Shown here one piece after another: positions 1-64,000 of a stretch of 64,000 nucleotides of DNA. The DNA lies in NCBI GenBank assembly GCA_024697065.1, contig JAILGE010000009.1, positions 1 to 64,000 of the forward strand, read 5' to 3'. The notes under the pieces were generated by a model. The model saw only the letters and a list, made by a program, of their open reading frames with translations. It was not told the origin of the DNA and did not search any database. The translations under genes and the position numbers were made by a program. Positions within the stretch are counted from its first letter, which is position 1. Every line of letters starts with the position of its first letter. The stretch is from Lachnospiraceae bacterium. Its GTDB lineage: Bacteria > Bacillota > Clostridia > Lachnospirales > Lachnospiraceae.

Positions 1-2
1 CA

Positions 3-104
3 ATAGTTGAATATATAGATTACTATAATAACCAAAGAATCCAGGCAAAAACAAAATGGATGCCGCCCGTAAAGTACAGGCATGCATCCAATTGTTTCGC
101 TTAA
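3..104 (+). pseudogene. IS3-family (IS150-type) transposase OrfB, C-terminal end (cut by window edge)
   Basis: An open frame enters from the left edge and stops at TAA 102-104. The 33 visible residues begin IVEYIDYYNNQRIQ and continue with W-M-P-P-V-K-Y-R, the hallmark tail of the IS150 subgroup of IS3 integrase-type transposases, where YYN..R.......PV.YR closes the rve domain. Downstream, a segment around 112-137 with the palindromic core CCAGAATTCTGG is a candidate right-end terminal repeat. Whether the copy is complete cannot be judged because the rest lies outside the window, so it is listed as a fragment. It is one of only two plus-strand coding segments. Confidence 0.8.
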
Positions 105-174
105 AAATTATATGTACGTCCAGAATTCTGGGTACATATCAAACTTTGGCGGCTAGACTCGTTCTAGTTATTTA

Positions 175-209
175 GGATTGTCCGACCGTTGCCGGTGGGC
201 ATCCTTTTT
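175..209 (+). terminator. Rho-independent terminator after IS3 fragment
   Basis: A GC-rich imperfect hairpin (GGAT at 175 pairing with ATCC at 201-204, with internal TGTCC/GGGCA and ACC/GGT pairing) is followed by TTTTT at 205-209. It lies about 70 bp beyond the stop codon of the transposase fragment and would end transcription leaving the IS. Confidence 0.6.
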
Positions 210-518
210 CTGTTTTTATCTTATCATTCCCCGAAATCGACATCAATTAACGAGCAATTGAACGTATGTTCGCATTTTGTTAACAACACCTGACCCCAAG
301 GTATTATATAAGCATTGCTAAAACAGTTTCCTGCTGCCCCCCACGTGAAAAAGCATCAATTAACGAATCTTTTAATAATTCATTTGAGTTCTTATTACTT
401 TTTCCTTTCATTCTTAATTGTACGAGTAATCAATACCTACTCATCTATAGTCCAGTGATTACATTAACTCACTTGGCTTCCATAAATAATTTCAAATGGT
501 CAAAATTGTCACTTGCTT
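210..518. other. AT-rich non-coding stretch, possible decayed gene
   Basis: There is no open frame of useful length. A 13-bp direct repeat, CATCAATTAACGA, occurs near 241 and again near 353. On the minus strand short stop-broken runs of residues can be read just downstream of the glycosyltransferase at 519-1460, so this may be a worn-out gene. I could not recognise a family. Confidence 0.4.
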
Positions 519-1460
519 CTATAATTTCTCATCCTTACAGTTAATAATCTCTTTAATAACGTATTGCGGCGAGTTGTTTAAACAAATATAAATTCGTCCA
601 ACATACTCTCCTATCAGCCCGAGAAGCATCATAATTAAGCCGCCAAAAAAAATCATAACAGCCATAGTTGATGCAAACCCCAAGACTCGATTAGGCAGAA
701 TAAAATGTTGAATAATTATTACAATTCCATAAATAAAACCAATGCACGCAGATATAACTCCGATTAAAGTTGCTACCCGAAGAGGTTTAACTGAAAAAGA
801 AGTAAATCCATTCATCCACAATCCCAACAGCTTCTTTAAACTGTAACCAGATTCGCCCACTTCACGACTTCTGTGGTTAATATCCACATTCACAATATTC
901 TTTGTCGCACGAAGTACTAGCCCTATCACATATGGATATGAGTTTTCGTACCGAATCATATCGTCCACAATATACCTCTTAGCAGCAAAATAGCTGGAAA
1001 CATAGAGAGTCTTCGGTTTATCAAGCATGAATTCCGCCATCTTTTCATTCACATAGCTTCCAAAGTTTCGGAACATTGAATGTTTCTTATGCGAATATCT
1101 GGCATATGCTACATCCGCACCATCTTCTAATGCCTTTAATAGCTTATCTGCCTCATTTGCCGGTGTCTGTCCATCATCATCCAAACAGATAATAATATTC
1201 CCTTTTGCCTGGCGCAGACCTGCCATCAAAGCAGAATGTTGCCCAAAATTACGCGCAAAATCAATCGCCGTGATACGTGTATCCTTCAAAGCCATTTCTT
1301 TAATCACGTTAAAGGTCTCATCCGGTGAACAGTCATTCACCAGTATGATCTCATAATCGTATTTTGTAAGATATTTCATCTTCTCCTGTATCTCACATAC
1401 TACTCCACCAACGGTCTTGGCTGAACGGTAGCAGGGGATCACGTAACTTACAGACATCAT
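519..1460 (-). CDS. GtrB/ArnC-like family 2 glycosyltransferase with two membrane helices
   Basis: 313 residues. It opens with a GT-A fold of the DPM1/GtrB/ArnC branch: VSYVIPCY near residue 4, VNDCSPD near 41, FARNFGQHSALMAG near 68 and the metal-binding CLDDDGQTP near 92. Two strong hydrophobic segments follow (about 230-255 and 265-290), the usual anchor of enzymes that move a sugar from a nucleotide donor onto undecaprenyl phosphate on the cytoplasmic face. It overlaps the upstream acetyltransferase by 4 bp (ATGA), so the two are translationally coupled. Sugar specificity cannot be read from sequence. The undecaprenyl-P-sugar product would feed GT-C enzymes such as the membrane proteins at 3,247 and 25,284, but that link is inference. 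Confidence 0.88.
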   Translation of the reverse strand: MMSVSYVIPCYRSAKTVGGVVCEIQEKMKYLTKYDYEIILVNDCSPDETFNVIKEMALKDTRITAIDFARNFGQHSALMAGLRQAKGNIIICLDDDGQTPANEADKLLKALEDGADVAYARYSHKKHSMFRNFGSYVNEKMAEFMLDKPKTLYVSSYFAAKRYIVDDMIRYENSYPYVIGLVLRATKNIVNVDINHRSREVGESGYSLKKLLGLWMNGFTSFSVKPLRVATLIGVISACIGFIYGIVIIIQHFILPNRVLGFASTMAVMIFFGGLIMMLLGLIGEYVGRIYICLNNSPQYVIKEIINCKDEKL

Positions 1461-1981
1461 GAATTTTTATCCCTCTTCATAAATATTATTCTTTTACGAA
1501 TGCCATCCAACACCATCTCCTCTGTTAATTCAGGGCAGATTTCAAAGCCACAATTCTTATAGGAACGAATTGCACGTTCATTATCCTCCAAAACTCGAAG
1601 AATTATCTCTTGCATATTCATCTCTTCAAATGCATACTTTAGAGATAACTGAAGAACCTCAGTACCATAATGATGACCTATCGCATCTTTTTCTCCAATA
1701 AAAATCCCAAATTCGGCTATTCCATTTTCCTTATCAATATGACTGAAATATTGACTTCCAATCTCCTGTCCTGTAGCTTTTACAACAATAATGAACTGTT
1801 CAACCAGTCCCTTTCCCACCTGCTCTGACAACCATTTCTCATGATCTGCCCTTGTAACTTCTATACGATAAATAAAACGCTCAACCACATGTGGCATATT
1901 GCGCCAACGAAGAATATTATCTGTGTCAGCTTCTTCTAATCTACGGAGATAGACATTTTTACCATCAATTATTTTAATCAT
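1457..1981 (-). CDS. GNAT-family N-acetyltransferase (RimJ/RimL-like)
   Basis: 174 residues with the layout of a GNAT acetyltransferase. The N-terminal YLRRLEEADTDNILRWRN is the typical RimJ-like start, a mid-domain segment has FGIFIGEKDAIGHHYGTEVL (the acetyl-CoA pyrophosphate loop region), and ERAIRSYKNCGFE near residue 140 is motif B. It sits between a WecE-type sugar transaminase and a glycosyltransferase, and overlaps the latter by 4 bp. The likely substrate is therefore the amino group of the nucleotide-linked 4-amino-4,6-dideoxyhexose made next door, giving an N-acetylated sugar analogous to Fuc4NAc. It does not look like the classical WecD protein, so substrate is inference from position. 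Confidence 0.8.
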   Translation of the reverse strand: MIKIIDGKNVYLRRLEEADTDNILRWRNMPHVVERFIYRIEVTRADHEKWLSEQVGKGLVEQFIIVVKATGQEIGSQYFSHIDKENGIAEFGIFIGEKDAIGHHYGTEVLQLSLKYAFEEMNMQEIILRVLEDNERAIRSYKNCGFEICPELTEEMVLDGIRKRIIFMKRDKNS

Positions 1982-2011
1982 ATTGAACCTTTATCCAGTA
2001 AAAAATCATTA

Positions 2012-3151
2012 TTATCTTGTGGAATAAAACCTTATTACCTGTTCGATGATATATTGGTTCTGTTCATCCGTAAGGCCATAGTACAATGGTAATCTGGTCA
2101 GTCGCTCACTTTCTCGCGTCGTATAAACATCCTCACCTGCAAAGCGACCATATTTCTTTCCGGCCGGTGCGGAATGAAGCGGGATATAGTGAAAAACTGA
2201 AAGGATATCTTTTCCCTTCAAATAGTCAATCAACGCTGTACGCTCCTCATTGTCCTTTGCCTTAACATAAAACATGTGTGCATTGTGTATACAACCTTCA
2301 GGAACTACCGGCAACTCCAGTTTTCCAGAATCCTGAAGCGGTTTCAAGCCTGTATAATATGTATCCCAAATCTTTCTCCTGGCTTCATTGATCTCGTCAG
2401 CAATCTCCAACTGTGCATAAAGATAAGCCGCGTTCATATCACTGGGCAGGTATGATGATCCTGCCTCCTGCCATGTATACTTATCCACTTGTCCTCTAAA
2501 GAAACGGCTACGATCAGTTCCCTTCTCTCTGAGGATTTCCGCTTTCTCTATGAATTGCTCATCCCTAAGAAGCAAAGCGCCACCTTCACCCATACTATAA
2601 TTTTTTGTTTCATGGAAGCTAAAGCACCCCAAGTCGCCGATAGTCCCCAATGCAGCGCCCTTGTAAGTTGACATCACCCCTTGTGCCGCATCTTCTATCA
2701 CATACAGATTATGACGCTTTGCGATATCCATGATAGTATCCATCTCACAGGCCACACCAGCATAATGCACCGGTACAATAGCCTTTGTTTTATCCGTGAT
2801 AGCCGCCTCAATCTTATTTTCGTCGATATTCATTGTATCCGGCCTTATATCCACAAACACTACCTTCGCTCCACGTAAAACAAATGCATCTGCTGTGGAA
2901 ACGAAGGTATAGGAAGGCATAATGACTTCATCCCCTTCTTTTATATCAATGAGAAGTGATGCCAACTCTGTTGCGTGAGTACATGATGTTGTCAGCAAGC
3001 ATTTATTTACCTGCATCCTTGCCTCAAACCATGCGTTGCACTTCTTCGTAAATGCACCATCTCCACAGATTTTTTGTTCATCAATACACTGTCGAATATA
3101 CTCAATCTCTTTCCCCGTAAACGGAGGCACATTGAACTTTATCATATTCAT
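2012..3151 (-). CDS. wecE: dTDP-4-amino-4,6-dideoxygalactose transaminase (WecE/RffA type)
   Basis: 379 residues, full length for the DegT/DnrJ/EryC1 PLP aminotransferases. Motifs closely follow enterobacterial WecE: CGDGAFTKKC near 30, PSYTFVSTADAFVLRGAK near 80, VDIRPDTMNID, IVPVHYAGVACEMD, EDAAQGVMSTYKG, and SFHETKNYSMGEGGA holding the PLP lysine near residue 181. The enzyme converts dTDP-4-keto-6-deoxyglucose plus glutamate to dTDP-4-amino-4,6-dideoxygalactose. The rml-type genes that supply the keto-sugar are not in this window. A weak AGGGTGA ribosome-binding site precedes the ATG. The neighbouring GNAT gene could acetylate the product. Confidence 0.92.
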   Translation of the reverse strand: MNMIKFNVPPFTGKEIEYIRQCIDEQKICGDGAFTKKCNAWFEARMQVNKCLLTTSCTHATELASLLIDIKEGDEVIMPSYTFVSTADAFVLRGAKVVFVDIRPDTMNIDENKIEAAITDKTKAIVPVHYAGVACEMDTIMDIAKRHNLYVIEDAAQGVMSTYKGAALGTIGDLGCFSFHETKNYSMGEGGALLLRDEQFIEKAEILREKGTDRSRFFRGQVDKYTWQEAGSSYLPSDMNAAYLYAQLEIADEINEARRKIWDTYYTGLKPLQDSGKLELPVVPEGCIHNAHMFYVKAKDNEERTALIDYLKGKDILSVFHYIPLHSAPAGKKYGRFAGEDVYTTRESERLTRLPLYYGLTDEQNQYIIEQVIRFYSTR

Positions 3152-3246
3152 AAATTCACCCTATATTAAATATATCACCATTGGTAACGGAAATTTAACT
3201 ATCTAAACTTTTCAATTAATCATAAGTATTTCAACTTCCAATCCTG

Positions 3247-4812
3247 TCACTCCCTGCCATAAACACATACTCCACTTTTTTTTCGTAAAAGTAACTTTAA
3301 ATTGTTCTCGGAATACTCTATTATCTCATCTCTGTATGAATCTAACAATTGATCTGTTAAATACGGAGATTCACTTTCATAACCGTTTTCATTAAACACA
3401 ATAATATCGGCATTCTGTAATGACAAATTCAATTCTTCCTCCCCAAAAACACTCGTTGTCCCATTACTATTAATTTTATCAATAGCATATTTTACATCTT
3501 TCGTTCCAAGGCCTTTTTCATAAGCCAATAATTGAACCGTGGGGATACAATTTTGATCTACAAATCTATCATAAACAGCGCTAATCTCACTTTTATTGTT
3601 TTCCTCCATATATTCAGTTATTCTCTCATTCACACTATAATAATCTTTGTTGTTAATATATACATTCGGTGAATGCTTTGTAACGACATGACTTAAACCT
3701 ATAATTAATCCTATGCAAAACAAAATCATGCACAAACAATACTGTATATTTGTTCTAAAATTCTTAATTAGGAATGTTGATAATATTGCGACAGGTGCGC
3801 AAATAATTGAATAAACAAGACCTTGTTTATTTTTCATACATGTGAATAATAAAAACGGAACAATAACGGACAGCAAAATCAGCGTTACTTGATCCAAATC
3901 ATTCTTAAATCCTATTATCCTACTTGACTTTAAAACTAAACCTGTGGCTACTGCTATAATTACAATCCCCAGCGCAATAAGACCGAATGTTCCAATTGAG
4001 TATTTAGAATAATCACAAGACAGTTTAATGTCATCAACTATACTCAATTCCATTTGCCAACTTGAAGCTTCCGGTCCGCTGAAAGCATAAAAATAATACC
4101 TAAAAAAGCTTCCAATATTTAATAAAAAAAACCAACCCCCCCCCAGAATTATCCAAAGCACATATTGAAAAACCTTTTTTATATACTTGCCCAATTCTTT
4201 TTCTTTAATCATTTTAATTATCACAAAGAAAAATATGACTAACGCGATAATTAAGGCAGTAAAAAATCTGCAAAAAATAGCATTTCCTGCTGCTATTCCT
4301 GACATGGCAAAATGCTTATATTCGCGAGTTTTTATTGCATAAATTGAAAGAAGTAACCAAATCCCATAGGTACAAAATGTGATAAATTCGTATCTCGCTG
4401 ATGTCAAATCTCCACTCCACAGAAATAATACATTTTCACTTAGGAGCAAACCAATAAACATCAACGAAGAATAAATGCTGTTCAATCTCCGAAACACTTC
4501 AAAACCCACAAATTGAAGAGCCATATAGTAAATCAAATTAAGTAATATCAAAGATGTTCTAGAATACCCCAACAAATAAATCATGAGCACTCTTAATGGA
4601 ACCGCTCCCCCATTAGGAAGACTAGTAAGTATGGCAATACAATCTTTCCATTTTGAATTGTAAATACACTCAAATAGTCTGTAACAAGAATTCAAATATA
4701 CCGTCGAATCCACATCAGGGGGTATCGTTAAAGCGATTTCTCTGTTGATGTACATCGCCAACACTAAGCTTTCTATGGCAAAAAAAATAGTATATCCAAT
4801 CTTTTTCTTCAT
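3247..4812 (-). CDS. Polytopic membrane protein, probable GT-C glycosyltransferase
   Basis: 521 residues with roughly ten hydrophobic segments and a soluble C-terminal part of about 120 residues. The first external loop carries an acidic motif (PPDVDSTVYLN near residue 32), as expected of GT-C enzymes that use lipid-phosphate sugars. There is no clear Pfam-level motif that I can name. Its position between wecE and fcl, and a GtrB-like enzyme in the same operon, suggest transfer of a polyprenyl-phosphate sugar to the exported polysaccharide. An O-antigen-ligase or polymerase role is an alternative. AAAGGA lies upstream of the ATG. Confidence 0.6.
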   Translation of the reverse strand: MKKKIGYTIFFAIESLVLAMYINREIALTIPPDVDSTVYLNSCYRLFECIYNSKWKDCIAILTSLPNGGAVPLRVLMIYLLGYSRTSLILLNLIYYMALQFVGFEVFRRLNSIYSSLMFIGLLLSENVLFLWSGDLTSARYEFITFCTYGIWLLLSIYAIKTREYKHFAMSGIAAGNAIFCRFFTALIIALVIFFFVIIKMIKEKELGKYIKKVFQYVLWIILGGGWFFLLNIGSFFRYYFYAFSGPEASSWQMELSIVDDIKLSCDYSKYSIGTFGLIALGIVIIAVATGLVLKSSRIIGFKNDLDQVTLILLSVIVPFLLFTCMKNKQGLVYSIICAPVAILSTFLIKNFRTNIQYCLCMILFCIGLIIGLSHVVTKHSPNVYINNKDYYSVNERITEYMEENNKSEISAVYDRFVDQNCIPTVQLLAYEKGLGTKDVKYAIDKINSNGTTSVFGEEELNLSLQNADIIVFNENGYESESPYLTDQLLDSYRDEIIEYSENNLKLLLRKKSGVCVYGRE

Positions 4813-4883
4813 ATTGTTCCTTTCTTATCTTCTAAGCTGTACCAGATAACTTTTCCACAGATTATTAAAAAAATGAATAAGCT

Positions 4884-5861
4884 TTATCTCTCGGCCCTCA
4901 TTGGATTTGTTAAAAAGTCTTTATAAGCCATTCTGATGCCATCTTCTAGTTCAGTTTTGTAAACCCATCCAAGTTTTTTAGCCTTACTTACATCCAGTAG
5001 CTTTCTTGGTGTTCCATTAGGCTTAGTAATATCCCATTCTATGCACCCGTTATAACCCACTACTTTTGCTACTAACTCTGTTAACTCTTTAATAGTCAAC
5101 TCTTTTCCCGTTCCAGCATTAACCGTTTCAGAGCCACTATAATTATTCATAAGAAACACACACAAATTGGCAAGATCATCCACATAAAGAAACTCTCGAA
5201 GTGGACTACCATCTCCCCAGCATGTAACCACCCCTGTTCCAGACTCCTTAGCTTCATGAAAACGACGTATCAGCGCAGGCAAAACATGCGAATGCTCAGG
5301 ATGATAATTATCATTTGGACCATATAAATTCGTTGGCATAACAGAAATATAATCTGTTCCATATTGTTCATTTAGATACTCACAGTATTTTAAGCCACTA
5401 ATCTTTGCTAATGCATATGCCTCGTTAGTTTTCTCAAGACTACTTGTAAGCAAACATGATTCCGACATCGGTTGAGGTGCGAGACGTGGATATATACAGG
5501 ACGAGCCCAGAAACTCCAACTTTTTACAACCATTTTGGAACGCCGAATGAATAACATTCATCTCTAGTATCATATTTTCATACATAAAATCAGCCTTAGC
5601 TGTTGCATTTCCCATTATACCGCCAACCTTAGCCGCCGCCAGAAAAACATACTCAGGATGTTCATTTCGAAAAAAAGCCTCTACAGAATCCTGACGAGTC
5701 AGATCCAGATCTTTATGAGAACGTAAAACCAGATTATGATATCCTTGTCTCTCCAACTCACGAACAATTGCCGATCCAACCATACCTCTGTGTCCAGCAA
5801 CATAGATTTTTGCCTCTTTAGACATTGACCCAGTACTTTGTTTATTCATTTTACCATCCAT
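4884..5861 (-). CDS. fcl: GDP-L-fucose synthase
   Basis: About 325 residues of an extended SDR enzyme. The Rossmann motif GHRGMVGSAIVREL is near the N-terminus, AAKVGGIMGN follows, and the catalytic YALAKISGLKYCE (YxxxK) and a fucose-synthase C-terminal substrate segment are present. It performs epimerisation and NADPH reduction of GDP-4-keto-6-deoxymannose to GDP-L-fucose, the step after Gmd (17,021-18,067). A longer frame begins at 5,873, but GGAG spaced seven bases before the ATG at 5,861 favours that start. The conserved fold begins about 15 residues later. An IS3 element ends only about 30 bp upstream, so the gene has been separated from its former operon leader. Confidence 0.9.
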   Translation of the reverse strand: MDGKMNKQSTGSMSKEAKIYVAGHRGMVGSAIVRELERQGYHNLVLRSHKDLDLTRQDSVEAFFRNEHPEYVFLAAAKVGGIMGNATAKADFMYENMILEMNVIHSAFQNGCKKLEFLGSSCIYPRLAPQPMSESCLLTSSLEKTNEAYALAKISGLKYCEYLNEQYGTDYISVMPTNLYGPNDNYHPEHSHVLPALIRRFHEAKESGTGVVTCWGDGSPLREFLYVDDLANLCVFLMNNYSGSETVNAGTGKELTIKELTELVAKVVGYNGCIEWDITKPNGTPRKLLDVSKAKKLGWVYKTELEDGIRMAYKDFLTNPMRAER

Positions 5862-5931
5862 TTTTTTCTCCATTTATATCCGGAATTTTTTTTGGATAGT
5901 TGTCACCCTACCCTCATTCCTTTCCTTAGTT

Positions 5932-6996
5932 TTATGAGTCTTTTGCCTCGTTCTTAGTTTCTTTTTCCTGTCTTGGGTTAAGCCACTCTGTATCCTGGTA
6001 TTCCCATTTTCTGATTCCTCTTGTCCAGCGTTCCGGGTGCTTAGCTCTTGCAGCTTCATACACCTTTATTCTGCCTTCAAGGATCTCTTTGTCCTTACCG
6101 GTATGACGCTCGTTTGGCGTAACATAGTTAATCCCACTATGGCGGTGGTCATTGTTATACCAGTCTACGAAATGTTTTACCCATATCCTTGCTTCGAAAA
6201 TGTCGTTAAATCCTTAAGGCTGATAGTTAAGCATATATTTAAGTGTCTTGAAAAGGCTCTCTGCATAAGGATTGTCATTGCTGACTCTGGGCCTGCTTCT
6301 TGACGGAATCACACCAAGAGCATAAAGTGTCTCGAGCATCGTAGCTCCCTTCACCGGGCTTCCATTGTCAGAATGAAGAACCAAAGGCTCCTTATTCATG
6401 AATATCTTTTCTTCTCTGTATATGCGTTTTATCAGATCTCCCGCAAGTTTTGCTGATTCACATTCATATACTTCCCAGCCAACGATCTTTCTGCTGAACA
6501 GATCTGAGAACAGGTACAGATAATAGTACTTGCCTTTTACCGGTCCGTTAAGATATGTGATATCCCACATCCACACCTGATTAGGTGCAGTTGCTTTATG
6601 TGTTGATACCGGACGTTTTACATGTGCCTGATACCGTCCTCTGTGAGCAAGCTGATTTGCATCTCTTAGTACGTTATAGAAGGTACTTTCACTTCCAAGA
6701 TAGATTCCTCTGTCCGCCAGTATCGGTACAACTTCACAGGGTGTTTTTGATGCAAACTCTTCCGAGTTCATCGTGTCCAGTATCTCCTGCCTTTCTTCCT
6801 TTGCCAGCTTATTGACTGGTTCAGGGCGCTCGCAGGTTGTACGCTTATCTATATATTCGTTGTCAGTATTTCTCCAATGATTATAAGTACGTTTACTTAT
6901 GCCAAGTTCTTCGCAAGCTCAATATAATGCGGCTCCTGATGTTACCGCTTCTTCGATTAGCTCAACTGCCTGTCTGCGATCTGAGGCGCTAATCAT
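5932..6996 (-). pseudogene. IS3-family transposase OrfB with two in-frame stops
   Basis: Starting at the ATG that overlaps the orfA stop (ATGA, 6,993-6,996), a 354-codon integrase-type transposase can be read to TAA at 5,932. Two nonsense codons interrupt it: TGA at 6,919-6,921 (codon 26) and TAA at 6,214-6,216 (codon 261). The rve catalytic triad is present between them: WDITYL, HSDNGSP and the glutamate of NPYAESLFKTLKY. After the second stop the frame continues with WVKHFVDWYNNDHRHSGI and NERHTG, the normal IS3 tail. Both changes are consistent with C-to-T transitions (CGA to TGA, CAA to TAA). The element should not be able to move by itself. Confidence 0.88.
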
Positions 6997-7499
6997 TCTT
7001 CCTCTTCTTCCGTCCCCCAGATCGCATTTGCTTTTTTTCTTAAGACCAACAGCGCTGCAGCCTCTGCCAATGCTTTCTCTTTCCTGGCAAGTTCTTTCTC
7101 AAGCTTTTCCTTCTGCTTACGCTCAGCGTTAAGTTCTTTGCTGAGCTTGTCCCTGCGTTCAACAGCACCGTTGTTCGCATTCATGCAGACATCTCGCCAT
7201 TCTCTGACCTGTTCCGGATAGATTCCTTTTTCTCTGCAGTACTCAGAGAATTCTACTTCTGAGAGATTAGCTGTTTCAAGAACAACCGTATACTTATCCC
7301 GACTGCTCCACTTATCAGCGTTCTTATACTTGGTTGTAGCTGATAAGCCTTTCTTGTTCATAGCGTCATCTCGCCATCTGTACAGGGTGTTGATCCCTAT
7401 ACCGGTCTCTTTATAGATATCCATTACAATAACATCCTCTTCAAGTAACCTGGCCACTATGGCTTCCTTCATTTCTTTTGGATATCTGTTATAGCTCAT
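6993..7499 (-). CDS. IS3-family OrfA (helix-turn-helix transposase subunit)
   Basis: About 168 residues. The N-terminal half carries an HTH_Tnp_1-type domain (YPKEMKEAIVARLLEEDV then GIGINTLYRWRDDAM). A second HTH-like segment (LSEVEFSEYCREKGIYPEQVREWR) follows, and then a charged coiled coil rich in Lys and Glu. The frame extends to 7,526, but AGGTGA five bases before the ATG at 7,499 supports the shorter form. Its stop overlaps the orfB start by 4 bp. OrfA appears intact, although its partner is not. Confidence 0.82.
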   Translation of the reverse strand: MSYNRYPKEMKEAIVARLLEEDVIVMDIYKETGIGINTLYRWRDDAMNKKGLSATTKYKNADKWSSRDKYTVVLETANLSEVEFSEYCREKGIYPEQVREWRDVCMNANNGAVERRDKLSKELNAERKQKEKLEKELARKEKALAEAAALLVLRKKANAIWGTEEEEE

Positions 7500-7560
7500 A
7501 CTTGTCACCTTCCCCTTGATAAACATCTTATCAAGCTTGGGAGGTGGGTGACAAATACCC

Positions 7561-9112
7561 TAACTCAGAGGGTGTTCCATCCCAGTTATAATATAAAAAT
7601 CTTCTTCCATTTGGCGAAATTTTAGTCTTTTCATTTTCGATATATTTTTCATCCACGATTTTACCACTAAAAATAGAAATCCATATATCTCTTAAGTATT
7701 CATAAGACATTTCTTTATCAGAAACAGTGAAATCGTGAGATTCACGAGCGTTTTTTATAAGAAAAATCGAGTTTTGATTTTAATTATTATATCCGTGATC
7801 GGCCAAAATCACAATAGTTGATTGATCATAAATGCCATTCTCTTTTAATTCTTCAAAGTAATGTTTTAATATTTCATTATTTCCTGCAGCTTCATCATAC
7901 GATGTGTATCCTCTTTTAAATCCTTCCCAAAGGTTGAAGGGGCATGCACGCCGAAAATATGATAAAACTTAAAAAGATTACCGCTTCTACTAACAGATAG
8001 TCCTTGTTCCTCTAATCCTTCCGCAAATCGAATTACATCATAATGATGTGCAGGATATTCAAGATCAGACTTCCTTAAATCGTTTATTTCCTCTGTATCA
8101 ACCAAAAAGTACTTTTTTAATTGGTGAGGCATGTAATTAAACAATACCAAATCACCCATCTTTTCAGCGAATTCGGAATAATCACTTATAAAATATGTTC
8201 CATTTTCAACATTGCCGTATAATGAATTATCATTGCTCAAGAACATTGGCTGTTCATACATATCTATTGAAAATGCATTTGTTTCAAGTGTTTTATATAT
8301 GCTATTGTCAATGTATGCATTTTTAACATAGTCTTTGTACGGTTTCTCATTTTGATACCATTCACCGGTAAGAATAAACGGCATTGCACCTTTTGTAGTC
8401 GGATAACAGCCTAATGTATCCCTATAATAAGTAAAATTTTCAAAAATATTTTCTTGGTTTTCAGAATCATTTGTCAACAAATAATCAAAATCATCAGTGT
8501 CGTAAGCATCTAAATGAAACACAATAACATTATTGTCCTGTGATAATTCAAACATTCCCTTTTGTGTTGGGATATTAGAATTAAAATCTTTCTTCATGGT
8601 GACACCATTTTGTATCATCAATGTAGCAATAGTCACTACTTGTATTGAGATAATAAATACAGACAAATATTTTGCAACTGCTGGTAAATAGTTTGATGCT
8701 TTTAAAACAAATATGCATACTATCAGAATTCCTAATAAAAATAGCACAATACTTGCCGTTGCATATCCGGAGTACGCTCCCCAATCAACCGCCTCACCAT
8801 TTAAGACGCCATAATTTCTCGGAATATAATTACCCTGAATATATGAAATAATGAAAAAGCCAAAAATACAGCTAAAGCAATTGTATCCACTTTCGTCTTA
8901 CTCAAAAAGTATGCTGCTATACTCAATAAACATAATAGAATTATAAATTCTACAACACATACGGTTAGCAACTGTCCTAAAGAAAACCAAAATTCATCCA
9001 AATTTGCATACAATAACTCAATAGGTGCAAAAATGCAAAACATAAAGGCCATACCCAAATTTAACACAATCCAGGATTTAAACTTGTTATTATTCCGAAG
9101 CTCTTCTTGCAT
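7561..9112 (-). pseudogene. Membrane alkaline-phosphatase-superfamily protein, disrupted
   Basis: Pieces of one protein are spread over three frames. The start is 8,801-9,112 (MQEELRNNN..., two or three helices). A frame change near 8,870 leads to 7,866-8,747, with further helices followed by an external domain with VIVFHLDAYDTDDFDYL, GCYPTTKGAMPFILTGEW and HIFGVHAPS. A second shift near 7,920 and an in-frame TAA near 7,779 follow; beyond them ILADHGYNN and FLIKNARESHDF can still be read down to the IS end. The layout matches sulfatase/LTA-synthase-like phosphotransferases that decorate surface glycans. Two frameshifts, a nonsense codon and the adjacent IS mean it is dead. The IS may have removed the original 3' end. 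Confidence 0.85.
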
Positions 9113-9238
9113 ATCTGTTTATCTCCTATTGCCATGTTTGTTGTGACATTTATTCAACGCCTTCTCGTTATAAATCTAATCTTAGACATAAACGATCTAT
9201 AACGTATATGCACAACCCCATTCTTTTATTTGTCTTTT

Positions 9239-10462
9239 CTACAGATACAATCCTATTCCTAATTTTCTATGATCCGTACTATCTGTCACCTCTGCCGGAA
9301 CGATTAATTTATTCATCTTCAGTTCTAGAATATAACAACCATTTGCCCCGACCAATTCAGATAACGGAATTTCAATCATTCCTTCATACGACTCCACGAA
9401 GAAAGACTTTACCAATTCACCATTTTGACAGACAGATAAATTTAACGCATCTACTCCAACGAATGGATTTAAATAGTTAATACAGATTCTATCCTGTCCA
9501 TTATGAGCTTTGTAAAATATCTCTGACTCGATAGCACTTATAAATCTGAACTTTTCCCCTTTATTTTCTTCAATATCGGAAAAACCATAAACGAAAATAA
9601 TCCCTGACTCATCAGCAAAATCCATAACCCCCTGTATCCCATCTCTCATCTTATACAAACAATTGCCAGAAGGATGTCCACTAATATGCTTCAAATTAAC
9701 ACGCATTGGATTATACATGTATTCCGGCGTCATAGGCCCAATAAATGCATCGGTGATAAGGTCATTCCTCACAAAAAAGGCATTACATCCATTCAAGTTA
9801 GTGCAAACAAGCTTATATCCTTTTTCATTCGCCAAATGATTTAACGCAGCCAAAGAAGCCCCGTGTTTGTCAGTACCATCCCATAAATGTTTGTCAAAGT
9901 ACGGTTGTTTCCACTCATAGTTTGGAGGAAATTTGCCATTGTATTCAGCAATTATGACCCTTGGATTGACAACAGAAATATTTTCGAACACATAATAATC
10001 ATTTCCATCTATATCAATACTTAATAAGTCTATTTCCCCGGTGAACCCTGCCTTTTTAAACAACTCATTAATATTATCTTTGGTAATAAACTCACATAAT
10101 ACTTTTAAATTTCCTTCTCTGATTACATTGACAAACTTTCTGTTAATCTTTTCGAAGGCCTCAGAATCACACTCTATCCAAAGTCCCGACCAATCCTTGA
10201 AGAGTAAATAATGAGTATTACTCTCCAATCCATCCTGAACGCCGAATTCTATAAATCTTTTATTTTTCGTTCCTATTCGGTTAAAAATCTCTTCAATAAT
10301 ACCGTCTTCGTCATTTTGAGAATAAACTTTATATCCGTAATTCTCTAATGCCGCAGGATTACCAAGCCTATCTATTGTGAGAGAGTCCCATCTTGCTCCT
10401 CCCCAAATATATTTATTTGTATATGTTTCAGAAAGCAGATTTGCCAAATACTGTCCGTTCAT
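9239..10462 (-). CDS. FkbM-like methyltransferase-fold protein with C-terminal beta module
   Basis: About 407 residues. Residues near 50-250 resemble FkbM/class I methyltransferases of polysaccharide loci: SQNDEDGIIEEIFNRIG, RFIEFGVQDGLESNT, LWIECD and LLSIDIDGNDYYVFE. The last 150 residues form a separate, probably beta-rich module ending in DHRKLGIGLYL, a tail related to that of the glycosyltransferase at 12,853-13,998. A TTG start at 10,477 overlaps the previous stop, but GAGGA eight bases before the ATG at 10,462 is better. The role could be methylation of the glycan or glycan recognition. I cannot decide which. Confidence 0.65.
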   Translation of the reverse strand: MNGQYLANLLSETYTNKYIWGGARWDSLTIDRLGNPAALENYGYKVYSQNDEDGIIEEIFNRIGTKNKRFIEFGVQDGLESNTHYLLFKDWSGLWIECDSEAFEKINRKFVNVIREGNLKVLCEFITKDNINELFKKAGFTGEIDLLSIDIDGNDYYVFENISVVNPRVIIAEYNGKFPPNYEWKQPYFDKHLWDGTDKHGASLAALNHLANEKGYKLVCTNLNGCNAFFVRNDLITDAFIGPMTPEYMYNPMRVNLKHISGHPSGNCLYKMRDGIQGVMDFADESGIIFVYGFSDIEENKGEKFRFISAIESEIFYKAHNGQDRICINYLNPFVGVDALNLSVCQNGELVKSFFVESYEGMIEIPLSELVGANGCYILELKMNKLIVPAEVTDSTDHRKLGIGLYL

Positions 10463-10473
10463 TTGCTTATTCC

Positions 10474-11589
10474 TCAATTATCCTTTTTCATCTCTTCGAT
10501 TATATCCAGTCTCGCCTGCGCTTCTCCACTTATTAAGTATATCTGATTTTCCTTTTCCTCCAAAGCCTTGCGTAGATTCTGAACTTCTTCACTTATAAGT
10601 CTGATTTGATTTTCCTTTTCCTCAGAAACCTTTCTAAGATTTTGGGCTTCATTATTTATCAACCTTATTTGATCTTCTTTTTCAAGCAATTCTCTATCTT
10701 TAATTTTTATTATTTCATTTAGAGATTCTATTTGCTCTGTCTGTACTTTAGATTTGTCAATCAGTTTACTCTCGTCAATCAAATATGGCTTAAGGCGATT
10801 GTTTGATTTGGTCAAAGAAAAACCAATCGCACCATATCCTCTGCTTTGTTTAAATTCTCCCTCATTGGAACTGTGGTACATCCAAAAATCATCTATTGTA
10901 TTCTTATTTATTTGAAATCCTTTATAATCTTGCGAATCAGTATCAAGCTCGTCTTTGAACGCATCCAAAAAGTCTTCAATATCCTTCTTACTAAATGCAC
11001 CAATCCACGATGTCTTCATGTTTTTGTCCGCAGTAACATCGCATGTTAGCACCATTCTTCCATTTGGCTTTAATACTCTTCTTAATTCGTAAAGTGCAAG
11101 CAAATAATTCGGGTATCTGAGATGCTCTAAAACCGAGACAGATTCGACGATGTCAAACGAATCATCTTCAAACGGTAATGCATCGATGCTGGCTTCAACG
11201 AAGGAGACCGAGTTACCCTTGGTTTCAAAGAATTTGTCATCATTTAAAGATTTCATCAATCCGATTGTATTTTCGGCAATATCAACAGCTGTAACTTGCG
11301 CGCCTTTATATGCCCATAAAAACGGCATCGGTGAAACTCCACATCCCGCTTCCAAAAGCTTACATCCGGAAGATAGAGATTTATCAACTTCCCTTATGAC
11401 ATACGAATACTCCTGTTTTCGAATTGCCCATTTATGATATTTCACATAGTCCAGGTATTCTTGATTCTTTAATGCCTTAGGGTAAGAATCTGCTGCCGCT
11501 TCAAGTTTAGCAAAAAAATTCGGGAGATTGTTTTCGTATTCAATTATACTGTTTTGATAATCATCCCCCGTTTTACAAAATAGGTTCAT
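10474..11589 (-). CDS. SAM-dependent methyltransferase with repeated coiled-coil tail
   Basis: 371 residues. The class I methyltransferase core lies at about 60-215: LLEAGCGVSPMPFLWAYKGA (motif I), VTAVDIA, SFDIVESVSVLEHL and LRRVLKPNGRMVLT. After about residue 260 the chain becomes a coiled coil, and residues 303-365 are three tandem 21-residue repeats with the core EKENQIRLISEE. The domain order recalls WbdD of E. coli O9a, in which a methyltransferase terminates the glycan and a coiled coil sets chain length, but the WbdD kinase domain is missing. GGAGG precedes the ATG. The gene is two genes downstream of GT2 enzymes and close to a Wzt with a glycan-binding domain. Confidence 0.82.
   Translation of the reverse strand: MNLFCKTGDDYQNSIIEYENNLPNFFAKLEAAADSYPKALKNQEYLDYVKYHKWAIRKQEYSYVIREVDKSLSSGCKLLEAGCGVSPMPFLWAYKGAQVTAVDIAENTIGLMKSLNDDKFFETKGNSVSFVEASIDALPFEDDSFDIVESVSVLEHLRYPNYLLALYELRRVLKPNGRMVLTCDVTADKNMKTSWIGAFSKKDIEDFLDAFKDELDTDSQDYKGFQINKNTIDDFWMYHSSNEGEFKQSRGYGAIGFSLTKSNNRLKPYLIDESKLIDKSKVQTEQIESLNEIIKIKDRELLEKEDQIRLINNEAQNLRKVSEEKENQIRLISEEVQNLRKALEEKENQIYLISGEAQARLDIIEEMKKDN
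10495..10683 (-). repeat. Three tandem 63-bp in-frame repeats (coiled-coil units)
   Basis: The DNA encodes three successive 21-residue units in the methyltransferase tail, each starting EKE(D/N)QI and ending near E. Units one and two are nearly identical, and unit three has drifted. The length of 21 residues equals three heptads, so unit gain or loss would lengthen or shorten the coil without breaking its register. Confidence 0.8.
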
Positions 11590-11606
11590 TGTAGCGTCCT
11601 CCGATA

Positions 11607-12890
11607 TTACGTGTAATTTCTTTTGTTATTATTATAAAAATCTTTCATGTAATCGATTCCTTTTCTGTTTTTCCGTTTGGTTATTATCTTTATCTTACAT
11701 TCCCAAGACCATACAAAATGTTTCCGCAAAGCCTGTAAGTTTGCCTTCACTCCATTCAATGCTTGCTTAACAAACTTCTTATGAAGAAGCAAACTGCTTA
11801 TTGTATTCATAGAATAAATAGTACCATCATGCACTTCGATTACATACTTTATATTATCGTAAAATTGTTTAAGACTATCATCCTCACCAGACTCTATGGA
11901 TATACGCAATAAATCTCTTAGAGTTTCCAAATCCGCTTCATAGCTATTATTTTTACCCAAAGCTCTATTCATCAAGGGTTTTATCGATGTATCTTCAATG
12001 ATATCTCTAAATGATTCAAAATCTTCTATGCAGGATAATATGAGTGTTTCGTAATAGCATTTAATGAATTCACTACACTTAGAATACTTCATAGCCACTT
12101 CCGTCAATACTTGCGCATTAAACTGTGGCGTTCGTCCCCGATCCAAGCAATTTATAAACAACTCAGAGTCTTTTTCATCCAAAACAGGAAACATTTCTCG
12201 TGACCAACGAATCCATTCATCATCTCGTTTGTTTATCCCGGTTGCCGATGCCCCATCATAATTAAAAAGTGAAAGTTTATCATTTATAAACTTAACATTA
12301 GCTCCCGAATCAATAGCCTTAGACTCCCATATCCAATCAGCGAGCAGGGAATAACTCTCATCAAATGAGCCTATGTCTGTGAATAATTTTCGAGCCGCAT
12401 AAGTTGATTGATGATACATTTGAATATATCGAAAGCAACTATGTTTAATTGGAAAGCGTGTATACGTTTGCTCCGATACCTCTTTGCCATCCTGACACAA
12501 TATTCTCGTTCCACATATAATATCAGCATGTGTTTCTTTATATGTATTCGCTACTATAGTAGCTGCGCCCGGAAGACACTCATCATCTGAGTTCATAAAA
12601 CAGATCAAATCTCCGGTTGCTCGCCGAACACCTTTGTTCATTGCATTATATATGCCGCTGTCTTTTTCGGATACAATACAATCAATATGATCTTTGTATT
12701 TATTCACAATCTGCATCGTATTATCCGAAGAAGCACCGTCAATAATTATATATTCTATGTTAGGATAATCCTGGCTTAATACGCTTTTAATACAATTTTC
12801 TATTGTTTTTTCTCTATTATATACAACTGTAATATATGTAATTTTAGGTTCTTTAGAATTCGTCACTCTCATAAAATTCAATATTTGCAA
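11607..12890 (-). CDS. Family 2 glycosyltransferase
   Basis: 427 residues. The N-terminal GT-A domain has ITYITVVYNREKTIENCIKSV, IIIDGASSDNT, SEKDSGIYNAMNKGV and FMNSDDECLPG, all typical of WcaA-type GT2 enzymes. Residues beyond about 230 form an unassigned, mostly helical region of about 190 residues, longer than in a minimal GT2. The start appears to be TTG with GGAG six bases upstream, and it overlaps the end of the preceding glycosyltransferase by 38 bp. An ATG six codons later lacks a Shine-Dalgarno sequence. Sugar and acceptor are unknown. Confidence 0.88.
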   Translation of the reverse strand: MQILNFMRVTNSKEPKITYITVVYNREKTIENCIKSVLSQDYPNIEYIIIDGASSDNTMQIVNKYKDHIDCIVSEKDSGIYNAMNKGVRRATGDLICFMNSDDECLPGAATIVANTYKETHADIICGTRILCQDGKEVSEQTYTRFPIKHSCFRYIQMYHQSTYAARKLFTDIGSFDESYSLLADWIWESKAIDSGANVKFINDKLSLFNYDGASATGINKRDDEWIRWSREMFPVLDEKDSELFINCLDRGRTPQFNAQVLTEVAMKYSKCSEFIKCYYETLILSCIEDFESFRDIIEDTSIKPLMNRALGKNNSYEADLETLRDLLRISIESGEDDSLKQFYDNIKYVIEVHDGTIYSMNTISSLLLHKKFVKQALNGVKANLQALRKHFVWSWECKIKIITKRKNRKGIDYMKDFYNNNKRNYT

Positions 12891-13998
12891 CTCTCACTCC
12901 GAGTTTGCGTTTATCTTTTTTTAAAATTTTATTTCCTTTGCAACAAATAATCGTCAGTTCTGAATAATCTTTCACTTCATTTGTAATCTCAACGCTTTTT
13001 TCAACGCCGACTTGTATTGTAATATTATCCAGCACACGATCATTTAACAATATCGAAACAATTTGGCCGTTTTGCTTATTATACGGTGTACTCAAAGATA
13101 ATCTGACTCTATCAATATAATTTGGAATAATCAAATTATATCTCTTTCCTATCCAACCATCTTGGCACCTTACGAACATTTTCTTAGTTAAAAAAGAGTG
13201 CACAACTCCCATTTCAAACGAAAACCATTTTCGTAATATGGAATTGTTCCTATATTTCATGAACGCTGTGCTTACTGAATATGAATAGATTCCAAGAGGA
13301 TGCTTAGCCTTACTATATTTTTTCAATAGGGATTTTATCTCTTGTAATCGTGCAACCCCCCCCATGCTCGTTTTGGTATCGGAATACTCTCTCGAACAAG
13401 CCAACATGCATTTGCAAAAAGCAACCTCCCCCACTGCCGCAAGCCTAATCCACAAGTCCCAATCCATACAATATTCTAAGCTTTCATCCAGAAAACCTAC
13501 CTTCCTTAGCGAATCCATGCTAAAAAAAGTTGCCGGTTGCATTATATAATCCCAAAAATTGACCAATTTCCAATAATCAAATTCTTGCGTGGGCTCAAAT
13601 ACCTTAACCTTGTTGCTACTCTCATCAATAATGTATCCCTCACCATACAAAAGACTTAGCCTATGGTTATTATTAAAGTATTCAACCACTCGCGATATGC
13701 ACCCGGGTTCATACACATCATCAGAATTTAACCATCCGACAATGCTACCCTGTGCTATCTTAAATCCCTTATTAATCGCATCGGACTGCCCTTTATCATT
13801 TTCCGACACGATCGTTATTCGTCCCTCATACTCCGACAAAATGTCCAACGTTTCATCCGTTGATTTGCCATCAATAACGATATATTCAATATTTTCATAG
13901 TCTTGATTAAGAACACTTTCAATCGTTTCTCGTATATACTTTCCTTGATTATATGACGGAGTAATGATTGAAACTAACGGATTCATTTCCATCTTCAA
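12853..13998 (-). CDS. Family 2 glycosyltransferase with C-terminal beta module
   Basis: 381 residues. The GT2 core is clear: VSIITPSYNQGKYIRETIESV, YIVIDGKSTDETL, SENDKGQSDAINKGFKIA and GWLNSDDVYEPG, followed by an acceptor segment with DESLEYCMDWDLWIRLA. The final 90 residues are a separate module that ends KRKLGVRVANIEFYE. A similar tail ends the FkbM-like protein at 9,239-10,462. The module may help hold the growing polymer or assemble the enzymes. The gene starts 2 bp from the end of the upstream ABC ATPase gene, so they are co-transcribed. Confidence 0.88.
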   Translation of the reverse strand: MKMEMNPLVSIITPSYNQGKYIRETIESVLNQDYENIEYIVIDGKSTDETLDILSEYEGRITIVSENDKGQSDAINKGFKIAQGSIVGWLNSDDVYEPGCISRVVEYFNNNHRLSLLYGEGYIIDESSNKVKVFEPTQEFDYWKLVNFWDYIMQPATFFSMDSLRKVGFLDESLEYCMDWDLWIRLAAVGEVAFCKCMLACSREYSDTKTSMGGVARLQEIKSLLKKYSKAKHPLGIYSYSVSTAFMKYRNNSILRKWFSFEMGVVHSFLTKKMFVRCQDGWIGKRYNLIIPNYIDRVRLSLSTPYNKQNGQIVSILLNDRVLDNITIQVGVEKSVEITNEVKDYSELTIICCKGNKILKKDKRKLGVRVANIEFYESDEF

Positions 13999-14000
13999 AA

Positions 14001-15203
14001 CTAATTTACCTCGGTAGGGATGTATATCATTCCATCAAACTCGGGCATAACCTTATCAGACACCACCTCAAAAGACAAGGCATTTTCCTTCCAGAAAAAA
14101 ATATCCACCGGCGTAGCTCTATCCTCAGCGCAAGCAACCGTTAACGTATACTTACCACACCCTAAATTGATTGGAAACCTGTACGTACATTTTAGCTTAT
14201 TATCATGAAAGCAAATTGATTTATTAAGCCAATGCGTATTTGTACCATATAGTATCTCTCCAAGTTTATTTCTCACCTGTATCCCCACACAACAATCGGA
14301 TATGGTTTGACTTGTCATTTCAATCACAAGATTACACGTTTCACATGTTTTCCAGATACTTTTTTCAATTCCGGACTCATCTGACATATAACACTTATCT
14401 AGAATAACATTACCAATCCCAAATTCAACCCGCTCTGATGACTGTGACACTGTAGTTTGTGTTTGTGCCTTCTCATAGCGAAGTGCCTGGTACATATCTA
14501 ACACAGTTTTAGGATTACTCTCCGCGACAACCTGCCCCTTGTTTATCAAAATCGCTCTATCACAAAACCCCAAAATAGGCCCCGGATCATGGGAAACCAT
14601 AACGATTGTTGCCCCGGATGCCTTCATCTCTTTTAATCGAGCATAGCACTTCTGTTGAAAAAAGACATCTCCAACAGATAAAGCTTCATCTACAATATAT
14701 ATGTCCGGGTCAAGGCAAGCATAAAGCGAAAATGCCAGTCTTACATACATTCCCGAAGAATATGTTTTCACAGGCAAATGTGCATATTCCCCTATATCTG
14801 CAAATTCCAAAATGCTATCTATTTTACTCGATACTTCTGAGTGCGGAAATCCAAGCATCTCTGCACTATGATATATATTCTCTATTCCTGTCAATTCCGG
14901 ACCAAAACCGGTCCCAAGCTCCAACAATGAAAGAATTCTGCCTTTAACAGAAATAGAACCATCCGTTGGACACAGAGTTCCACAGATCAACTTTAAAAGT
15001 GTACTTTTTCCGGCACCGTTTTCACCGACTATTCCAACAGCTTCTCCCTTTTTTATTGATATGTTGATATTCTTCAACGCCCAGTAGTCATCATGAAGCT
15101 TTTTACGGCACAACGGCTCCAGCAGCCTGTAAAACGGCTTTTTATATACTTTGAAGCGTTTTGAAATATCCTTTATTTCAATTACATTTAATGATTCTTC
15201 CAT
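14001..15203 (-). CDS. wzt: ABC transporter ATP-binding protein, Wzt/TagH type with glycan-binding C-terminus
   Basis: 400 residues. The ATPase lies at about 5-245: Walker A GENGAGKST near 58, signature YSSGMYVRLAFSL, and Walker B with IVDEALSVGDVFFQQK. This is the polysaccharide/teichoic-acid export subfamily. The extra domain at about 250-400 matches the Wzt C-terminal fold (VEFGIGNVILD... through CVGIQVRNKLGEILYGTNT), which in O-antigen systems recognises the modified end of the finished chain. It powers export through the permease encoded just upstream. Presence of this domain implies that a chain-end modification, perhaps methylation, is read before export. Confidence 0.92.
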   Translation of the reverse strand: MEESLNVIEIKDISKRFKVYKKPFYRLLEPLCRKKLHDDYWALKNINISIKKGEAVGIVGENGAGKSTLLKLICGTLCPTDGSISVKGRILSLLELGTGFGPELTGIENIYHSAEMLGFPHSEVSSKIDSILEFADIGEYAHLPVKTYSSGMYVRLAFSLYACLDPDIYIVDEALSVGDVFFQQKCYARLKEMKASGATIVMVSHDPGPILGFCDRAILINKGQVVAESNPKTVLDMYQALRYEKAQTQTTVSQSSERVEFGIGNVILDKCYMSDESGIEKSIWKTCETCNLVIEMTSQTISDCCVGIQVRNKLGEILYGTNTHWLNKSICFHDNKLKCTYRFPINLGCGKYTLTVACAEDRATPVDIFFWKENALSFEVVSDKVMPEFDGMIYIPTEVN

Positions 15204-15204
15204 A

Positions 15205-15990
15205 CTATATTAAATCCCTTATATCTGATCGAGAGAAGTGTGTCGTAATGCATCCTATAACAAAACACGGAACAGCAAAAAAACACATTTTTATCATATC
15301 TGAATAGTCCGGCATCCCACCAAAAACTATTATCTGTTGAAGTGCATGAATGAAAGGATAGGCAATATTGAATTTCATTATAAACCTAAAATTCTCCGGT
15401 ATAATTTCAATGGCATAGACAATTGGAGTTGCCCACATCCATATAAGCATAAAAACATTTACGATATGCACGGTGTCTCGAAATACTGTGTTTATAGCAG
15501 CCAAAAACAATGCCAACCCGAAGCCCATCAGCAAAAATAAACAAAGAATAGGCAGAACAAAAAGCCAATTTAACGAAACCTTCCCCATAAGAATAAAGGC
15601 ATATACAAATATCAGGACATAATTTGTCAAGCAATTTAATAATGACGAACATGTCCTTTGCGCTACAAACACTTCAATTGGAATAGGCAATTTTTTAATG
15701 TATGTGCTGGATTCTATATATGTATTTGCGCCGCGAATTAAACATTCATTGAAGGATATCCAAGCAAATAAGCCTGAACAAAGATATAGTGAAAACCCCC
15801 CCGGGGTTTCAATGCCTGCCATCTTAGCACGCATTATGTTTGAAAAAACAAATGTATAGACAAGAATCTGTAGAATTGGATTGATCAGATTCCAGAAAAA
15901 GCCCAATGCTGAACCCGCATATCTGTATTTCAGTTCTCCAATTGCATTTCTAATAATGTATTTTTTGTAATTAAATAACGAACGTAGCAT
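15205..15990 (-). CDS. wzm: ABC-2 polysaccharide export permease, Wzm/TagG type
   Basis: 261 residues with six hydrophobic segments and the family start LRSLFNYKKYIIRNAIGELKYRYAGS followed by LGFFWNLINPILQ. Later ALFLAAINTVFRDTVHIV and WMWATPIVYAIEIIP are typical of ABC2_membrane polysaccharide permeases. It pairs with the ATPase 1 bp downstream to carry the lipid-linked polymer across the membrane. It overlaps the upstream GT2 gene by 20 bp, which points to a tightly packed operon. Confidence 0.92.
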   Translation of the reverse strand: MLRSLFNYKKYIIRNAIGELKYRYAGSALGFFWNLINPILQILVYTFVFSNIMRAKMAGIETPGGFSLYLCSGLFAWISFNECLIRGANTYIESSTYIKKLPIPIEVFVAQRTCSSLLNCLTNYVLIFVYAFILMGKVSLNWLFVLPILCLFLLMGFGLALFLAAINTVFRDTVHIVNVFMLIWMWATPIVYAIEIIPENFRFIMKFNIAYPFIHALQQIIVFGGMPDYSDMIKMCFFAVPCFVIGCITTHFSRSDIRDLI

Positions 15991-16819
15991 TAATTCCCAA
16001 CCTGTTGATACAATCGCTTATTATCTTTTTCTTTCGAAAAAATAATAATAAAGCCGCAATAAAATAGTTCTGTCTACTTAAGAAAGCGCCGGCATGCTCA
16101 TTCCTGTATTCTGTTACAACCCATTTCATCGGGATTCTCTCATAATACTTCTTCAAGATGAACATTGCTTCCGAGAGATGTCTTCTTTTTTGATTAGCAG
16201 TCTTCGTATCATCATATAATCTTGTTGAACCTATATAATGATTAATAAACCCAAATTTATAAACCTTAGAAAGCCTAATCCAATACTCATAGTCCAAGCA
16301 CATATGAAGGTGCTCATTTAACGGTCCCACTGACTCATAAGCCTTTGCGCTGAACAATACGCTAGGTTGGCTGATATAGCAACGATTCCCAAGTTTTCTA
16401 TGGCTATATTTTTCAACAGGATATTCTCCTATTATTTCACTCGCTTCATCAATAAAGTGAGACTTCCCGTAACAAACTTCATAACCATTGCTTTCAGAAA
16501 ACTCAACTATTTTCTTTATTGAATATTCATCTTCATACTCGTCATCTGAGTTAAGCCACATATAATAATCGCATCCTTGGAGAGCTCTTATTCCTTTATT
16601 AATTGCCGCTGCCTGCCCACCGTCCGGTTCGGAAATGCAAACATCCAACAGGTCCCGATACCTCTCGATAATTTGCAAACTATTATCCGTCGAGCCCCCA
16701 TCAATTAGAGCAATCCTTACAACCGCATTTTTAGCATTTTCTAATGCGCTCTTAATAGTCCTCTCAAGGTATTTTCCCTGATTATAGCTTGGAATAACTA
16801 TCCCGACGACCTTATTCAT
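15971..16819 (-). CDS. Family 2 glycosyltransferase
   Basis: 282 residues. The GT2 motifs are VGIVIPSYNQGKYLERTIKSAL, ALIDGGSTDNSLQI, SEPDGGQAAAINKGI and WLNSDDEYEDE, with an acceptor segment LHMCLDYEYWIRLSKVY. The C-terminus ends shortly after the catalytic domain with one hydrophobic stretch, FIAALLLFFRKKK, that may associate with the membrane. It lies at the head of the wzm-wzt pair. The sugar is unknown, but GDP-mannose and GDP-fucose are both made in this locus. Confidence 0.88.
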   Translation of the reverse strand: MNKVVGIVIPSYNQGKYLERTIKSALENAKNAVVRIALIDGGSTDNSLQIIERYRDLLDVCISEPDGGQAAAINKGIRALQGCDYYMWLNSDDEYEDEYSIKKIVEFSESNGYEVCYGKSHFIDEASEIIGEYPVEKYSHRKLGNRCYISQPSVLFSAKAYESVGPLNEHLHMCLDYEYWIRLSKVYKFGFINHYIGSTRLYDDTKTANQKRRHLSEAMFILKKYYERIPMKWVVTEYRNEHAGAFLSRQNYFIAALLLFFRKKKIISDCINRLGINATFVI

Positions 16820-17020
16820 AATTAATCAGCTTCTAATCCATCCCGTCCTTTTAACCCGGTATTCCTCCAAAAACATATTTCATGTACTTAGAACATGCCC
16901 TCCATTGTATACACGTCTTTAATTCCGCTTTCCGCAGACATATGAGGAATTGTTTTACAGATACTAAAGTCCGGTCTTATTTCCATCAAAAGATTTGCTG
17001 TTGCTCCTCTTTTTTACTGC

Positions 17021-18067
17021 TTAGTTCCTAAACGCTTTTTCTCTCTTAGCAAGTTCTCTGTCATGCTTAGCCATGATCTCGACAAGCTGTTCATAAGAAG
17101 TCTTCTGAGGATTCCATCCCAGTACACGCTTCGCCTTCTCAGGATTACCCCAGAGGTTATCTACATCAGTAGGTCTGTACCACTTAGGATTTACACAGAC
17201 AAGCATCTTACCGGTTTCAGCATCATATCCCTTTTCATCCACGCCTGTGCCTTCCCAACGGATCTTGATACCGTTGGCCGCAAATGCTTTCTCTGTAAAG
17301 TCTCTTACTGTATGCTGTACACCGGTAGCGATAACGAAGTCTTCCGGAGTCTCGTGCTGCATAATGAGCCACATACACTCCACATAATCCTTTGCATAGC
17401 CCCAGTCACGAAGCGAATCCATATTTCCGAGTTCAAGATGATCCTGAATTCCCTCTGCGATCCTTCCTGCTGCCAGAGTGATCTTACGTGTAACGAATGT
17501 CTCACCGCGTCTCTCAGACTCATGATTGAAGAGGATTCCGTTTACAGCGAACATTCCATATGCTTCACGATACTCTTTGATCATCCAGAAGCCATACTGC
17601 TTGGCGATAGCATAGGGTGAATAAGGATGGAAAGGAGTAGTCTCCGACTGAGGAAGCTCCTCTACCTTTCCGTAGAGCTCCGATGTTGAAGCCTGATATA
17701 CTTTGGTTTTCTTGGTAAGCCCAAGCATTCTGACAGCTTCAAGGATACGGAGCACGCCGATAGCATCTACATCACCCGAGTACTCCGGAGCAGCAAAGGA
17801 TACCTGCACATGTGACTGCGCAGCCAGGTTATATATTTCATCCGGTTCTACTTCCCTGATGATATGGATCAAGGATGTTGAATCGCTAAGGTCTCCGTCA
17901 TGAAGCTCAATCTTTCCTGCCTCGAGGAGATGATCTATTCTTGCTGTATTGGATATAGAAGCACGACGTGTGATACCGTGTACTTCATAACCTTTCTCAA
18001 GTAAAAACTCTGCCAAAAATGATCCATCCTGACCGGTTATTCCTGTGATTAGTGCTTTTTTCATCAT
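17021..18067 (-). CDS. gmd: GDP-mannose 4,6-dehydratase
   Basis: 348 residues, the expected size. The cofactor motif [23 protein letters not shown] is near the N-terminus, then [35 protein letters not shown] and the catalytic [28 protein letters not shown] is highly characteristic of Gmd. It converts GDP-mannose to GDP-4-keto-6-deoxymannose, which Fcl (4,884-5,861) turns into GDP-L-fucose. It touches the upstream glycosyltransferase by one base. Codons here look more GC-rich than in the transferases at 7,500-16,800, fitting a core gene beside a variable section. Confidence 0.95.
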
Positions 18068-19230
18068 TATCTCCTTAAAATATTTAAAATTTCATCTGTA
18101 GTATTGTTCCACAAAAATGAATTTATGTCTACTTTTTCAACAAAGGCCGGTTTTCCGTTCCTAGTATCTTCATATATTACAGAAGCCAAACTTTCTGTGT
18201 CATCCTGCTTAAACCACAGGCATTTGTTGCCACCTATCTCTCGCAGTACAGGGACATCTGCACATACGACTCTTGTCCCTTTCATTACTCCTTCGATGAC
18301 AGGAAGTCCGAATCCTTCCACGTAACTGGCAAATATCAGATATTCCGCATTCTGATACAGGAATGATATGTCCTTATCTCCCAGGCCTTCAAAGAAGAAC
18401 AGACCCTTTCCCATATCGGGATGTTCCTTAAGCCTTTTTTCAAAGTCTTCCATCTTCCATCCCATGGAACCGGCAATAATAAGCTTATATCCCTGCTCCT
18501 TTAAGGAAGGTATATCTCCATCCATGCCCTTCCCCTCAAAGGCATCCAGGACCAGCTTATGATTCTTTCTGGGTTCGACAGTTCCCACCATTAGAAGGTA
18601 CTTACTGTTTTCTGTCGCTTTGGCCACTTCTTCCGTGACTTCGTTTCTTTCTATCTTCCTGTCATTGGAGAAGTTGGCACCCAGGTATATTACATGGCAT
18701 TCGGGAAGACTGATATCGCTTGTTGAAACCAGTTTTTCAAGTTCATTCTTTGTAGCTTTTGCATTTACTATAATCTCATCATCATATGATAAATGCGCTC
18801 CGATATAATCCGAGAAATTATATACGCCTCTCTCCAGGCAATACTGAGGATGAGTCAGGGAGATGATATCATATATATGGGATATGATCCTGCAGCCCTG
18901 CTTCTTCAATATAGGAAGGAGATAGCTTCTTCTTACTTTCCCCATCCAGGCGGCATCCAGATCGAACCAGACATCGCCCTGTCCTATTTCCTCGATCCGC
19001 CTTTTTTCTCCTGTGATCATTCTTTGTTTTATGCCTTTACCGTTTTTGTAAAAGTCATAAAACTTCTTATTATCTATTTTCCTGAAGCACTCGTCCTTTG
19101 CGTTATAATGCAACAGTTCTACATCGTCCTCATCCTTTTCAATGATCCTGAGGATCACTTCCCTTGTAACTCTCTGTATCCCGGTAACAAATGTCGCCAA
19201 TGTGAGCACGCTGACATCAATATAGATCAT
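18067..19230 (-). CDS. Family 4 glycosyltransferase
   Basis: 387 residues of a GT-B enzyme. The C-terminal half carries [74 protein letters not shown] and [11 protein letters not shown], the normal GT4 nucleotide-sugar site with the E-x7-E pattern. The N-terminal [15 protein letters not shown]-like segment is typical of mannosyl- and rhamnosyltransferases in surface glycan loci. AAGGAGG precedes the ATG, which overlaps the upstream stop by 4 bp. Given GDP-mannose synthesis nearby, mannosyl transfer is a fair guess. Confidence 0.88.
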
Positions 19231-19697
19231 AGGAAGATCCTCCTTATGACCTTCTGAACCGGTTGGGGAAGTTTTTTCCCGAATTGCCTGAGTTCCGATT
19301 TATCTGTCAAACCATACGAAAGTCCGATCAATTTATACCTAAGACCTCGTTTTTGCTCAAAATACGGGTTATTGATAAATCTGATATTATTTACAGCAAC
19401 GAAGCTCGATCTGTCCAGGAATCTCAGTACTTCTGTCTGAAACTCCTCCTTAGGCTCGGAATACCTCTGCTCAAAAGAAAGTTCGGCTTTAGTATTCGGA
19501 AGCCGTCGCATCGTTGCAACAAATACAGCCTGATAGAACTTATCATTCGGAAGATCAAGAAATCTTGATACATCTACTTCCTGTGTTCCTGTCCCGATAT
19601 CATTCAGAAAAGTTTCTTTATTGTAGGGGTACTGTGAGCCGGCGTCTATCATATTCTCTGAAATTGTGTCATATATCACTTCATAGATATCCGACAT
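19227..19697 (-). CDS. Small conserved-looking protein of the polysaccharide locus (DUF4214-like segment)
   Basis: 156 residues, soluble, without signal or membrane segments. A central part, VSRFLDLPNDKFYQAVFVATMRR then LPNTKAEL, resembles the short DUF4214-type module in which an F-x2-LY-x-x-x-L-x-R-x-P pattern recurs. This is a weak match by eye. It is coupled by 4 bp to the GT4 gene downstream and has AGAGGA before its ATG, so it is expressed with the cluster. A non-catalytic or scaffold part in glycan assembly is possible, but no function can be named. Confidence 0.55.
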   Translation of the reverse strand: MSDIYEVIYDTISENMIDAGSQYPYNKETFLNDIGTGTQEVDVSRFLDLPNDKFYQAVFVATMRRLPNTKAELSFEQRYSEPKEEFQTEVLRFLDRSSFVAVNNIRFINNPYFEQKRGLRYKLIGLSYGLTDKSELRQFGKKLPQPVQKVIRRIFL

Positions 19698-19709
19698 TCA
19701 ATAATCCTC

Positions 19710-20867
19710 TTAGCTTCTATCTGCATCCGTGCTCTGCGAAAACGACTCAAATATCTCAAGGTACTCGCGGGTAATATTCTCCAGGTCAAAACGATCTGAC
19801 TCACCGTACAACCCGAATCCCCCGTCTTCACTTACCGCTCTGTCTATCGCATCCGACCATTCTTTTGTATCAAACGGATCCTTGACATAGATTGCTTTGG
19901 AACAGGTAACTTCTTTTAGGCAAGTTTTTTCTGTAGTAACCGTCGGTCGGCCAAACATCAATGCCTCGATCGGAGGCATGCCAAATCCCTCAAATACACT
20001 CGGGAATAAAAATGCCCTGCAATTTTGGTACAGGAGATTCCTCTCTGCGTCACTTACGAAACCGGTAAATCTTATATTATCCTTTATCCCCAGGGATTCT
20101 ATCTTCTTAACTAATTCTGCTTTTGCGACACTCGCTCCGCCGACGCCACTGATCACGAGTATTTCTTCGTGACCCTCCTTCTTTCTATTCGCAAATCTTT
20201 CCGCAAATGTATCAATCAGAGTATATAGATTCTTGTGCGGTAAGAGAGAGCTCACACAATAGTAGTATTCATCTGTTTTCAGTCCCCATTTGGAGAGTTC
20301 ACTGAGAGGCGCCGTATCTCCCGTTATTACCGGGATATATACAGTGCGTACTTTATCTGTGGCGGCTTTATAGTTCTCCGCTATATCTCTTTTGGTATAG
20401 TCTGAAGAAGCAATTATCACATCAGCTTCTTCGGAAGCATACTTCCACTTTCTCTTAAGGAAGCCCAACCTGATCTTCGTAAAGTATTCCGGATAGTGAA
20501 GCCCCTGCAGATCATGTATTGTTACAACATAGGGTATACCGTTGCTTCTTTTCTTATGTGGCATACTGTAGACCGGAATAAACATCACATCCATCCCTGT
20601 CTTTTTCGCGAGGTTATCCAGGTTAAGATTCTCCCAGGCTATTCGTCTGATCCGGTTTGAACTGTCTATCGGGCATATTTCCAAACGGATCCCCGGATTG
20701 ATCCGGGTATAACTGTTAAACGAATCCGCGTTATCCCTCGATACGAAGAGCGTATATTCATTTCTGTCATCATATGTTGCAAATCCGATAATAAGATTTC
20801 TGATATATGACTCAGTCCCACCATTCTTCCCGGGTCTTAGCCAGAGGAGATCGATCCCTATCTTCAT
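19710..20867 (-). CDS. Family 4 glycosyltransferase (mannosyltransferase-like)
   Basis: 385 residues. The start KIGIDLLWLRPGKNGGTESYIRNLI is a GT4 donor/acceptor cleft motif. Further on are VVTIHDLQGLHYPEYF, YYYCVSSLLPHKNLYTLIDTFA, IRFTGFVSDAERNLLYQNCRAFLFPSVFEGFGMPPIEALMFGRPT and the E-x7-E region. This is the WbaZ/MtfB-like branch often using GDP-mannose. It lies directly downstream of manA and manC. Acceptor unknown. Confidence 0.88.
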   Translation of the reverse strand: MKIGIDLLWLRPGKNGGTESYIRNLIIGFATYDDRNEYTLFVSRDNADSFNSYTRINPGIRLEICPIDSSNRIRRIAWENLNLDNLAKKTGMDVMFIPVYSMPHKKRSNGIPYVVTIHDLQGLHYPEYFTKIRLGFLKRKWKYASEEADVIIASSDYTKRDIAENYKAATDKVRTVYIPVITGDTAPLSELSKWGLKTDEYYYCVSSLLPHKNLYTLIDTFAERFANRKKEGHEEILVISGVGGASVAKAELVKKIESLGIKDNIRFTGFVSDAERNLLYQNCRAFLFPSVFEGFGMPPIEALMFGRPTVTTEKTCLKEVTCSKAIYVKDPFDTKEWSDAIDRAVSEDGGFGLYGESDRFDLENITREYLEIFESFSQSTDADRS

Positions 20868-20887
20868 ACGATACTTCCCACTTTTTC

Positions 20888-21871
20888 TTAACAGCTGACA
20901 TCCAATATCTGCGCTCTTCCGTGGAGCTTAAGATCTTCGCTGTCTGCCGGGACAAATATACAGTCTCCCTTGAAGAAATTCAGATTGGAATCACCTTCTG
21001 CGCCGGATATGTTGCCGCATCCGTCAACAACCAACAGCGCATGGAAGCTGTTGCTTTCGGTCCTGAAATCAGCCAGCCTTCTGCTCTCTGTATTTATCAG
21101 CAGCCTTTCAACCATGAAATACCTGCATCTGGTGAGCAGTTCTCTGGCACATCCGGGATTATACTTAAGCATTCGCATCGGCTGACAGGGAGCTGTACTT
21201 CTCTTCATATTCATAACATCCACAGCCTTATCGATGTGGAGCTCCCGCATCTTCCCATTCTTATCGGTTCTGTCGTAGTCATACAGCCTGTAAGTCAGAT
21301 TGGAGTTCTGCTGTATCTCAGCAATAAGGCAGCCTGCACCTATTGCATGGACAGTTCCGGATTCGATGAAGAACAGGTCATCCTTGTGTACTTCAACGCG
21401 GTTAAGCATTGTGCCAATGGTTCCGGTGGCAATAGACTCTCTGACTTTATCTGCAGTCACATCACGGTTGAATCCGTATACAAGTCCGGCTCCCGGTCTC
21501 GCATCCAGCACATACCACATCTCCGTCTTGCCCCAGGATCCGTTCTCATGAACTCTTGCATATTCATCATTCGGGTGCACCTGGACGGAAAGCTCCTCTT
21601 TAGCATCGATGAGCTTTATCAGTATAGGAAGCTCAGGCTTTCCACCTGTGAGTTCCAAAGTATGACTCCCCAGGTAATCCGGGTGTCTCTTCAGGATATC
21701 CGACAATGTCTCACCCGAATCAAGCGTCGACTCACCGTCAGGATGGCAGGAACACACCCATGCCTCAGCAAATGGTACTATGTCGATACCAAGATTAAAA
21801 TCATCATTAAGTCTTGACCCGCCCCAAAGATAATCCTTGGCAGCGGGCTTTAATTTAAACGGTCTTTTCAT
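20888..21871 (-). CDS. manA: Mannose-6-phosphate isomerase, class I
   Basis: 327 residues, the short Gram-positive form. The start KPAAKDYLWGGSRL, the metal-site segment SVQVHPNDEYARVHENGSWGKTEMWYVLDA, and GTVHAIGAGCLIAEIQQNSNLTYRLYDYDR with its zinc histidine and glutamate are all present. It interconverts fructose-6-P and mannose-6-P at the head of the GDP-mannose pathway. It overlaps manC by 17 bp, so the two are one transcript. The long plus-strand frame opposite it is a shadow. Confidence 0.93.
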   Translation of the reverse strand: MKRPFKLKPAAKDYLWGGSRLNDDFNLGIDIVPFAEAWVCSCHPDGESTLDSGETLSDILKRHPDYLGSHTLELTGGKPELPILIKLIDAKEELSVQVHPNDEYARVHENGSWGKTEMWYVLDARPGAGLVYGFNRDVTADKVRESIATGTIGTMLNRVEVHKDDLFFIESGTVHAIGAGCLIAEIQQNSNLTYRLYDYDRTDKNGKMRELHIDKAVDVMNMKRSTAPCQPMRMLKYNPGCARELLTRCRYFMVERLLINTESRRLADFRTESNSFHALLVVDGCGNISGAEGDSNLNFFKGDCIFVPADSEDLKLHGRAQILDVSC

Positions 21872-23177
21872 TAAACTTGTGCTTATCCGTAACGCTTATC
21901 CCTTCACCTATCTGTACTTCGATAAGCTGTAATCCTTCATCGTTGGCTATTACCGTATGCTTACATCCGGCAGACATGGTGATGACATCTCCCGGCTTCA
22001 CAAGCTGTTCCATTCCGTCAACAATAGCCTTTCCTGTTCCGGAGATAACATTCCATACCTCATCACGTCTGTCGTGAGAATGATAATTCATCCTGTGTCC
22101 GGGATTGAGTGTAACCTTCACCGTCATGGATCCTTCTTCAACGTCAAGCACTCTGTAGCTTCCCCAGCTCTTCTCCGCAAACATGATCTGCTGATCTATG
22201 GCATCAACAAAAGGTTTGATATAGGAACTCTGCTCCTTATCGGAAACCAGGATTCCCTCGGGAGATGCGCTGACAACGATATCACGTCCTCCCATTACAA
22301 GTATGGGAACACCAAGTTCATTGATAACGCTGACATTCTCGCAGGTATCATTAAGTCTGGCATCTCCGATCACAGCTTCTTCCATAGCCTCTGTTAGAGT
22401 ATTCCAGGTACCGAGATCCTTCCATGTTCCCGAGTACTTCAGCACATCTATGGACTTCTCAGCCTCTACTACCGCATAGTCAAACGAAATCTTCTTAAGC
22501 GTATCGTATGTTGAGAAGAGTGTTTCATAATCAGCGGTTCCAAGCAGCTCCTTTGACTTATTCAGAACGTAGCTGAGCTTGTATGCAAATACTCCGCCAT
22601 TCCAAAGAGCTCCTTCATCAATATATTCCTGAGCCTTCGCTTTATCCGGCTTCTCGGTAAATCCCCAGCTCTGCTCACCTGACTCTGTGGTCTTCGGCTT
22701 AATGTAGCCGTACTTCTCCGAAGGATATGTAGGCTCTATTCCCATGAGGACAAGATTCTTGTCGCCCTCTTCAGCAGCCTTGCACATCTGTTCCAAAGTC
22801 TTGAAATATCCGTCTTCCACATAAGGATCGACGGGACATACGACCACAGCCTCATTTTCAGGAACCTTCTTCACATCATGAAGATATGCCGTAGCAAGCG
22901 CAATAGCCGCAAAGGTATCTCTCCTGCAGGGCTCTACGGAAATGCCTACATCCATCCCCAACTGATTGTGAATGGCTGATACCTGAGACTTACTTGTTGC
23001 TATGGTCACAGTAGCATCCGGATCTACGGCCTTAATCTGCCCATAGATACGCTGCACCATTGACTCAAGCTCTCCGTCAGCTTTCCTGAATATCCTGATA
23101 AACTGCTTTGAACGGACATCATTGGAAAGCGGCCAAAGTCGCTTTCCCGATCCGCCTGATAATAAAATAATGTTCAA
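21855..23177 (-). CDS. manC: Mannose-1-phosphate guanylyltransferase / mannose-6-phosphate isomerase
   Basis: 440 residues. The pyrophosphorylase domain has LLSGGSGKRLWPLSNDVRSKQF near the N-terminus and FTEKPD in the middle. The C-terminal cupin has WGSYRVLDVEEGSMTVKVTLNPGHRMNYHSHDRRDEVWNVISGTG, the type II isomerase fold. The enzyme makes GDP-mannose. Having the fused isomerase fold together with a stand-alone manA gives apparent redundancy at mannose-6-P. The start is TTG at 23,177, supported by TAGGAG eight bases upstream. Confidence 0.92.
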   Translation of the reverse strand: MNIILLSGGSGKRLWPLSNDVRSKQFIRIFRKADGELESMVQRIYGQIKAVDPDATVTIATSKSQVSAIHNQLGMDVGISVEPCRRDTFAAIALATAYLHDVKKVPENEAVVVCPVDPYVEDGYFKTLEQMCKAAEEGDKNLVLMGIEPTYPSEKYGYIKPKTTESGEQSWGFTEKPDKAKAQEYIDEGALWNGGVFAYKLSYVLNKSKELLGTADYETLFSTYDTLKKISFDYAVVEAEKSIDVLKYSGTWKDLGTWNTLTEAMEEAVIGDARLNDTCENVSVINELGVPILVMGGRDIVVSASPEGILVSDKEQSSYIKPFVDAIDQQIMFAEKSWGSYRVLDVEEGSMTVKVTLNPGHRMNYHSHDRRDEVWNVISGTGKAIVDGMEQLVKPGDVITMSAGCKHTVIANDEGLQLIEVQIGEGISVTDKHKFNEKTV

Positions 23178-23221
23178 ATTAATTACTCCTAAATTACATA
23201 TTTGGGGAAGTGCGTTAAGTG

Positions 23222-23977
23222 TTATCCCAAAATAAACTTAGCCACTTCCATGGCTATACATTCAAAGAAATAGAGTCTGCTATACCCATTATTCCTATAT
23301 GCTTTATATCTGTCTTTAACGCGGGAAATGATCTTTTTGAAGTTTCTTTCATGGCTGGCTCCATTCAGACGGAAGTTAGCCAATATTTCATTCCTCACCC
23401 TTATTGTGCGTCCGTCTCTCCTCATCCTAAGGATCAGATCCCAGTCATCATGTATGCCCTCACATTTATATCTGTATAGTCCATACATTTCCTTAGTGAT
23501 ATATGATGTGGGATGATTCCAGTCTCTGGAAACAACCGGACACTTTCTGTATCTGGCCCTTTTAACGAGCTTTTCTTTGAGCTCGCCACTCTCCCCTTCG
23601 GTCCAGATCCGCAGATCGGCATAGAACAGATCAAAGTGTTCTCTGTCGTATTCCTCGGTCACTCTTTGAACTGCCACAGGCTCCAGCCAGTCATCGCTGT
23701 TTATGATCCCGATCAGATCACCATGAGCCTTATCTATTCCCTTATTCATGGCATCGTAGATACCACCGTCAGGTTCACTTATTACAAGAAACCTTATTCC
23801 CTTTTCGGTAAATCTAGCCCTGTACTCTTCAACTATATCAAGTGTTTCATCCTGCGATCCTCCATCCTTAACTATATATTCAAATGGTTGAACGCTCTGC
23901 CCCAGCACTGACTCTATAGTCTTACGTATCGTACGCGAGCTATTAAAGCACGGAGTTATAATGCTTACTTTAGTCAT
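23222..23977 (-). CDS. Family 2 glycosyltransferase (WcaA-like)
   Basis: 251 residues, essentially a bare GT2 domain: KVSIITPCFNSSRTIRKTIESVLGQ, YIVKDGGSQDETLDI, SEPDGGIYDAMNKGIDKAHGD and GIINSDDWLEP. No membrane segments. It lies between the dehydratase and manC and is probably one of the first transferases of the repeating unit. Sugar not predictable. Confidence 0.88.
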   Translation of the reverse strand: MTKVSIITPCFNSSRTIRKTIESVLGQSVQPFEYIVKDGGSQDETLDIVEEYRARFTEKGIRFLVISEPDGGIYDAMNKGIDKAHGDLIGIINSDDWLEPVAVQRVTEEYDREHFDLFYADLRIWTEGESGELKEKLVKRARYRKCPVVSRDWNHPTSYITKEMYGLYRYKCEGIHDDWDLILRMRRDGRTIRVRNEILANFRLNGASHERNFKKIISRVKDRYKAYRNNGYSRLYFFECIAMEVAKFILG

Positions 23978-23991
23978 ATTAGTTTGACTTT

Positions 23992-24987
23992 TCAGTGCTC
24001 ATCCAGATCCGTCTTGAGCTTCGCTCTGAGATCCTCCACTGACAGCCACTCGGTATTGGTTCCTGAACTGTATTCGAATTCCTGATCTACAAGCTTCCCG
24101 CCGGGAATGAGGTCCCTGTCGCGCCACCAGTTATAATGCGGATATATGATGAAGTGCTTCTCATACTCGTAGGTATGAAGCGAATCTTCACGTGTGACCA
24201 TTATCTCATGGAGCTTCTCTCCCTCGCGGATGCCCACTTCTTTCTTCACGCATCCAGGAAGCATAGCCTCCGCCAGATCTGTGATCTTGAAGCTGGGGAT
24301 CTTGCTGATGAAGGTCTCTCCGCCCTTTGATTCCTCCAGAGCCTTTATAACAAGCTCTACACCCTGCTCAAGACTGATCCAGAAACGTGTCATCCTGAGA
24401 TCCGTGATAGGCAGCTCCTTTTCACCCTTATCGATAAGGTTTTGGAAGAAAGGGATCACGCTGCCCCTGCTGCCGGCTACATTTCCGTATCTGACTACAG
24501 AGAACCTGGTCCCGTCTTCTCCGCCGTAAGCATTAGCTGCACAGAAGAGCTTATCGGAGACAAGCTTTGTACCGCCATACAGATTGATGGGATTAACCGC
24601 CTTATCCGTACTGAGGGCAACAACTTTTTCCACGCCTGCTTCCAGTGAAGCATTTATCACATTCATAGCGCCGTTGATATTGGTCTTGATCGCCTCGTTA
24701 GGGTTGTACTCACATGCAGGCACCTGCTTCAGCGCAGCCGCATGGATCACGTAGTCGCAGCCCTTCATGGCCATCCTGAGTCTGTCCTCATCTCTCACAT
24801 CACCGATAAAGAATCTGAGTATCTGGCTGTACTCCTTATACTGATTCTGCATCAGGAACTGCTTATATTCATCACGTGAGTAGATGATTATCTTCTTCGG
24901 CTTATAGTGAGCCAGAACATAATCAACGAAGTGATGTCCGAATGATCCGGTTCCGCCGGTAACGAGCACGGTCTTATTATTGAGCAT
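23992..24987 (-). CDS. pseB: Polysaccharide 4,6-dehydratase (PseB/CapD-like)
   Basis: 331 residues of a short CapD-type SDR. The cofactor loop VTGGTGSFGHHFVDYVL, then IYSRDEYKQF, HAAALKQVPACEYNPNEAIKTNI and LSTDKAVNPINLYGGTKLVSDKL, match UDP-GlcNAc inverting 4,6-dehydratases. An open frame begins 34 codons earlier, at 25,089, but CAGGAGG six bases before the ATG at 24,987 fixes the start and the protein then begins right at the Rossmann strand. It would provide a UDP-4-keto-6-deoxy-hexosamine. PseC-type follow-up genes are absent, so the end product is open. Its 5' end is copied at 26,821-26,905. Confidence 0.88.
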   Translation of the reverse strand: MLNNKTVLVTGGTGSFGHHFVDYVLAHYKPKKIIIYSRDEYKQFLMQNQYKEYSQILRFFIGDVRDEDRLRMAMKGCDYVIHAAALKQVPACEYNPNEAIKTNINGAMNVINASLEAGVEKVVALSTDKAVNPINLYGGTKLVSDKLFCAANAYGGEDGTRFSVVRYGNVAGSRGSVIPFFQNLIDKGEKELPITDLRMTRFWISLEQGVELVIKALEESKGGETFISKIPSFKITDLAEAMLPGCVKKEVGIREGEKLHEIMVTREDSLHTYEYEKHFIIYPHYNWWRDRDLIPGGKLVDQEFEYSSGTNTEWLSVEDLRAKLKTDLDEH

Positions 24988-25080
24988 TATTTGCCTCCTG
25001 CAACTATCTGTTAATACACAGTATGGTATTTTACCACATTTCTGTTGGCAAAAAAACTGTTTAAGCACCCCGGGATCACA
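24887..25080. repeat. Direct repeat, copy 1: pseB 5' end and leader
   Basis: This segment (first 33 codons of pseB and about 95 bp upstream) is matched by 26,821-27,043. The longest identical run is 20 bp over the pseB codons. The rest is diverged with small gaps, but conserved blocks recur in order across the leader. Together with the rubredoxin 3'-end repeat it brackets the glycosyltransferase at 25,284-26,780. Confidence 0.75.
25048..25076 (-). promoter_or_regulatory. Candidate promoter for pseB and downstream cluster
   Basis: On the minus strand a TTGCCA hexamer is followed 17 bases later by TACCAT. The surrounding sequence (AGA-ATGTG-TAAAATA-CAT-CTGTG) is kept in the diverged copy near 26,945-26,985, which suggests selection on it. 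Positions are approximate. Confidence 0.35.
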
Positions 25081-25108
25081 ACTAAACAAAAGTAATAAAA
25101 AGTGAAAC

Positions 25109-25229
25109 GGAGCCGGCTCAGACCGACTCCATTTTTATCATCCTCTTTTCATTATTTATCCTTACTTCACTATCTTCTCGAAGTCAGCCTTCGGATGGTT
25201 ACACAGAGGACAGAGGAAGTCATCCGGCA
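25109..25229. repeat. Direct repeat, copy 1: rubredoxin 3' end plus terminator
   Basis: 121 bp that match 27,060-27,180 with only two differences that I can see (positions 25,121 and 25,201). It holds a hairpin at 25,109-25,130 (GGAGCCGG/CCGACTCC) and, read on the minus strand, the final 21 codons of the flavin reductase-rubredoxin gene (CPLCNHPKADFEKIVK then stop at 25,162). It is an orphan fragment with no upstream coding sequence. Confidence 0.92.
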
Positions 25230-25283
25230 AATACAATTACTCTACGGATCATCTATCATTTCTGTCAAGTATTCTTAACTGAC

Positions 25284-26780
25284 TTACGGACTCAAGCTGT
25301 AAATCTCACAGTAGTATTCCGGATAGTCAGCATCCATCTTCTTTTTCAGCCAGGCATATGGATCCTTTCCGAAACTACGATTCAATTTAACTTCAGATTG
25401 TTCCAGCACATTCAATAAGTCCGCATATTCAGCATCAGGCATGGAACCCTTGTAGGTATCAACAATTACCAGCGTTTTTCCGTTTTCAGAAATATTATCC
25501 ACTTCTGTTTTCCAACCGGTTTTCTCACCAATAGTTGAAAACCCTTTTTCACGAAGATACCATCCTATTACCGGGTCGTGCGTCCATACAACGCTCTCTT
25601 CAGGATCATATTTCTCACTCACATACGAGATAATGTTCGCATACGGCGTATTCCATCCACCTTTGTTAGTATCAACATGAAAAACGACATTGCACACACT
25701 CCAGATCGTGCCTATCGTAACCAGGCCTATTCCGACTCTTTGTATCCATCTGTTCTTGATCCCAACAGTTAGGTCAGCCATCAAATCTCCCTGTCGGATC
25801 GCTATCGGGGTATAGTTCCTTATCTTTCCACCTATTCCTGCCAGAGTAATGATCAGATATGACAAAAAGAAATATATGTGTTTCTTCTCCTTTAGTATAC
25901 TTTTAAGATTAAACAACAGGCTAAAACACAATAATGTATTTCCTATGAGCAATATCGCCCCCGCCGGTGAAACAGGAAAAGCGCCCTGGCCGCACAAAAT
26001 ATTCTGCCCTGCTCCGAGAATACACCTGCTCAGCGAATAAATCTCTCCTCCCGACTTCCCCATTGAATACTTTACAGTTACAAAGATGTATATCTGGGGT
26101 AAAACACATAACAATGCTATAATTCCACCCACAAGTATATAAGGCCATTCCGATTTTATTGTCTTTTTATCGATAGCCAACAATAAAAAGGAAACTACGA
26201 TCAGGATCGTAGCGGAACTTTCAACATAGAACATCAGTATGTACAGAAAAAAGAGAACTCCCCAAAACAAGCATGAAGGTACTTTTTTTCTGTAAAAGGT
26301 GATAAGAAGTTCAACCACACATACCAATATTGTCATGTAGGTATACCATCTTAACCCTGTACACCACATAAGCAAAGTCGGATTCAGGCATACCGGGATA
26401 AATGAGTACACTTTCCATCCTTTACTCTTATTTCCCCATATATGAACCCAAACAGACCATATAGCAAATGCACATATACCGGCTCCGATCATCCTCACCA
26501 CGCTCCAATTCCCGACCATTCTGAAAAGCGCGTAGTTTATGATATACGATAACGGCGGATGAATATCACCATACACTGTTGACTGTACTAATGCGGTTAA
26601 TGAGTCTGCCCCCTCAACATAATTTATATTCGCATACTCATCATCATAACCATAAGAAAAAAAAGCTACACTGAGATACAAAAAAAGAAGGGTAACTAAG
26701 CCCAATATATTGATCCAATTACTGTTTTGAGCTACAGGTCTTGTTTCCTTAATTGTCTGGCGTTTTAACTCTGATTTCAT
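25284..26780 (-). CDS. Polytopic membrane glycosyltransferase, GT-C/PMT-like
   Basis: 498 residues with about ten hydrophobic segments. An external acidic motif DDEYANINYVEGADS lies near residue 46 and GDIHPPLSYIINYALFRMVGNW near 73. This P-P-L arrangement after the first loop is usual in GT39/PMT_2-type enzymes that use polyprenyl-phosphate sugars. The C-terminal 130 residues are soluble and probably extracytoplasmic. No neighbour is translationally coupled. The gene stands alone between two pairs of direct repeats and seems to have been inserted between pseB and the rubredoxin gene. Confidence 0.65.
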   Translation of the reverse strand: MKSELKRQTIKETRPVAQNSNWINILGLVTLLFLYLSVAFFSYGYDDEYANINYVEGADSLTALVQSTVYGDIHPPLSYIINYALFRMVGNWSVVRMIGAGICAFAIWSVWVHIWGNKSKGWKVYSFIPVCLNPTLLMWCTGLRWYTYMTILVCVVELLITFYRKKVPSCLFWGVLFFLYILMFYVESSATILIVVSFLLLAIDKKTIKSEWPYILVGGIIALLCVLPQIYIFVTVKYSMGKSGGEIYSLSRCILGAGQNILCGQGAFPVSPAGAILLIGNTLLCFSLLFNLKSILKEKKHIYFFLSYLIITLAGIGGKIRNYTPIAIRQGDLMADLTVGIKNRWIQRVGIGLVTIGTIWSVCNVVFHVDTNKGGWNTPYANIISYVSEKYDPEESVVWTHDPVIGWYLREKGFSTIGEKTGWKTEVDNISENGKTLVIVDTYKGSMPDAEYADLLNVLEQSEVKLNRSFGKDPYAWLKKKMDADYPEYYCEIYSLSP

Positions 26781-26820
26781 ATACTTTATGTACCTCTCAC
26801 TTATAATACTTATCAGAATT

Positions 26821-27043
26821 ATTATCTTCTTCGGCTTATAATAAGCCCTGATGTGAACCGTGAAAATCTGTCCGAATCCCCCGGTTCCACCGATAAAGAG
26901 AACGGTTATATTATGGAGATTTTCTTACCTTCCGAACTATCTGTAAAACACAGAATGATATTTTATCACATCTCTGCATTGATCGATAAAAAACTTCTTT
27001 TCATCAGACACCCCTTAAATAAAGCACCCCGAGATCACAACTT
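26821..27043. repeat. Direct repeat, copy 2: diverged pseB 5' fragment and leader
   Basis: Read on the minus strand this is a decayed version of the pseB start and its leader. The 20-bp block ATTATCTTCTTCGGCTTATA is identical to 24,887-24,906, and CCGGTTCC, the TAAAATA-CAT promoter zone and CACCCCG-GATCACAACT recur in order. The ATG and Shine-Dalgarno sequence of pseB are not kept, so it is not expressed as protein. Confidence 0.75.
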
Positions 27044-27054
27044 CTCTCAAGCCT

Positions 27055-27081
27055 AAAATGGAGCCGGCTCATACCGACTCC
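27055..27081 (-). terminator. Rho-independent terminator of the rubredoxin gene
   Basis: On the minus strand GGAGTCGG, a six-base loop and CCGGCTCC are followed by ATTTTA. An 8-bp stem with one G-T pair. The plus strand also has a T-run (ATTTTTATC), so it may work in both directions. Confidence 0.75.
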
Positions 27082-27180
27082 ATTTTTATCATCCTCTTTT
27101 CATTATTTATCCTTACTTCACTATCTTCTCGAAGTCAGCCTTCGGATGGTTGCACAGAGGACAGAGGAAGTCATCCGGCA
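27060..27180. repeat. Direct repeat, copy 2: authentic rubredoxin 3' end plus terminator
   Basis: This is the genuine end of the flavin reductase-rubredoxin gene and its terminator, duplicated at 25,109-25,229. Confidence 0.9.
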
Positions 27181-27736
27181 TCTCCTCTCCCACATACTCA
27201 TATCCGCAGATCCTGCATCTCCAGACTGTCTGTCCTGTCTTGGTCTCCCCCACTTTCTCGGGCTTGGGCTTGATCTCGCTCTGGTAGTAAGCATATGTGG
27301 CTGAAGCAGTATCAGCCAGCACCTCCATTGCAGTAGGCACACCGATAAAGAGCGTATGTGAACCCAGATCCACCGTCTGCTTTACATCTATGGAGAAATA
27401 GGCATTAGTGCCCTTTGTGATATAGGGGATGCCATTTTCCGCATATTTACAGTCCCTGAAATCTGCAAACTTATCCACATCCCTTCCGGACTGAAATCCG
27501 AAGTGCTTGAAGAGTTCGAAGTCCGCTTCTTCGCTTATGACGGATATGTTAGCCCTCTTCGTCTCCATCACCATATCATGAGTGTAATTTGCCTTATTTA
27601 CAGCAAAAGAGATGGTATTAGGGTCTGACGCCACCTGCACAGCCGTATTGGTGATACAGCCGTTTTCCTTATCGCCCACCTTAGCTGTCAGCACAAACAG
27701 ACCGTATGAAAGCTTGTACATCGCCTTATTATCCAT
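27113..27736 (-). CDS. Flavin reductase-rubredoxin fusion protein
   Basis: 207 residues. Residues 1-150 are a flavin reductase-like FMN domain (YGLFVLTAKVGDKENGCITNTAVQVASDP... and HDMVMETKRANISVISEEAD). Residues 168-207 are a rubredoxin with both CxxC knuckles, CRICGYEYVGEEMPDDFLCPLC. Such high-molecular-weight rubredoxins pass electrons from NAD(P)H to oxygen- or NO-detoxifying flavoproteins in anaerobes. A strong AAAGGAGGG site precedes the ATG. It probably protects against oxygen and has no evident part in polysaccharide synthesis. Its 3' end has been duplicated about 1.95 kb downstream. Confidence 0.92.
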   Translation of the reverse strand: MDNKAMYKLSYGLFVLTAKVGDKENGCITNTAVQVASDPNTISFAVNKANYTHDMVMETKRANISVISEEADFELFKHFGFQSGRDVDKFADFRDCKYAENGIPYITKGTNAYFSIDVKQTVDLGSHTLFIGVPTAMEVLADTASATYAYYQSEIKPKPEKVGETKTGQTVWRCRICGYEYVGEEMPDDFLCPLCNHPKADFEKIVK

Positions 27737-27841
27737 TTTGTAACCCTCCTTTATTAATTCCTGTCCATTTCATTTTTATTCATTACATCATATATTCTAT
27801 CACCTATATAAACTTTCCGACACGTAGGGTGTCAGTATTAT

Positions 27842-28315
27842 CTATTCTTTCTCGCTCTTGGGATTGCGCTCCTCGAAGAACTCTGCCATGGGCTTAACGG
27901 TCTCATTCAGGTTATTGATGGCTTCGTTGAGTTTCTCCAGATCGACGCTGTCTATACGCTCTACAGTCCTGGACATATCATCCGTTGCCTGTACCGTAAG
28001 AGTATTGATATTTGCCACCGTACCGCCCAGATCCGCTTCCTTGAGCTCTGTGGTGAGATATTCCAGATTATTCAGGGACACCATGGTGCTGTTGTATACC
28101 GTATTTACTTTTGGCACCACATAGGCCGCCAGACAGATCACTATGATCAAAACCGTACCTGTGAAGATAACACTCAGCATAGACATCACGAAGGACAGCT
28201 TCTGGTACTTTAACTGTGACTTTTCCGTCTGAGCCATTTCCTTATTGTGTTCTTCCACATTCTGTCTGTAGCTTGCTGTATCCTGATCCGTTCCCATATC
28301 TGTCACCATTCTCAT
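27842..28315 (-). CDS. Single-helix membrane protein with coiled coil
   Basis: 157 residues. A charged N-terminus of about 40 residues is followed by one strong helix (about 42-70, MSMLSVIFTGTVLIIVICLAAYVV) and then a coiled-coil region with regular L/I/V spacing (NNLEYLTTELKEADLGGT, ERIDSVDLEKLNEAINNLNETV). It resembles DUF948-like or MCP-like helical membrane proteins only in general form. A weak GGTGA before an ATG at 28,297 offers a second start. Function unknown. It lies just downstream of the initiating sugar transferase. Confidence 0.6.
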   Translation of the reverse strand: MRMVTDMGTDQDTASYRQNVEEHNKEMAQTEKSQLKYQKLSFVMSMLSVIFTGTVLIIVICLAAYVVPKVNTVYNSTMVSLNNLEYLTTELKEADLGGTVANINTLTVQATDDMSRTVERIDSVDLEKLNEAINNLNETVKPMAEFFEERNPKSEKE

Positions 28316-28365
28316 CTGAATTACTTTCGGGTGTTATGCCCGGCATTCTGTTTTTCGGTTAATAT

Positions 28366-29769
28366 CTATTCATTCTTATCGTCGTCAGCTTTGCTTTCGA
28401 ACCCCTCCGTTGCTTCCTTGGAGAAGAGCACTCTGACCGTCATGAGCATCAGCCTCAGATCGAGCAAGACACTGTAATTCTCAATATACATGAGATCCAG
28501 TTTGAGCTTATCTAAAGGTGACGTATCATACTTTCCATATACCTGTGCATATCCCGTCAGTCCGCCGCGCACCTTGAGTCTCATGGCAAATTCAGGGATC
28601 TGCTCCGTATATTCCTTCACATTCTCCACTCTCTCCGGTCTGGGGCCAACAATACTCATATCGCCCTTAATGATATTAAGCAGCTGCGGGAGTTCATCCA
28701 GCCTGCAGGCTCTTATGTATTTACCAACCTTAGTGATCCTTGGATCCTCGTCCTCAGCGGGATGAGGCGTATGGTCCTTCTCCGCATCAACTATCATACT
28801 TCTGAACTTAAGTATGTCGAATTCCCTGCCGTCCATTGTGACACGCTTTTGCTTGAAGAACACCGGACCTCCGTCGCAAAGCTTTACAGCCAGTGCAGTG
28901 AGCATAAATACAGGTGATAATACTATAAGAGCTAACAGCGACAGCACCAGATCCATGCTCCTCTTGGCTATCCTGTTGCCCAGAGTCATGCTGATACCGT
29001 TTACCATGATGAGCGGTGTATCGAAGAGATTGATTGCCTCTCCGCCGCTCTCTATGACATCCGAGATCTTGGGTGTCAGATAGATCCTGATCTCTTTCTC
29101 ATAGCAGTATTTCAATATATCATTACGCTGTTCGGCGGGAATATCACTTACGATCACTCCGTCAAATTCATCGATACGGCTGATTATGGTTTCAAGAGGC
29201 TCTGTATATGACATCATCTCGGATACATGATACCTGTCGCCTCTGCCATCCATCTTAGTCTTAAGCACCTCGCCGTTCTCATTGCCGTAGATCATCAGCA
29301 TGTTGTAAGGCCGTCGAGTCATATGATAAATAAACGTACACACAAATACGTAAACGCATGCCACTACCATATCCACTGCCGTAAGTACCAGCATACCGGT
29401 AGTAGATAACATCCTGTTATCCATAAGACAAAGCTGTAAGTAGGTGATGATATTACAGATTATCAGTGATACCGATTGGGATATCACGACTTCCGACATC
29501 TTGAGATATCCGAATCTGAATCCCTCATTACCGTTGATGATTCCTGCTGCCAATATGCCATATACCAACATCAGGACGTACTTTCCTCGTCCCTCAAAAG
29601 GCCTGGATGACTCCGGCTTGTAGAAATACACCCAGACATAATAATATATCAGACACAGAAAAACCACTTCGGCAAGCTCAGTAATTCTCCGCTTTATCAG
29701 TCGTACGTCGTTATATCTGCGGGGATTCTCCCTCATTGCACTGTTTTGTTTTCTGTTTTCTTTTTCCAT
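28366..29769 (-). CDS. Polyprenyl-phosphate sugar phosphotransferase (WbaP/ExoY-like)
   Basis: 467 residues: an N-terminal block of four or five helices, a middle Rossmann-like region (about 140-250), and the C-terminal Bac_transf domain. The last contains [53 protein letters not shown], and [28 protein letters not shown] with the catalytic D-E pair. It starts glycan synthesis by moving a sugar-1-phosphate to undecaprenyl phosphate. As it is the first glycan gene in the direction of transcription, it is the probable initiating enzyme of the locus. Confidence 0.92.
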
Positions 29770-29788
29770 CTTTCCTTACTGTTCCCGT

Positions 29789-30589
29789 TCAGGAATCCCC
29801 ACCAAATGTCACCTTTCCGTAGTACTCGAGTATGCATTCTCTCATGAGCACCAAAGCGGCCGTAACCGTCTTCTCCCTTATCTGCGCACGATTCCCGTCG
29901 AAGTGATACTCTCTCGTGGTTATCTTACCTGCCACATTCACACCGATATACACGAGTCCCACCGGCTTTCCCTCCGACTCATCGGGACCGGCATTACCGG
30001 TTACCGCAGCCACAACATCCGCTTTATACAGATTCGCAGAGCCTTTGCTCATCTCTTTGGCAGTCTGTTCGCTCACTGCGCCGTATTTATCTATGGTCTT
30101 GCGGCTGACTCCCGCAAGCTTACGTTTTGCCTTATTGGAATAAGTGATGAACCCGGCCTTATATATATCGGACACTCCCGGAACATTGATGATGCGTCCC
30201 GCCAGCAGCCCTCCCGTAAGGGACTCCACAGTGGATACCGTGAGCTTATTGGCAAGGAGAAGCTCCACCACCACATCCTCCAGAGTCTTCTCTTCATGTG
30301 AAGTGAATACATTTATGCCGAATGCAGCCTTGATCTCCTTCACGGCAGATTTCACCGCTTTCTTCGGCCCTGTGAGGCGGATATGTACCTCGCCGCAGTC
30401 CTCGGATTCGAATTGATGATCCACGCTGTCCTTAAAGCTCATACCGGATACGCCGGTCCTCACCTGAGCTTCCGTCATACCGCAGATCTTTACCACTGAG
30501 ACTGCCGTCTTTTCTTCGACCGGTTCTGCGTTGATCTCTGCGCTCGAAGAATCTTTTAAATCGTCTTTAGATAATTCCTTATCGCTCAT
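29789..30589 (-). CDS. CinA C-terminal-domain protein (PncC-like nicotinamide-nucleotide amidohydrolase)
   Basis: 266 residues. From about residue 105 it is a CinA/PncC domain: LTVSTVESLTGGLLAGRIINVPGVSDIYKAGFITYSN, KYGAVSEQTAKEMSKG and VVAAVTGNAGPDESEGKPVGLVYIGV. The segment before it (about 60-100, VHIRLTGPKKAVKSAVKEIK) resembles the KH-like linker of full-length CinA. The MoaB/MogA-like N-terminal domain is absent, replaced by a short acidic leader. It probably deamidates NMN. It follows pgsA in the order usual for Firmicutes. Confidence 0.85.
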   Translation of the reverse strand: MSDKELSKDDLKDSSSAEINAEPVEEKTAVSVVKICGMTEAQVRTGVSGMSFKDSVDHQFESEDCGEVHIRLTGPKKAVKSAVKEIKAAFGINVFTSHEEKTLEDVVVELLLANKLTVSTVESLTGGLLAGRIINVPGVSDIYKAGFITYSNKAKRKLAGVSRKTIDKYGAVSEQTAKEMSKGSANLYKADVVAAVTGNAGPDESEGKPVGLVYIGVNVAGKITTREYHFDGNRAQIREKTVTAALVLMRECILEYYGKVTFGGDS

Positions 30590-30614
30590 ATCCTGTCACA
30601 CCCGTAATATATGA

Positions 30615-31154
30615 TCAATCTTTGGCTTCCTTCATCACATCTTTATTCTTAACCAGATAGTCTACCAGCGAAATAACCGTCAGTGCCAGTGCTATATACA
30701 TCACTACCTGAGTAGGAATATAGAGTATCTCCAGGTTCACGGTCATCATGATCACCATGATCATCTGGGCAGTGGTCTTGAACTTTCCCCACCAGCCTGC
30801 AGCGATGACGATACCCTGCTCAGCGGCGATTATCCTGAATCCACTTATGATGAACTCTCTCGCCACCACCACTATCACGATCCATGCAGGCATTATCTGC
30901 ATTGCAGCGAAGCATATCATAGCGCTGCATACTAACAGCTTATCCGCAAGAGGATCCATGAACTTGCCGAAATTAGTCACCAGGTTGTATTTTCTGGCTA
31001 TCTTCCCGTCGAAGAGGTCCGTCAGGGAAGCTATTATAAATATAGCAAGGGCGATCCATTTACTCGGTGCCCCTACGATATCCGTCATCACGAAGAAGAC
31101 GTAAAAAGGTATCAATATTACTCTGAATAATGTTAGTTTATTGGGTAGATTCAT
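30615..31154 (-). CDS. pgsA: CDP-diacylglycerol-glycerol-3-phosphate 3-phosphatidyltransferase
   Basis: 179 residues with five or six helices and the CDP-alcohol phosphotransferase signature DLFDGKIARKYNLVTNFGKFMDPLADK (D-G-x2-A-R-x8-G-x3-D-x3-D) near residue 45. It makes phosphatidylglycerol phosphate. The gene order rimO-pgsA-cinA supports the call. Confidence 0.95.
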   Translation of the reverse strand: MNLPNKLTLFRVILIPFYVFFVMTDIVGAPSKWIALAIFIIASLTDLFDGKIARKYNLVTNFGKFMDPLADKLLVCSAMICFAAMQIMPAWIVIVVVAREFIISGFRIIAAEQGIVIAAGWWGKFKTTAQMIMVIMMTVNLEILYIPTQVVMYIALALTVISLVDYLVKNKDVMKEAKD

Positions 31155-31188
31155 AACTCACCTATTATAACATAATCTTATAGCATAT

Positions 31189-32634
31189 TCATTCGACGAT
31201 CTCGCCCGTCAGGTCGTATCCCTTCGCACCGGTGATCCTTATCTTAAGCGCTGCTCCGCTCATGATATCCGCATCCGTATCCACGAATACGTATCCGTCC
31301 ACATCCGGAGCATCCATATAGCTCCTGCAGACGAGCACATTATCCTCGGGGATCCTGCCGCATACCATGCAGTCTATCTCTCTGCCGCACATAGCCTCTG
31401 CCTTCTCGAAGGCTATCTCCTGCTGGATCTCCATTATCTCATCCCGTCTGGCCGTCTTCACATCCTCAGGGATCTGATCAGCCATCCGCTCTGCCGCAGT
31501 GCCTTCCTCAGGCGAGTAGGCAAATACTCCCAGCCTGTCGAAACGCATCTCCTTTACGAAAGCCTTCATCTCCTCGAAGTCCTCTTCCGTCTCTCCCGGG
31601 AATCCGGTGATAAGCGTTGTCCTGAGGGCTATATCCGGAATGCGGGCACGGAGTTTACCGATGATATTCGCCAGATCTGCGTGGGAAGTGCGTCTTCCCA
31701 TCCTCTTTAAGACACTGTCTGCGCTGTGCTGTATCGGCAGATCCAGGTAGTGACAGACCTTCTTATTCACAGCTATCTGCTCTATCAGCTCATCATCTAT
31801 CTCCTCAGGATAACCGTAAAGGATCCTGATCCAGTTGAAGTCGCACTCATTTGAAAGCTTCTCCAAAAGCTCCGGCAGAGCCTTATGCCCGTAAATATCC
31901 GTGCCGTATATGGTAGTCTCCTGGGCTACCAGGATCAGCTCCTTCACACCTCCGTCGGAGAGCTTCTTCGCCTCCGCGATGAGAGTCTCCATTGGAACCG
32001 ACCTGTAAGGTCCTCTGATCTTTGGAATGATGCAGTATGTACAGTTCTTATTACAGCCCTCCGCGATCTTCAGATATGCATAATATCCGCCGGTGGAAAG
32101 TATCCTGGACCTGCCTGACACCAGTCTGTCTAAGGGCTCCAGTTTCTTACAAAATACCTCTCCGCTTACGTTATCCTGCTCACCTGCCGTGCGATCATTC
32201 CCTGTTGTCGCAGGAGAATCCTTACCCATCAGATCACACTTAGTGTCATTCTCATCCGCCTCATACAGCCCGTTAACGGTCTCCACAACCTTGTCAAAGG
32301 CCGTGGTACCAATGATGGCATCCACTTCCGGCAGCTCTTCCCTTATCTCATCTGCATATCTCTGGGCAAGACATCCTGCCGCCACCAGGTATTTCAGTCT
32401 TCCGGATCCGCTCTTTAATTTGCCGCAGTCTATCAGCGTCTGTATGCTCTCTTCCTTGGCATCATTGATGAAGCAGCAGGTATTGACCACCATGACATCA
32501 GCTTCATTCTCATCATCCACCAGCCTGTACCCGGCTTCACTGAGCATCCCAAGCATCATCTCGCTGTCCACAAGATTCTTGTCGCAGCCGAGGGATATGA
32601 GCATTAGATTTTTCTGAATCTTATTATTATCCAT
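31189..32634 (-). CDS. rimO: Ribosomal protein S12 methylthiotransferase
   Basis: 481 residues: an N-terminal UPF0004 domain with cluster cysteines (LISLGCDKNLVDSE, VVNTCCFINDAKEE, VAAGCLAQRY), a radical SAM domain with CNKNCTYCIIPKIRGPYRS, and a C-terminal TRAM domain. It methylthiolates an aspartate of S12. It is longer than the usual 430-450 residues because of a polar insertion of about 35 residues between the first two domains (about 125-165, rich in D, G, N and T). The insertion looks like a flexible linker. Confidence 0.94.
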   Translation of the reverse strand: MDNNKIQKNLMLISLGCDKNLVDSEMMLGMLSEAGYRLVDDENEADVMVVNTCCFINDAKEESIQTLIDCGKLKSGSGRLKYLVAAGCLAQRYADEIREELPEVDAIIGTTAFDKVVETVNGLYEADENDTKCDLMGKDSPATTGNDRTAGEQDNVSGEVFCKKLEPLDRLVSGRSRILSTGGYYAYLKIAEGCNKNCTYCIIPKIRGPYRSVPMETLIAEAKKLSDGGVKELILVAQETTIYGTDIYGHKALPELLEKLSNECDFNWIRILYGYPEEIDDELIEQIAVNKKVCHYLDLPIQHSADSVLKRMGRRTSHADLANIIGKLRARIPDIALRTTLITGFPGETEEDFEEMKAFVKEMRFDRLGVFAYSPEEGTAAERMADQIPEDVKTARRDEIMEIQQEIAFEKAEAMCGREIDCMVCGRIPEDNVLVCRSYMDAPDVDGYVFVDTDADIMSGAALKIRITGAKGYDLTGEIVE

Positions 32635-32728
32635 TCTTCTGATCTGTCACCCTTTGCAAAGCAGTTACTGTTCCATTGTCAGTTATCCTCTGCCCTGCCT
32701 GCAGATTATTCCTATCCTTTATTTTGCG

Positions 32729-32760
32729 AAAAAAAGGGACAGGCTTGCAACCTGACCCCC
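32729..32760 (-). terminator. Rho-independent terminator downstream of rpoZ
   Basis: On the minus strand GGGTCAGG, loop TTGCAAG and CCTGTCCC are followed by seven T residues. One T-T mismatch in the stem. It separates rpoZ from rimO. Confidence 0.8.
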
Positions 32761-32783
32761 TTTTAAACATAGATTATGAACGA

Positions 32784-33122
32784 TCACTCTTCTGAGTTAT
32801 CCTTGGAAATAATGCGCATCTTTCCCTGCTCAAGCTCCTCTACAGCGATGGAAAGGGGCTTTTTGCTGTACTTGCCCTGTCTTGTGGATACAAGGGGCGG
32901 AACATAGCTGCACTTAACCTCGCGGTGTCTTGCAGGCTCAGCTCCGTTCATTCTCTCACGTCTGACAGCATCGGAAGCTGCCTGTACAGCGATGATCTGT
33001 CTGGCACGCTTAGCGGTAGCCATAACGATTGAATAACGGCTGGCAACTACGGGAGCCTCACCGTATTCAACTCCTGAATTAACAACGTCCATAAGGTCTG
33101 TGTAAGACGGATGCAGCATCAT
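32784..33122 (-). CDS. rpoZ: DNA-directed RNA polymerase subunit omega
   Basis: 112 residues. LHPSYTDLMDVVNSG...SRYSIVMATAKRARQIIA is the omega signature (helix with S-RY-LV-A-KRAR-I) and KPLSIAVEELEQGK matches the C-terminal region. It sits directly after gmk, as in most Firmicutes. AGGAGG lies about ten bases before the first of two adjacent ATGs. Confidence 0.92.
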   Translation of the reverse strand: MMLHPSYTDLMDVVNSGVEYGEAPVVASRYSIVMATAKRARQIIAVQAASDAVRRERMNGAEPARHREVKCSYVPPLVSTRQGKYSKKPLSIAVEELEQGKMRIISKDNSEE

Positions 33123-33152
33123 GATATTTTTCCTCCTGATATTATCTCTATG

Positions 33153-33779
33153 TTATTCTGTAGCCATTTTTTCCAGATCGGCTCTTACCTGTGAAATGAA
33201 TTCCTCATTGAGTGCCGGCCTGAAATGCGAAGCTTCTATCATCCCGCGGACATTTGATACACATGTTTCGATATCGTCATTGACCGCGATATAATCGTAA
33301 TCCTCTATCCCCTCGGATTCCTGCGCCGCACGGTCCATCCTTTTCTTGATGACCTCTGCAGTCTCGGTTCCGCGCCCCGTAAGTCTTTCCTTGAGTATCC
33401 GGGCGCTGGGGGGTGTTACAAATATTAGTATGGCATCGGGGTAGAGCGCTTTCACCTTATGCGCTCCCTGGATCTCAATCTCTAAGATGACATCCTTGCC
33501 GCTGCGCATCTGCTCTTCAACATAAGCTCTCGGTGTGCCGTAATAATTTCCTACATACTGCGCATATTCGATAAACCCGTTTTCCTCTATGGTCTTCTCG
33601 AACTGCTCCTTAGTCACGAAGAAGTAGGATTCACCTTCCTTCTCACCCGGACGCGGAGACCTGGTTGTCATTGAAACCGACAGCGCATAATTGTCATACC
33701 GCTTCATCAGTTCCTTAACCAGTGTGCCTTTTCCTGCCCCGGCGAATCCGGAGATAACGACCAAAGCTCCCTGTCGCAT
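33153..33779 (-). CDS. gmk: Guanylate kinase
   Basis: 208 residues. The P-loop GFAGAGKGTLVKEL, SMTTRSPRPGEKEGESYFFVT (GMP-binding), GNYYGTPRAYVEE and the LID region with RLTGRGTETAEVIKKRM are complete. It phosphorylates GMP to GDP. The loop reads GxAGAGKG rather than the commoner GPSGAGK. Confidence 0.95.
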   Translation of the reverse strand: MRQGALVVISGFAGAGKGTLVKELMKRYDNYALSVSMTTRSPRPGEKEGESYFFVTKEQFEKTIEENGFIEYAQYVGNYYGTPRAYVEEQMRSGKDVILEIEIQGAHKVKALYPDAILIFVTPPSARILKERLTGRGTETAEVIKKRMDRAAQESEGIEDYDYIAVNDDIETCVSNVRGMIEASHFRPALNEEFISQVRADLEKMATE

Positions 33780-33791
33780 TTTAAATCCTCT

Positions 33792-34670
33792 TTATTCTAT
33801 ATTCTGAATCTGCTCTCTGATCTTCTCGATCTCGGTCTTTATATTGATAGCCGTATTGGAAAGCTCGAGATCGTTAGCCTTGGAAAGTGTTGTATTTGCT
33901 TCCCTGTTCATCTCCTGTGCCAAGAAGTCCAGCTTCCTTCCCACAGTGCCGCCCTTTACGAGCTCATCCTTCACTGCCTGTATATGGGACTTGAGTCTTA
34001 CTATCTCTTCGTCCACACAGATCTTATCGGCGAAGATCCCCACTTCCGTGAGTATCCTTGCATCATCAATATCTCTGCTGCCGAGAAGCTCTCTTACCTT
34101 ATTCTCAAGCTTCTCCTGATAAGCCTTTACGATCTCCGGAGAACGTGCTTCGATAAGTCCCACCTGTTCCAGCATACCGTCAAGCTTCGCTATCAGATCA
34201 GCCTTCAGATTCTCGCCTTCCTTGATGCGGCTCTCTCTGAACTTCTCAGCCGCTGCTCTCACAGCCTTCTCGAGAGTCTTCCAGATGCTCTCCTCATCGG
34301 CCGGTGCCTCCTCCATGGTAAGCACTTCCGGATAGCGTGAAAGGGTGGAAAGTCTTATATCATCATCAAGAGCGAAGTCTTCCTTCATCTCTTTTAAGTA
34401 CTTTAAGTACTCTGCCGCCACCTGTTTATTGTATCTGACGGTGACATTCTCCTCGCCCAGGTCCTCAAAAGTAATATATACATCAACCTTACCGCGCTCG
34501 ATATACTCCTTGAGCACAGCCCTGACCGGCGCCTCAAACATTCCGAAACTCTTGGGCATCTTGATGGATTCATCCAGATACCTGTGGTTAACGGCTTTGA
34601 TCTCGACACAGATCTTGCGGTTGTCTTCCTCTATTTCAGCGCGGCCGAAGCCGGTCATACTTTTGATCAT
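33792..34670 (-). CDS. yicC: YicC/YloC-family endoribonuclease
   Basis: 292 residues starting MIKSMTGFGRAE, the hallmark N-terminus, followed by EIKAVNHRYLDESIKMP. It ends with the DUF1732 domain: DKICVDEEIVRLKSHI, GRKLDFLAQEMNREANTTLSKAND and IKTEIEKIREQIQNIE. It belongs to a family of RNA-cleaving proteins conserved next to gmk. Promoter region is the inverted-repeat zone upstream. Confidence 0.93.
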   Translation of the reverse strand: MIKSMTGFGRAEIEEDNRKICVEIKAVNHRYLDESIKMPKSFGMFEAPVRAVLKEYIERGKVDVYITFEDLGEENVTVRYNKQVAAEYLKYLKEMKEDFALDDDIRLSTLSRYPEVLTMEEAPADEESIWKTLEKAVRAAAEKFRESRIKEGENLKADLIAKLDGMLEQVGLIEARSPEIVKAYQEKLENKVRELLGSRDIDDARILTEVGIFADKICVDEEIVRLKSHIQAVKDELVKGGTVGRKLDFLAQEMNREANTTLSKANDLELSNTAINIKTEIEKIREQIQNIE

Positions 34671-34811
34671 AAAAACCCCCGGTCAAAACTAAAATCAAGC
34701 AAAGTGTATTATAATGCAATGCGCCTGATGCGTCAATTCTGCAATATAGCACAGGCTTATGTTCTGCCCTGTCACCATGGAGCTCTAAGCAGGCTGCTCA
34801 TCTCCATCCGC

Positions 34812-35047
34812 GCTCCGGCTCCCCGCCCGCTGTGTGATCTTACAGTGTTAAAGTGAGCCGTCGCAGTTCCGGGAAATGCTCTGCTCACAGAAACGTCCTG
34901 CCACGGACGGCAGGACGAGCGAACAACGCTCCACGGAAGGAGCGTGTGAGCGGTTTCGTACACAGCGTATTTCAGCCGGCATTTCCCAAAAAGAACTGCA
35001 GGCGAACGTCACACTGTAAGATCACACAGCGGACAGGAGCCTGAGCA
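34812..35047. repeat. Large imperfect inverted repeat with two inner hairpins
   Basis: Outer arms: 22 bp CCGCTGTGTGATCTTACAGTGT at about 34,827-34,848 is exactly inverted at about 35,011-35,032. Pairing continues inward in broken form to GGGAAATGC/GCATTTCCC and outward to GCTC-GGCTCC. Inside are two perfect hairpins, 34,894-34,917 (9-bp stem, loop ACGGAC) and 34,926-34,945 (7-bp stem, loop ACGGAA). No open frame runs through it. It could be a small non-autonomous mobile element or a structured RNA. It occupies the gap between yicC and tRNA-Pro. Confidence 0.82.
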
Positions 35048-35064
35048 CGCTTGATATAGCATGG

Positions 35065-35097
35065 CAAAAAAATCGCAAGCCCTTTCGAGTTTGCGAT
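35065..35097 (-). terminator. Rho-independent terminator of the tRNA operon
   Basis: On the minus strand ATCGCAA (35,097 downward), a 12-base loop and TTGCGAT are followed by TTTTTT. It begins about 12 bases after the 3' end of tRNA-Pro. Confidence 0.85.
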
Positions 35098-35108
35098 CTT
35101 CACATCAG

Positions 35109-35183
35109 TCGGAGTGACAAGATTCGAACTTGCGGCCTCCGCGTCCCTAACACGGCGCTCTAGCCAAACTGAGCCACACCCCG
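35109..35183 (-). tRNA. tRNA-Pro (anticodon AGG)
   Basis: The cloverleaf folds completely. The acceptor stem is CGGGGTG/CACTCCG with one G-T pair and discriminator A. The D-arm is GCTC/GAGC and the T-arm has the TTCGAAT loop. The anticodon arm is CCGTG-TTAGGGA-CGCGG, giving AGG and G37, as expected for proline. The 3' CCA is not encoded. The A at position 34 is unusual, since most bacterial proline tRNAs carry T, G or C there. Confidence 0.9.
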
Positions 35184-35237
35184 ATATTTGATTATTTGCG
35201 AACCCTGCTTCAAGCCTTCCGTCAGCCGATTCGCTAA

Positions 35238-35310
35238 AGCTGCCGAGCGGAATCGAACCGCCGACCTCCGCATTACCAATGCGACGCTCTACCGACTGAG
35301 CCACGGCAGC
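35238..35310 (-). tRNA. tRNA-Thr (anticodon GGT)
   Basis: The acceptor stem is GCTGCCG/CGGCAGC, the D-arm GCTC/GAGC, the anticodon arm TCGCA-TTGGTAA-TGCGG, and the T-loop TTCGATT. The discriminator is T. CCA is not encoded. It is first in the two-tRNA transcript, 54 bases before tRNA-Pro. Confidence 0.93.
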
Positions 35311-35353
35311 AACTCTGATGAACTGCAGAGTCTAGCAGGCTCACCGAGTTCCT

Positions 35354-35382
35354 ATCTTAGCAAATTAGTTTATTAATGTCAA
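35354..35382 (-). promoter_or_regulatory. Sigma-70/SigA promoter of the tRNA-Thr-tRNA-Pro operon
   Basis: On the minus strand a perfect TTGACA (35,382-35,377) is followed after exactly 17 bases by TAAGAT (35,359-35,354). Transcription would start near 35,347, about 37 bases before the mature tRNA-Thr end. Confidence 0.85.
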
Positions 35383-35458
35383 GCGGATTTTTCATTCCGT
35401 ATAAATGTTTTTCAGAATGTTTTTTCAAAAAGTTTTTTCAGATTATTTCAAAAACACT

Positions 35459-35788
35459 TCATTCCGCGTAAACATACTTGTTTTTGGACTTCTCACCCAG
35501 CATCTTCACTTCATTCTCGGTGAGCTTCAGCTCTTCGAAGACTCTGAGGGCATCCTCCAACTGAGCCGCATTTATGCAGAATATAAGCCGCGTCCGCTCC
35601 CTGAGAAAAAGCTTTGCGAAAAACGATGGCTCCTGCCATCTTAGGAAATAGGATATCCTGGCAAACTGCAACGCCTTCTCGATCTTATGCCTGGTGCCGC
35701 CGATATTTTTCTTCTTGCCTCCTACGACTTCGCACAGGTCTATCTCATTATTCACTTTTACACGTGTAAGCATGTTGTCTAATTTCAT
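35459..35788 (-). CDS. Hypothetical small protein
   Basis: 109 residues, basic and probably soluble. Central segment ALQFARISYFLRWQEPSFFAKLF and helical C-terminus AAQLEDALRVFEELKLTENEVKMLG. I do not recognise a family. The ATG has only a weak GAAGAG upstream. No coupled neighbours. The composition is consistent with a real gene and no overlapping gene competes, but it could be spurious. Confidence 0.45.
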   Translation of the reverse strand: MKLDNMLTRVKVNNEIDLCEVVGGKKKNIGGTRHKIEKALQFARISYFLRWQEPSFFAKLFLRERTRLIFCINAAQLEDALRVFEELKLTENEVKMLGEKSKNKYVYAE

Positions 35789-35920
35789 AAACCCGCTCTT
35801 CCCGTCGTTTGATCCGCTCTACATTATCTTTTATGACTGCCCTGAAGTCCATACCTATGCGTTATCACGCATCAGCCGATACCGCAACTCCGTCAGCATC
35901 GGATACTTTTAGTCGCGACT

Positions 35921-36646
35921 TCAGTCAGCAAGCTTCTTGTTGATCTCTTTGAAATCCTTGAGGGCCTGCTTTCCGATACCGAAGATCTTCTTTAAGTTGA
36001 TGGAATTCACTCCGCCCTGTCTGGGTCTGAAAGTTATGGGCATGTAGCAGACCTTGCATCCCTTTCTTGCAAAGATAACCGATACGATGACATTCGTAAG
36101 AAAATAATCCTTAGGGATTATATTTATATATTTTTCAAGGGTAGTCCTCTTCATGAGACGGAATGGAGTATTGGCATCACGCACGTTTACACCAAAACAG
36201 AGTCTCACTACCAGCTTCAGGACCTTGGTGACAAAGAGTCTGGAGATACCGTCTTCGCGTCCGCGTCTCCAGCCGATGACCATGTCGTATTTTTCTCTTC
36301 TCTTCCAGAAAGCCTCGAATTCGGAAGGAAGTGTCTGTCCGTCGGAATCGGTCTGGAAAATATAATCTGCGCCGTTTTTTATGGCGTAATTATATCCGTA
36401 AAGCACTGTCGCGCCGTGTCCGCCATTCTCCTTGGTAACAGGGAGAAGGAGGGGTCTGGTCTTTGCCAGATTGCAGAGTATCTCGTATGTATTGTCCTTG
36501 CTGCCGTCATTGATGACTACCAGTCTGCTCTTCCCGCCGCCGTTATGCTTTTCGATCACGGGATACCAGTCGATAATGAGCTGCTTGATATTCTCAGACT
36601 CATTATATGCCGGTATTACAATATACAACACATCTTCTTTATTCAT
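35921..36646 (-). CDS. DPM1-like family 2 glycosyltransferase
   Basis: 241 residues without membrane helices. YIVIPAYNESENIKQLI, VVINDGSKDNTYEIL, ENGGHGATVLYGYNYAIKNGADYIFQTDSDGQTLPSEFE (metal-binding DSD) and RDANTPFRLMKRTTL are the polyprenol-phosphate hexosyltransferase motifs. GGAGG stands eight bases before the ATG. It lies apart from the main glycan cluster, and its leader has two inverted repeats. It may serve protein or lipid glycosylation. Confidence 0.88.
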   Translation of the reverse strand: MNKEDVLYIVIPAYNESENIKQLIIDWYPVIEKHNGGGKSRLVVINDGSKDNTYEILCNLAKTRPLLLPVTKENGGHGATVLYGYNYAIKNGADYIFQTDSDGQTLPSEFEAFWKRREKYDMVIGWRRGREDGISRLFVTKVLKLVVRLCFGVNVRDANTPFRLMKRTTLEKYINIIPKDYFLTNVIVSVIFARKGCKVCYMPITFRPRQGGVNSINLKKIFGIGKQALKDFKEINKKLAD

Positions 36647-36663
36647 TTCTTATACCTCCACGA

Positions 36664-36738
36664 AGAGAATTCTCGGATGGAAATTCTCTGAGCCCGGGAA
36701 TTGTGGTACACGCGAAAAGGTTTATTAGCCACAATTCC
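36664..36738. promoter_or_regulatory. Two inverted repeats in the leader of the DPM1-like gene
   Basis: AGAGAATT (36,664-36,671) pairs with AATTCTCT (36,682-36,689), and GGAATTGTGG (36,697-36,706) pairs with CCACAATTCC (36,729-36,738). Neither has a T-run, so regulator binding or leader RNA structure is more likely than termination. The rest of 36,739-36,942 is AT-rich with no gene visible. Confidence 0.45.
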
Positions 36739-36942
36739 GATTTGAAAGAAAAGCTCCTCAGCGTTTCCTTTTAAATACCGTTAAACGGTACACAGGCACT
36801 TTTATAAATTGCTTTTATTTAATCAAACATAAACTATAATACTTTTACTCACCGTGTGCAACTTCAGGTATTATTCCTGCGCGCCCGGCAGCTGTTTTTT
36901 GCAGTTTTTTTAACTGCTTTTCAGCTGTTTTCTATCTGTATT

Positions 36943-37728
36943 CTACCCCATCACCACCGCTGCAGAATACCCCGTCAGCCCACCGATTATGCACTTATAC
37001 TTATTATCGCACACTTTCCCCATCTTCAAAACATCTAAAAATGTCACATCCTTGAAGCCTTCGGAAAGCCCGTTGCCCGTATTCTTCACGTATGCCTCAT
37101 GCAGACACCACAGGCGATAGAACTCCGTGCGTCTGTGCTCCGGATCCGATATGCTCTCAAGATATGCCGCTTCGTCTTCGTGGAAAAATCGCTTCGCGAT
37201 ATCCATGACCTCTCTGCGCTCGCTGTGCTCCTGGATATCCACTCCTATAGGCGCATCTGAAATGCCGCACATTGCGCGGGCTCCGGAATGGGAGAGACTG
37301 ATATATATATCGGGATAGTCCGGGAGATAGGGCTGGCCGGAGGGTTTATGGGCTTCGGCGAAAATATGTATCTTATAAGCGATCTCCCTGCCAACAGATT
37401 CCGACGTGTTAACCCTGCTGCCTTCGCTGCACTCGGATCCGGAGGAATTTGCGTTTCCTGATTCCGCGTGTAACTCTCCGATGATATCAGACAGTGCGAG
37501 CTGCTCCGCCTCGTCACATGCCCCTTGACGGCCCTTCTTAACATATTCTCTCACAGCATACTGCAGCAACACTCCGGCCGCCACCATCTGCCGTCCGGAA
37601 CCTTCATGCCTGACTTTCAGCACTCGCTCACGCCGGCCTGCATCTATCAGCTCAAGAGCATTCTCATACAGCTCTTTATCCTTTAGTTCCTCCGTATCGG
37701 TTATAAATATTAAACTTCGATCTGCCAA
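36943..37728 (-). CDS. 4'-phosphopantetheinyl transferase, Sfp type
   Basis: About 261 residues. The ACPS domain carries YISLSHSGARAMCGIS, the magnesium-binding GVDIQEH near residue 169, and AKRFFHEDEAAYLESI then FYRLWCLHEAYVKNTGNGL (the W-x-x-KEA-like motif, here HEA). A Ser/Gly-rich linker interrupts the N-terminal half. The open frame runs back to 37,899 through unrelated sequence including a hairpin. The start is probably TTG at 37,728, which has AAGGAG five bases upstream and gives a normal N-terminus (FITDTEEL). It activates acyl or peptidyl carrier proteins. No PKS or NRPS is in the window. Confidence 0.82.
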   Translation of the reverse strand: MADRSLIFITDTEELKDKELYENALELIDAGRRERVLKVRHEGSGRQMVAAGVLLQYAVREYVKKGRQGACDEAEQLALSDIIGELHAESGNANSSGSECSEGSRVNTSESVGREIAYKIHIFAEAHKPSGQPYLPDYPDIYISLSHSGARAMCGISDAPIGVDIQEHSERREVMDIAKRFFHEDEAAYLESISDPEHRRTEFYRLWCLHEAYVKNTGNGLSEGFKDVTFLDVLKMGKVCDNKYKCIIGGLTGYSAAVVMG

Positions 37729-37878
37729 ATCGACTCCTTCTTCAACAATACTCCAATATGTTTCGTAAAATTCTATATCGGCTTTTCTTGTTTTATCGAA
37801 TTTATGTGTTAAGATACTTATACAAAAGTAGTGCTTGACACTATTCGGGCTGGTCGTTAGGCCCGGGTCCAACGGTAC

Positions 37879-37903
37879 GGTGTGGGTGTCCCACACCATT
37901 TTT
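37879..37903 (+). terminator. Strong plus-strand hairpin with T-run and no plus-strand gene
   Basis: GGTGTGGG, loop TGT and CCCACACC form an 8-bp perfect stem followed by ATTTTT on the plus strand. No plus-strand gene precedes it. A second potential stem, GGGC/GCCC, lies at about 37,839-37,865. On the minus strand it follows the DUF4143 gene stop by a few bases but lacks a T-run in that direction. Confidence 0.6.
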
Positions 37904-37906
37904 CAT

Positions 37907-39247
37907 TTAAGCCAAATCAGCCTCCATTATTTTTTCACTTAACAAAAAGTCAAACAGATCAACCGTCATCACACCCTCATCATCATATGTCGGATTCAGG
38001 TCGTTTTTTGTAACAACAATCTTTTTGAAGGAATCATCTATATTGTGTAAGCTTCTCTTTTCCTGCGTCTGCTTTTCAAGAGATTCCATAGATAAGGCTG
38101 ATTGAATATAGAATTTCTGACTTCCCTTTGAAGCGACAAAATCCACTTCAAGTGATTTCTGTGCGTATATCGGCTTACCATTTTTGTCCGTCCGGTCGGT
38201 TTTATCACTGACACTTAACTCCCCGACATCAACGTTAAACCCTCTGAACCTCAATTCATTGTATAAGATATTCTCCATGATATGAGTTTCTTCTATCTGT
38301 CTGAAATTGAGTCTGGCATTTCTCACGCCGATATCTTCAAAATAGATCTTGAACGGAGATCCTATATATTTTCTGCCTTTGATGTTATATTTTTTTACTT
38401 TAGATACGACAAAAGCATCTTGAAAATAATCGATATAATCTACGATCGTATCAGCCGAAATACTCTTATTTAAAACGCTTTTGAATGTACCCGAAATCTT
38501 ATTTGCACTTACAGGGCTGCCGATCATAGACGCTAAGATATCAAACGTATCCCCCAGCTCTGCTTTTTTAATAATCCTGTTATGAGTAATGATATCTTTT
38601 AAATATGTTTCTTCGCATAAATTTTTTAAGTATGAATATTTTTCTTCTTCACTCTTCATTTGTGCCACAAGGGGAATGCCACCGGTTACAACATATTCCC
38701 TCCATGCTTTATCCGGAGTCATATCCGTTCCCTGCAAATACTCTGAAAACGCAAGGGGCAGTACATGAACTACCGTACCTCTGCCCTTAAATTCAGTTGC
38801 TATATCTGATGATAAAAACTTTGAATTGGAACCTGTAACATAAATATCAAAATTAGTATGCTTTAAAAGTCCATTAAGGGTCCCCACAAAATTTTCAAGC
38901 AATTGAACTTCATCCAATAACAGATAATATTTTTCGGCATCATTTGTTCTATCCTTCACATATGCCCTGAATTTCCTGGCATTCACATAGAACACATCCT
39001 TATTTTGTTTGATCCTTGTCGCTTCTTCAGGATAATATGCATCAAGCAGATCCAGGTCTTCATCCGAATCAAATGCAAACCGGATTATGTTTTTACTTGC
39101 AACACCTGTATTCAACAGGTATTTATAAAAGAGCTCATTCATCAGATATGATTTACCTGAACGTCTGGCGCCTGTTATTACCTTTATCAGCCCGTTTTCC
39201 CTTCGATCGATCAGTCTGCTTACATATATTTCTCTGGAATATTCCAT
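37907..39247 (-). CDS. AAA-family ATPase with DUF4143 domain
   Basis: 446 residues. Walker A is VITGARRSGKSYLMNEL near residue 22, Walker B is YYLLLDEVQLLENFVGTLNGLL, and a sensor segment IYVTGSNSKFLSSDIATEFKGRG follows. A winged-helix-like middle (ISGTFKSVLNKSISADTIVDYIDYFQDAFV) leads to the DUF4143 PD-(D/E)XK-like C-terminus. There the usual E-x-K has become YIQSAL, so nuclease activity is doubtful. These proteins are widespread in gut anaerobes, often in many copies, with no settled function. AGAGGA precedes the ATG, and the leader is strongly palindromic. Confidence 0.9.
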   Translation of the reverse strand: MEYSREIYVSRLIDRRENGLIKVITGARRSGKSYLMNELFYKYLLNTGVASKNIIRFAFDSDEDLDLLDAYYPEEATRIKQNKDVFYVNARKFRAYVKDRTNDAEKYYLLLDEVQLLENFVGTLNGLLKHTNFDIYVTGSNSKFLSSDIATEFKGRGTVVHVLPLAFSEYLQGTDMTPDKAWREYVVTGGIPLVAQMKSEEEKYSYLKNLCEETYLKDIITHNRIIKKAELGDTFDILASMIGSPVSANKISGTFKSVLNKSISADTIVDYIDYFQDAFVVSKVKKYNIKGRKYIGSPFKIYFEDIGVRNARLNFRQIEETHIMENILYNELRFRGFNVDVGELSVSDKTDRTDKNGKPIYAQKSLEVDFVASKGSQKFYIQSALSMESLEKQTQEKRSLHNIDDSFKKIVVTKNDLNPTYDDEGVMTVDLFDFLLSEKIMEADLA

Positions 39248-39263
39248 ATTAATCCTCTTTCTT

Positions 39264-39364
39264 CAAAGAACTTTGGTTTTTATCGATTATATTATAGCAT
39301 AATTTTAGTTTTTTGATATGTTTCGGTCGATAAAACTCAAAGTTCTTTGGATTTTATCGACCGA
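39264..39364. promoter_or_regulatory. Palindromic operator-like leader of the DUF4143 ATPase gene
   Basis: Three copies of a CAAAG-(AA/TT)-CTTTG plus TTTTATCGA module occur: 39,264-39,286 (plus orientation), 39,328-39,350 (inverted) and 39,338-39,360 (plus, sharing the core of the second). Copies two and three form a 13-bp perfect stem, 39,323-39,335 with 39,352-39,364. A minus-strand TATAAT (39,296-39,291) lies between copies one and two, so a bound factor would straddle the promoter. Confidence 0.65.
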
Positions 39365-39407
39365 AAAAACAAGGGATATTCCGGCCAATCAGCTGAAATA
39401 TCCCTTG
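39363..39407 (-). terminator. Rho-independent terminator downstream of hemZ
   Basis: On the minus strand CAAGGGATATT (39,407 downward), an internal loop and AATATCCCTTG are followed by TTTTTT. It ends the hemZ transcript before the DUF4143 gene. Confidence 0.82.
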
Positions 39408-39462
39408 ATAAGATAAGTTATTTTATGCGAACAATCCTCAATGCCAATGTCCCGGTGGATGA

Positions 39463-40947
39463 TCACTCCCCCGCTCCAAACAGCTTCCTCTTCCTCTCTA
39501 TCATCGCCTGCAGATCGGACAGATAGAGGTTTACATCCTTGTGGGTGTCGCATCTCTCGATGAGGCCCGTGCCGTCGCAGTGAACTCTCTTTGATACGGT
39601 GCCGACGCCCAGAGCCACGATAGACTGCACCTCCTCCATGATGAGTATGTTATAGAGACCGTATTTTCCTTCATGTGCAAATCCGGTATTTTCAAGACTT
39701 CCTGCCATATTCTTTTGTCTGTAGAGATAGTAGGGCTTCATGCCCAAAGCATCTGCCGTATCATAGGCCTTCTGCATAGCCTTCTCCGCATCCAGTCCTG
39801 AGATCGCTCCGTGCTCCGCGATCCACTGCTTCATCCTCGATGCACGCTTGATGGCAAGAGAATGAGCAGTGATGCTGTCAGGCGCAAATTCCGCAACAGC
39901 GTCGAAGGTGTGTTCCACATCACTTAAGGTCTCTCCCGGAAGTCCCAGGATCAGATCCATATTGATATTGTTAAAACCCGCATCTCTGGCCTGTGCGAAG
40001 GCTCTTCTTATATCATCCGTTGTATGATGTCTGCCGATGAGCTTAAGAGTCTCATCCTTCATGGTCTGGGGATTAACGGATATCCTTGTCACACCGTATT
40101 TTTTCATGGCAGCAAGCTTTCCCGTCGTAATGGAATCCGGCCTTCCCGCTTCCACGGTAAATTCCTTCACATTTTCCATAGGCATTATGGATGTTATGGA
40201 ATGAAGGAGCTTTTCCAGTCTCACCTCGTCAAGTGAAGTCGGTGTACCGCCTCCGATATAGACAGTATCCAGGCGTTTCCCCTGCATATATTCACACGTC
40301 GCTCTCATCTCATCAGCAAGAGCATCCAGATACTCATCGACCTTCTTCTCAAACTTCGCTATGGGAAATGATGTAAATGAACAATAGAGGCAGGTAGACG
40401 GGCAAAAAGGTATGCCTATATAGAGACTGTATCCCTTACCGTCCGTAAAGGGCTTAAGTATACCCTCTTCCAGCTCCGCGATACGTATGCCGAGCCTTGC
40501 CTTATCCTCCGATACACGGCAGGTATCATACAGGTCTTTTATGATCTCATCCCGCCCTTTCCCTTCCGCAGCATTTATCATTCTCATGATTAGCTTGGTA
40601 GGCCGCACGCCCGTAAGCGCTCCCCAGGGCAGCGTCATGCCGCTGTACTCACACAGACTGTCGTAGAGGAAAAGCTTCCATGCTTTTCTGAAATCTCCGG
40701 GATCGGCGCTTTCCGTATATTCAAAGCAATATTCCCGGTCCGCAGGCAGACTCTTTCCTCCCAGAAATCTTATGGTGCCACTGCCCTCTTCCGGATGCAA
40801 TAAAAAAAGTGCAGTGTCACTTTCGATATCCGCACCGCTCTCATCCTCTGCGATCTCCACCTTTACTTCCGGATCCGGAAAAAATGAAGTCACAAGGGCA
40901 TATATATCATATTCAAATTCTTCTCTGTTGATCCTGATCTTTAACAT
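39463..40947 (-). CDS. hemZ: Oxygen-independent coproporphyrinogen III oxidase-like radical SAM protein
   Basis: 494 residues. The radical SAM core has YIGIPFCPSTCLYCSFTS (CX3CX2C) near residue 174, then TVYIGGGTPTSLDE, EFTVEAGRPDSIT, GVTRISVNPQTMKDETL and NINMDLILGLPGE, followed by the HemN-type C-terminus with MEEVQSIVALGVGTVSK. The long N-terminal domain of about 165 residues is typical of clostridial HemZ, and its TGVRPTKL segment is conserved there. True coproporphyrinogen oxidase activity is uncertain. It follows relA and an MBL gene, a common clostridial order. Confidence 0.9.
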   Translation of the reverse strand: MLKIRINREEFEYDIYALVTSFFPDPEVKVEIAEDESGADIESDTALFLLHPEEGSGTIRFLGGKSLPADREYCFEYTESADPGDFRKAWKLFLYDSLCEYSGMTLPWGALTGVRPTKLIMRMINAAEGKGRDEIIKDLYDTCRVSEDKARLGIRIAELEEGILKPFTDGKGYSLYIGIPFCPSTCLYCSFTSFPIAKFEKKVDEYLDALADEMRATCEYMQGKRLDTVYIGGGTPTSLDEVRLEKLLHSITSIMPMENVKEFTVEAGRPDSITTGKLAAMKKYGVTRISVNPQTMKDETLKLIGRHHTTDDIRRAFAQARDAGFNNINMDLILGLPGETLSDVEHTFDAVAEFAPDSITAHSLAIKRASRMKQWIAEHGAISGLDAEKAMQKAYDTADALGMKPYYLYRQKNMAGSLENTGFAHEGKYGLYNILIMEEVQSIVALGVGTVSKRVHCDGTGLIERCDTHKDVNLYLSDLQAMIERKRKLFGAGE

Positions 40948-40977
40948 ATCAATACATCATCTGTCCGCAGGCTGACA

Positions 40978-41631
40978 CTAATTCAGCCCGCCTGTTGCAT
41001 AGGGATTATATTTTCTCTCAAATCCTATGGTCGTCTCAGCGCCATGTCCCGGATATACCTTAGTCTCATCCGGAAGTACCATTAATTTCTCCTGCAGGGA
41101 TCTGACCAGAGTACTCATGCTTCCACCCGGAAAATCAGTCCTTCCGACGGAACCCTCAAAAAGTGTATCTCCGGAGATAAGTATGCCGCCCTCTTCGATA
41201 TAAAAGCAGCATCCTCCCTTTGTATGTCCCGGAGTAGCCAGCACTTTGCATCTGATATCCCCCGCAATCGTAAGCTCATCTCCGTCTTTAAAATATCCGT
41301 CAGGTGTAAGGGTTACGGGATATCCCATAAAATCCAGTGACACGTTAAGCTCCGGATTTTCTATCAGTTCTTTTTCCGCATCAAGGCATTTTATCCTGGC
41401 TCCTGATCTGTTCCTCAGATCATCTCCGCCTGCGATATGATCAAAATGTCCGTGGGTGAGCAGTATCTCTTCCACTTCCAGACCCATATCCGTAAGCTTG
41501 TCATATATATAATTTCCACTGTCCGCAGGATCGAAGAAGCAGGCTTTATCCCCGCCTTCCCTGTAAACATAATAGCAATTGGTCTCAATGGGTCCCAATA
41601 ACATATGTCCGACTTTTATCTCATTTCCCAT
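40978..41631 (-). CDS. MBL-fold metallo-hydrolase (glyoxalase II-like)
   Basis: About 217 residues. The metal-binding HGHFDHIAG, a mid-domain ATPGHTKGGCCFYIEEGGILISGDTLFEGSVGRTDFPGGS, and the closing VYPGHGAETTIGFE give the full beta-lactamase-fold set. The frame opens at 41,646, but GGAG seven bases before the ATG at 41,631 lies inside that extension, so the shorter form is right. It may hydrolyse a thioester. Substrate unknown. Confidence 0.9.
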   Translation of the reverse strand: MGNEIKVGHMLLGPIETNCYYVYREGGDKACFFDPADSGNYIYDKLTDMGLEVEEILLTHGHFDHIAGGDDLRNRSGARIKCLDAEKELIENPELNVSLDFMGYPVTLTPDGYFKDGDELTIAGDIRCKVLATPGHTKGGCCFYIEEGGILISGDTLFEGSVGRTDFPGGSMSTLVRSLQEKLMVLPDETKVYPGHGAETTIGFERKYNPYATGGLN

Positions 41632-41671
41632 ACATGATCTCCACAATTAATGCTTCCCATCCGAATACTGC

Positions 41672-44104
41672 TTACTCAGGTCTCCTTACATCAGTAACGT
41701 TCTCTACCATCCTGATCTTATCGCAGAGTCTGTCCATCTCCGAACGTGATGCGGTCTCAAAAGAGATCCTCATTGTAACTCTGCCCTTTGAGTCAGTATT
41801 GGTTGACAGTGAGATGATATCTATATTCTCATCCGAGAATTTCTTCGATATATCCGTAAGGAGTCCGGATCTGTTCTCGGCATAGACCACTATCTCTACC
41901 ACATATCTGCTGCCGGGAGATGTAGCTTCATCAAGCTCCCATCCTGCCTCCACGAGTCTGTCTTCCTCACCCTCGGGGATATTGAGGATGTTGACGCAGT
42001 CCTTCCTGTGAATCGTAACGCCACGACCTCTTGTGACATATCCTATTATGTCGTCACCGGGAAGCGGGGTGCAGCACTTGGGGAATCTTATAGCCATTCC
42101 GGATACGCCCTTAACGACTATGCCTCCGTTCTTTCCGCCGTGATGCTTAACACTTCCGCTCTGGGACTTGCTCTTGATCTCGGCGAGAACATCCGCATCT
42201 GTCTGATGCTGCTTTATGTATGACTCTCTTATCTCGATGAGCCTGTTTACAACCTGACCTTCGCGCAGTGCGCCGTGACCTACGGCACTCATCAGATTAT
42301 CCCAGTCCCTGAATCCCTGCTTCTTAAGCAGTGCCTCTTCAAATTCGGGCTTTAATATATCCTGAGGATTTATTCCTCTGTTCTTGCAATATGCGTTGAA
42401 GAGTTCCTTACCGTGCTCGATATTCTCTTCCTTGAACTCGCCCCTGAACCACTGTGATATCTTTGTTCGCGCCTGGGCGGACTTTACGATACCGAGCCAG
42501 TCACGGCTGGGTCCTCTGGAGTTCTGGCTGGTGAGGATCTCTATCACATCACCGTTCTTTATCTCATAATTGATGGTAACGAGCTTGCCGTTAACACGTG
42601 CTCCCATCATATGATTTCCCACGTCAGAGTGGATGCTGTAAGCAAAGTCCACGGGGGTGGAACCGGCAGGGAGATTTTTGACATCACCTGTAGGCGTGAA
42701 GCAGTAAACATTATCGGAAAAGAGATCCAGGTCACTCTTTAACAGACTCATGAATTCTCTGTTGTCCGACATGTCCTTTTGCCACTCGAGGATCTGTCTG
42801 AGCCAGGTTAACTTCTCTTCTTCCTGAAGCTCCGGTGCACGGCCGTCAGAGGCTTCCTTATACTTCCAGTGAGCCGCGATACCGTACTCGGCAGTGCGGT
42901 GCATCTCGAATGTTCTGATCTGTATCTCAAAAGGAACACCGTTTGCACCGGCCAGTGTCGTATGCAGAGACTGGTACATGTTGTCCTTGGGAACAGCTAT
43001 ATAATCTTTAAATCTGCCCGGTATAGGCTTATAGATCTCATGGATAACGCCCAGAGCGGCATAGCAGTCCCTTACGCTTGCAACTATTATACGCACGGCA
43101 AAGAGATCATAGATCTGATCCAGAGTCTTATGCTGGTTCTTCATCTTCTTGTATATGCTGAAGAAATGCTTTGCACGTCCGTCTATCTTTGCATTGATGC
43201 CCGCAGCAGTAATATGCTTTGATACCTCATCCACTATCTCCTGTACCACACGTTCACGCTCGGACTTGCGCTCTGCGATCATGATGGCGAGATTGTGATA
43301 GATCTCGGGCTCCAGATATTTGAGGCAGAGGTCTTCCAACTCTACCTTGATCTTGGAGATACCGAGCCTCTGTGCTATGGGTGCGTAGATATCAAGTGTT
43401 TCTCTTGCGATCTCCTTCTGCTTCTCCGGATTGTGATAGGAGAGCGTACGCATATTATGCAGACGATCCGCAAGCTTGATCATTATGACACGTATATCCT
43501 TTGCCATGGCAAGGAACATCTTGCGCAGGTTAAGTGCCTGCATATCAAGCTTGTCAGCAGTGTACTGGATCTTGGAAAGCTTGGTGACACCGTCAACCAG
43601 GAAAGCCACTTCTTCTCCGAAGCCTTCCTTGATGTCATCCACCGTCATGGTGGTATCTTCGGCTACATCATGCAGGATACCGGCAGCGACCGTCTCCTTG
43701 TCCATCTCCATATCCGCAAGGATTATGGCAACGCAGAGAGGATGAACGATGTAAGGCTCGCCGGACTTCCTCATCTGATCCCCGTGAGTCTCGCGTGCCG
43801 TATTATAGGCCTTCTCGATAAGAGATATGTCATCCGAGGGATGATACTTCTTAACCCTGTCTATCAGTTCCTTATAGAGTGTTTCGGGAGGCTGGAATTC
43901 CGCGATCTTTTCGATACGTCCGTCATCGATGACCACCGAAGGGCGCACGTCGCCTGCGGAGAGAGCCTTTGAAGCTTCAACGCTCTCCTCCGCCAGTTCG
44001 ACTTCATCCTTCTGAAGCTTACGGACATTCTTATCCGAGTTCTCTATCAGCTGCTCCAGTTCATCTATATCTTTTTTTACTTTATCGTTATCAGTTCCCA
44101 TCAT
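41672..44104 (-). CDS. relA: Bifunctional (p)ppGpp synthetase/hydrolase
   Basis: 810 residues, long for the family because of an acidic N-terminal extension of about 75 residues before the HD domain. The HD hydrolase part has GEPYIVHPLCVAIILADM, AAGILHDVAEDT and KLADRLHNMRTL. The synthetase has KIDGRAKHFFSIYKKMKNQHK and GRFKDYIAVPKDNMYQSLHTTL. The TGS domain (VYCFTPTGDVKNLPAGSTPVDFAYSIHSDVG) and a C-terminal ACT domain follow. It controls the stringent response. It overlaps apt by 4 bp. Confidence 0.95.
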   Translation of the reverse strand: MMGTDNDKVKKDIDELEQLIENSDKNVRKLQKDEVELAEESVEASKALSAGDVRPSVVIDDGRIEKIAEFQPPETLYKELIDRVKKYHPSDDISLIEKAYNTARETHGDQMRKSGEPYIVHPLCVAIILADMEMDKETVAAGILHDVAEDTTMTVDDIKEGFGEEVAFLVDGVTKLSKIQYTADKLDMQALNLRKMFLAMAKDIRVIMIKLADRLHNMRTLSYHNPEKQKEIARETLDIYAPIAQRLGISKIKVELEDLCLKYLEPEIYHNLAIMIAERKSERERVVQEIVDEVSKHITAAGINAKIDGRAKHFFSIYKKMKNQHKTLDQIYDLFAVRIIVASVRDCYAALGVIHEIYKPIPGRFKDYIAVPKDNMYQSLHTTLAGANGVPFEIQIRTFEMHRTAEYGIAAHWKYKEASDGRAPELQEEEKLTWLRQILEWQKDMSDNREFMSLLKSDLDLFSDNVYCFTPTGDVKNLPAGSTPVDFAYSIHSDVGNHMMGARVNGKLVTINYEIKNGDVIEILTSQNSRGPSRDWLGIVKSAQARTKISQWFRGEFKEENIEHGKELFNAYCKNRGINPQDILKPEFEEALLKKQGFRDWDNLMSAVGHGALREGQVVNRLIEIRESYIKQHQTDADVLAEIKSKSQSGSVKHHGGKNGGIVVKGVSGMAIRFPKCCTPLPGDDIIGYVTRGRGVTIHRKDCVNILNIPEGEEDRLVEAGWELDEATSPGSRYVVEIVVYAENRSGLLTDISKKFSDENIDIISLSTNTDSKGRVTMRISFETASRSEMDRLCDKIRMVENVTDVRRPE

Positions 44105-44646
44105 TCACCGAGATATTCAACTGCCGAAAGCAGCTTGTATTTTGATATCTTCTCTCTTCCCTTAAGATCGGGCAGCTCTACCAGGACAAGTACCGCAGCC
44201 ACCGAACCGCCAAGGGATTCCACAAGCTTTATCATAGCTTCCGTGGTACCGCCTGTTGCGATGAGGTCATCTACGATCAGCACTTTGTCGCCCTTATTTA
44301 TGCTGTCCTTATGCATTTCAAGAGTAGTGGAGCCGTACTCGAGATCGTAGCTCATCTCCACTGTCTCGCCGGGAAGCTTTCCCTTCTTCCTAATAAGCAC
44401 GAAGGGCTTGCCTGTCTTGTAAGCGATAGGTGCACCAAAGATAAAACCTCTGGATTCCGCACCTGCCACCACATCATATTCCACGTCTTTAGCAAGATCC
44501 GTCAGCGTATCTACCGACAGCTTAAGTCCCTCGGCATTGCCTATGAGAGTGGTGATATCCCTGAACTGAACTCCCTTTTGCGGGAAATCGGGGATGGTTC
44601 TGATATAACTTTTAAGCTTTTCTTCAGTGATCTTATCTGCAGCCAT
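44101..44646 (-). CDS. apt: Adenine phosphoribosyltransferase
   Basis: 181 residues. FRDITTLIGNAEGL near the N-terminus, GAESRGFIFGAPIAYKTGKPFVLIRKKGKLPG, and the PRPP motif VLIVDDLIATGGTTEAMIKL are diagnostic. It salvages adenine to AMP. GGAGG six bases before ATG, and coupling to relA, match the conserved recJ-apt-relA order, although recJ is not here: a phosphonate operon lies upstream instead. Confidence 0.95.
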   Translation of the reverse strand: MAADKITEEKLKSYIRTIPDFPQKGVQFRDITTLIGNAEGLKLSVDTLTDLAKDVEYDVVAGAESRGFIFGAPIAYKTGKPFVLIRKKGKLPGETVEMSYDLEYGSTTLEMHKDSINKGDKVLIVDDLIATGGTTEAMIKLVESLGGSVAAVLVLVELPDLKGREKISKYKLLSAVEYLGE

Positions 44647-44668
44647 GGAACACCTCCATAAAAATATA

Positions 44669-45808
44669 TTATTGTGCTAAGAACTTCATAAAGTTCTCTT
44701 TGTTCTCAAGAGCAGTTGTAGTAGGACGTCCGAGGTCATCACGTGCGCCAACCTGGCACTTGATCTCAATAAGTGAAAGTTCATTTTTATCCCTTGCTGC
44801 CTCAAGAGCCTTATCAAGATCATCATAATTGTCTACAGATACGGCATTTGGATATCCGCATGCCTTTGCGATGGCAGTCACATCCAGCGCACCTGCAACC
44901 GTAGGCATTCCGCCGACAGTCTCATGAGCGGAATTGTTGATGATGATATGAACCATATTTGAAGGGCGGTTTGCACCCGTTACGGCCATAGCTCCCATAT
45001 GCATGAGCATCGCTCCGTCTCCGTCGATGCACCATACTTTTCTGTCAGGCTTATTTACGGCTACGGCAAGAGCTATCGAGGAACAATGTCCCATGGAACC
45101 TACTGTCAGGAAATCTCTGCAATGCTTTGTATATGCATCCTCTCCCGCATTTTCGGGAAGCTCCCTGCTCTCGAAAAGCTCTCTGCTTATCTTACCTGTT
45201 GTGGATACCACAGGATCGTCACCTGTCACGCGGATTATGTGTCTGATGGCTTCCTCACGGTTCATGCTGTTATCATTGCCGTATTTAACTTTTCCTTCGA
45301 AGGAAAGTGCGCCCTTGCGGATCACGATGGCTACCTGCTTTCCTGCCGATAAGAGCTTTCCGAAATCCTTCATGGCCTCCAAAAGCTCTTCTTCCGTCGT
45401 ATCCTTTGAAAGAACAAATGTCTTTACATCCATATCTTCCATAAGCTTAACGGTAACTATACCCTGATAGATATGCTGAGGCTCGTCATGTACTCCCGGC
45501 TCGCCTCTCCATCCGATAACAAATATCGTGGGGATCGCATATACTTTGTCATTTAAAAGAGATGCCAGCGGATTGATGATATTTCCCTCGCCGCTGTTCT
45601 GCATATATACGACAGGCACTTTTCCGGTTGCAAGATTATATCCTGCCGCAAGTGCTGCCGCATTACCTTCATTGGCAGCAATGATATGATGCTTTGCATC
45701 AATGCCGTATCTGCTCATCAGATAGTTGCAGAGTGCTTTTAACTGTGAATCGGGCACTCCCGTATAGAAATCACTTCCGAGTATTTCCGTGAATTTTTCC
45801 GCTGTCAT
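44669..45808 (-). CDS. aepY: Phosphonopyruvate decarboxylase
   Basis: 379 residues of a ThDP enzyme. TGVPDSQLKALCNYLM at the start, AANEGNAAALAAGYNLATGKVPVVYMQNSGEGNIINPLASLL, and the ThDP-magnesium motif CIDGDGAMLMHMGAMAVTGANRP...NNSAHETVGG near residues 258-298 are those of AepY/Ppd. It decarboxylates phosphonopyruvate to phosphonoacetaldehyde, the irreversible pull behind the unfavourable PepM reaction. It is the last gene of the operon, with AAGGAG before the ATG. Confidence 0.95.
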   Translation of the reverse strand: MTAEKFTEILGSDFYTGVPDSQLKALCNYLMSRYGIDAKHHIIAANEGNAAALAAGYNLATGKVPVVYMQNSGEGNIINPLASLLNDKVYAIPTIFVIGWRGEPGVHDEPQHIYQGIVTVKLMEDMDVKTFVLSKDTTEEELLEAMKDFGKLLSAGKQVAIVIRKGALSFEGKVKYGNDNSMNREEAIRHIIRVTGDDPVVSTTGKISRELFESRELPENAGEDAYTKHCRDFLTVGSMGHCSSIALAVAVNKPDRKVWCIDGDGAMLMHMGAMAVTGANRPSNMVHIIINNSAHETVGGMPTVAGALDVTAIAKACGYPNAVSVDNYDDLDKALEAARDKNELSLIEIKCQVGARDDLGRPTTTALENKENFMKFLAQ

Positions 45809-45820
45809 TACATATTCTCC

Positions 45821-46573
45821 TTAATTCCATTTCTCATAATCGGGATCAACTGCCGCAAGCTCATCGCAGGAGTCGATCTCCGTTATCTCATTTTCTTTTA
45901 TGGGATGAACTGTCAGATCAAGCTTATCCAGATTGGCATTTACCACATCGTCCCAGAACAGATCTTCATATCCGGGCTTTCCGTAAGCTTCTATCATCGC
46001 ATCTTTTAATATCTTTGCGTCTTCCTTCCTGAAAAAGGAGATCCCGACCATATTATACACGTCTCTGCCCTGCTTGCCCACTCTGGTGATGCGTCCGTTT
46101 TCATCCTGCTCGAAGACCCAGTCATCGGAATATCCCTGTACCATTTTCCCGAAATAGCAGGATCTCTCCGTCTCCGTCATAAAGACCCCGGGATCCGGAA
46201 TATACAGATCCGCTTCGCAGATGAACATATCCGCTGAGCCAACGATACTCTCTCCATTTTCATCCTTCGTCATACATGCGGCATATATGGATGAAATATT
46301 ATTTATGGTCTCAAAGACCTCATTCTTTATGATCTTAAGCTCTGTTCCCGTTGCGGCATCGGTATACTTTTTAACCAACGGCTCAAACTGTTCTCCCTTG
46401 TAACCTGTCACCACATAGAATTTCTTCACACCTCTTGCGCGGAGTCCTTCTATAACGGTCTCTATCATTGCTTTTCCCTTTACTTTTACAAGGGGTTTTG
46501 CTGTCTTCTCCGTTAGGGGACGCATTCTGGTTCCCATTCCTGCTGCCATAAGTACAGCTATCTCTTCAGCCAT
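45821..46573 (-). CDS. pntC: LicC/PntC-like cytidylyltransferase (2-AEP activation)
   Basis: 250 residues. VLMAAGMGTRMRPLTEKTAKPLVKVKGKAMIE is the nucleotidyltransferase signature. NEVFETINNISSIYAACM, ICEADLYIPDP, and FWDDVVNANLDKLDLTVHPIKENEITEIDSCDELAAVD match choline-phosphate cytidylyltransferase LicC and its phosphonate relative PntC. In a PepM-AepY-PhnW operon without choline genes the best substrate is 2-aminoethylphosphonate, giving CMP-AEP. GGAGG precedes the ATG. If the acceptor were choline or ethanolamine phosphate the operon logic would not hold, so assay is needed to decide. Confidence 0.85.
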   Translation of the reverse strand: MAEEIAVLMAAGMGTRMRPLTEKTAKPLVKVKGKAMIETVIEGLRARGVKKFYVVTGYKGEQFEPLVKKYTDAATGTELKIIKNEVFETINNISSIYAACMTKDENGESIVGSADMFICEADLYIPDPGVFMTETERSCYFGKMVQGYSDDWVFEQDENGRITRVGKQGRDVYNMVGISFFRKEDAKILKDAMIEAYGKPGYEDLFWDDVVNANLDKLDLTVHPIKENEITEIDSCDELAAVDPDYEKWN

Positions 46574-46686
46574 TTCATTCCTCCATCCCGGACCGCATTT
46601 CGCGATCCGACTTATTTCTCATTTCAGATCACCGATGTACAAACTGTCGTTTTTCATTATTTCAGATCGCGTCTCGTGACCGGCCA

Positions 46687-49581
46687 TTATTTTCCCGCCG
46701 CATTATCCGCACCCAGATTGGTCCAGTTATCTTTATCCCATACATTCCCATGTACCGAATACCAGGCCGCATCGCCGGTGTCATATACATTACCTTTATT
46801 ATTTTCCAGTCTGTTATTATCGGAGGTCGTAACTATCTGATCATGCGCAGTCTTCTCTGTATCATCCAACGGATTCCCGGTAAAAGGATTCACCGGAGCT
46901 ACGATCACTCCCTCCGCTGCCAGCCAGGGCACATCAGCATTGGTCATGAATGAATCATCGGTCACAAGATCACCGTCACATTCAAAATCCTTAACCATAA
47001 GAAGAGGTGTCAGTGCCTCCGCATCATATCCGTCATTAAGGATCAGCTCGTCGAACTCACCCCTTCCGTCACCATGATCCGCTACGAGGATTATCCTGGT
47101 ATTGTCATATACACCTTCGGCTCTCAGCATATCGAACCAGTCTCCCAGACACATGAAGGAGCGCACGAGACTGAAGTATCTGTTCTCTGCATTAAATGAA
47201 TGATATGAAATGCCGTCGCCTGCTTCTACAGGATGAGCTCTGTACTCGTAATCCGGGAGCTGGAGATCGGCCTGCTCATGGGTCATGGCATTATAGATAT
47301 ATATAAAGTTACCCTCTGTTTCCACATCGGTGGTCAAATCAGGATCCGGGCTGTCTTTTGAACCTGTCTCAGATCCTTCATCCCGATACGAAGCGGCATC
47401 TGCCACTTCAGTCAGTTCCGAAAGATTCTCTATAACGGCATAATTATTGAGATATGCTCTCGGAAACTGGGTAAGAGACATATATTTTCCTCTGGAATAG
47501 ATCATGTTCTGAAGAGATACGGGCGCCGCTCTCATCACGCTGTACATGAAGAATCTCCAATATTCACCGCCCTTTGCCATCTCAACCTGAGCCTTTTCTT
47601 CTGATGTCAGGAGATGGAGATACTCACCGTTGATGGTGCTTACTGCTTTCACATTTTCCATACCGTCAAATACAGTAAGATCCGAAACATCACTGTATCC
47701 CGCATAGGGAGGATCTGTTACCGTAACCTTCCAGCCCGCGTCCGAGAAAAGCTCCGGCAGGACCTTTAAGGCTTCGTTCTGCTTCTCCTCAAGGGATTCG
47801 CCGTTTCTAAGGTTCATATTCACCGGAGTATATTCATATCCGCCGTAAGCAGGTGCCGATGCGAAGTTGGTATATATACCGAAGGAAAGCGTATTTGGAT
47901 AATAAGTAAATCCCTTAAACTTCTCCAGAAGCTCCGGCTTTTCATCAAATACAAACCTAACCTGCCCCGCGATGGAGCGGTCAAGCATTATCACGACTAC
48001 ATTTTTCTTATCCCTGCTCAAACTGAATATCTTATCCGTGCCGCCCTCATTTACCGCAGCCGAAGCATTTTTCAGTTCTTTTATCTGAGTGCCCGCTTTT
48101 CCGATATCACGTATTGCGATCACGAAAGCACCGAGAAGCATTGCCATTAATATAACCGACAATACCTTCTTTGACCGCCTATAGAGAGTCACGGTAACCA
48201 ATGCCGCAAATATAAGTGCCGATACATTTAAGAGTTGAGTGGATACCGCAAATCTGACGCCGTCCGAAAAAGTCATATCGGAATACATGACTCCGAAATC
48301 GCCGGAAAATACCATATAATCGATGACCGTAAATACTGCGATTAGCGCATATATTATACCCACCGTCTTCCTGTGCTCTGCGGGAGTCAGGGCATAAGCG
48401 ATACCTCCCCATACGAAGAAATAACCTATAGCAACGCAGGCTATGGTTCCAACATACCTGAGAGGATCCCTGAATGCAGCGATATCCGTGAAGTCCGCCG
48501 GCGATGAGGAGATCACCGCAAGAGGGATCAGCACGCCGAATACCATAACTGTAAGAAGTCCCGAAATCACCCACAGGCCAAAGACATTTTTACCTGAGGC
48601 TGCACCGGCACGATCGCCCTTCTCCTGTATTTCATCAGCAGCTTCTTTTCCGGCACGATCTGAATAATTTCGGCCGTCACTTGCATTATTAATACCCCCA
48701 TGCTTTGTGTTTATCCGCTTGGCACGAATTCTCATTACGAGCGGCAGCATGGCAGCCACGCTGATGGCAGCGATAAAGAGGATGTGTCCCATATCGGGAA
48801 CACGTCTGCCCTGCAGATCGTATTTCATCATCTTGCCGGTACATGTTCCCCAGATAAAGAAAGCAACACCCCCGATGGCGCACAATACTGACAGTATCCG
48901 TCCCGGGTTCTTAACCACCTTCATGAATACATTTTTCAAAAGGGAGAACAGATTATTCAGTGTCCAGTAGAATACAAGTCCCGAAGGGCAGGGATAGAGA
49001 AATACAAGAAAGATCAGCGCTATCACATAGAGCTGAAACTTATCCTTAAATGCAAATCCTTTCGTATAGATATATGAGGAAAGGAAATTGATGAGGGTCA
49101 TGAGTATCGGCAGGAGATTAACAGACAGTCCTCCGATATTGATGAGTCCGTCGGGTTTTGACAGATCCCCGATTACAAAAAAAGCACTCCCCTCAAGCAC
49201 GGGAAGCGTAGATAAATATCTGTATGCCGCTATAAGGAAAGGGATCTGGAGGATCAGGGATACGGAACCCTTCACTGCAGACAGTGGGGAATAATGCTGC
49301 TCCCTGTAATACGCCTGCTCTATCATGAAACGTTCATCGCCTGTAAAGAACTCCCTGATATGCGACAGCCAGGGCTTCATCGCCGCCTGCTTATCGCGCT
49401 CCGCCTCCTGCACGGCATCCGCCCGCTTGTACAGAGGAAGACAGAGTATATTTACGGTAAGACTCACGGCGATTATCGAAAGTCCCGGGTTATAACACAG
49501 GAGATAAACCGCCGAGAATATAGCCTGCACCAGATATACAAGCGGAAGTATTATGATGTCATACAATATGGTCAATATCAT
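46687..49581 (-). CDS. YidC/Oxa1-like domain fused to AlkP-superfamily phosphotransferase
   Basis: 964 residues. Residues 1-235 have the YidC/Oxa1 pattern: first helix ending NILCLPLYKRADAVQEAE, a charged cytoplasmic hairpin, then ILQIPFLIAAYRYLS, GDLSKPDGL, NLLPILMTLINFLSSYIY and FLYPCPSGLVFYWTLNNLFSLLKNV. Around 235-500 are seven or so further helices. Residues from about 526 form an outer alkaline phosphatase-superfamily domain: NVVVIMLDRS, TNFASAPAYGGYEYTP (nucleophile region), YHSFNAENRYFSLVRSFMCLGDWF, ILVADHGDGRGEF. LTA synthases and phosphoethanolamine transferases belong to this superfamily. The place in a phosphonate operon suggests transfer of a phospho- or phosphono-alcohol outside the cell. 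I know of no characterised protein with this architecture. Confidence 0.85.
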   Translation of the reverse strand: MILTILYDIIILPLVYLVQAIFSAVYLLCYNPGLSIIAVSLTVNILCLPLYKRADAVQEAERDKQAAMKPWLSHIREFFTGDERFMIEQAYYREQHYSPLSAVKGSVSLILQIPFLIAAYRYLSTLPVLEGSAFFVIGDLSKPDGLINIGGLSVNLLPILMTLINFLSSYIYTKGFAFKDKFQLYVIALIFLVFLYPCPSGLVFYWTLNNLFSLLKNVFMKVVKNPGRILSVLCAIGGVAFFIWGTCTGKMMKYDLQGRRVPDMGHILFIAAISVAAMLPLVMRIRAKRINTKHGGINNASDGRNYSDRAGKEAADEIQEKGDRAGAASGKNVFGLWVISGLLTVMVFGVLIPLAVISSSPADFTDIAAFRDPLRYVGTIACVAIGYFFVWGGIAYALTPAEHRKTVGIIYALIAVFTVIDYMVFSGDFGVMYSDMTFSDGVRFAVSTQLLNVSALIFAALVTVTLYRRSKKVLSVILMAMLLGAFVIAIRDIGKAGTQIKELKNASAAVNEGGTDKIFSLSRDKKNVVVIMLDRSIAGQVRFVFDEKPELLEKFKGFTYYPNTLSFGIYTNFASAPAYGGYEYTPVNMNLRNGESLEEKQNEALKVLPELFSDAGWKVTVTDPPYAGYSDVSDLTVFDGMENVKAVSTINGEYLHLLTSEEKAQVEMAKGGEYWRFFMYSVMRAAPVSLQNMIYSRGKYMSLTQFPRAYLNNYAVIENLSELTEVADAASYRDEGSETGSKDSPDPDLTTDVETEGNFIYIYNAMTHEQADLQLPDYEYRAHPVEAGDGISYHSFNAENRYFSLVRSFMCLGDWFDMLRAEGVYDNTRIILVADHGDGRGEFDELILNDGYDAEALTPLLMVKDFECDGDLVTDDSFMTNADVPWLAAEGVIVAPVNPFTGNPLDDTEKTAHDQIVTTSDNNRLENNKGNVYDTGDAAWYSVHGNVWDKDNWTNLGADNAAGK

Positions 49582-49594
49582 CTCATATAACAGC

Positions 49595-50890
49595 TTACAG
49601 CTCGTCGATCAGTCTGATGATATCCTTGAAGGGCATCAGCTTGGAATCAACTTCAAGTGCGCGATGATTCTTTAAGATCTCCTCTGCTGTGGAAACCATA
49701 ACAGGGAAAGCAGCACGCATGAGCTGGTTAGCGTAGATCACTATATTTACACCGTGAGAAGAAAGCTCCTCTTCCGTTACGGAATTAAAGGAAGTGGGAA
49801 CTACTACTATCGGTGTATGCTTATCGAGTTCGCGGAATTTGTCACAGAATTCAAAGATCTCTGCCGGATCCTTCTTCCTGGAATGGATCATGATACCGTC
49901 AGCACCTGCGGCAACGAATGCAACCGCTCTCTCAAGCGCATCCTTCATACCCTGTTCAAGGATGAGGCTCTCGATACGTGCGATGATCATGAAATCATCC
50001 GTAAGCTGGGCATGCTTACCTGCAGCTATCTTTGCGGAGAAATTCTCGATGGAATCCTGAGTCTGCTTTACTTCCGTTCCGAAAAGAGAATTCTTCTTAA
50101 GGCCTACCTTATCCTCGATTATGACTGCGGATACACCGCTTCTCTCAAGCGTGCGGACATTGTAAACAAAATGCTCCGCAAGTCCGCCTGTATCTCCGTC
50201 AAGGATGATGGGCTTGGTAGTAACTTCAAGGATATCATCGATGGTACGCATACGGCTTGTCATATCAACAAGCTCGATATCCGGCTTGCCTCTGTCCGTG
50301 CTGTCGCAAAGTGAGCTTACCCACATACCGTCAAACTGATCAAGACGGCCGGCGCTCTCGACAACTGTCTTCTCACAGATAAGACCCGTAAGTCCGCTGT
50401 GTGCCTCCATGATCTTGACCACAGGACGCATCTCTATAAGCTGTCTGAGTCTCTTTCTCCTGTACTCAGGCATGGCAAGCTTCTCATTGAGCTGTCTGTC
50501 GATCTTCTTAACCTTCTCGTTGCGGGTATAAGGAACTTCTACAAGTTCGCCGCCCTTTTCCTTAAGAAGGGAAAGTACGCTTTCACGGATAGCGCTCTCG
50601 GGACCTTCCTTCCAGTTATCACCATGGATGATGATATCGGGATGAACCTTCTCGAAGACATCGCTGTATCTCATATCCTCCTGGATGATGACCTCGTCAA
50701 CTCCGGGGATAGCCTTATAAAGAGCTACTCTCTCTTCGATGGTCTCGGTAGGGAATTTGTTATATCTGATGGACTCGGGTATACTGAGGGCTCCTACCAC
50801 AACGCGTCCCAGCTTTCCGGCTTCATTTATGATATTGAGGTGACCTTCGTGGATCACATCTGTTGTAAAACAGGTATAAACTGTTTTCAT
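49595..50890 (-). CDS. pepM: Phosphoenolpyruvate mutase with N-terminal nucleotidyltransferase-like domain
   Basis: 431 residues. Residues 1-135 are a TagD-like cytidylyltransferase fold with H14-E-G-H17 (TDVIHEGHLNIINEAGKLG). The second catalytic motif, normally ISST-x-x-R/L after VPYT, is replaced by RNEKVKK at about 123-129, so nucleotidyl transfer is doubtful. Residues from about 153 form the isocitrate-lyase-type PEP mutase: ILDGDTGG (229-236) and the diagnostic EDKVGLKKNS (259-268). It turns phosphoenolpyruvate into phosphonopyruvate, the entry to all C-P bond synthesis. TAAGGAG precedes the ATG. Confidence 0.95.
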   Translation of the reverse strand: MKTVYTCFTTDVIHEGHLNIINEAGKLGRVVVGALSIPESIRYNKFPTETIEERVALYKAIPGVDEVIIQEDMRYSDVFEKVHPDIIIHGDNWKEGPESAIRESVLSLLKEKGGELVEVPYTRNEKVKKIDRQLNEKLAMPEYRRKRLRQLIEMRPVVKIMEAHSGLTGLICEKTVVESAGRLDQFDGMWVSSLCDSTDRGKPDIELVDMTSRMRTIDDILEVTTKPIILDGDTGGLAEHFVYNVRTLERSGVSAVIIEDKVGLKKNSLFGTEVKQTQDSIENFSAKIAAGKHAQLTDDFMIIARIESLILEQGMKDALERAVAFVAAGADGIMIHSRKKDPAEIFEFCDKFRELDKHTPIVVVPTSFNSVTEEELSSHGVNIVIYANQLMRAAFPVMVSTAEEILKNHRALEVDSKLMPFKDIIRLIDEL

Positions 50891-50909
50891 CGATCATCTT
50901 CTCCTTAAC

Positions 50910-52289
50910 TTATTTTTCAGCCTCAGGCTTATCCTTCTCAACAGCCTTTTTCTTACCGCTCTTTCCTGCAGCTTTCTTTGCTTCCTCTTCCTTAGCCTTG
51001 CGCTCTTCTTCTTTCTGCTTTGCTATCTCTTCGCCCTTCTCAATCATATAATCGGCGATCTTCTCGGAAGCGGATCCTATATTCTGCCAGGTTTCCTTCC
51101 TTGCTTTTTCTCTTGCTGCGGAGAACTTCTCGGAGGCAATGGCTTCGTCGATTATAGCCTTAACATTGCCGATGTCATCCTTCTTGAGAGGAGTGCCGAT
51201 CTCCGGAAGCTTTCTGATCATCCAGGGCTCCTCTTCAAGCCAGCAGCAGTCATATACGTCACGGTTGTAACCTACTCCCATATCCGTGAATACGAGAGGC
51301 TTATCAAATACAAGTGTGTAGTCGTAGATAACACCGGAGAAATCCGAGATCATGATATCCGAATTCTTAAGTACGGAGAAGTTATCATTATCGAAGTTCC
51401 AGTGGAAGGAATCGTTCTCGGGGAATTCCTTCATCAGCTTATCCATCAGATCCTTCTCGGATGTCATGGACTGGGGATGAGGACGGACAACGATGTTGTA
51501 ACCCGTAGCCTTCAGTGCTTCAAGCATCTCAGGTCCCAGAGTGGTAAGCAGTCCGCTGGGTCCCCATGCCGGAGCAAGGAGTACGGTAGGAACATCTCTT
51601 CCCTCGGCGTAGCTTCCTGCCTTCTTCTCTTCCTTACCTTCTTTATCCAGTCTCTCCTTCATGACATCAAGGTAGGGAACGCCTGCCATGGGCAGTTCCT
51701 TTTTGGTGATGCCACGGAGTTCTTCCAGCTTTCTCAGCTCATCCTTCATGAAATCGCCTGCGATAAATACCGCATCATAGAAATCAAGACCGAACATTCT
51801 GTACATGGTAGGATCGCCTGCTGCATGAAGCACGTGAACATACCAGTCAACATTCTTGGAACGCTTCCACTGATATACATCAAGACCGGGGGTCGTTGAA
51901 AGGAGCACGCCGGCCTTTGCGAAATTAAGTCTTGTAAAAGCCTTGTTTCCCTCACCGATGAATTCGGCAGTCACATATTCATACTTTTCCTCAAGTGCCG
52001 GATCATCCGGAGAAGCTGTCCAGTATGTGATCTTCTGCTTTCTCTTCTCAAAAGCATCACAGATGGGCTTGAAGGTATTCCAGTATCTCTTTGAATCCGA
52101 AAAGATAAGGAAAGGAATCTTCTCAGCCGCCGCTGCCGCCGCTTTATCCGCACGTCCGCCGCTTAATGCGAACTTTATCTTAAGGATAACTTTCTGCACG
52201 AAGAATACCAGTGCGGCAAAGATACCGATAAGTATGGAGAAAAGCATGCTTCCCGTTCCGGGATCAATGTATAAAAGTGTTCTCATCAT
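50910..52289 (-). CDS. CDP-alcohol phosphotransferase-like protein (TagB/TagF GT-B fold)
   Basis: 459 residues. An N-terminal hydrophobic helix (YIDPGTGSMLFSILIGIFAALVFFVQKVIL) anchors it. The rest follows the TagB/TagF glycerophosphotransferase fold: LNFAKAGVLLSTTPGLDVYQWKRS, VLLAPAWGPSGLLTTLG, VRPHPQSM with the catalytic histidine region, and SDIMISDFSGVIYDYTLVFDKPLVF (UDP/CDP-binding end). The last 40 residues are almost all Lys, Glu and Ala. Known relatives use CDP-glycerol or CDP-ribitol. Here it may use CMP-AEP to place phosphonate on a glycan or lipid. Two adjacent ATGs follow AAGGAG. Confidence 0.82.
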   Translation of the reverse strand: MMRTLLYIDPGTGSMLFSILIGIFAALVFFVQKVILKIKFALSGGRADKAAAAAAEKIPFLIFSDSKRYWNTFKPICDAFEKRKQKITYWTASPDDPALEEKYEYVTAEFIGEGNKAFTRLNFAKAGVLLSTTPGLDVYQWKRSKNVDWYVHVLHAAGDPTMYRMFGLDFYDAVFIAGDFMKDELRKLEELRGITKKELPMAGVPYLDVMKERLDKEGKEEKKAGSYAEGRDVPTVLLAPAWGPSGLLTTLGPEMLEALKATGYNIVVRPHPQSMTSEKDLMDKLMKEFPENDSFHWNFDNDNFSVLKNSDIMISDFSGVIYDYTLVFDKPLVFTDMGVGYNRDVYDCCWLEEEPWMIRKLPEIGTPLKKDDIGNVKAIIDEAIASEKFSAAREKARKETWQNIGSASEKIADYMIEKGEEIAKQKEEERKAKEEEAKKAAGKSGKKKAVEKDKPEAEK

Positions 52290-52300
52290 CTGCTCCTTGA

Positions 52301-53446
52301 TTAATTTTTATATACTGCGGGTATCGCTGCTCCCGCATCTTTCATAGCATCTTCAAAGACTTTCCAGAATGCCTTGATGTCTTCCTCATCTATTGCACCG
52401 AGTGCACAGAGTCTGAAGGTTCCTCTGCCCTGCATCTTGCCGGGATAGATGGTAAAGCCTCTCTCATAGCAGTAATCATGGATCTTCTCGAAATCCCAGT
52501 TTGCATCATCCGGATATCTGATGGCTGCAACCAGCCCCGACTGGATATCACGAGGCAGAGCTTCCTTAAGTCCAAGATCATCAATTCCCTTCCTGATGGC
52601 ATTCATCACACGGGTATGTCTCGCCCACTTAGCGCTTTCTCCCTCTTCCCAGTATTCCTTAAGGGCCTGTCTGGCGGCATAGATGGTCTGAACGGGCGGT
52701 GTGAAATTCATCTCTCCCGTCTCTTCAAAATAAGCATACTGTCTGTAAAGATTGCAATAGTAGGAATGTGTGGGGAAATCCTTTGACTTCTCAATGATAT
52801 CGCGCCTTCCGATCACATATGAAAGTCCCGTCATACCCATGATACCCTTCTGGGCCGAAGCCATGCAGAAGTCAATATTGTCATCATAGACATTTATGGG
52901 GATCATGGCATATGAAGATGTCGTATCGGTAATGAAAAACGCTCCGTACTTATGAGCAAGCGCCCCCACTTCCCTGACAGGATTCAGAAGACCTGTTCCC
53001 GTCTCGTGATGAGTCATGTAAATGTAGCCTATCTCATCACCGTCGGCAGCCGCCTTCTTAAGTGCATCTTCCACGATGCTCACATCAAGAGCCTTATCAA
53101 CCGGAGACTCCACCTTTATATAGGGAAGTCCGTAGTAATCAAGCACCTCACAGGCTCTGGAAGAATAAGATCCGTTCTTTACCACCATAGCCTTCTTGCC
53201 CTTATCAAGCAGGGAATTTAATGTGATATCGATACAGATCGTTCCCGATCCGCAGAAAAGCACGGATGTATATTCCTTCGTATCTCCGTGCACGATCTTT
53301 ACCAGATCATCACGCATAGGCGCCATGATACCGGCGAATTCCTTCTCTCTCGGGCAGATGTCCGGCACGATCTGAGCGTATTTAACGGTATCCGTTGTGG
53401 TGGACGGTCCCGGATTCAACAATATATTTCTCTTTACTTCCTGCAT
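52301..53446 (-). CDS. phnW: 2-aminoethylphosphonate-pyruvate transaminase
   Basis: About 381 residues of a class V aminotransferase. ILLNPGPSTTTDTVKYAQIVPDICPREKEF is the PhnW/AepZ start, FCGSGTICIDITLN binds PLP phosphate, TDTTSSYAMIPI and ASAQKGIMGMTGLSYVIGRR hold the PLP lysine, and RLCALGAI closes the fold. In a biosynthetic operon it runs toward 2-aminoethylphosphonate from phosphonoacetaldehyde. The frame is open to 53,485, but GGAGG seven bases before the ATG at 53,446 marks the start. It is first in the operon. Confidence 0.93.
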   Translation of the reverse strand: MQEVKRNILLNPGPSTTTDTVKYAQIVPDICPREKEFAGIMAPMRDDLVKIVHGDTKEYTSVLFCGSGTICIDITLNSLLDKGKKAMVVKNGSYSSRACEVLDYYGLPYIKVESPVDKALDVSIVEDALKKAAADGDEIGYIYMTHHETGTGLLNPVREVGALAHKYGAFFITDTTSSYAMIPINVYDDNIDFCMASAQKGIMGMTGLSYVIGRRDIIEKSKDFPTHSYYCNLYRQYAYFEETGEMNFTPPVQTIYAARQALKEYWEEGESAKWARHTRVMNAIRKGIDDLGLKEALPRDIQSGLVAAIRYPDDANWDFEKIHDYCYERGFTIYPGKMQGRGTFRLCALGAIDEEDIKAFWKVFEDAMKDAGAAIPAVYKN

Positions 53447-53624
53447 GATCATTCCTCCATGCGCTTTATTTGTGTTTGGGCACACACTTGATAATTTTAT
53501 CCTTAATAGAGTTATTTTTCAAGCTGACCGGGGCGGGGGGGCCAAAATGCATCCCCTGCCGGCCCTGCTGTGGCCTGCTGAACTGTGGAATCACTTGCCT
53601 GCCCACCCAATCATATGTCATTAT
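53447..53624. other. Divergent intergenic region with an unusually GC-rich block
   Basis: Between phnW (minus) and the serpin (plus). Bases 53,447-53,525 are AT-rich and could hold the phnW promoter. From about 53,527 to 53,600 the composition becomes GC-rich with a run of seven G and several CCTGC repeats. Frames here have no match that I recognise. The block may be a leftover of whatever removed the upstream serpin copy. Confidence 0.4.
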
Positions 53625-53709
53625 CGATCTTGATCGTCCCTTCGTATACGGTATCGTAGATAACGAAACAGGGCTCCCTATTTTCATAGGATGCATGAAT
53701 AATATGTGA
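53625..53709 (+). pseudogene. Serpin 3'-terminal fragment
   Basis: Bases 53,627-53,707 repeat 54,961-55,041 with two differences. The frame encodes LDRPFVYGIVDNETGLPIFI and then GCMNNM before TGA, i.e. the last 27 residues of the adjacent serpin. The preceding sequence is unrelated. It is either the stump of a former tandem serpin gene or a duplication scar. Confidence 0.9.
53627..53707 (+). repeat. Direct repeat of serpin 3' end (copy 1; copy 2 at 54,961-55,041)
   Basis: 81 bp, 79 identical to the authentic serpin end at an offset of 1,334 bp. The stop codons differ (TGA here, TAA in the gene). Confidence 0.92.
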
Positions 53710-53753
53710 TATGCTATATGTAAGATTTTAAAATATCCGGAAAGGATCACAAT

Positions 53754-55043
53754 ATGAAAAAGAGGAAAATCATATTTGCGCTTTTTTCACTTACAATGCT
53801 TGGTGGTTGCGGACCGGCCGCAAAATCTTACTCGCCCCCACTATTAAGCAGCCATATCATATCTACTGATGCAGAAACTCTCCCCGCTCCGGAAGGCGCA
53901 ATAGAAGACTCGGCCGTGGATGCCATGTCTGATTTTTCCCTTAAGTTGTTTACGGATACTTTAAATAAATACAGCGATCAAGATAATATCCTAATATCTC
54001 CCACATCAACCCTGCTTGCTTTGGGTATGGCACAAAACGGCGCCGTCGGTGATACGCTGGATCAGATGGAGATCGTATTAAATGGCGGGCTCTCAATAGA
54101 AGAGATGAATCCAGCTTATTACGACCTATCTAATCGTCTTGAATCTTCCGAAGATGTAAAGTGGAATATCGCCAATTCCATTTGGTATAAAGATGACGGT
54201 AATTTTACACCCAAATCTGAATTCATACTGAAAGCACGCGATTGGTATGGAGCCGGATTATTTTCATCCCCCTTTGATGACAATACTTTAACAGACATCA
54301 ACAACTGGGCATCAAATGAAACTTCCGGAATGATCCCTAAGATCCTCTCCAATATTCCGACCGACGCAAGCGTATATCTTATCAATGCCATAGCTTTCGA
54401 AGGAGAATGGGATTTAGAATACGGTGATTCTGAAATCCTTGAGAATTATCATTTTTCCAATGCAGACGGAAGCAATCCGACAGTTACTATGCTTAAAAGC
54501 GGAGAAATAAATTATTTCCATCTCGGTGAGGGCATCGGTTTCCTGCGGCCTTATAAAGGTAATCAGTACTCATTCTTCGCTATACTTCCTGATGAGGGTA
54601 TAAGTACTGCGGATTATATTTTAGGATTAAACAATGACGGTGCTGCTCTTTCCAACGCATTAAGAAATCCATCGCACCAACAAGTAGAAGTACTCATTCC
54701 CGAGTTCTCTGTAGATTTTGAAACTGAAATGAGCAATACTCTTACGGATATGGGAATGGATCTTCCCTTTAATAAGTACCGGGCAGATTTCAGCAATATG
54801 GCTGACTTCAACAATACGCCAGACACCCTTTTTTATATCAGCAACATGATCCAGAAAACCCACCTGGAACTAGATCGAAAGGGAACCCGTGCCGTTGTTG
54901 TTACATCAGAAGAAATGGACTGCATGCCTGTTTCAATAGAACCCGACCCCATCTTTATCTATCTTGATCGTCCCTTTGTATACGGTATCGTAGATAACGA
55001 AACAGGGCTCCCTATTTTCATCGGATGCATGAATAATATGTAA
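53754..55043 (+). CDS. Serpin-family protease inhibitor, predicted lipoprotein
   Basis: 429 residues. A lipobox, TMLGGC with C19, follows a basic start and short hydrophobic core, so it is probably surface-anchored. The serpin fold is complete: DNILISPTSTLLALGMAQNGAVGDTL, NIANSIWYKD, INNWASNETSGMIPKIL, LINAIAFEGEWD and the C-terminal LDRPFVYGIVDNETGLPIFIG. The reactive-centre hinge reads RKGTRAVVVTSEE instead of the inhibitory consensus EEGTEAAAAT, and the loop contains MDCMPV. Bulky valines at P11-P9 may slow loop insertion, so inhibition is likely but not certain. It might guard cell-surface enzymes from host or rival proteases. Confidence 0.93.
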   Translation: MKKRKIIFALFSLTMLGGCGPAAKSYSPPLLSSHIISTDAETLPAPEGAIEDSAVDAMSDFSLKLFTDTLNKYSDQDNILISPTSTLLALGMAQNGAVGDTLDQMEIVLNGGLSIEEMNPAYYDLSNRLESSEDVKWNIANSIWYKDDGNFTPKSEFILKARDWYGAGLFSSPFDDNTLTDINNWASNETSGMIPKILSNIPTDASVYLINAIAFEGEWDLEYGDSEILENYHFSNADGSNPTVTMLKSGEINYFHLGEGIGFLRPYKGNQYSFFAILPDEGISTADYILGLNNDGAALSNALRNPSHQQVEVLIPEFSVDFETEMSNTLTDMGMDLPFNKYRADFSNMADFNNTPDTLFYISNMIQKTHLELDRKGTRAVVVTSEEMDCMPVSIEPDPIFIYLDRPFVYGIVDNETGLPIFIGCMNNM

Positions 55044-55078
55044 TACCCCTTGCATAATATACATGTCTATCCACATGC

Positions 55079-55110
55079 AAAAGCCCTGCGCTAAAGGCGC
55101 AGGGCTTTTT
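55079..55110. terminator. Bidirectional terminator between serpin and GH9 genes
   Basis: AAAAGCCCTGCGC, loop TAAAG, GCGCAGGGCTTTTT: a 9-bp GC stem flanked by A- and T-runs, able to stop both the plus-strand serpin and the minus-strand cellulase transcript. Confidence 0.92.
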
Positions 55111-55125
55111 AAATCTTTAAACATC

Positions 55126-58100
55126 TTACGAGATCGGTACATACACAGGTTTGCCCGATGCATCATAGAGTACTCTCATCTGAGGATTTCCCCATGCATC
55201 GTAGAGATATTCCGGTGCGGCAGGCGATACTGCCGGCGAATCAGAAGCAACCGAAGCAGAATATTCATTCGGCCCGGCGGGCGATACCGCCGGCGATTGT
55301 GAAGCATCAGGTGCAGGATATGCATCAGGTGCGGCAGTCTCCGGGTCATAGAATTCGATAACCGAAGCAGGTTTATCAGCTGCTGCGGCAGGTGTAGTCT
55401 CCGGTGCGGCAGCTTCTGTTGCAGGTGCCACATAAGGTGTATCCACTTCCGAGTCGTCGACTTCTACAGCCGCCTTCTCCAGCGTCTGTGCCCCATCGGA
55501 GTTCATATTCCCGTAATCAAGCTTTATTCCCTGAGCCGTGGCCGCATCCTGCTTCTTCATCTGCATTATCTTGTAGATCAATATCTCTATGGAAACGATA
55601 ACTGCTACCGCTCCAAAAACTATAAGTGCGATGAGCCATCCGCTCATGGGCTTTTTTCCTTCCATGCTGCCCGATGAGCCAACGCCGGCGCCACCGGCTC
55701 CGGAAGCATTGACGTCTGACGATCCCGCAGCAGTATTGGTAACATTGGCGCTCCCCGGATCTGAAGCCGCACTTAAGTTAACGGCTCCCTGTATTATACC
55801 GTCCTTAGAATTCTCCGTTATAAACCCGGTAAGCCATGCGAGAGGTGCATTCCAGTTGATGGTACATTCATTGGCGGAATATGCTTCTATATGATCCAGA
55901 TAACATTTGGCGGGAGGGATCGTTCCCTTCTTCCATCCCATACCTTTGACCCAGGGATCTTCCATTCCGCTGTTAGGGCCACCCACCATTACGCCATTTG
56001 GTGCCAGCGGGAAGCTGTCATCTATGAGCCCCGCCCAGTAACGATGATGAGGATATTTTGCGGCATGGGTTCCGTATCCCGTTACATACGAATAGTCATT
56101 CGCATTTCTTCCCAGGAGATAATCCATCGCCGATACCGCACCGTTTAAATATTTTGCATCATCGCTCAATATATATGCATATGCGATCACAATGGCATTA
56201 TCCGCAACAAATGAATTGGATCCCCACAGATATCCCTGCGCGCTATCGGTATTTGAAAGGGTTCCTCCGGAATAAGGCAGTCCGTAACCCTGCTCATTTT
56301 CCTTTTCGATAAATCTGTCGGCAGCTACCAATACAGCATCCTTTGCCTTGCTCACATCACCCGCATCAACCTTGTCTTCATTTAAGAGAACGGAAAGAGT
56401 TCCAAGGGATGCCGTATGTCCCCAGTCAAAGCATCCGTAAGTATCAACGCTTTCTCCGCCGGACAGTGTCGTCTGAACCTGCATGAAGAAGGGTGAAGCC
56501 TTCATATCGTTGTAATATGTATCATCTCCTGTGGTGATATACAGCTCCGTTGCAGCCCAGTAGAACTCGTCCGTCACATCATCATCACCATAGGAACCGC
56601 CTCCCGGGAAATTACCCGTAGGTGCGTACATATCGGGATGAGCCTTTGCAGCAGCATAAGTTCTCTTTGCGATATCAAGACACTGTTCGGAATAAGCATC
56701 ATCTATTCCTGCCCATAAGCGCGAAGCCTGCGCCGCACATGCAGCCACATTAAGAGTAGCCGCCGTTGTTGGAGGGAGTATAACCCTCTTCATCGTATCG
56801 TCTGCAGGTGCAAGAGCAAGTCCCGTCCACTTCTCATCATGGACTTTGTGATAGACCATATCCTTGCATTCGCCGTCCTTCACAAGCATGGTGCCAAACC
56901 AGTCCATCTCCCATCTGGCTTCATCCAGAAGATCAGGGTCACCGTTATTATTCTCCGGTATATTCATCGTTCCATCGGCATATGCGGATTCGTTGCCTGT
57001 CTTTAAAGCAGTCTCATACTGATTCTGCAGAAGCCATAATGATATTCCGCCGTTTACGACATATTTGCCGTGATCGCCCGCATCATACCATCCGCCTGTA
57101 ACATCCTGAGAGCCGCTTGTGGCCTGATCCGTGAAGCTTGTTCTTATCTCGGCAACATCCGAAGGATGACCTGCCGCACGTGCAAGTCCGTTCTTATCAC
57201 CCGATGTGATGAATTGACTCTCAATGGCTATCGCAGATCTGTTCTGATAGAAATAATTCAGTGAATCGTATAAAAGAGCTGAATAGGTCTGTGAATCTCC
57301 TATGGCGAACTCTCTTGATACAGCTCCGTTGTCAGCCTTTAAAGTGTATTTACCCTTCTCATTAAAATCCGAGAAATCAAGAACATGAACATTATCTCCT
57401 GAGTCGGCATCCAGTCCCATTGGTTCGGACTTCCCGCTCCAGACTTCCTTACCGCTTTCATCCACAAGAGAAAAACCTACAGCAGACTTGCTGTCGGAAA
57501 GAAGGGTTGCTTTCTTTGCCATATCTTCAAAATATCCCACCTGATTCGTAAGGATATCTGAACGCACCCATGCCGGCTCTTCTACATAATCATTTTCATT
57601 CGAAGTCTCATCGAAAAGAGACATGTTATCGAACTCTATGACAGTTCCCGCGGGAAAGCATACACCGTTCGTATACTGACCGTCACCGCCAAGGTGGAAA
57701 GCCCACTCAGCCACATCAAGACTCTGTCCCGCAGTAAAAGTAAGATCCACAGTCTTCCACTGTCCGGCAGTATCATAGGGAATGGGATCCCAGGTAGCAC
57801 CCAGATCTGAGCCGTTGCTCATATTGTGCCAGACTTCCACATCGCCTGCGAGATTACCTATCTTCGTATAGTACTTTCCGGTATTAGATGCTTTGATCTC
57901 GTAATGCACATGATATGTATGGCCAGCTACTATCTTCAGACCTCTGTGTCTAAACTGGCAGTCCCATCTGTCATCGCCGCCATTGGAAGCTCCGCCGGGA
58001 TTAACTATGGTGATCCTGTAGACACCGTCCGCGATCTCGAATTCCATCTTGCCGGTCTCTGATTCCATGATATGCCACGGAAGGCCTCTTCCGTCGTCAA

Positions 58101-58236
58101 AATCCGTTGCTCCCAGCTGTTCACCTGCGAAGGTATAAACAGGCTTTGAAAATGCTGTTGTCGCGCCTCCGAAAACAGATCCTGCAGTCAGCACTCCCGA
58201 AAGAACTAATCCACTGATTCTTCTGCTCTTTTTCAT
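55126..58236 (-). CDS. GH9 cellulase with N-terminal CBM, C-terminal membrane anchor and long tail
   Basis: 1,036 residues. Signal peptide 1-31; CBM4/9-like domain about 38-215 (GGDDRWDCQFRHRGLKIVAGHTY); Ig-like CelD_N domain about 228-312 (ILTNQVGYFEDMAKKATLL); GH9 catalytic domain about 322-810. The last carries GGWYDAGDHGKYVVNGG (catalytic Asp pair), PHHRYW and EAYSANECTINWNAPLAW with the acid glutamate. After a Gly/Ser linker a helix at about 865-890 with positive residues after it anchors the protein with the enzyme outside. The tail of about 144 residues would be cytoplasmic, rich in Ala and Pro, ending with two YDA-x-G-x-P units. It probably attacks beta-1,4-glucan at the cell surface. 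Confidence 0.95.
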   Translation of the reverse strand: MKKSRRISGLVLSGVLTAGSVFGGATTAFSKPVYTFAGEQLGATDFDDGRGLPWHIMESETGKMEFEIADGVYRITIVNPGGASNGGDDRWDCQFRHRGLKIVAGHTYHVHYEIKASNTGKYYTKIGNLAGDVEVWHNMSNGSDLGATWDPIPYDTAGQWKTVDLTFTAGQSLDVAEWAFHLGGDGQYTNGVCFPAGTVIEFDNMSLFDETSNENDYVEEPAWVRSDILTNQVGYFEDMAKKATLLSDSKSAVGFSLVDESGKEVWSGKSEPMGLDADSGDNVHVLDFSDFNEKGKYTLKADNGAVSREFAIGDSQTYSALLYDSLNYFYQNRSAIAIESQFITSGDKNGLARAAGHPSDVAEIRTSFTDQATSGSQDVTGGWYDAGDHGKYVVNGGISLWLLQNQYETALKTGNESAYADGTMNIPENNNGDPDLLDEARWEMDWFGTMLVKDGECKDMVYHKVHDEKWTGLALAPADDTMKRVILPPTTAATLNVAACAAQASRLWAGIDDAYSEQCLDIAKRTYAAAKAHPDMYAPTGNFPGGGSYGDDDVTDEFYWAATELYITTGDDTYYNDMKASPFFMQVQTTLSGGESVDTYGCFDWGHTASLGTLSVLLNEDKVDAGDVSKAKDAVLVAADRFIEKENEQGYGLPYSGGTLSNTDSAQGYLWGSNSFVADNAIVIAYAYILSDDAKYLNGAVSAMDYLLGRNANDYSYVTGYGTHAAKYPHHRYWAGLIDDSFPLAPNGVMVGGPNSGMEDPWVKGMGWKKGTIPPAKCYLDHIEAYSANECTINWNAPLAWLTGFITENSKDGIIQGAVNLSAASDPGSANVTNTAAGSSDVNASGAGGAGVGSSGSMEGKKPMSGWLIALIVFGAVAVIVSIEILIYKIMQMKKQDAATAQGIKLDYGNMNSDGAQTLEKAAVEVDDSEVDTPYVAPATEAAAPETTPAAAADKPASVIEFYDPETAAPDAYPAPDASQSPAVSPAGPNEYSASVASDSPAVSPAAPEYLYDAWGNPQMRVLYDASGKPVYVPIS

Positions 58237-58301
58237 AACCCCTTTTCTCCCTTTATTCTCATAATAAGCGCATAAACTAATCTTAAAAACGCCCCCACTT
58301 T

Positions 58302-59246
58302 TTACTCCTGCAGATCAAATCCACCATAATCAGTGCCAACATTACCGGATGCTATATCGTGTAGTTCATCATTTTCGCAGTCATACAAATATATATGCTC
58401 ATCCCTGGCCGGATAAATATATCCTACAGCTCCTATATTTTCGAACGCAACCCATTTACCATCATCGGATATTGATATTTTATTAGCCGGAAGGTCTAAA
58501 TCCGTAATATCATCTTCATGATCTTGTTTCACATCATAAATATAAGCCGTTTTGTCTATGAAGTATGCAATTTTATCTGCCGATGGAGTTATATCAAATA
58601 TATAAGGTTCAAAGTTGTCAATAAGCACTTCGCTCGTTCCATCCTTAACATTAAAAGAAACCAGCTTTCCTTTCTGGCGTACATAAAGATGCTCTTTGTT
58701 CTTATCCGAACTGAAACTGTACATTGAATCAGAATCACATAAAAACTCCAGCTCGCCATCATCAATTAAAAATATACCTTTTATCGTTTCATTTCCTTTA
58801 AACTTAAAATAAATTGCTGCTTTATCGTCTTCATTCAGCGGTTCTATATGACCTATTTCTACGCCATCATGATCAGGCGCTATCACTTTATACTTACTCT
58901 TATCCAATATAGTGATCATTTCTCCTTTATCTCGATCATATCTGACTATATTAGAATTATAGATATTATAAAAATAATAGTTTCCGTTAGCATAGCTTAT
59001 ATCATCCATACCATCGCCTTCCGGATACAGCTCACAACTATCGGCAGTACCATCAGCGTATACAAGTTCTAATTTCTGTTCCGGATAATTAACATAAGCA
59101 TATCCTATTCCAATTGCTGTTTTTTTATCATCATGTTTGCCACATCCGCAAAGCATAACAGCCACAAGAAACAAAACAATAAGCAGCTTTCTCATCACCA
59201 TCTTGATCATAAAAAGAATATATGCCTTATGGCTTCCCGTTCCCAT
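58302..59246 (-). CDS. Beta-propeller-like lipoprotein
   Basis: 314 residues in the longest frame. A lipobox VAVMLCGC follows a hydrophobic stretch, so the true start is probably one of the later ATGs just before MVMRKLLIVLF. The mature part has repeating strands with YF-N/D motifs (ISYANGNYYFYNIYNSNIVRYD, KLVSFNVKDGTSEVLIDN, IAYFIDKTAYIYDVK, ISISDDGKWVAF), like TolB/DUF5050-type propellers. No enzymatic residues. Possibly a surface binding protein. Its exact family cannot be assigned by eye. Confidence 0.65.
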   Translation of the reverse strand: MGTGSHKAYILFMIKMVMRKLLIVLFLVAVMLCGCGKHDDKKTAIGIGYAYVNYPEQKLELVYADGTADSCELYPEGDGMDDISYANGNYYFYNIYNSNIVRYDRDKGEMITILDKSKYKVIAPDHDGVEIGHIEPLNEDDKAAIYFKFKGNETIKGIFLIDDGELEFLCDSDSMYSFSSDKNKEHLYVRQKGKLVSFNVKDGTSEVLIDNFEPYIFDITPSADKIAYFIDKTAYIYDVKQDHEDDITDLDLPANKISISDDGKWVAFENIGAVGYIYPARDEHIYLYDCENDELHDIASGNVGTDYGGFDLQE

Positions 59247-59351
59247 GTGTAATCTTTATTAATATTTAATGATGAATTGTTATCATTAACCGGATATGAC
59301 ATCGGCTAACCTCCTATTGATTATTGCTTTCAAGAAAGCCATGGATTACGC

Positions 59352-60320
59352 TTATTCTGCGCTGTCTTCTTCCGGCACTTCCCAACCATCGACGATCTCG
59401 TAGTTGATATCATTATCTATTGCATACTGCTCAGCATAAGAGCCGGAAACAGTAATGATCTTACAACTATTCGTATCCGCCAGCTCACTTTTTTTTATGT
59501 ACTCAACACTCTCTGGAATATATATCACATAATTAGGATTCAGAAACAATCCAAACGCACATATTTTTTTTACTGACTCAGGAAGATAAATCGTCAAGGC
59601 CTCTTCAGTTTCCTCACCATAGGCTGCTGAAAGCACCTCGACCCCTTCAGGAATAACCGAAACGCTCTTGTCTCCCTTATACTTTTGAAGGACGTTATTG
59701 ATTATTACATAATCCGTATCTTGTTTATCCATCCAGGGCGTATCTTCAAAAATATAAGGTGCCTCAACATTCACCCCTGACAAATCTCCAATCTCTTCTA
59801 TACCGCTCCCCCTAAAAGCACCAAACCCCAGTAATTTTAATTCATTTGAGTAAGGTATGAATGTTAAAGCTTTGCATCCTTCAAACGCCATTGTACTGAT
59901 AGTTTCTAATCGATTCCCCAAATTTGCTTCTTTTAATCTATTATCGCCTAAAAACGTATCATATCCAACGAATTTTATCTCTTCTGCCTTAACAGACTCC
60001 AAATTATCACACATTGCAAACGCTCTCGGTTCTAAGATTTCTACATTTTCAGGGATTGTAACGCTCTTTATCACACTATTCTTCATAAAACAACAAAATC
60101 CTATTGTCCTAACCGGCATTATTCCTATTTTGTTTGGGATTGTTACGCATTCTTCAGTGCCATGGTATTCTGCTAAGCAAACTCTGTTACTGTAAAAATC
60201 AACCGTGTAATCGCCCACCCTTTTTCTGATAGGGTGTGATAATAATCTTACGTAGATTAATAACAATGCTCCAATGACACAGGCTATAATCAATATCTTT
60301 TTTTTAGTGATTTTCTTCAT
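59352..60320 (-). CDS. BspA-like leucine-rich repeat protein, membrane-anchored
   Basis: 322 residues. An N-terminal helix after a KKITKKK start (about 9-27) either anchors the protein or is a signal peptide. The body is LRR_5 repeats (SVTIPENVEILEPRAFAMCDNLESV, LETISTMAFEGCKALTFI, LKLLGFGAFRGSGIEEIGD). Near residue 190 comes a conserved non-repeat piece TPWMDKQDTDYVIINNVLQKYKGD, and the C-terminus ends in VPEEDSAE. BspA-like proteins bind host or microbial surfaces. It is a tandem paralogue of the next gene upstream. AAGGAT precedes the ATG. Confidence 0.88.
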   Translation of the reverse strand: MKKITKKKILIIACVIGALLLIYVRLLSHPIRKRVGDYTVDFYSNRVCLAEYHGTEECVTIPNKIGIMPVRTIGFCCFMKNSVIKSVTIPENVEILEPRAFAMCDNLESVKAEEIKFVGYDTFLGDNRLKEANLGNRLETISTMAFEGCKALTFIPYSNELKLLGFGAFRGSGIEEIGDLSGVNVEAPYIFEDTPWMDKQDTDYVIINNVLQKYKGDKSVSVIPEGVEVLSAAYGEETEEALTIYLPESVKKICAFGLFLNPNYVIYIPESVEYIKKSELADTNSCKIITVSGSYAEQYAIDNDINYEIVDGWEVPEEDSAE

Positions 60321-60372
60321 AAAATCAATCCTTATAAGTTACTGTTTCTTATTGCAGCACAATGGATTACGC

Positions 60373-61344
60373 TTATTCTGCGCTGTCTTCTTCCGGCACA
60401 TCCCAGCCATCGACGATCTCGTAGTTGATATCATTATCTATTGCATACGTCATTGCATAAGAGCCGAGAACAGTAATGATCTTGCAACCATTTCTTTTCC
60501 CCCGTTCACAATATTCTATGTATTCAACGCTTGCCGGAATATATATCACATAATTGGGATTACAGAACAATCCAAATGAAGTAATTTTTTTTACTGAATT
60601 AGGAATATAAATCGTTAACGGTTTCTCAGATTCCGCTTCATAGGCTCCTGCCAGTACTTCGACCCCATCAGGAATAACCGAAACGTTCTTGTCTCCCTTA
60701 TACTTATGAAGGACGTTATTGATTATTACATAATCCGTATCTTGTTTATCCATCCAGGGCGTATCTTCAAAAATATAAGCTTCCTCAACATTCACCCCTG
60801 ACAAATCCCCCAGTTCCTCAATTCCGCATTCAGAAAACGCCCAACCGCCAATTTCTTTAAGTGATGATCTTGACGGAATGTATGTTAACGCATGGCATCC
60901 CGCAAAAGCTAATCTCCCTATTGTCTGCACATTTTCGCCGAGTTCAACCCTTTCCAGTTTAATGTCATCTGCAAAAGCAAATTCCTCTATAACTTTGATT
61001 CTCGAAGCTTCAACAGATTTCAAATTTACACATCTATCAAATGCACCATACTCAATATATTTCACGTTATTGGGGATAACGACAGTTTCTATCGTTTCGT
61101 TATCTGCAAAGCATTTTTCTTCAATGGCACCGACAGGAAAAATACCAATGAAATTTGGAATTTGAACATCCTTATCTCCCCCTCTATAGTTATCTAAACC
61201 TATTCCATTCACGTACAATGTCGCTGTGTAATCTTTGGTTTGAAATTTAATAGGGAAGGTAAAATAAACTAATAGAAATAGTATCGCCAATACTAAAACC
61301 ACAATAACAATTTTTTTAATGATTTTTTTAATGATTTTCTTCAT
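60373..61344 (-). CDS. BspA-like leucine-rich repeat protein, membrane-anchored (paralogue)
   Basis: About 323 residues, same layout as the preceding entry: basic start, helix, LRR_5 repeats (ETVVIPNNVKYIEYGAFDRCVNLKSV, VQTIGRLAFAGCHALTYI), the TPWMDKQDTDYVIINNVL segment and the VPEEDSAE end. A GTG start at 61,365 is possible, but the ATG at 61,344 aligns with the paralogue start and has AAGGAG upstream. Identity to the neighbour is patchy: nearly complete over the C-terminus and the non-repeat piece, low elsewhere. Confidence 0.88.
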   Translation of the reverse strand: MKKIIKKIIKKIVIVVLVLAILFLLVYFTFPIKFQTKDYTATLYVNGIGLDNYRGGDKDVQIPNFIGIFPVGAIEEKCFADNETIETVVIPNNVKYIEYGAFDRCVNLKSVEASRIKVIEEFAFADDIKLERVELGENVQTIGRLAFAGCHALTYIPSRSSLKEIGGWAFSECGIEELGDLSGVNVEEAYIFEDTPWMDKQDTDYVIINNVLHKYKGDKNVSVIPDGVEVLAGAYEAESEKPLTIYIPNSVKKITSFGLFCNPNYVIYIPASVEYIEYCERGKRNGCKIITVLGSYAMTYAIDNDINYEIVDGWDVPEEDSAE

Positions 61345-61365
61345 AAGATCAATTATCTCCTTCAC

Positions 61366-61522
61366 TAACCAAGATATTTCCTGTTGCTTTATTATATTCA
61401 GTTATCATATTTATTTTTTGGTTTGTTGTACCGGGATAACACTGTGCTTCCTCCGATATTTCATAAAAACATTGATATCTCAGATCCACCAGTATTTCAA
61501 AAATATTTTTGTAAACTGAGTC
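61366..61522. other. AT-rich intergenic stretch
   Basis: Between the LRR pair and the interrupted small ORF. No gene, tRNA or clear terminator is visible. It should contain the promoter of the LRR genes, but I cannot pick one with confidence. Confidence 0.4.
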
Positions 61523-61675
61523 TTACTCCTGTATTATAGGATTATCAGCAATAAAAGGAGCAGGTTCCGGACACTCTACGTTGTCGTCTATGATCTCCCG
61601 GCTCACTTCTCTTATAGCTCTTACTTCCTTCTAGAATCTTTCTAAATCTATCTTTATAGGATTGTTATTTCCCAT
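61523..61675 (-). pseudogene. Small ORF (50 codons) interrupted by TAG at codon 15
   Basis: Starting at ATG 61,675, with GGGAG seven bases upstream, the frame reads MGNNNPIKIDLERF, then TAG at 61,633-61,631, then KEVRAIREVSREIIDDNVEC and PEPAPFIADNPIIQE to TAA at 61,523. It begins 15 bp after the cysK stop. The intact Shine-Dalgarno sequence, the protein-like composition on both sides and the single nonsense codon suggest a recently broken small gene. No family recognised. Confidence 0.55.
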
Positions 61676-61690
61676 TTTATTTCTCCCAAT

Positions 61691-62617
61691 TTACCCAAAT
61701 AACGGCGTTGAAAAATATCTTTCAGCTGTATCCGGAAGTACGGTCACTACGGTCTTTCCTTTTCCAAGCTGCTTAGCCAGTCTGATGGCAGCCGCTACAT
61801 TTGTGCCGCTTGAGATACCGCACATTATACCTTCCTTCTTTGCAAGCTCCTTTGCGGTCTCAAGAGCCTCTTCATCCGTCACTATGCAGATCTCCGAATA
61901 AATATCTCTGTCCAGGATCTTGGGAATAACTCCGTCACCTATACCCATCTGAATATGTGTTCCTATGCTTCCGCCTGAAAGAATAGCCGCATGTTCCGGC
62001 TCAACTGCCCAGATCGTCACATCAGGATACTTTTCTTTCAGCGCTCTTCCTATACCGGTTATGGTTCCACCGGTACCGATACCTGAGCAGAAGCCGTGTA
62101 TCTGTTTTCCCGCCTGCTCTATCAGCTCTTTAGCGGTACCTTCATACTGAGCAAGGACATTGGCAGGATTCTCGAACTGCTGCGGGATAAAAACCTTCGG
62201 ATCCTTAGCAGCGATCTCCTTCGCCATCCCCACGCATTTTTTTATAGCCTTGCCTATATCTCCGTCATCATGGACAAGCCTTACCTCAGCGCCATAATGC
62301 TCCACAAGCTTTCTTCTCTCTTCGCTCACGGAATCCGGCATTATGATAATGGTCCTGTATCCTCTGACCGCACCTATGAGTGCCAGACCTATACCCTGAT
62401 TGCCACTGGTGGGCTCCACTATTATGCTTTCCTTACCTATCCGTCCTTCCCGCTCTGCGGTTTCTATCATATTGTAGGCGGTTCTGGTCTTCACCGAGCC
62501 TCCGACGTTTAATCCTTCGAACTTAACAAGGATCTCCGCCGCGTCCTCAGGCGCCATATTATTCAAGCGTATGAGAGGTGTTTCTCCCATCGCCTCAAGT
62601 ATATTTTCACAGATCAT
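61691..62617 (-). CDS. cysK: Cysteine synthase (O-acetylserine sulfhydrylase)
   Basis: 308 residues. MGETPLIRLNNM at the start, NVGGSVKTRTAYNMIE with the PLP lysine, EPTSGNQGIGLALIGAVRGYRTIIIMP, the glycine loop SGIGTGGTITGIGRALKEKYP and GISSGTNVAAAIRLA are typical. The PLP motif is GGSVKTR rather than the common GGSVKDR. It combines O-acetylserine with sulfide. GGAGG seven bases before the ATG. It follows the MATE gene by 19 bp and probably shares its transcript. Confidence 0.95.
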   Translation of the reverse strand: MICENILEAMGETPLIRLNNMAPEDAAEILVKFEGLNVGGSVKTRTAYNMIETAEREGRIGKESIIVEPTSGNQGIGLALIGAVRGYRTIIIMPDSVSEERRKLVEHYGAEVRLVHDDGDIGKAIKKCVGMAKEIAAKDPKVFIPQQFENPANVLAQYEGTAKELIEQAGKQIHGFCSGIGTGGTITGIGRALKEKYPDVTIWAVEPEHAAILSGGSIGTHIQMGIGDGVIPKILDRDIYSEICIVTDEEALETAKELAKKEGIMCGISSGTNVAAAIRLAKQLGKGKTVVTVLPDTAERYFSTPLFG

Positions 62618-62636
62618 TTTCCAACCTCCACATTAC

Positions 62637-64000
62637 TTATATGCCTGTGCTGTAGCTTGTCACCGCTGTCTCGGCATCCTTCTTCGGCAGCTTGCTCCTT
62701 ACATAGACAAAACAGATAAAATGCACTAAACCGGTGATGACCCAGGATATGGGATATGAGATATAGAGATTTTCCAGCGAGTGGAAATGCCTGAAAAACG
62801 TAAATATCCATATTATCCTGAAACCGCAGGCACCGATAAGCGACACCATCATTGGCATGATACCGTATCCAAGACCTCTTATCATGCCGCACATTACGTC
62901 CATCATGCCGCAGGTAAAATAGGTAGTCATTATTATCTTCATCCTGAGCAGCCCTATATCTATCATCGCTTCTCTGGCCGGAGAATCTTTATCTACATAA
63001 AGCGAAAGCAGCGGCCGTCCCGCAAGGTAGAAGAGATTGCCCATTACAAATCCCACGATAAATACAAGCAGCACGCATCTTATCATTATCTTGTTTATCC
63101 TGCTGTACTTGCCTCCACCAAGGTTCTGTCCGGTGAAGCTGATAGCAGTCTGATAGAAAGAATTCATTGCGGTATATACGAATCCTTCAAGGCTCATGGA
63201 TGCAGTATTTCCGGCCATTGCTATCTTTCCGAAATCATTTACCGATGACTGTATAAGTATATTTGACAGAGAAAAGATCATTCCCTGCACTCCCGCCGGA
63301 AGGCCGACTTTAAGTATCTTGGCAGCAATATGTTTATTCAGTCTGAGATCCTTAAATATAAGCTTATATACGCCTTCGGTCTTCATAAGACATCGTATAA
63401 CAAGCGCTGCCGAAACGCCCTGACTGATAACGGTAGCAAGAGCTACACCGTCAACGCTCATCTTTAGCTTGCAGACAAAGAAAAGATTAAGGATAACATT
63501 GATGAAACCTGCCGCAGTCAGATAATACAAAGGCCGCTTTGTATCGCCGACTGCACGAAGTATTGCAGAACCGAAATTGTAGATCATCATTATTGGGAGA
63601 CCCGCGAAATAAATCCTCACATATAAAGTCGCATACTCAAGCACCGCCGGATCATCTTTTCCCGTCTTCATAAGCGCAAGGATCTCCGGGCATGCTAACT
63701 CTGCGATAATCCCCACACCTGTCCCGAAAAGCAATGCGAGCATTATTGATGTATGCACCGCATCATGGATCTCCTTTTTTCTGGAGGCACCGAAATAATG
63801 CGCTACTATTACATTGCTACCTATGGAAATACCGATGGCGACATTTACAAAGAAATTGATCAGAGATGAAGTTCCACCGATGGCTGCCAGCGCATCGGTG
63901 GATGAATACTTTCCTATGACAACCATGTCAGCCGCATTGAACAGCAGCTGGAATACTCCCGAAAGCATAAGCGGCACGGAGAAAAGAAGAAGCTTTGGAA
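62637..64000 (-). CDS. MATE-family efflux transporter (5' end beyond window)
   Basis: At least 454 residues. The frame stays open through 64,000: before the GTG at 63,977 come codons for PKLLLFS, matching the normal MATE start ahead of VPLMLSGVFQLLFNAADMVVIGKYSS. So the gene is cut by the window edge and 63,977 is not the start. It has eleven or twelve helices in two homologous halves, with AGLPIMMIYNFGSAILRAVGDTKRPLYYL in the first. It would export drugs or metabolites using a sodium or proton gradient. Confidence 0.92.
   Translation of the reverse strand, partial: PKLLLFSVPLMLSGVFQLLFNAADMVVIGKYSSTDALAAIGGTSSLINFFVNVAIGISIGSNVIVAHYFGASRKKEIHDAVHTSIMLALLFGTGVGIIAELACPEILALMKTGKDDPAVLEYATLYVRIYFAGLPIMMIYNFGSAILRAVGDTKRPLYYLTAAGFINVILNLFFVCKLKMSVDGVALATVISQGVSAALVIRCLMKTEGVYKLIFKDLRLNKHIAAKILKVGLPAGVQGMIFSLSNILIQSSVNDFGKIAMAGNTASMSLEGFVYTAMNSFYQTAISFTGQNLGGGKYSRINKIMIRCVLLVFIVGFVMGNLFYLAGRPLLSLYVDKDSPAREAMIDIGLLRMKIIMTTYFTCGMMDVMCGMIRGLGYGIMPMMVSLIGACGFRIIWIFTFFRHFHSLENLYISYPISWVITGLVHFICFVYVRSKLPKKDAETAVTSYSTGI

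Follow-up and report, generated by a model that had tools for sequence, protein, structure and literature searches.

Comparison of a 64,000-nucleotide stretch of DNA from a Lachnospiraceae bacterium (contig JAILGE010000009.1, positions 1 to 64,000; hereafter the window) with related genomes revealed a protein in which a YidC/Oxa1 domain is joined to an AlkP-type enzyme. The comparison establishes this architecture, its gene neighbours and its co-occurrence with a membrane-anchored TagF-like (PF04464) transferase. We propose, with a probability a little short of one half (roughly 0.45), that the YidC–AlkP protein forms the outward-facing half of a module that delivers headgroups across the membrane. 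In a broader form, which we put forward more tentatively, the YidC/Oxa1 fold may have taken on the role of a lipid flip-path linking a cytoplasmic TagF-like CMP-headgroup transferase with an extracytoplasmic AlkP phosphotransferase, fused to either enzyme and serving interchangeable headgroups (choline, aminoethylphosphonate and probably hydroxyethylphosphonate and glycerol).

Architecture and conserved residues of the fusion protein

A single unbroken ATG-initiated ORF of 964 amino acids spans exactly positions 46687–49581 of the window on the minus strand, which also carries all other features described below. The AlphaFold2 model of the full-length protein has a pLDDT of 89.5 and a pTM of 0.87. 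The N-terminal YidC/Oxa1 (60KD_IMP) domain (residues 33–221; 48919–49485) has five predicted membrane segments and is followed by two additional predicted TM helices (residues about 228–287). Five more TM helices were predicted from hydropathy, positive-inside count and model helices (residues 336–519; 48025–48576) ahead of the AlkP-superfamily domain (residues 520–964; 46690–48024), which was identified by fold and profile searches and is predicted to be extracytoplasmic from the topology. The 12 predicted helices place the AlkP domain outside, with 23 Lys and Arg residues in the inner loops versus 7 in the outer loops, the helix limits for this count having been set by hand; the model helices and the same count also predict a five-TM YidC core with its N-terminus outside.

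The N-terminal part is YidC-like in profile searches, as had been claimed from its motifs: PF02096 matched residues 33–221 at 86.3 bits (cut-off, 35; E-value, 3e-24), TIGR03592 (yidC_oxa1_cterm) matched at 85.9 bits (cut-off, 84.3), and solved YidC proteins (3wo7, 5mg3, 4utq and others) were the top matches in a PDB sequence search. This part also has the highest mean conservation in the protein (0.66 versus 0.54 for the AlkP part and 0.425 for the TM part). At the TM1 groove position, the 90 aligned fusions contain Asn (72), Ser (15), Gln (2) or Thr (1), and seven unfused YidC proteins of related genomes contain Tyr, Asn or Lys. We therefore rejected the idea that the missing groove arginine signals a lost insertase function, because these seven aligned unfused proteins lack it as well. 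In a tree of 30 YidC rows, from which L067 and L122 were omitted, the AlkP-fused domains cluster separately from the unfused YidC of related genomes (support, 100/99).

A Foldseek search with the model returned MCR-1 as the top match, and phosphonate monoester hydrolases, PbgA and LtaP/LtaS were also among the best matches (E-values from 1.5e-6). The Pfam Sulfatase family (PF00884) matched residues 810–862 of the window protein under the cut-off (17.7 versus 25 bits) and scored over it in one of four paralogues (26.6 bits). Five residues are invariant in all 90 aligned members, which come from the best 80 of 487 relatives and represent 90 of 91 complete ORFs (the omitted L087:1141-3825 is the same gene as L071:15342-18026). 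D534 (47980–47982), a candidate metal ligand in the motif VVVIMLDRS, aligns with an Asp of 2w8s, a phosphonate monoester hydrolase, at a place where the profile alignment is weak. T571 (47869–47871), the candidate nucleophile, lies in IYTNFASAPAYGGY and has an aligned Thr in a separate AlkP protein (L141:5067-6722). The remaining invariant residues are H768 (47278–47280), a candidate active-site His, and D835–H836 (47074–47079), candidate metal ligands in the motif VADHGDG; in the profile search, they align with the DH motif of a sulfatase and of a phosphonate monoester hydrolase of known structure. The predicted fold, together with the candidate metal-site Asp, nucleophile and DH motif, places this domain in the AlkP superfamily. 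The original prediction, which had recognized these motifs, joined a YidC fold to an AlkP-type enzyme and expected a Thr or Ser nucleophile, is supported here by the single ORF, the PF02096 and AlkP fold matches and the invariant Thr.

Formylglycine sulfatases carry the nucleophile signature C/S-x-P-x-R, and this string is present in just 2 of the 90 AlkP parts, which does not identify the domain as such a sulfatase. LtaS and EptA use a Thr nucleophile. No LtaS/EptA family was found among the NCBIfam matches of the window protein, which is thus not a member of that group by sequence, and its alignment with the LtaS-like protein of its own genome was confined to the DH-motif stretch (E 0.032).

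Recurrence of the fusion and its gene partners

The fusion is a genuine architecture, neither an assembly nor a chance artefact, because a YidC–AlkP ORF is present in 82 of 83 loci drawn from the best 80 of 487 confirmed relatives, and the single exception (L076) is cut at a contig start. Similarly, 100 of the 105 AlkP-domain ORFs from these best 80 of 487 relatives contain a YidC domain; of the remaining five, four run into a contig start and the fifth is the back half of a frameshifted gene. The fusion gene of L050 is frameshifted. The AlkP–YidC fusion is thus near-obligate in the examined part of the family, which is the part most similar to the query. The loci are incompletely independent: L071 and L087 overlap, L089 shares their contig, and L108 and L099, whose contigs match those of L024 and L086 in length, are probably the same stretches as these. 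Two further intact fusions (L022 and L051), dropped by an ORF overlap filter, lie outside the counts of 81 loci given below. The source genome itself encodes four YidC–AlkP fusions and one unfused YidC.

In the window, the fusion gene lies in an operon with five other genes. Upstream are PepM (phosphoenolpyruvate mutase) with an N-terminal cytidylyltransferase-like domain (49595–50890; TIGR02320, 413.2 bits versus 319.55; PF01467, 40.5 versus 21), a TagF-like PF04464 transferase with an N-terminal helix, LLYIDPGTGSMLF (50910–52289; 44.5 bits versus 22.1), and a PhnW-type 2-aminoethylphosphonate aminotransferase (52301–53485; TIGR03301, 418 bits versus 360.8). Downstream are a LicC/PntC-like nucleotidyltransferase (45821–46573; PF00483, 46.1 bits, and PF12804, 42.5 bits, both over the cut-off) and the phosphonopyruvate decarboxylase Ppd (44669–45808; TIGR03297, 448.9 bits versus 312.5). 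The model of the TagF-like protein has TagF with CDP-glycerol as its top fold match, and its PDB sequence matches are Cps3D and TarL. None of the six operon proteins matched LicD (PF04991) or a GtrA, GtrB or GtrC family in Pfam, and the two LicD matches of the genome are on other contigs.

The commonest partner of the fusion is the membrane-anchored TagF-like gene, not pepM (51 versus 7 of 81 loci from the best 80 of 487 relatives, the window being one of the 7). The TagF-like gene directly adjoins the fusion on the same strand in 44 of these 81 loci from the best 80 of 487 relatives, with gaps of −90 to +33 nt in 42 of the 44. Marker genes, pepM included, were called with bit-score limits that we chose; they are absent within six genes in 24 of the 81 loci (best 80 of 487 relatives), and L007 has only an Fe-ADH gene, which is probably unrelated. 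Three extra fusion–pepM loci (L100, L101 and L103) were obtained from genome samples. The neighbours that vary include the phosphonate sets PepM/Ppd/PhnW and PepM/Ppd/Fe-ADH, as well as choline kinase/LicC/LicB, NTP transferase–aminotransferase fusions and a TagD-like cytidylyltransferase; judged by their families, they appear to make CDP- or CMP-activated headgroups. The notion of a phosphonate-specific device was therefore rejected as too narrow. The original link to pepM stands in that the fusion does recur beside this gene, and falls short as a general description; the possibility that the fusion is widespread apart from phosphonate or teichoic-type genes, which would have counted against that link, was not borne out.

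The same association was observed in genome samples. Among 120 genomes of the family, the fusion is present in 6, all of which are among the 7 genomes with a TagF-like protein (called at over 600 bits; Fisher's exact P = 1.9e-9, uncorrected for kinship); the seventh (G052) encodes a divergent YidC–AlkP fusion two genes downstream of TagF. Among 398 genomes of the phylum, where scoring covered the few top candidates of each genome, the fusion and the TagF-like protein were found in the same three genomes. Eight of 12 pepM genomes are without the fusion under the search definition used, including G052 with its divergent form, and in G004 the fusions are on other contigs than the TagF/pepM operon.

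The two enzymes also occur in other arrangements. In three genomes, it is the TagF-like enzyme that carries the YidC domain; a separate AlkP protein is encoded alongside in two of them, and the third locus ends at a contig end. The AlkP parts (E 1.6e-14) and the TagF parts (E 3.7e-38) are homologous across the two arrangements, and a common origin of the two YidC fusions was neither rejected nor supported (one-clade constraint, AU P = 0.352). G494 and G431 each have a TagF-like gene next to AlkP genes in which no YidC domain was found, suggesting that YidC is dispensable for such a pair; these AlkP proteins are distant from the fused ones (E 1.4e-4, probability 52; no family-HMM match up to E 10).

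Proposed module and alternative explanations

In the proposed module, the window operon would make 2-aminoethylphosphonate and activate it as a CMP ester, as the enzyme families indicate, and sister operons apparently follow this scheme with choline and other headgroups. The TagF-like enzyme, whose donor is probably CDP- or CMP-activated judging from the neighbouring genes, would load the headgroup onto a membrane lipid on the cytoplasmic side, most likely diacylglycerol or possibly a polyprenol. We infer that this lipid intermediate is then flipped to the outer leaflet along a polar route provided by the YidC-like domain. The AlkP domain, with its fold and invariant residues, would move the headgroup off the lipid and onto T571, then pass it to a surface polymer, freeing the carrier. 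In the choline and aminoethylphosphonate operons, this would be decoration, not polymerisation, because the attached headgroup has no free hydroxyl for chain growth; the TagF-like enzyme thus presumably does not polymerise chains in these operons. The YidC part is best read as handling lipid or substrate. Consistent with such a role, lipid scrambling in vitro is described for Escherichia coli YidC, in liposomes, and for yeast Oxa1 and Get1 in the excerpted text of PMC10491306.

A somewhat unlikely but weightier alternative is a direct, LicD-like route. Here, decoration of a lipid-linked glycan precursor by the TagF-like enzyme would take place in the cytoplasm, and the YidC–AlkP protein would perform a separate outside step (attachment, exchange or trimming, with an ordinary phospholipid donor in the manner of EptA/LtaS). 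The substrates of PF04464 enzymes are polymer precursors linked to lipid, the TagF-like model is most similar to TagF, and the AlkP fold matches favour the MCR-1/LtaS types. LicD, a known headgroup transferase, was present in 14 of the 16 genomes searched. It is no more than about 8 kb away from pepM in G087, G029, G046 and G052, at pepM loci without the fusion/TagF module, and adjoins the module in G365 (two genes past the fusion/TagF/PepM operon) and G437 (directly ahead of the fusion). We therefore rejected a strict replacement of LicD by TagF plus the fusion, and in these last two genomes the TagF/AlkP pair need not carry phosphonate because LicD is beside it. However, this route requires two separate transfers, whereas the fusion and TagF-like genes are tightly coupled and occur together in all three phylum-sample genomes and in 6 of 7 family-sample genomes, or 7 of 7 counting the divergent form.

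That the YidC domain merely aids insertion or folding of its attached enzyme seems improbable. YidC is an insertase and chaperone, and the attached enzyme does bring seven further predicted membrane helices. In the swapped arrangement, however, YidC sits on a TagF-like domain that has no need of its own for membrane insertion, and the AlkP protein there is YidC-free; the LtaS-like protein of the source genome likewise has no YidC domain. Furthermore, eight of nine fusion genomes already have an unfused YidC, which in one of them contains an internal stop; the genome in which none was found is 84% complete. We consider it very improbable that the AlkP domain is a hydrolase with a scavenging or editing role that would cleave sulfate, phosphonate esters or headgroups on the cell exterior. 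The top fold and profile matches do include phosphonate monoester hydrolases and sulfatases, but the candidate nucleophile is Thr throughout, the sulfatase signature is rare, and the linked genes are those of activation and synthesis.

Relation to known systems and implications

The transmembrane module that we favour shares parts with several known systems. The fusion resembles LtaS/EptA/MCR-type enzymes in placing an extracytoplasmic AlkP domain, with a DH motif and a candidate Thr nucleophile, after a set of membrane helices, and differs in its N-terminal YidC domain, 12 predicted helices and TagF-like partner. It has its domain in common with the YidC/Oxa1 insertases, but here that domain is fused to enzymes. 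The partner, in turn, has PF04464 over the cut-off and a TagF-like fold, similar to the TagB/TagF/TarL CDP-glycerol and CDP-ribitol transferases, but carries an N-terminal membrane helix with a YIDPGTGSMLF motif. With Lic/LicD phosphocholine and Pnt phosphonate tailoring, described in the excerpted text of PMC6697681, the module shares a cytidylyl activation step of the LicC/PntC type that acts on phosphocholine or aminoethylphosphonate. According to that text, PntC enzymes form CMP-AEP; this activation step is characterised, tailoring after C–P bond formation is termed enigmatic, and for the later steps only LicD-like or glycosyltransferase neighbours are named. The window operon has TagF-like and AlkP proteins in place of LicD, but given the LicD genes noted above this is not a clean replacement. 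A further analogy is the three-component Gtr-like glycosylation, with its cytoplasmic loader, membrane flip and outside transferase (excerpted texts of PMC8035078 and PMC11127046); here, a phospho- or phosphono-headgroup takes the place of the sugar and a YidC-like domain stands at the flip position. No description of YidC fused to AlkP or TagF was found in searches of an open-access library, and the architecture may be catalogued somewhere.

If the proposal is true, the relay would be a phospho/phosphono counterpart of three-component glycosylation, and phosphonate tailoring would gain a lipid-linked intermediate. The module provides concrete candidates for the phosphonate transfer steps, would join phosphonate and phosphocholine decoration in one machinery, and suggests a natural role for the reported lipid scrambling by insertases.

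Architecture and conservation of the fusion

The gene at 46687-49581 is a single ORF of 964 amino acids on the minus strand. Residues 33-221 form a YidC/Oxa1 domain, with matches over cut-off to Pfam (3e-24) and to the NCBIfam profile yidC_oxa1_cterm. The C-terminal part scored 17.7 bits against Pfam Sulfatase, under the cut-off of 25. The best solved-structure matches of a model built from a 90-row family alignment (pLDDT 89.5, pTM 0.87) include MCR-1, phosphonate monoester hydrolases, PbgA and LtaP/LtaS (E from 1.5e-6), with low TM-scores over the whole query (0.20-0.26) because a single domain is matched. The original prediction of a YidC-like N-terminus joined to an AlkP-superfamily domain is thus upheld. 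YidC was absent from the best 50 Foldseek matches of the whole model, and the assignment of the N-terminal part rests on the sequence profiles. Hydropathy and charge counts suggest 12 membrane helices and an AlkP domain outside the membrane.

The source genome (2.69 Mb, 44 contigs) contains four fusions, one unfused YidC and one LtaS-like protein that lacks YidC. Species genomes were scanned with the TM and AlkP part as query, YidC left out, which yielded at least 487 confirmed relatives. Seventy-nine loci were taken from the best 80; their record titles name Clostridia, Lachnospiraceae, Oscillospiraceae, Coriobacteriaceae, Treponema and others, including one Actinomycetes, and the isolate names mostly indicate rumen or gut. 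Together with the window and three paralogue stretches, these make 83 loci representing the best-matching part of the relatives, and 82 of them (80 counted first, plus L022 and L051) contain an ORF with both domains; the contig start truncates the remaining locus, L076. Among the 81 loci of the first count, mainly from the best 80 of at least 487 relatives, YidC is present in 100 of the 105 AlkP-domain ORFs. Of the five without it, four are truncated by a contig start, and one is the latter half of a gene broken by a frameshift.

D534, T571 (the candidate nucleophile), H768, D835, H836, K864, D865 and D883 are invariant in all 90 aligned fusion proteins, and the sulfatase string C/S-x-P-x-R is found in two of the 90 AlkP parts. 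Mean conservation is highest in the YidC part (0.66, versus 0.54 in the AlkP part and 0.425 in the TM part), which argues against YidC being a mere anchor. Some loci have several fusion genes, often next to each other: L084 and L092 have four AlkP ORFs each (one in each cut by the contig start), and L046 and L019 have three each. One paralogue (L007:7426-12758) is flanked by a family-2 glycosyltransferase on one side and a GtrII-like glucosyltransferase on the other.

Genomic partners

The original prediction named recurrence beside pepM/pntC as supporting evidence. The fusion does recur beside PepM (7 of the 81 loci, mainly from the best 80 of at least 487 relatives), but its commonest partner is a PF04464 protein resembling TagF, which has an N-terminal helix and a YIDPGTGSMLF motif and is found in 51 of these loci, including all seven with PepM. 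The TagF-like gene directly adjoins the fusion on the same strand in 44 loci (33 before, 11 after), with an intergenic gap of -90 to +33 nt in 42 of the 44 pairs. The sample of the window's family covers 120 genomes; six have the fusion and seven the TagF-like protein (over 600 bits), among them all six (Fisher 1.9e-9, a value that ignores kinship). In the seventh, G052, three consecutive genes (L098:9614-13777) encode TagF, a TagD-like cytidylyltransferase and a divergent YidC-AlkP fusion, which suggests a glycerol-phosphate version of the module. In 398 phylum genomes, with scoring of the top three or four candidates in each, both were found in the same three. In the family sample, pepM is over cut-off in 12 genomes, namely four of the six with the fusion and eight, including G052, without it as detected in that scan (Fisher 8e-4). 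The module parts of G004 lie on different contigs.

The window operon has the order PhnW, TagF-like, cytidylyltransferase-PepM, fusion, PntC-like and Ppd. It contains two different cytidylyltransferase-type domains, one PepM-fused and one separate (49595-50890 and 45821-46573, minus strand). An activation or headgroup gene lies within six genes of the fusion in 32 of the 81 loci: by author-chosen bit-score thresholds, LicC/PntC-like genes occur in 23, choline kinase in 15, and PepM and an NTP transferase-aminotransferase fusion in seven each. Nearby transporters are LicB-like (10 loci) or BCCT (four). An iron alcohol dehydrogenase occurs in four loci, in L007 probably by chance. Where PepM and Ppd are neighbours of this enzyme, the established pathway makes hydroxyethylphosphonate the likely product. 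LicD, the known transferase, adjoins the fusion module in G365 and G437 (L100:16389-17237, L101:7900-8691); it could handle the phosphonate there, and LicD and the module may both serve one operon. Marker genes are absent within six genes in 24 loci, some of which end near contig ends. Neighbours in the marker-free L008, L023 and L024 are YfhO, a sub-threshold GT87 match and a bacterial sugar transferase, and such marker-poor loci may have other roles.

Adjoining the window operon on the opposite strand is a serpin (53754-55043, plus strand, E 1.3e-69) with a lipoprotein-like start by eye. The minus-strand gene at 55126-58236 encodes a glycoside hydrolase of family 9 that carries CBM_4_9 and CelD_N domains; judged by eye, it also has a membrane segment close to its C-terminus.

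Rearranged relatives

Three genomes of the family sample (G022, G051, G086) have weaker TagF matches (188-195 bits) that represent a swapped fusion: a single ORF in which YidC and PF04464 both exceed the Pfam cut-offs. In two of them the gene that follows encodes a separate membrane AlkP protein, and in the third the contig ends at this point. The TagF part matches the partner TagF (E 3.7e-38), and the L141 AlkP matches the fused AlkP (E 1.6e-14) with Thr opposite T571; the L142 AlkP scored 19.9 bits, under the Pfam cut-off. In the YidC-domain tree, fused-AlkP and fused-TagF YidC each form one group (100/99), a topology compatible with either single or separate recruitment of YidC. Pieces at 7866-9112 (minus strand), in two frames and shortened, resemble by eye the separate membrane AlkP, the larger having no Pfam match; they adjoin IS3-type transposase pieces (rve, 6214-6771; HTH_Tnp_1, 6993-7526) in a glycan gene region.

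No further swapped fusion was found at E up to 1e-60 in 388 phylum genomes, where just G494 matched, by its TagF part. Its operon encodes PepM, Ppd, PntC-like, PhnW-like and TagF-like proteins and two AlkP proteins, with no YidC; G431, of the same genus, has a TagF end followed by an AlkP protein. These AlkP proteins match the fused AlkP distantly (E 1.4e-4) and do not match the fusion-family HMM. This third arrangement therefore backs the TagF/AlkP pairing in phosphonate operons, not descent of the same AlkP.

A possible lipid relay

Two transferase-type enzymes on opposite membrane sides, tied to one activated headgroup, suggest a carrier within reach of both, most simply a membrane lipid. 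Choline and aminoethylphosphonate (AEP) lack an extendable hydroxyl, so a polymerase role would be excluded for both enzymes where these are the headgroups. Glycerolipids are the headgroup source of EptA/LtaS-type AlkP transferases. The architecture, the invariant residues, the gene neighbourhood, the co-occurrence and the rearrangement are all observed; we infer the donor, acceptor, lipid carrier and flip as follows: the headgroup would be loaded onto a carrier lipid inside, the YidC-like part would move the loaded lipid, and the AlkP part would transfer the headgroup outside. A glycan locus with a Wzm/Wzt-like polysaccharide ABC exporter with a Wzt C-terminal domain (14001-15990, minus strand) could provide the acceptor. 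Escherichia coli YidC and other insertases are described as scrambling lipids in liposomes (PMC10491306). The third arrangement, which manages without YidC, counts against this relay, as do the marker-poor loci, the split over contigs in G004 and the presence of LicD next to the module in G365 and G437. An argument from groove charge in YidC TM1 failed its control: unfused YidC of L010 and L123-L127 have Tyr or Asn at that position, where the solved 3wo7 chain has an Arg that we take to be the groove residue.

CMP-AEP is made by PntC enzymes (PMC6697681); the main text of that paper mentions LicD once and neither YidC nor sulfatase, and literature searches in an open-access library turned up no account of a YidC-AlkP fusion. 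The lipid relay may be a categorically new reading of the fusion.
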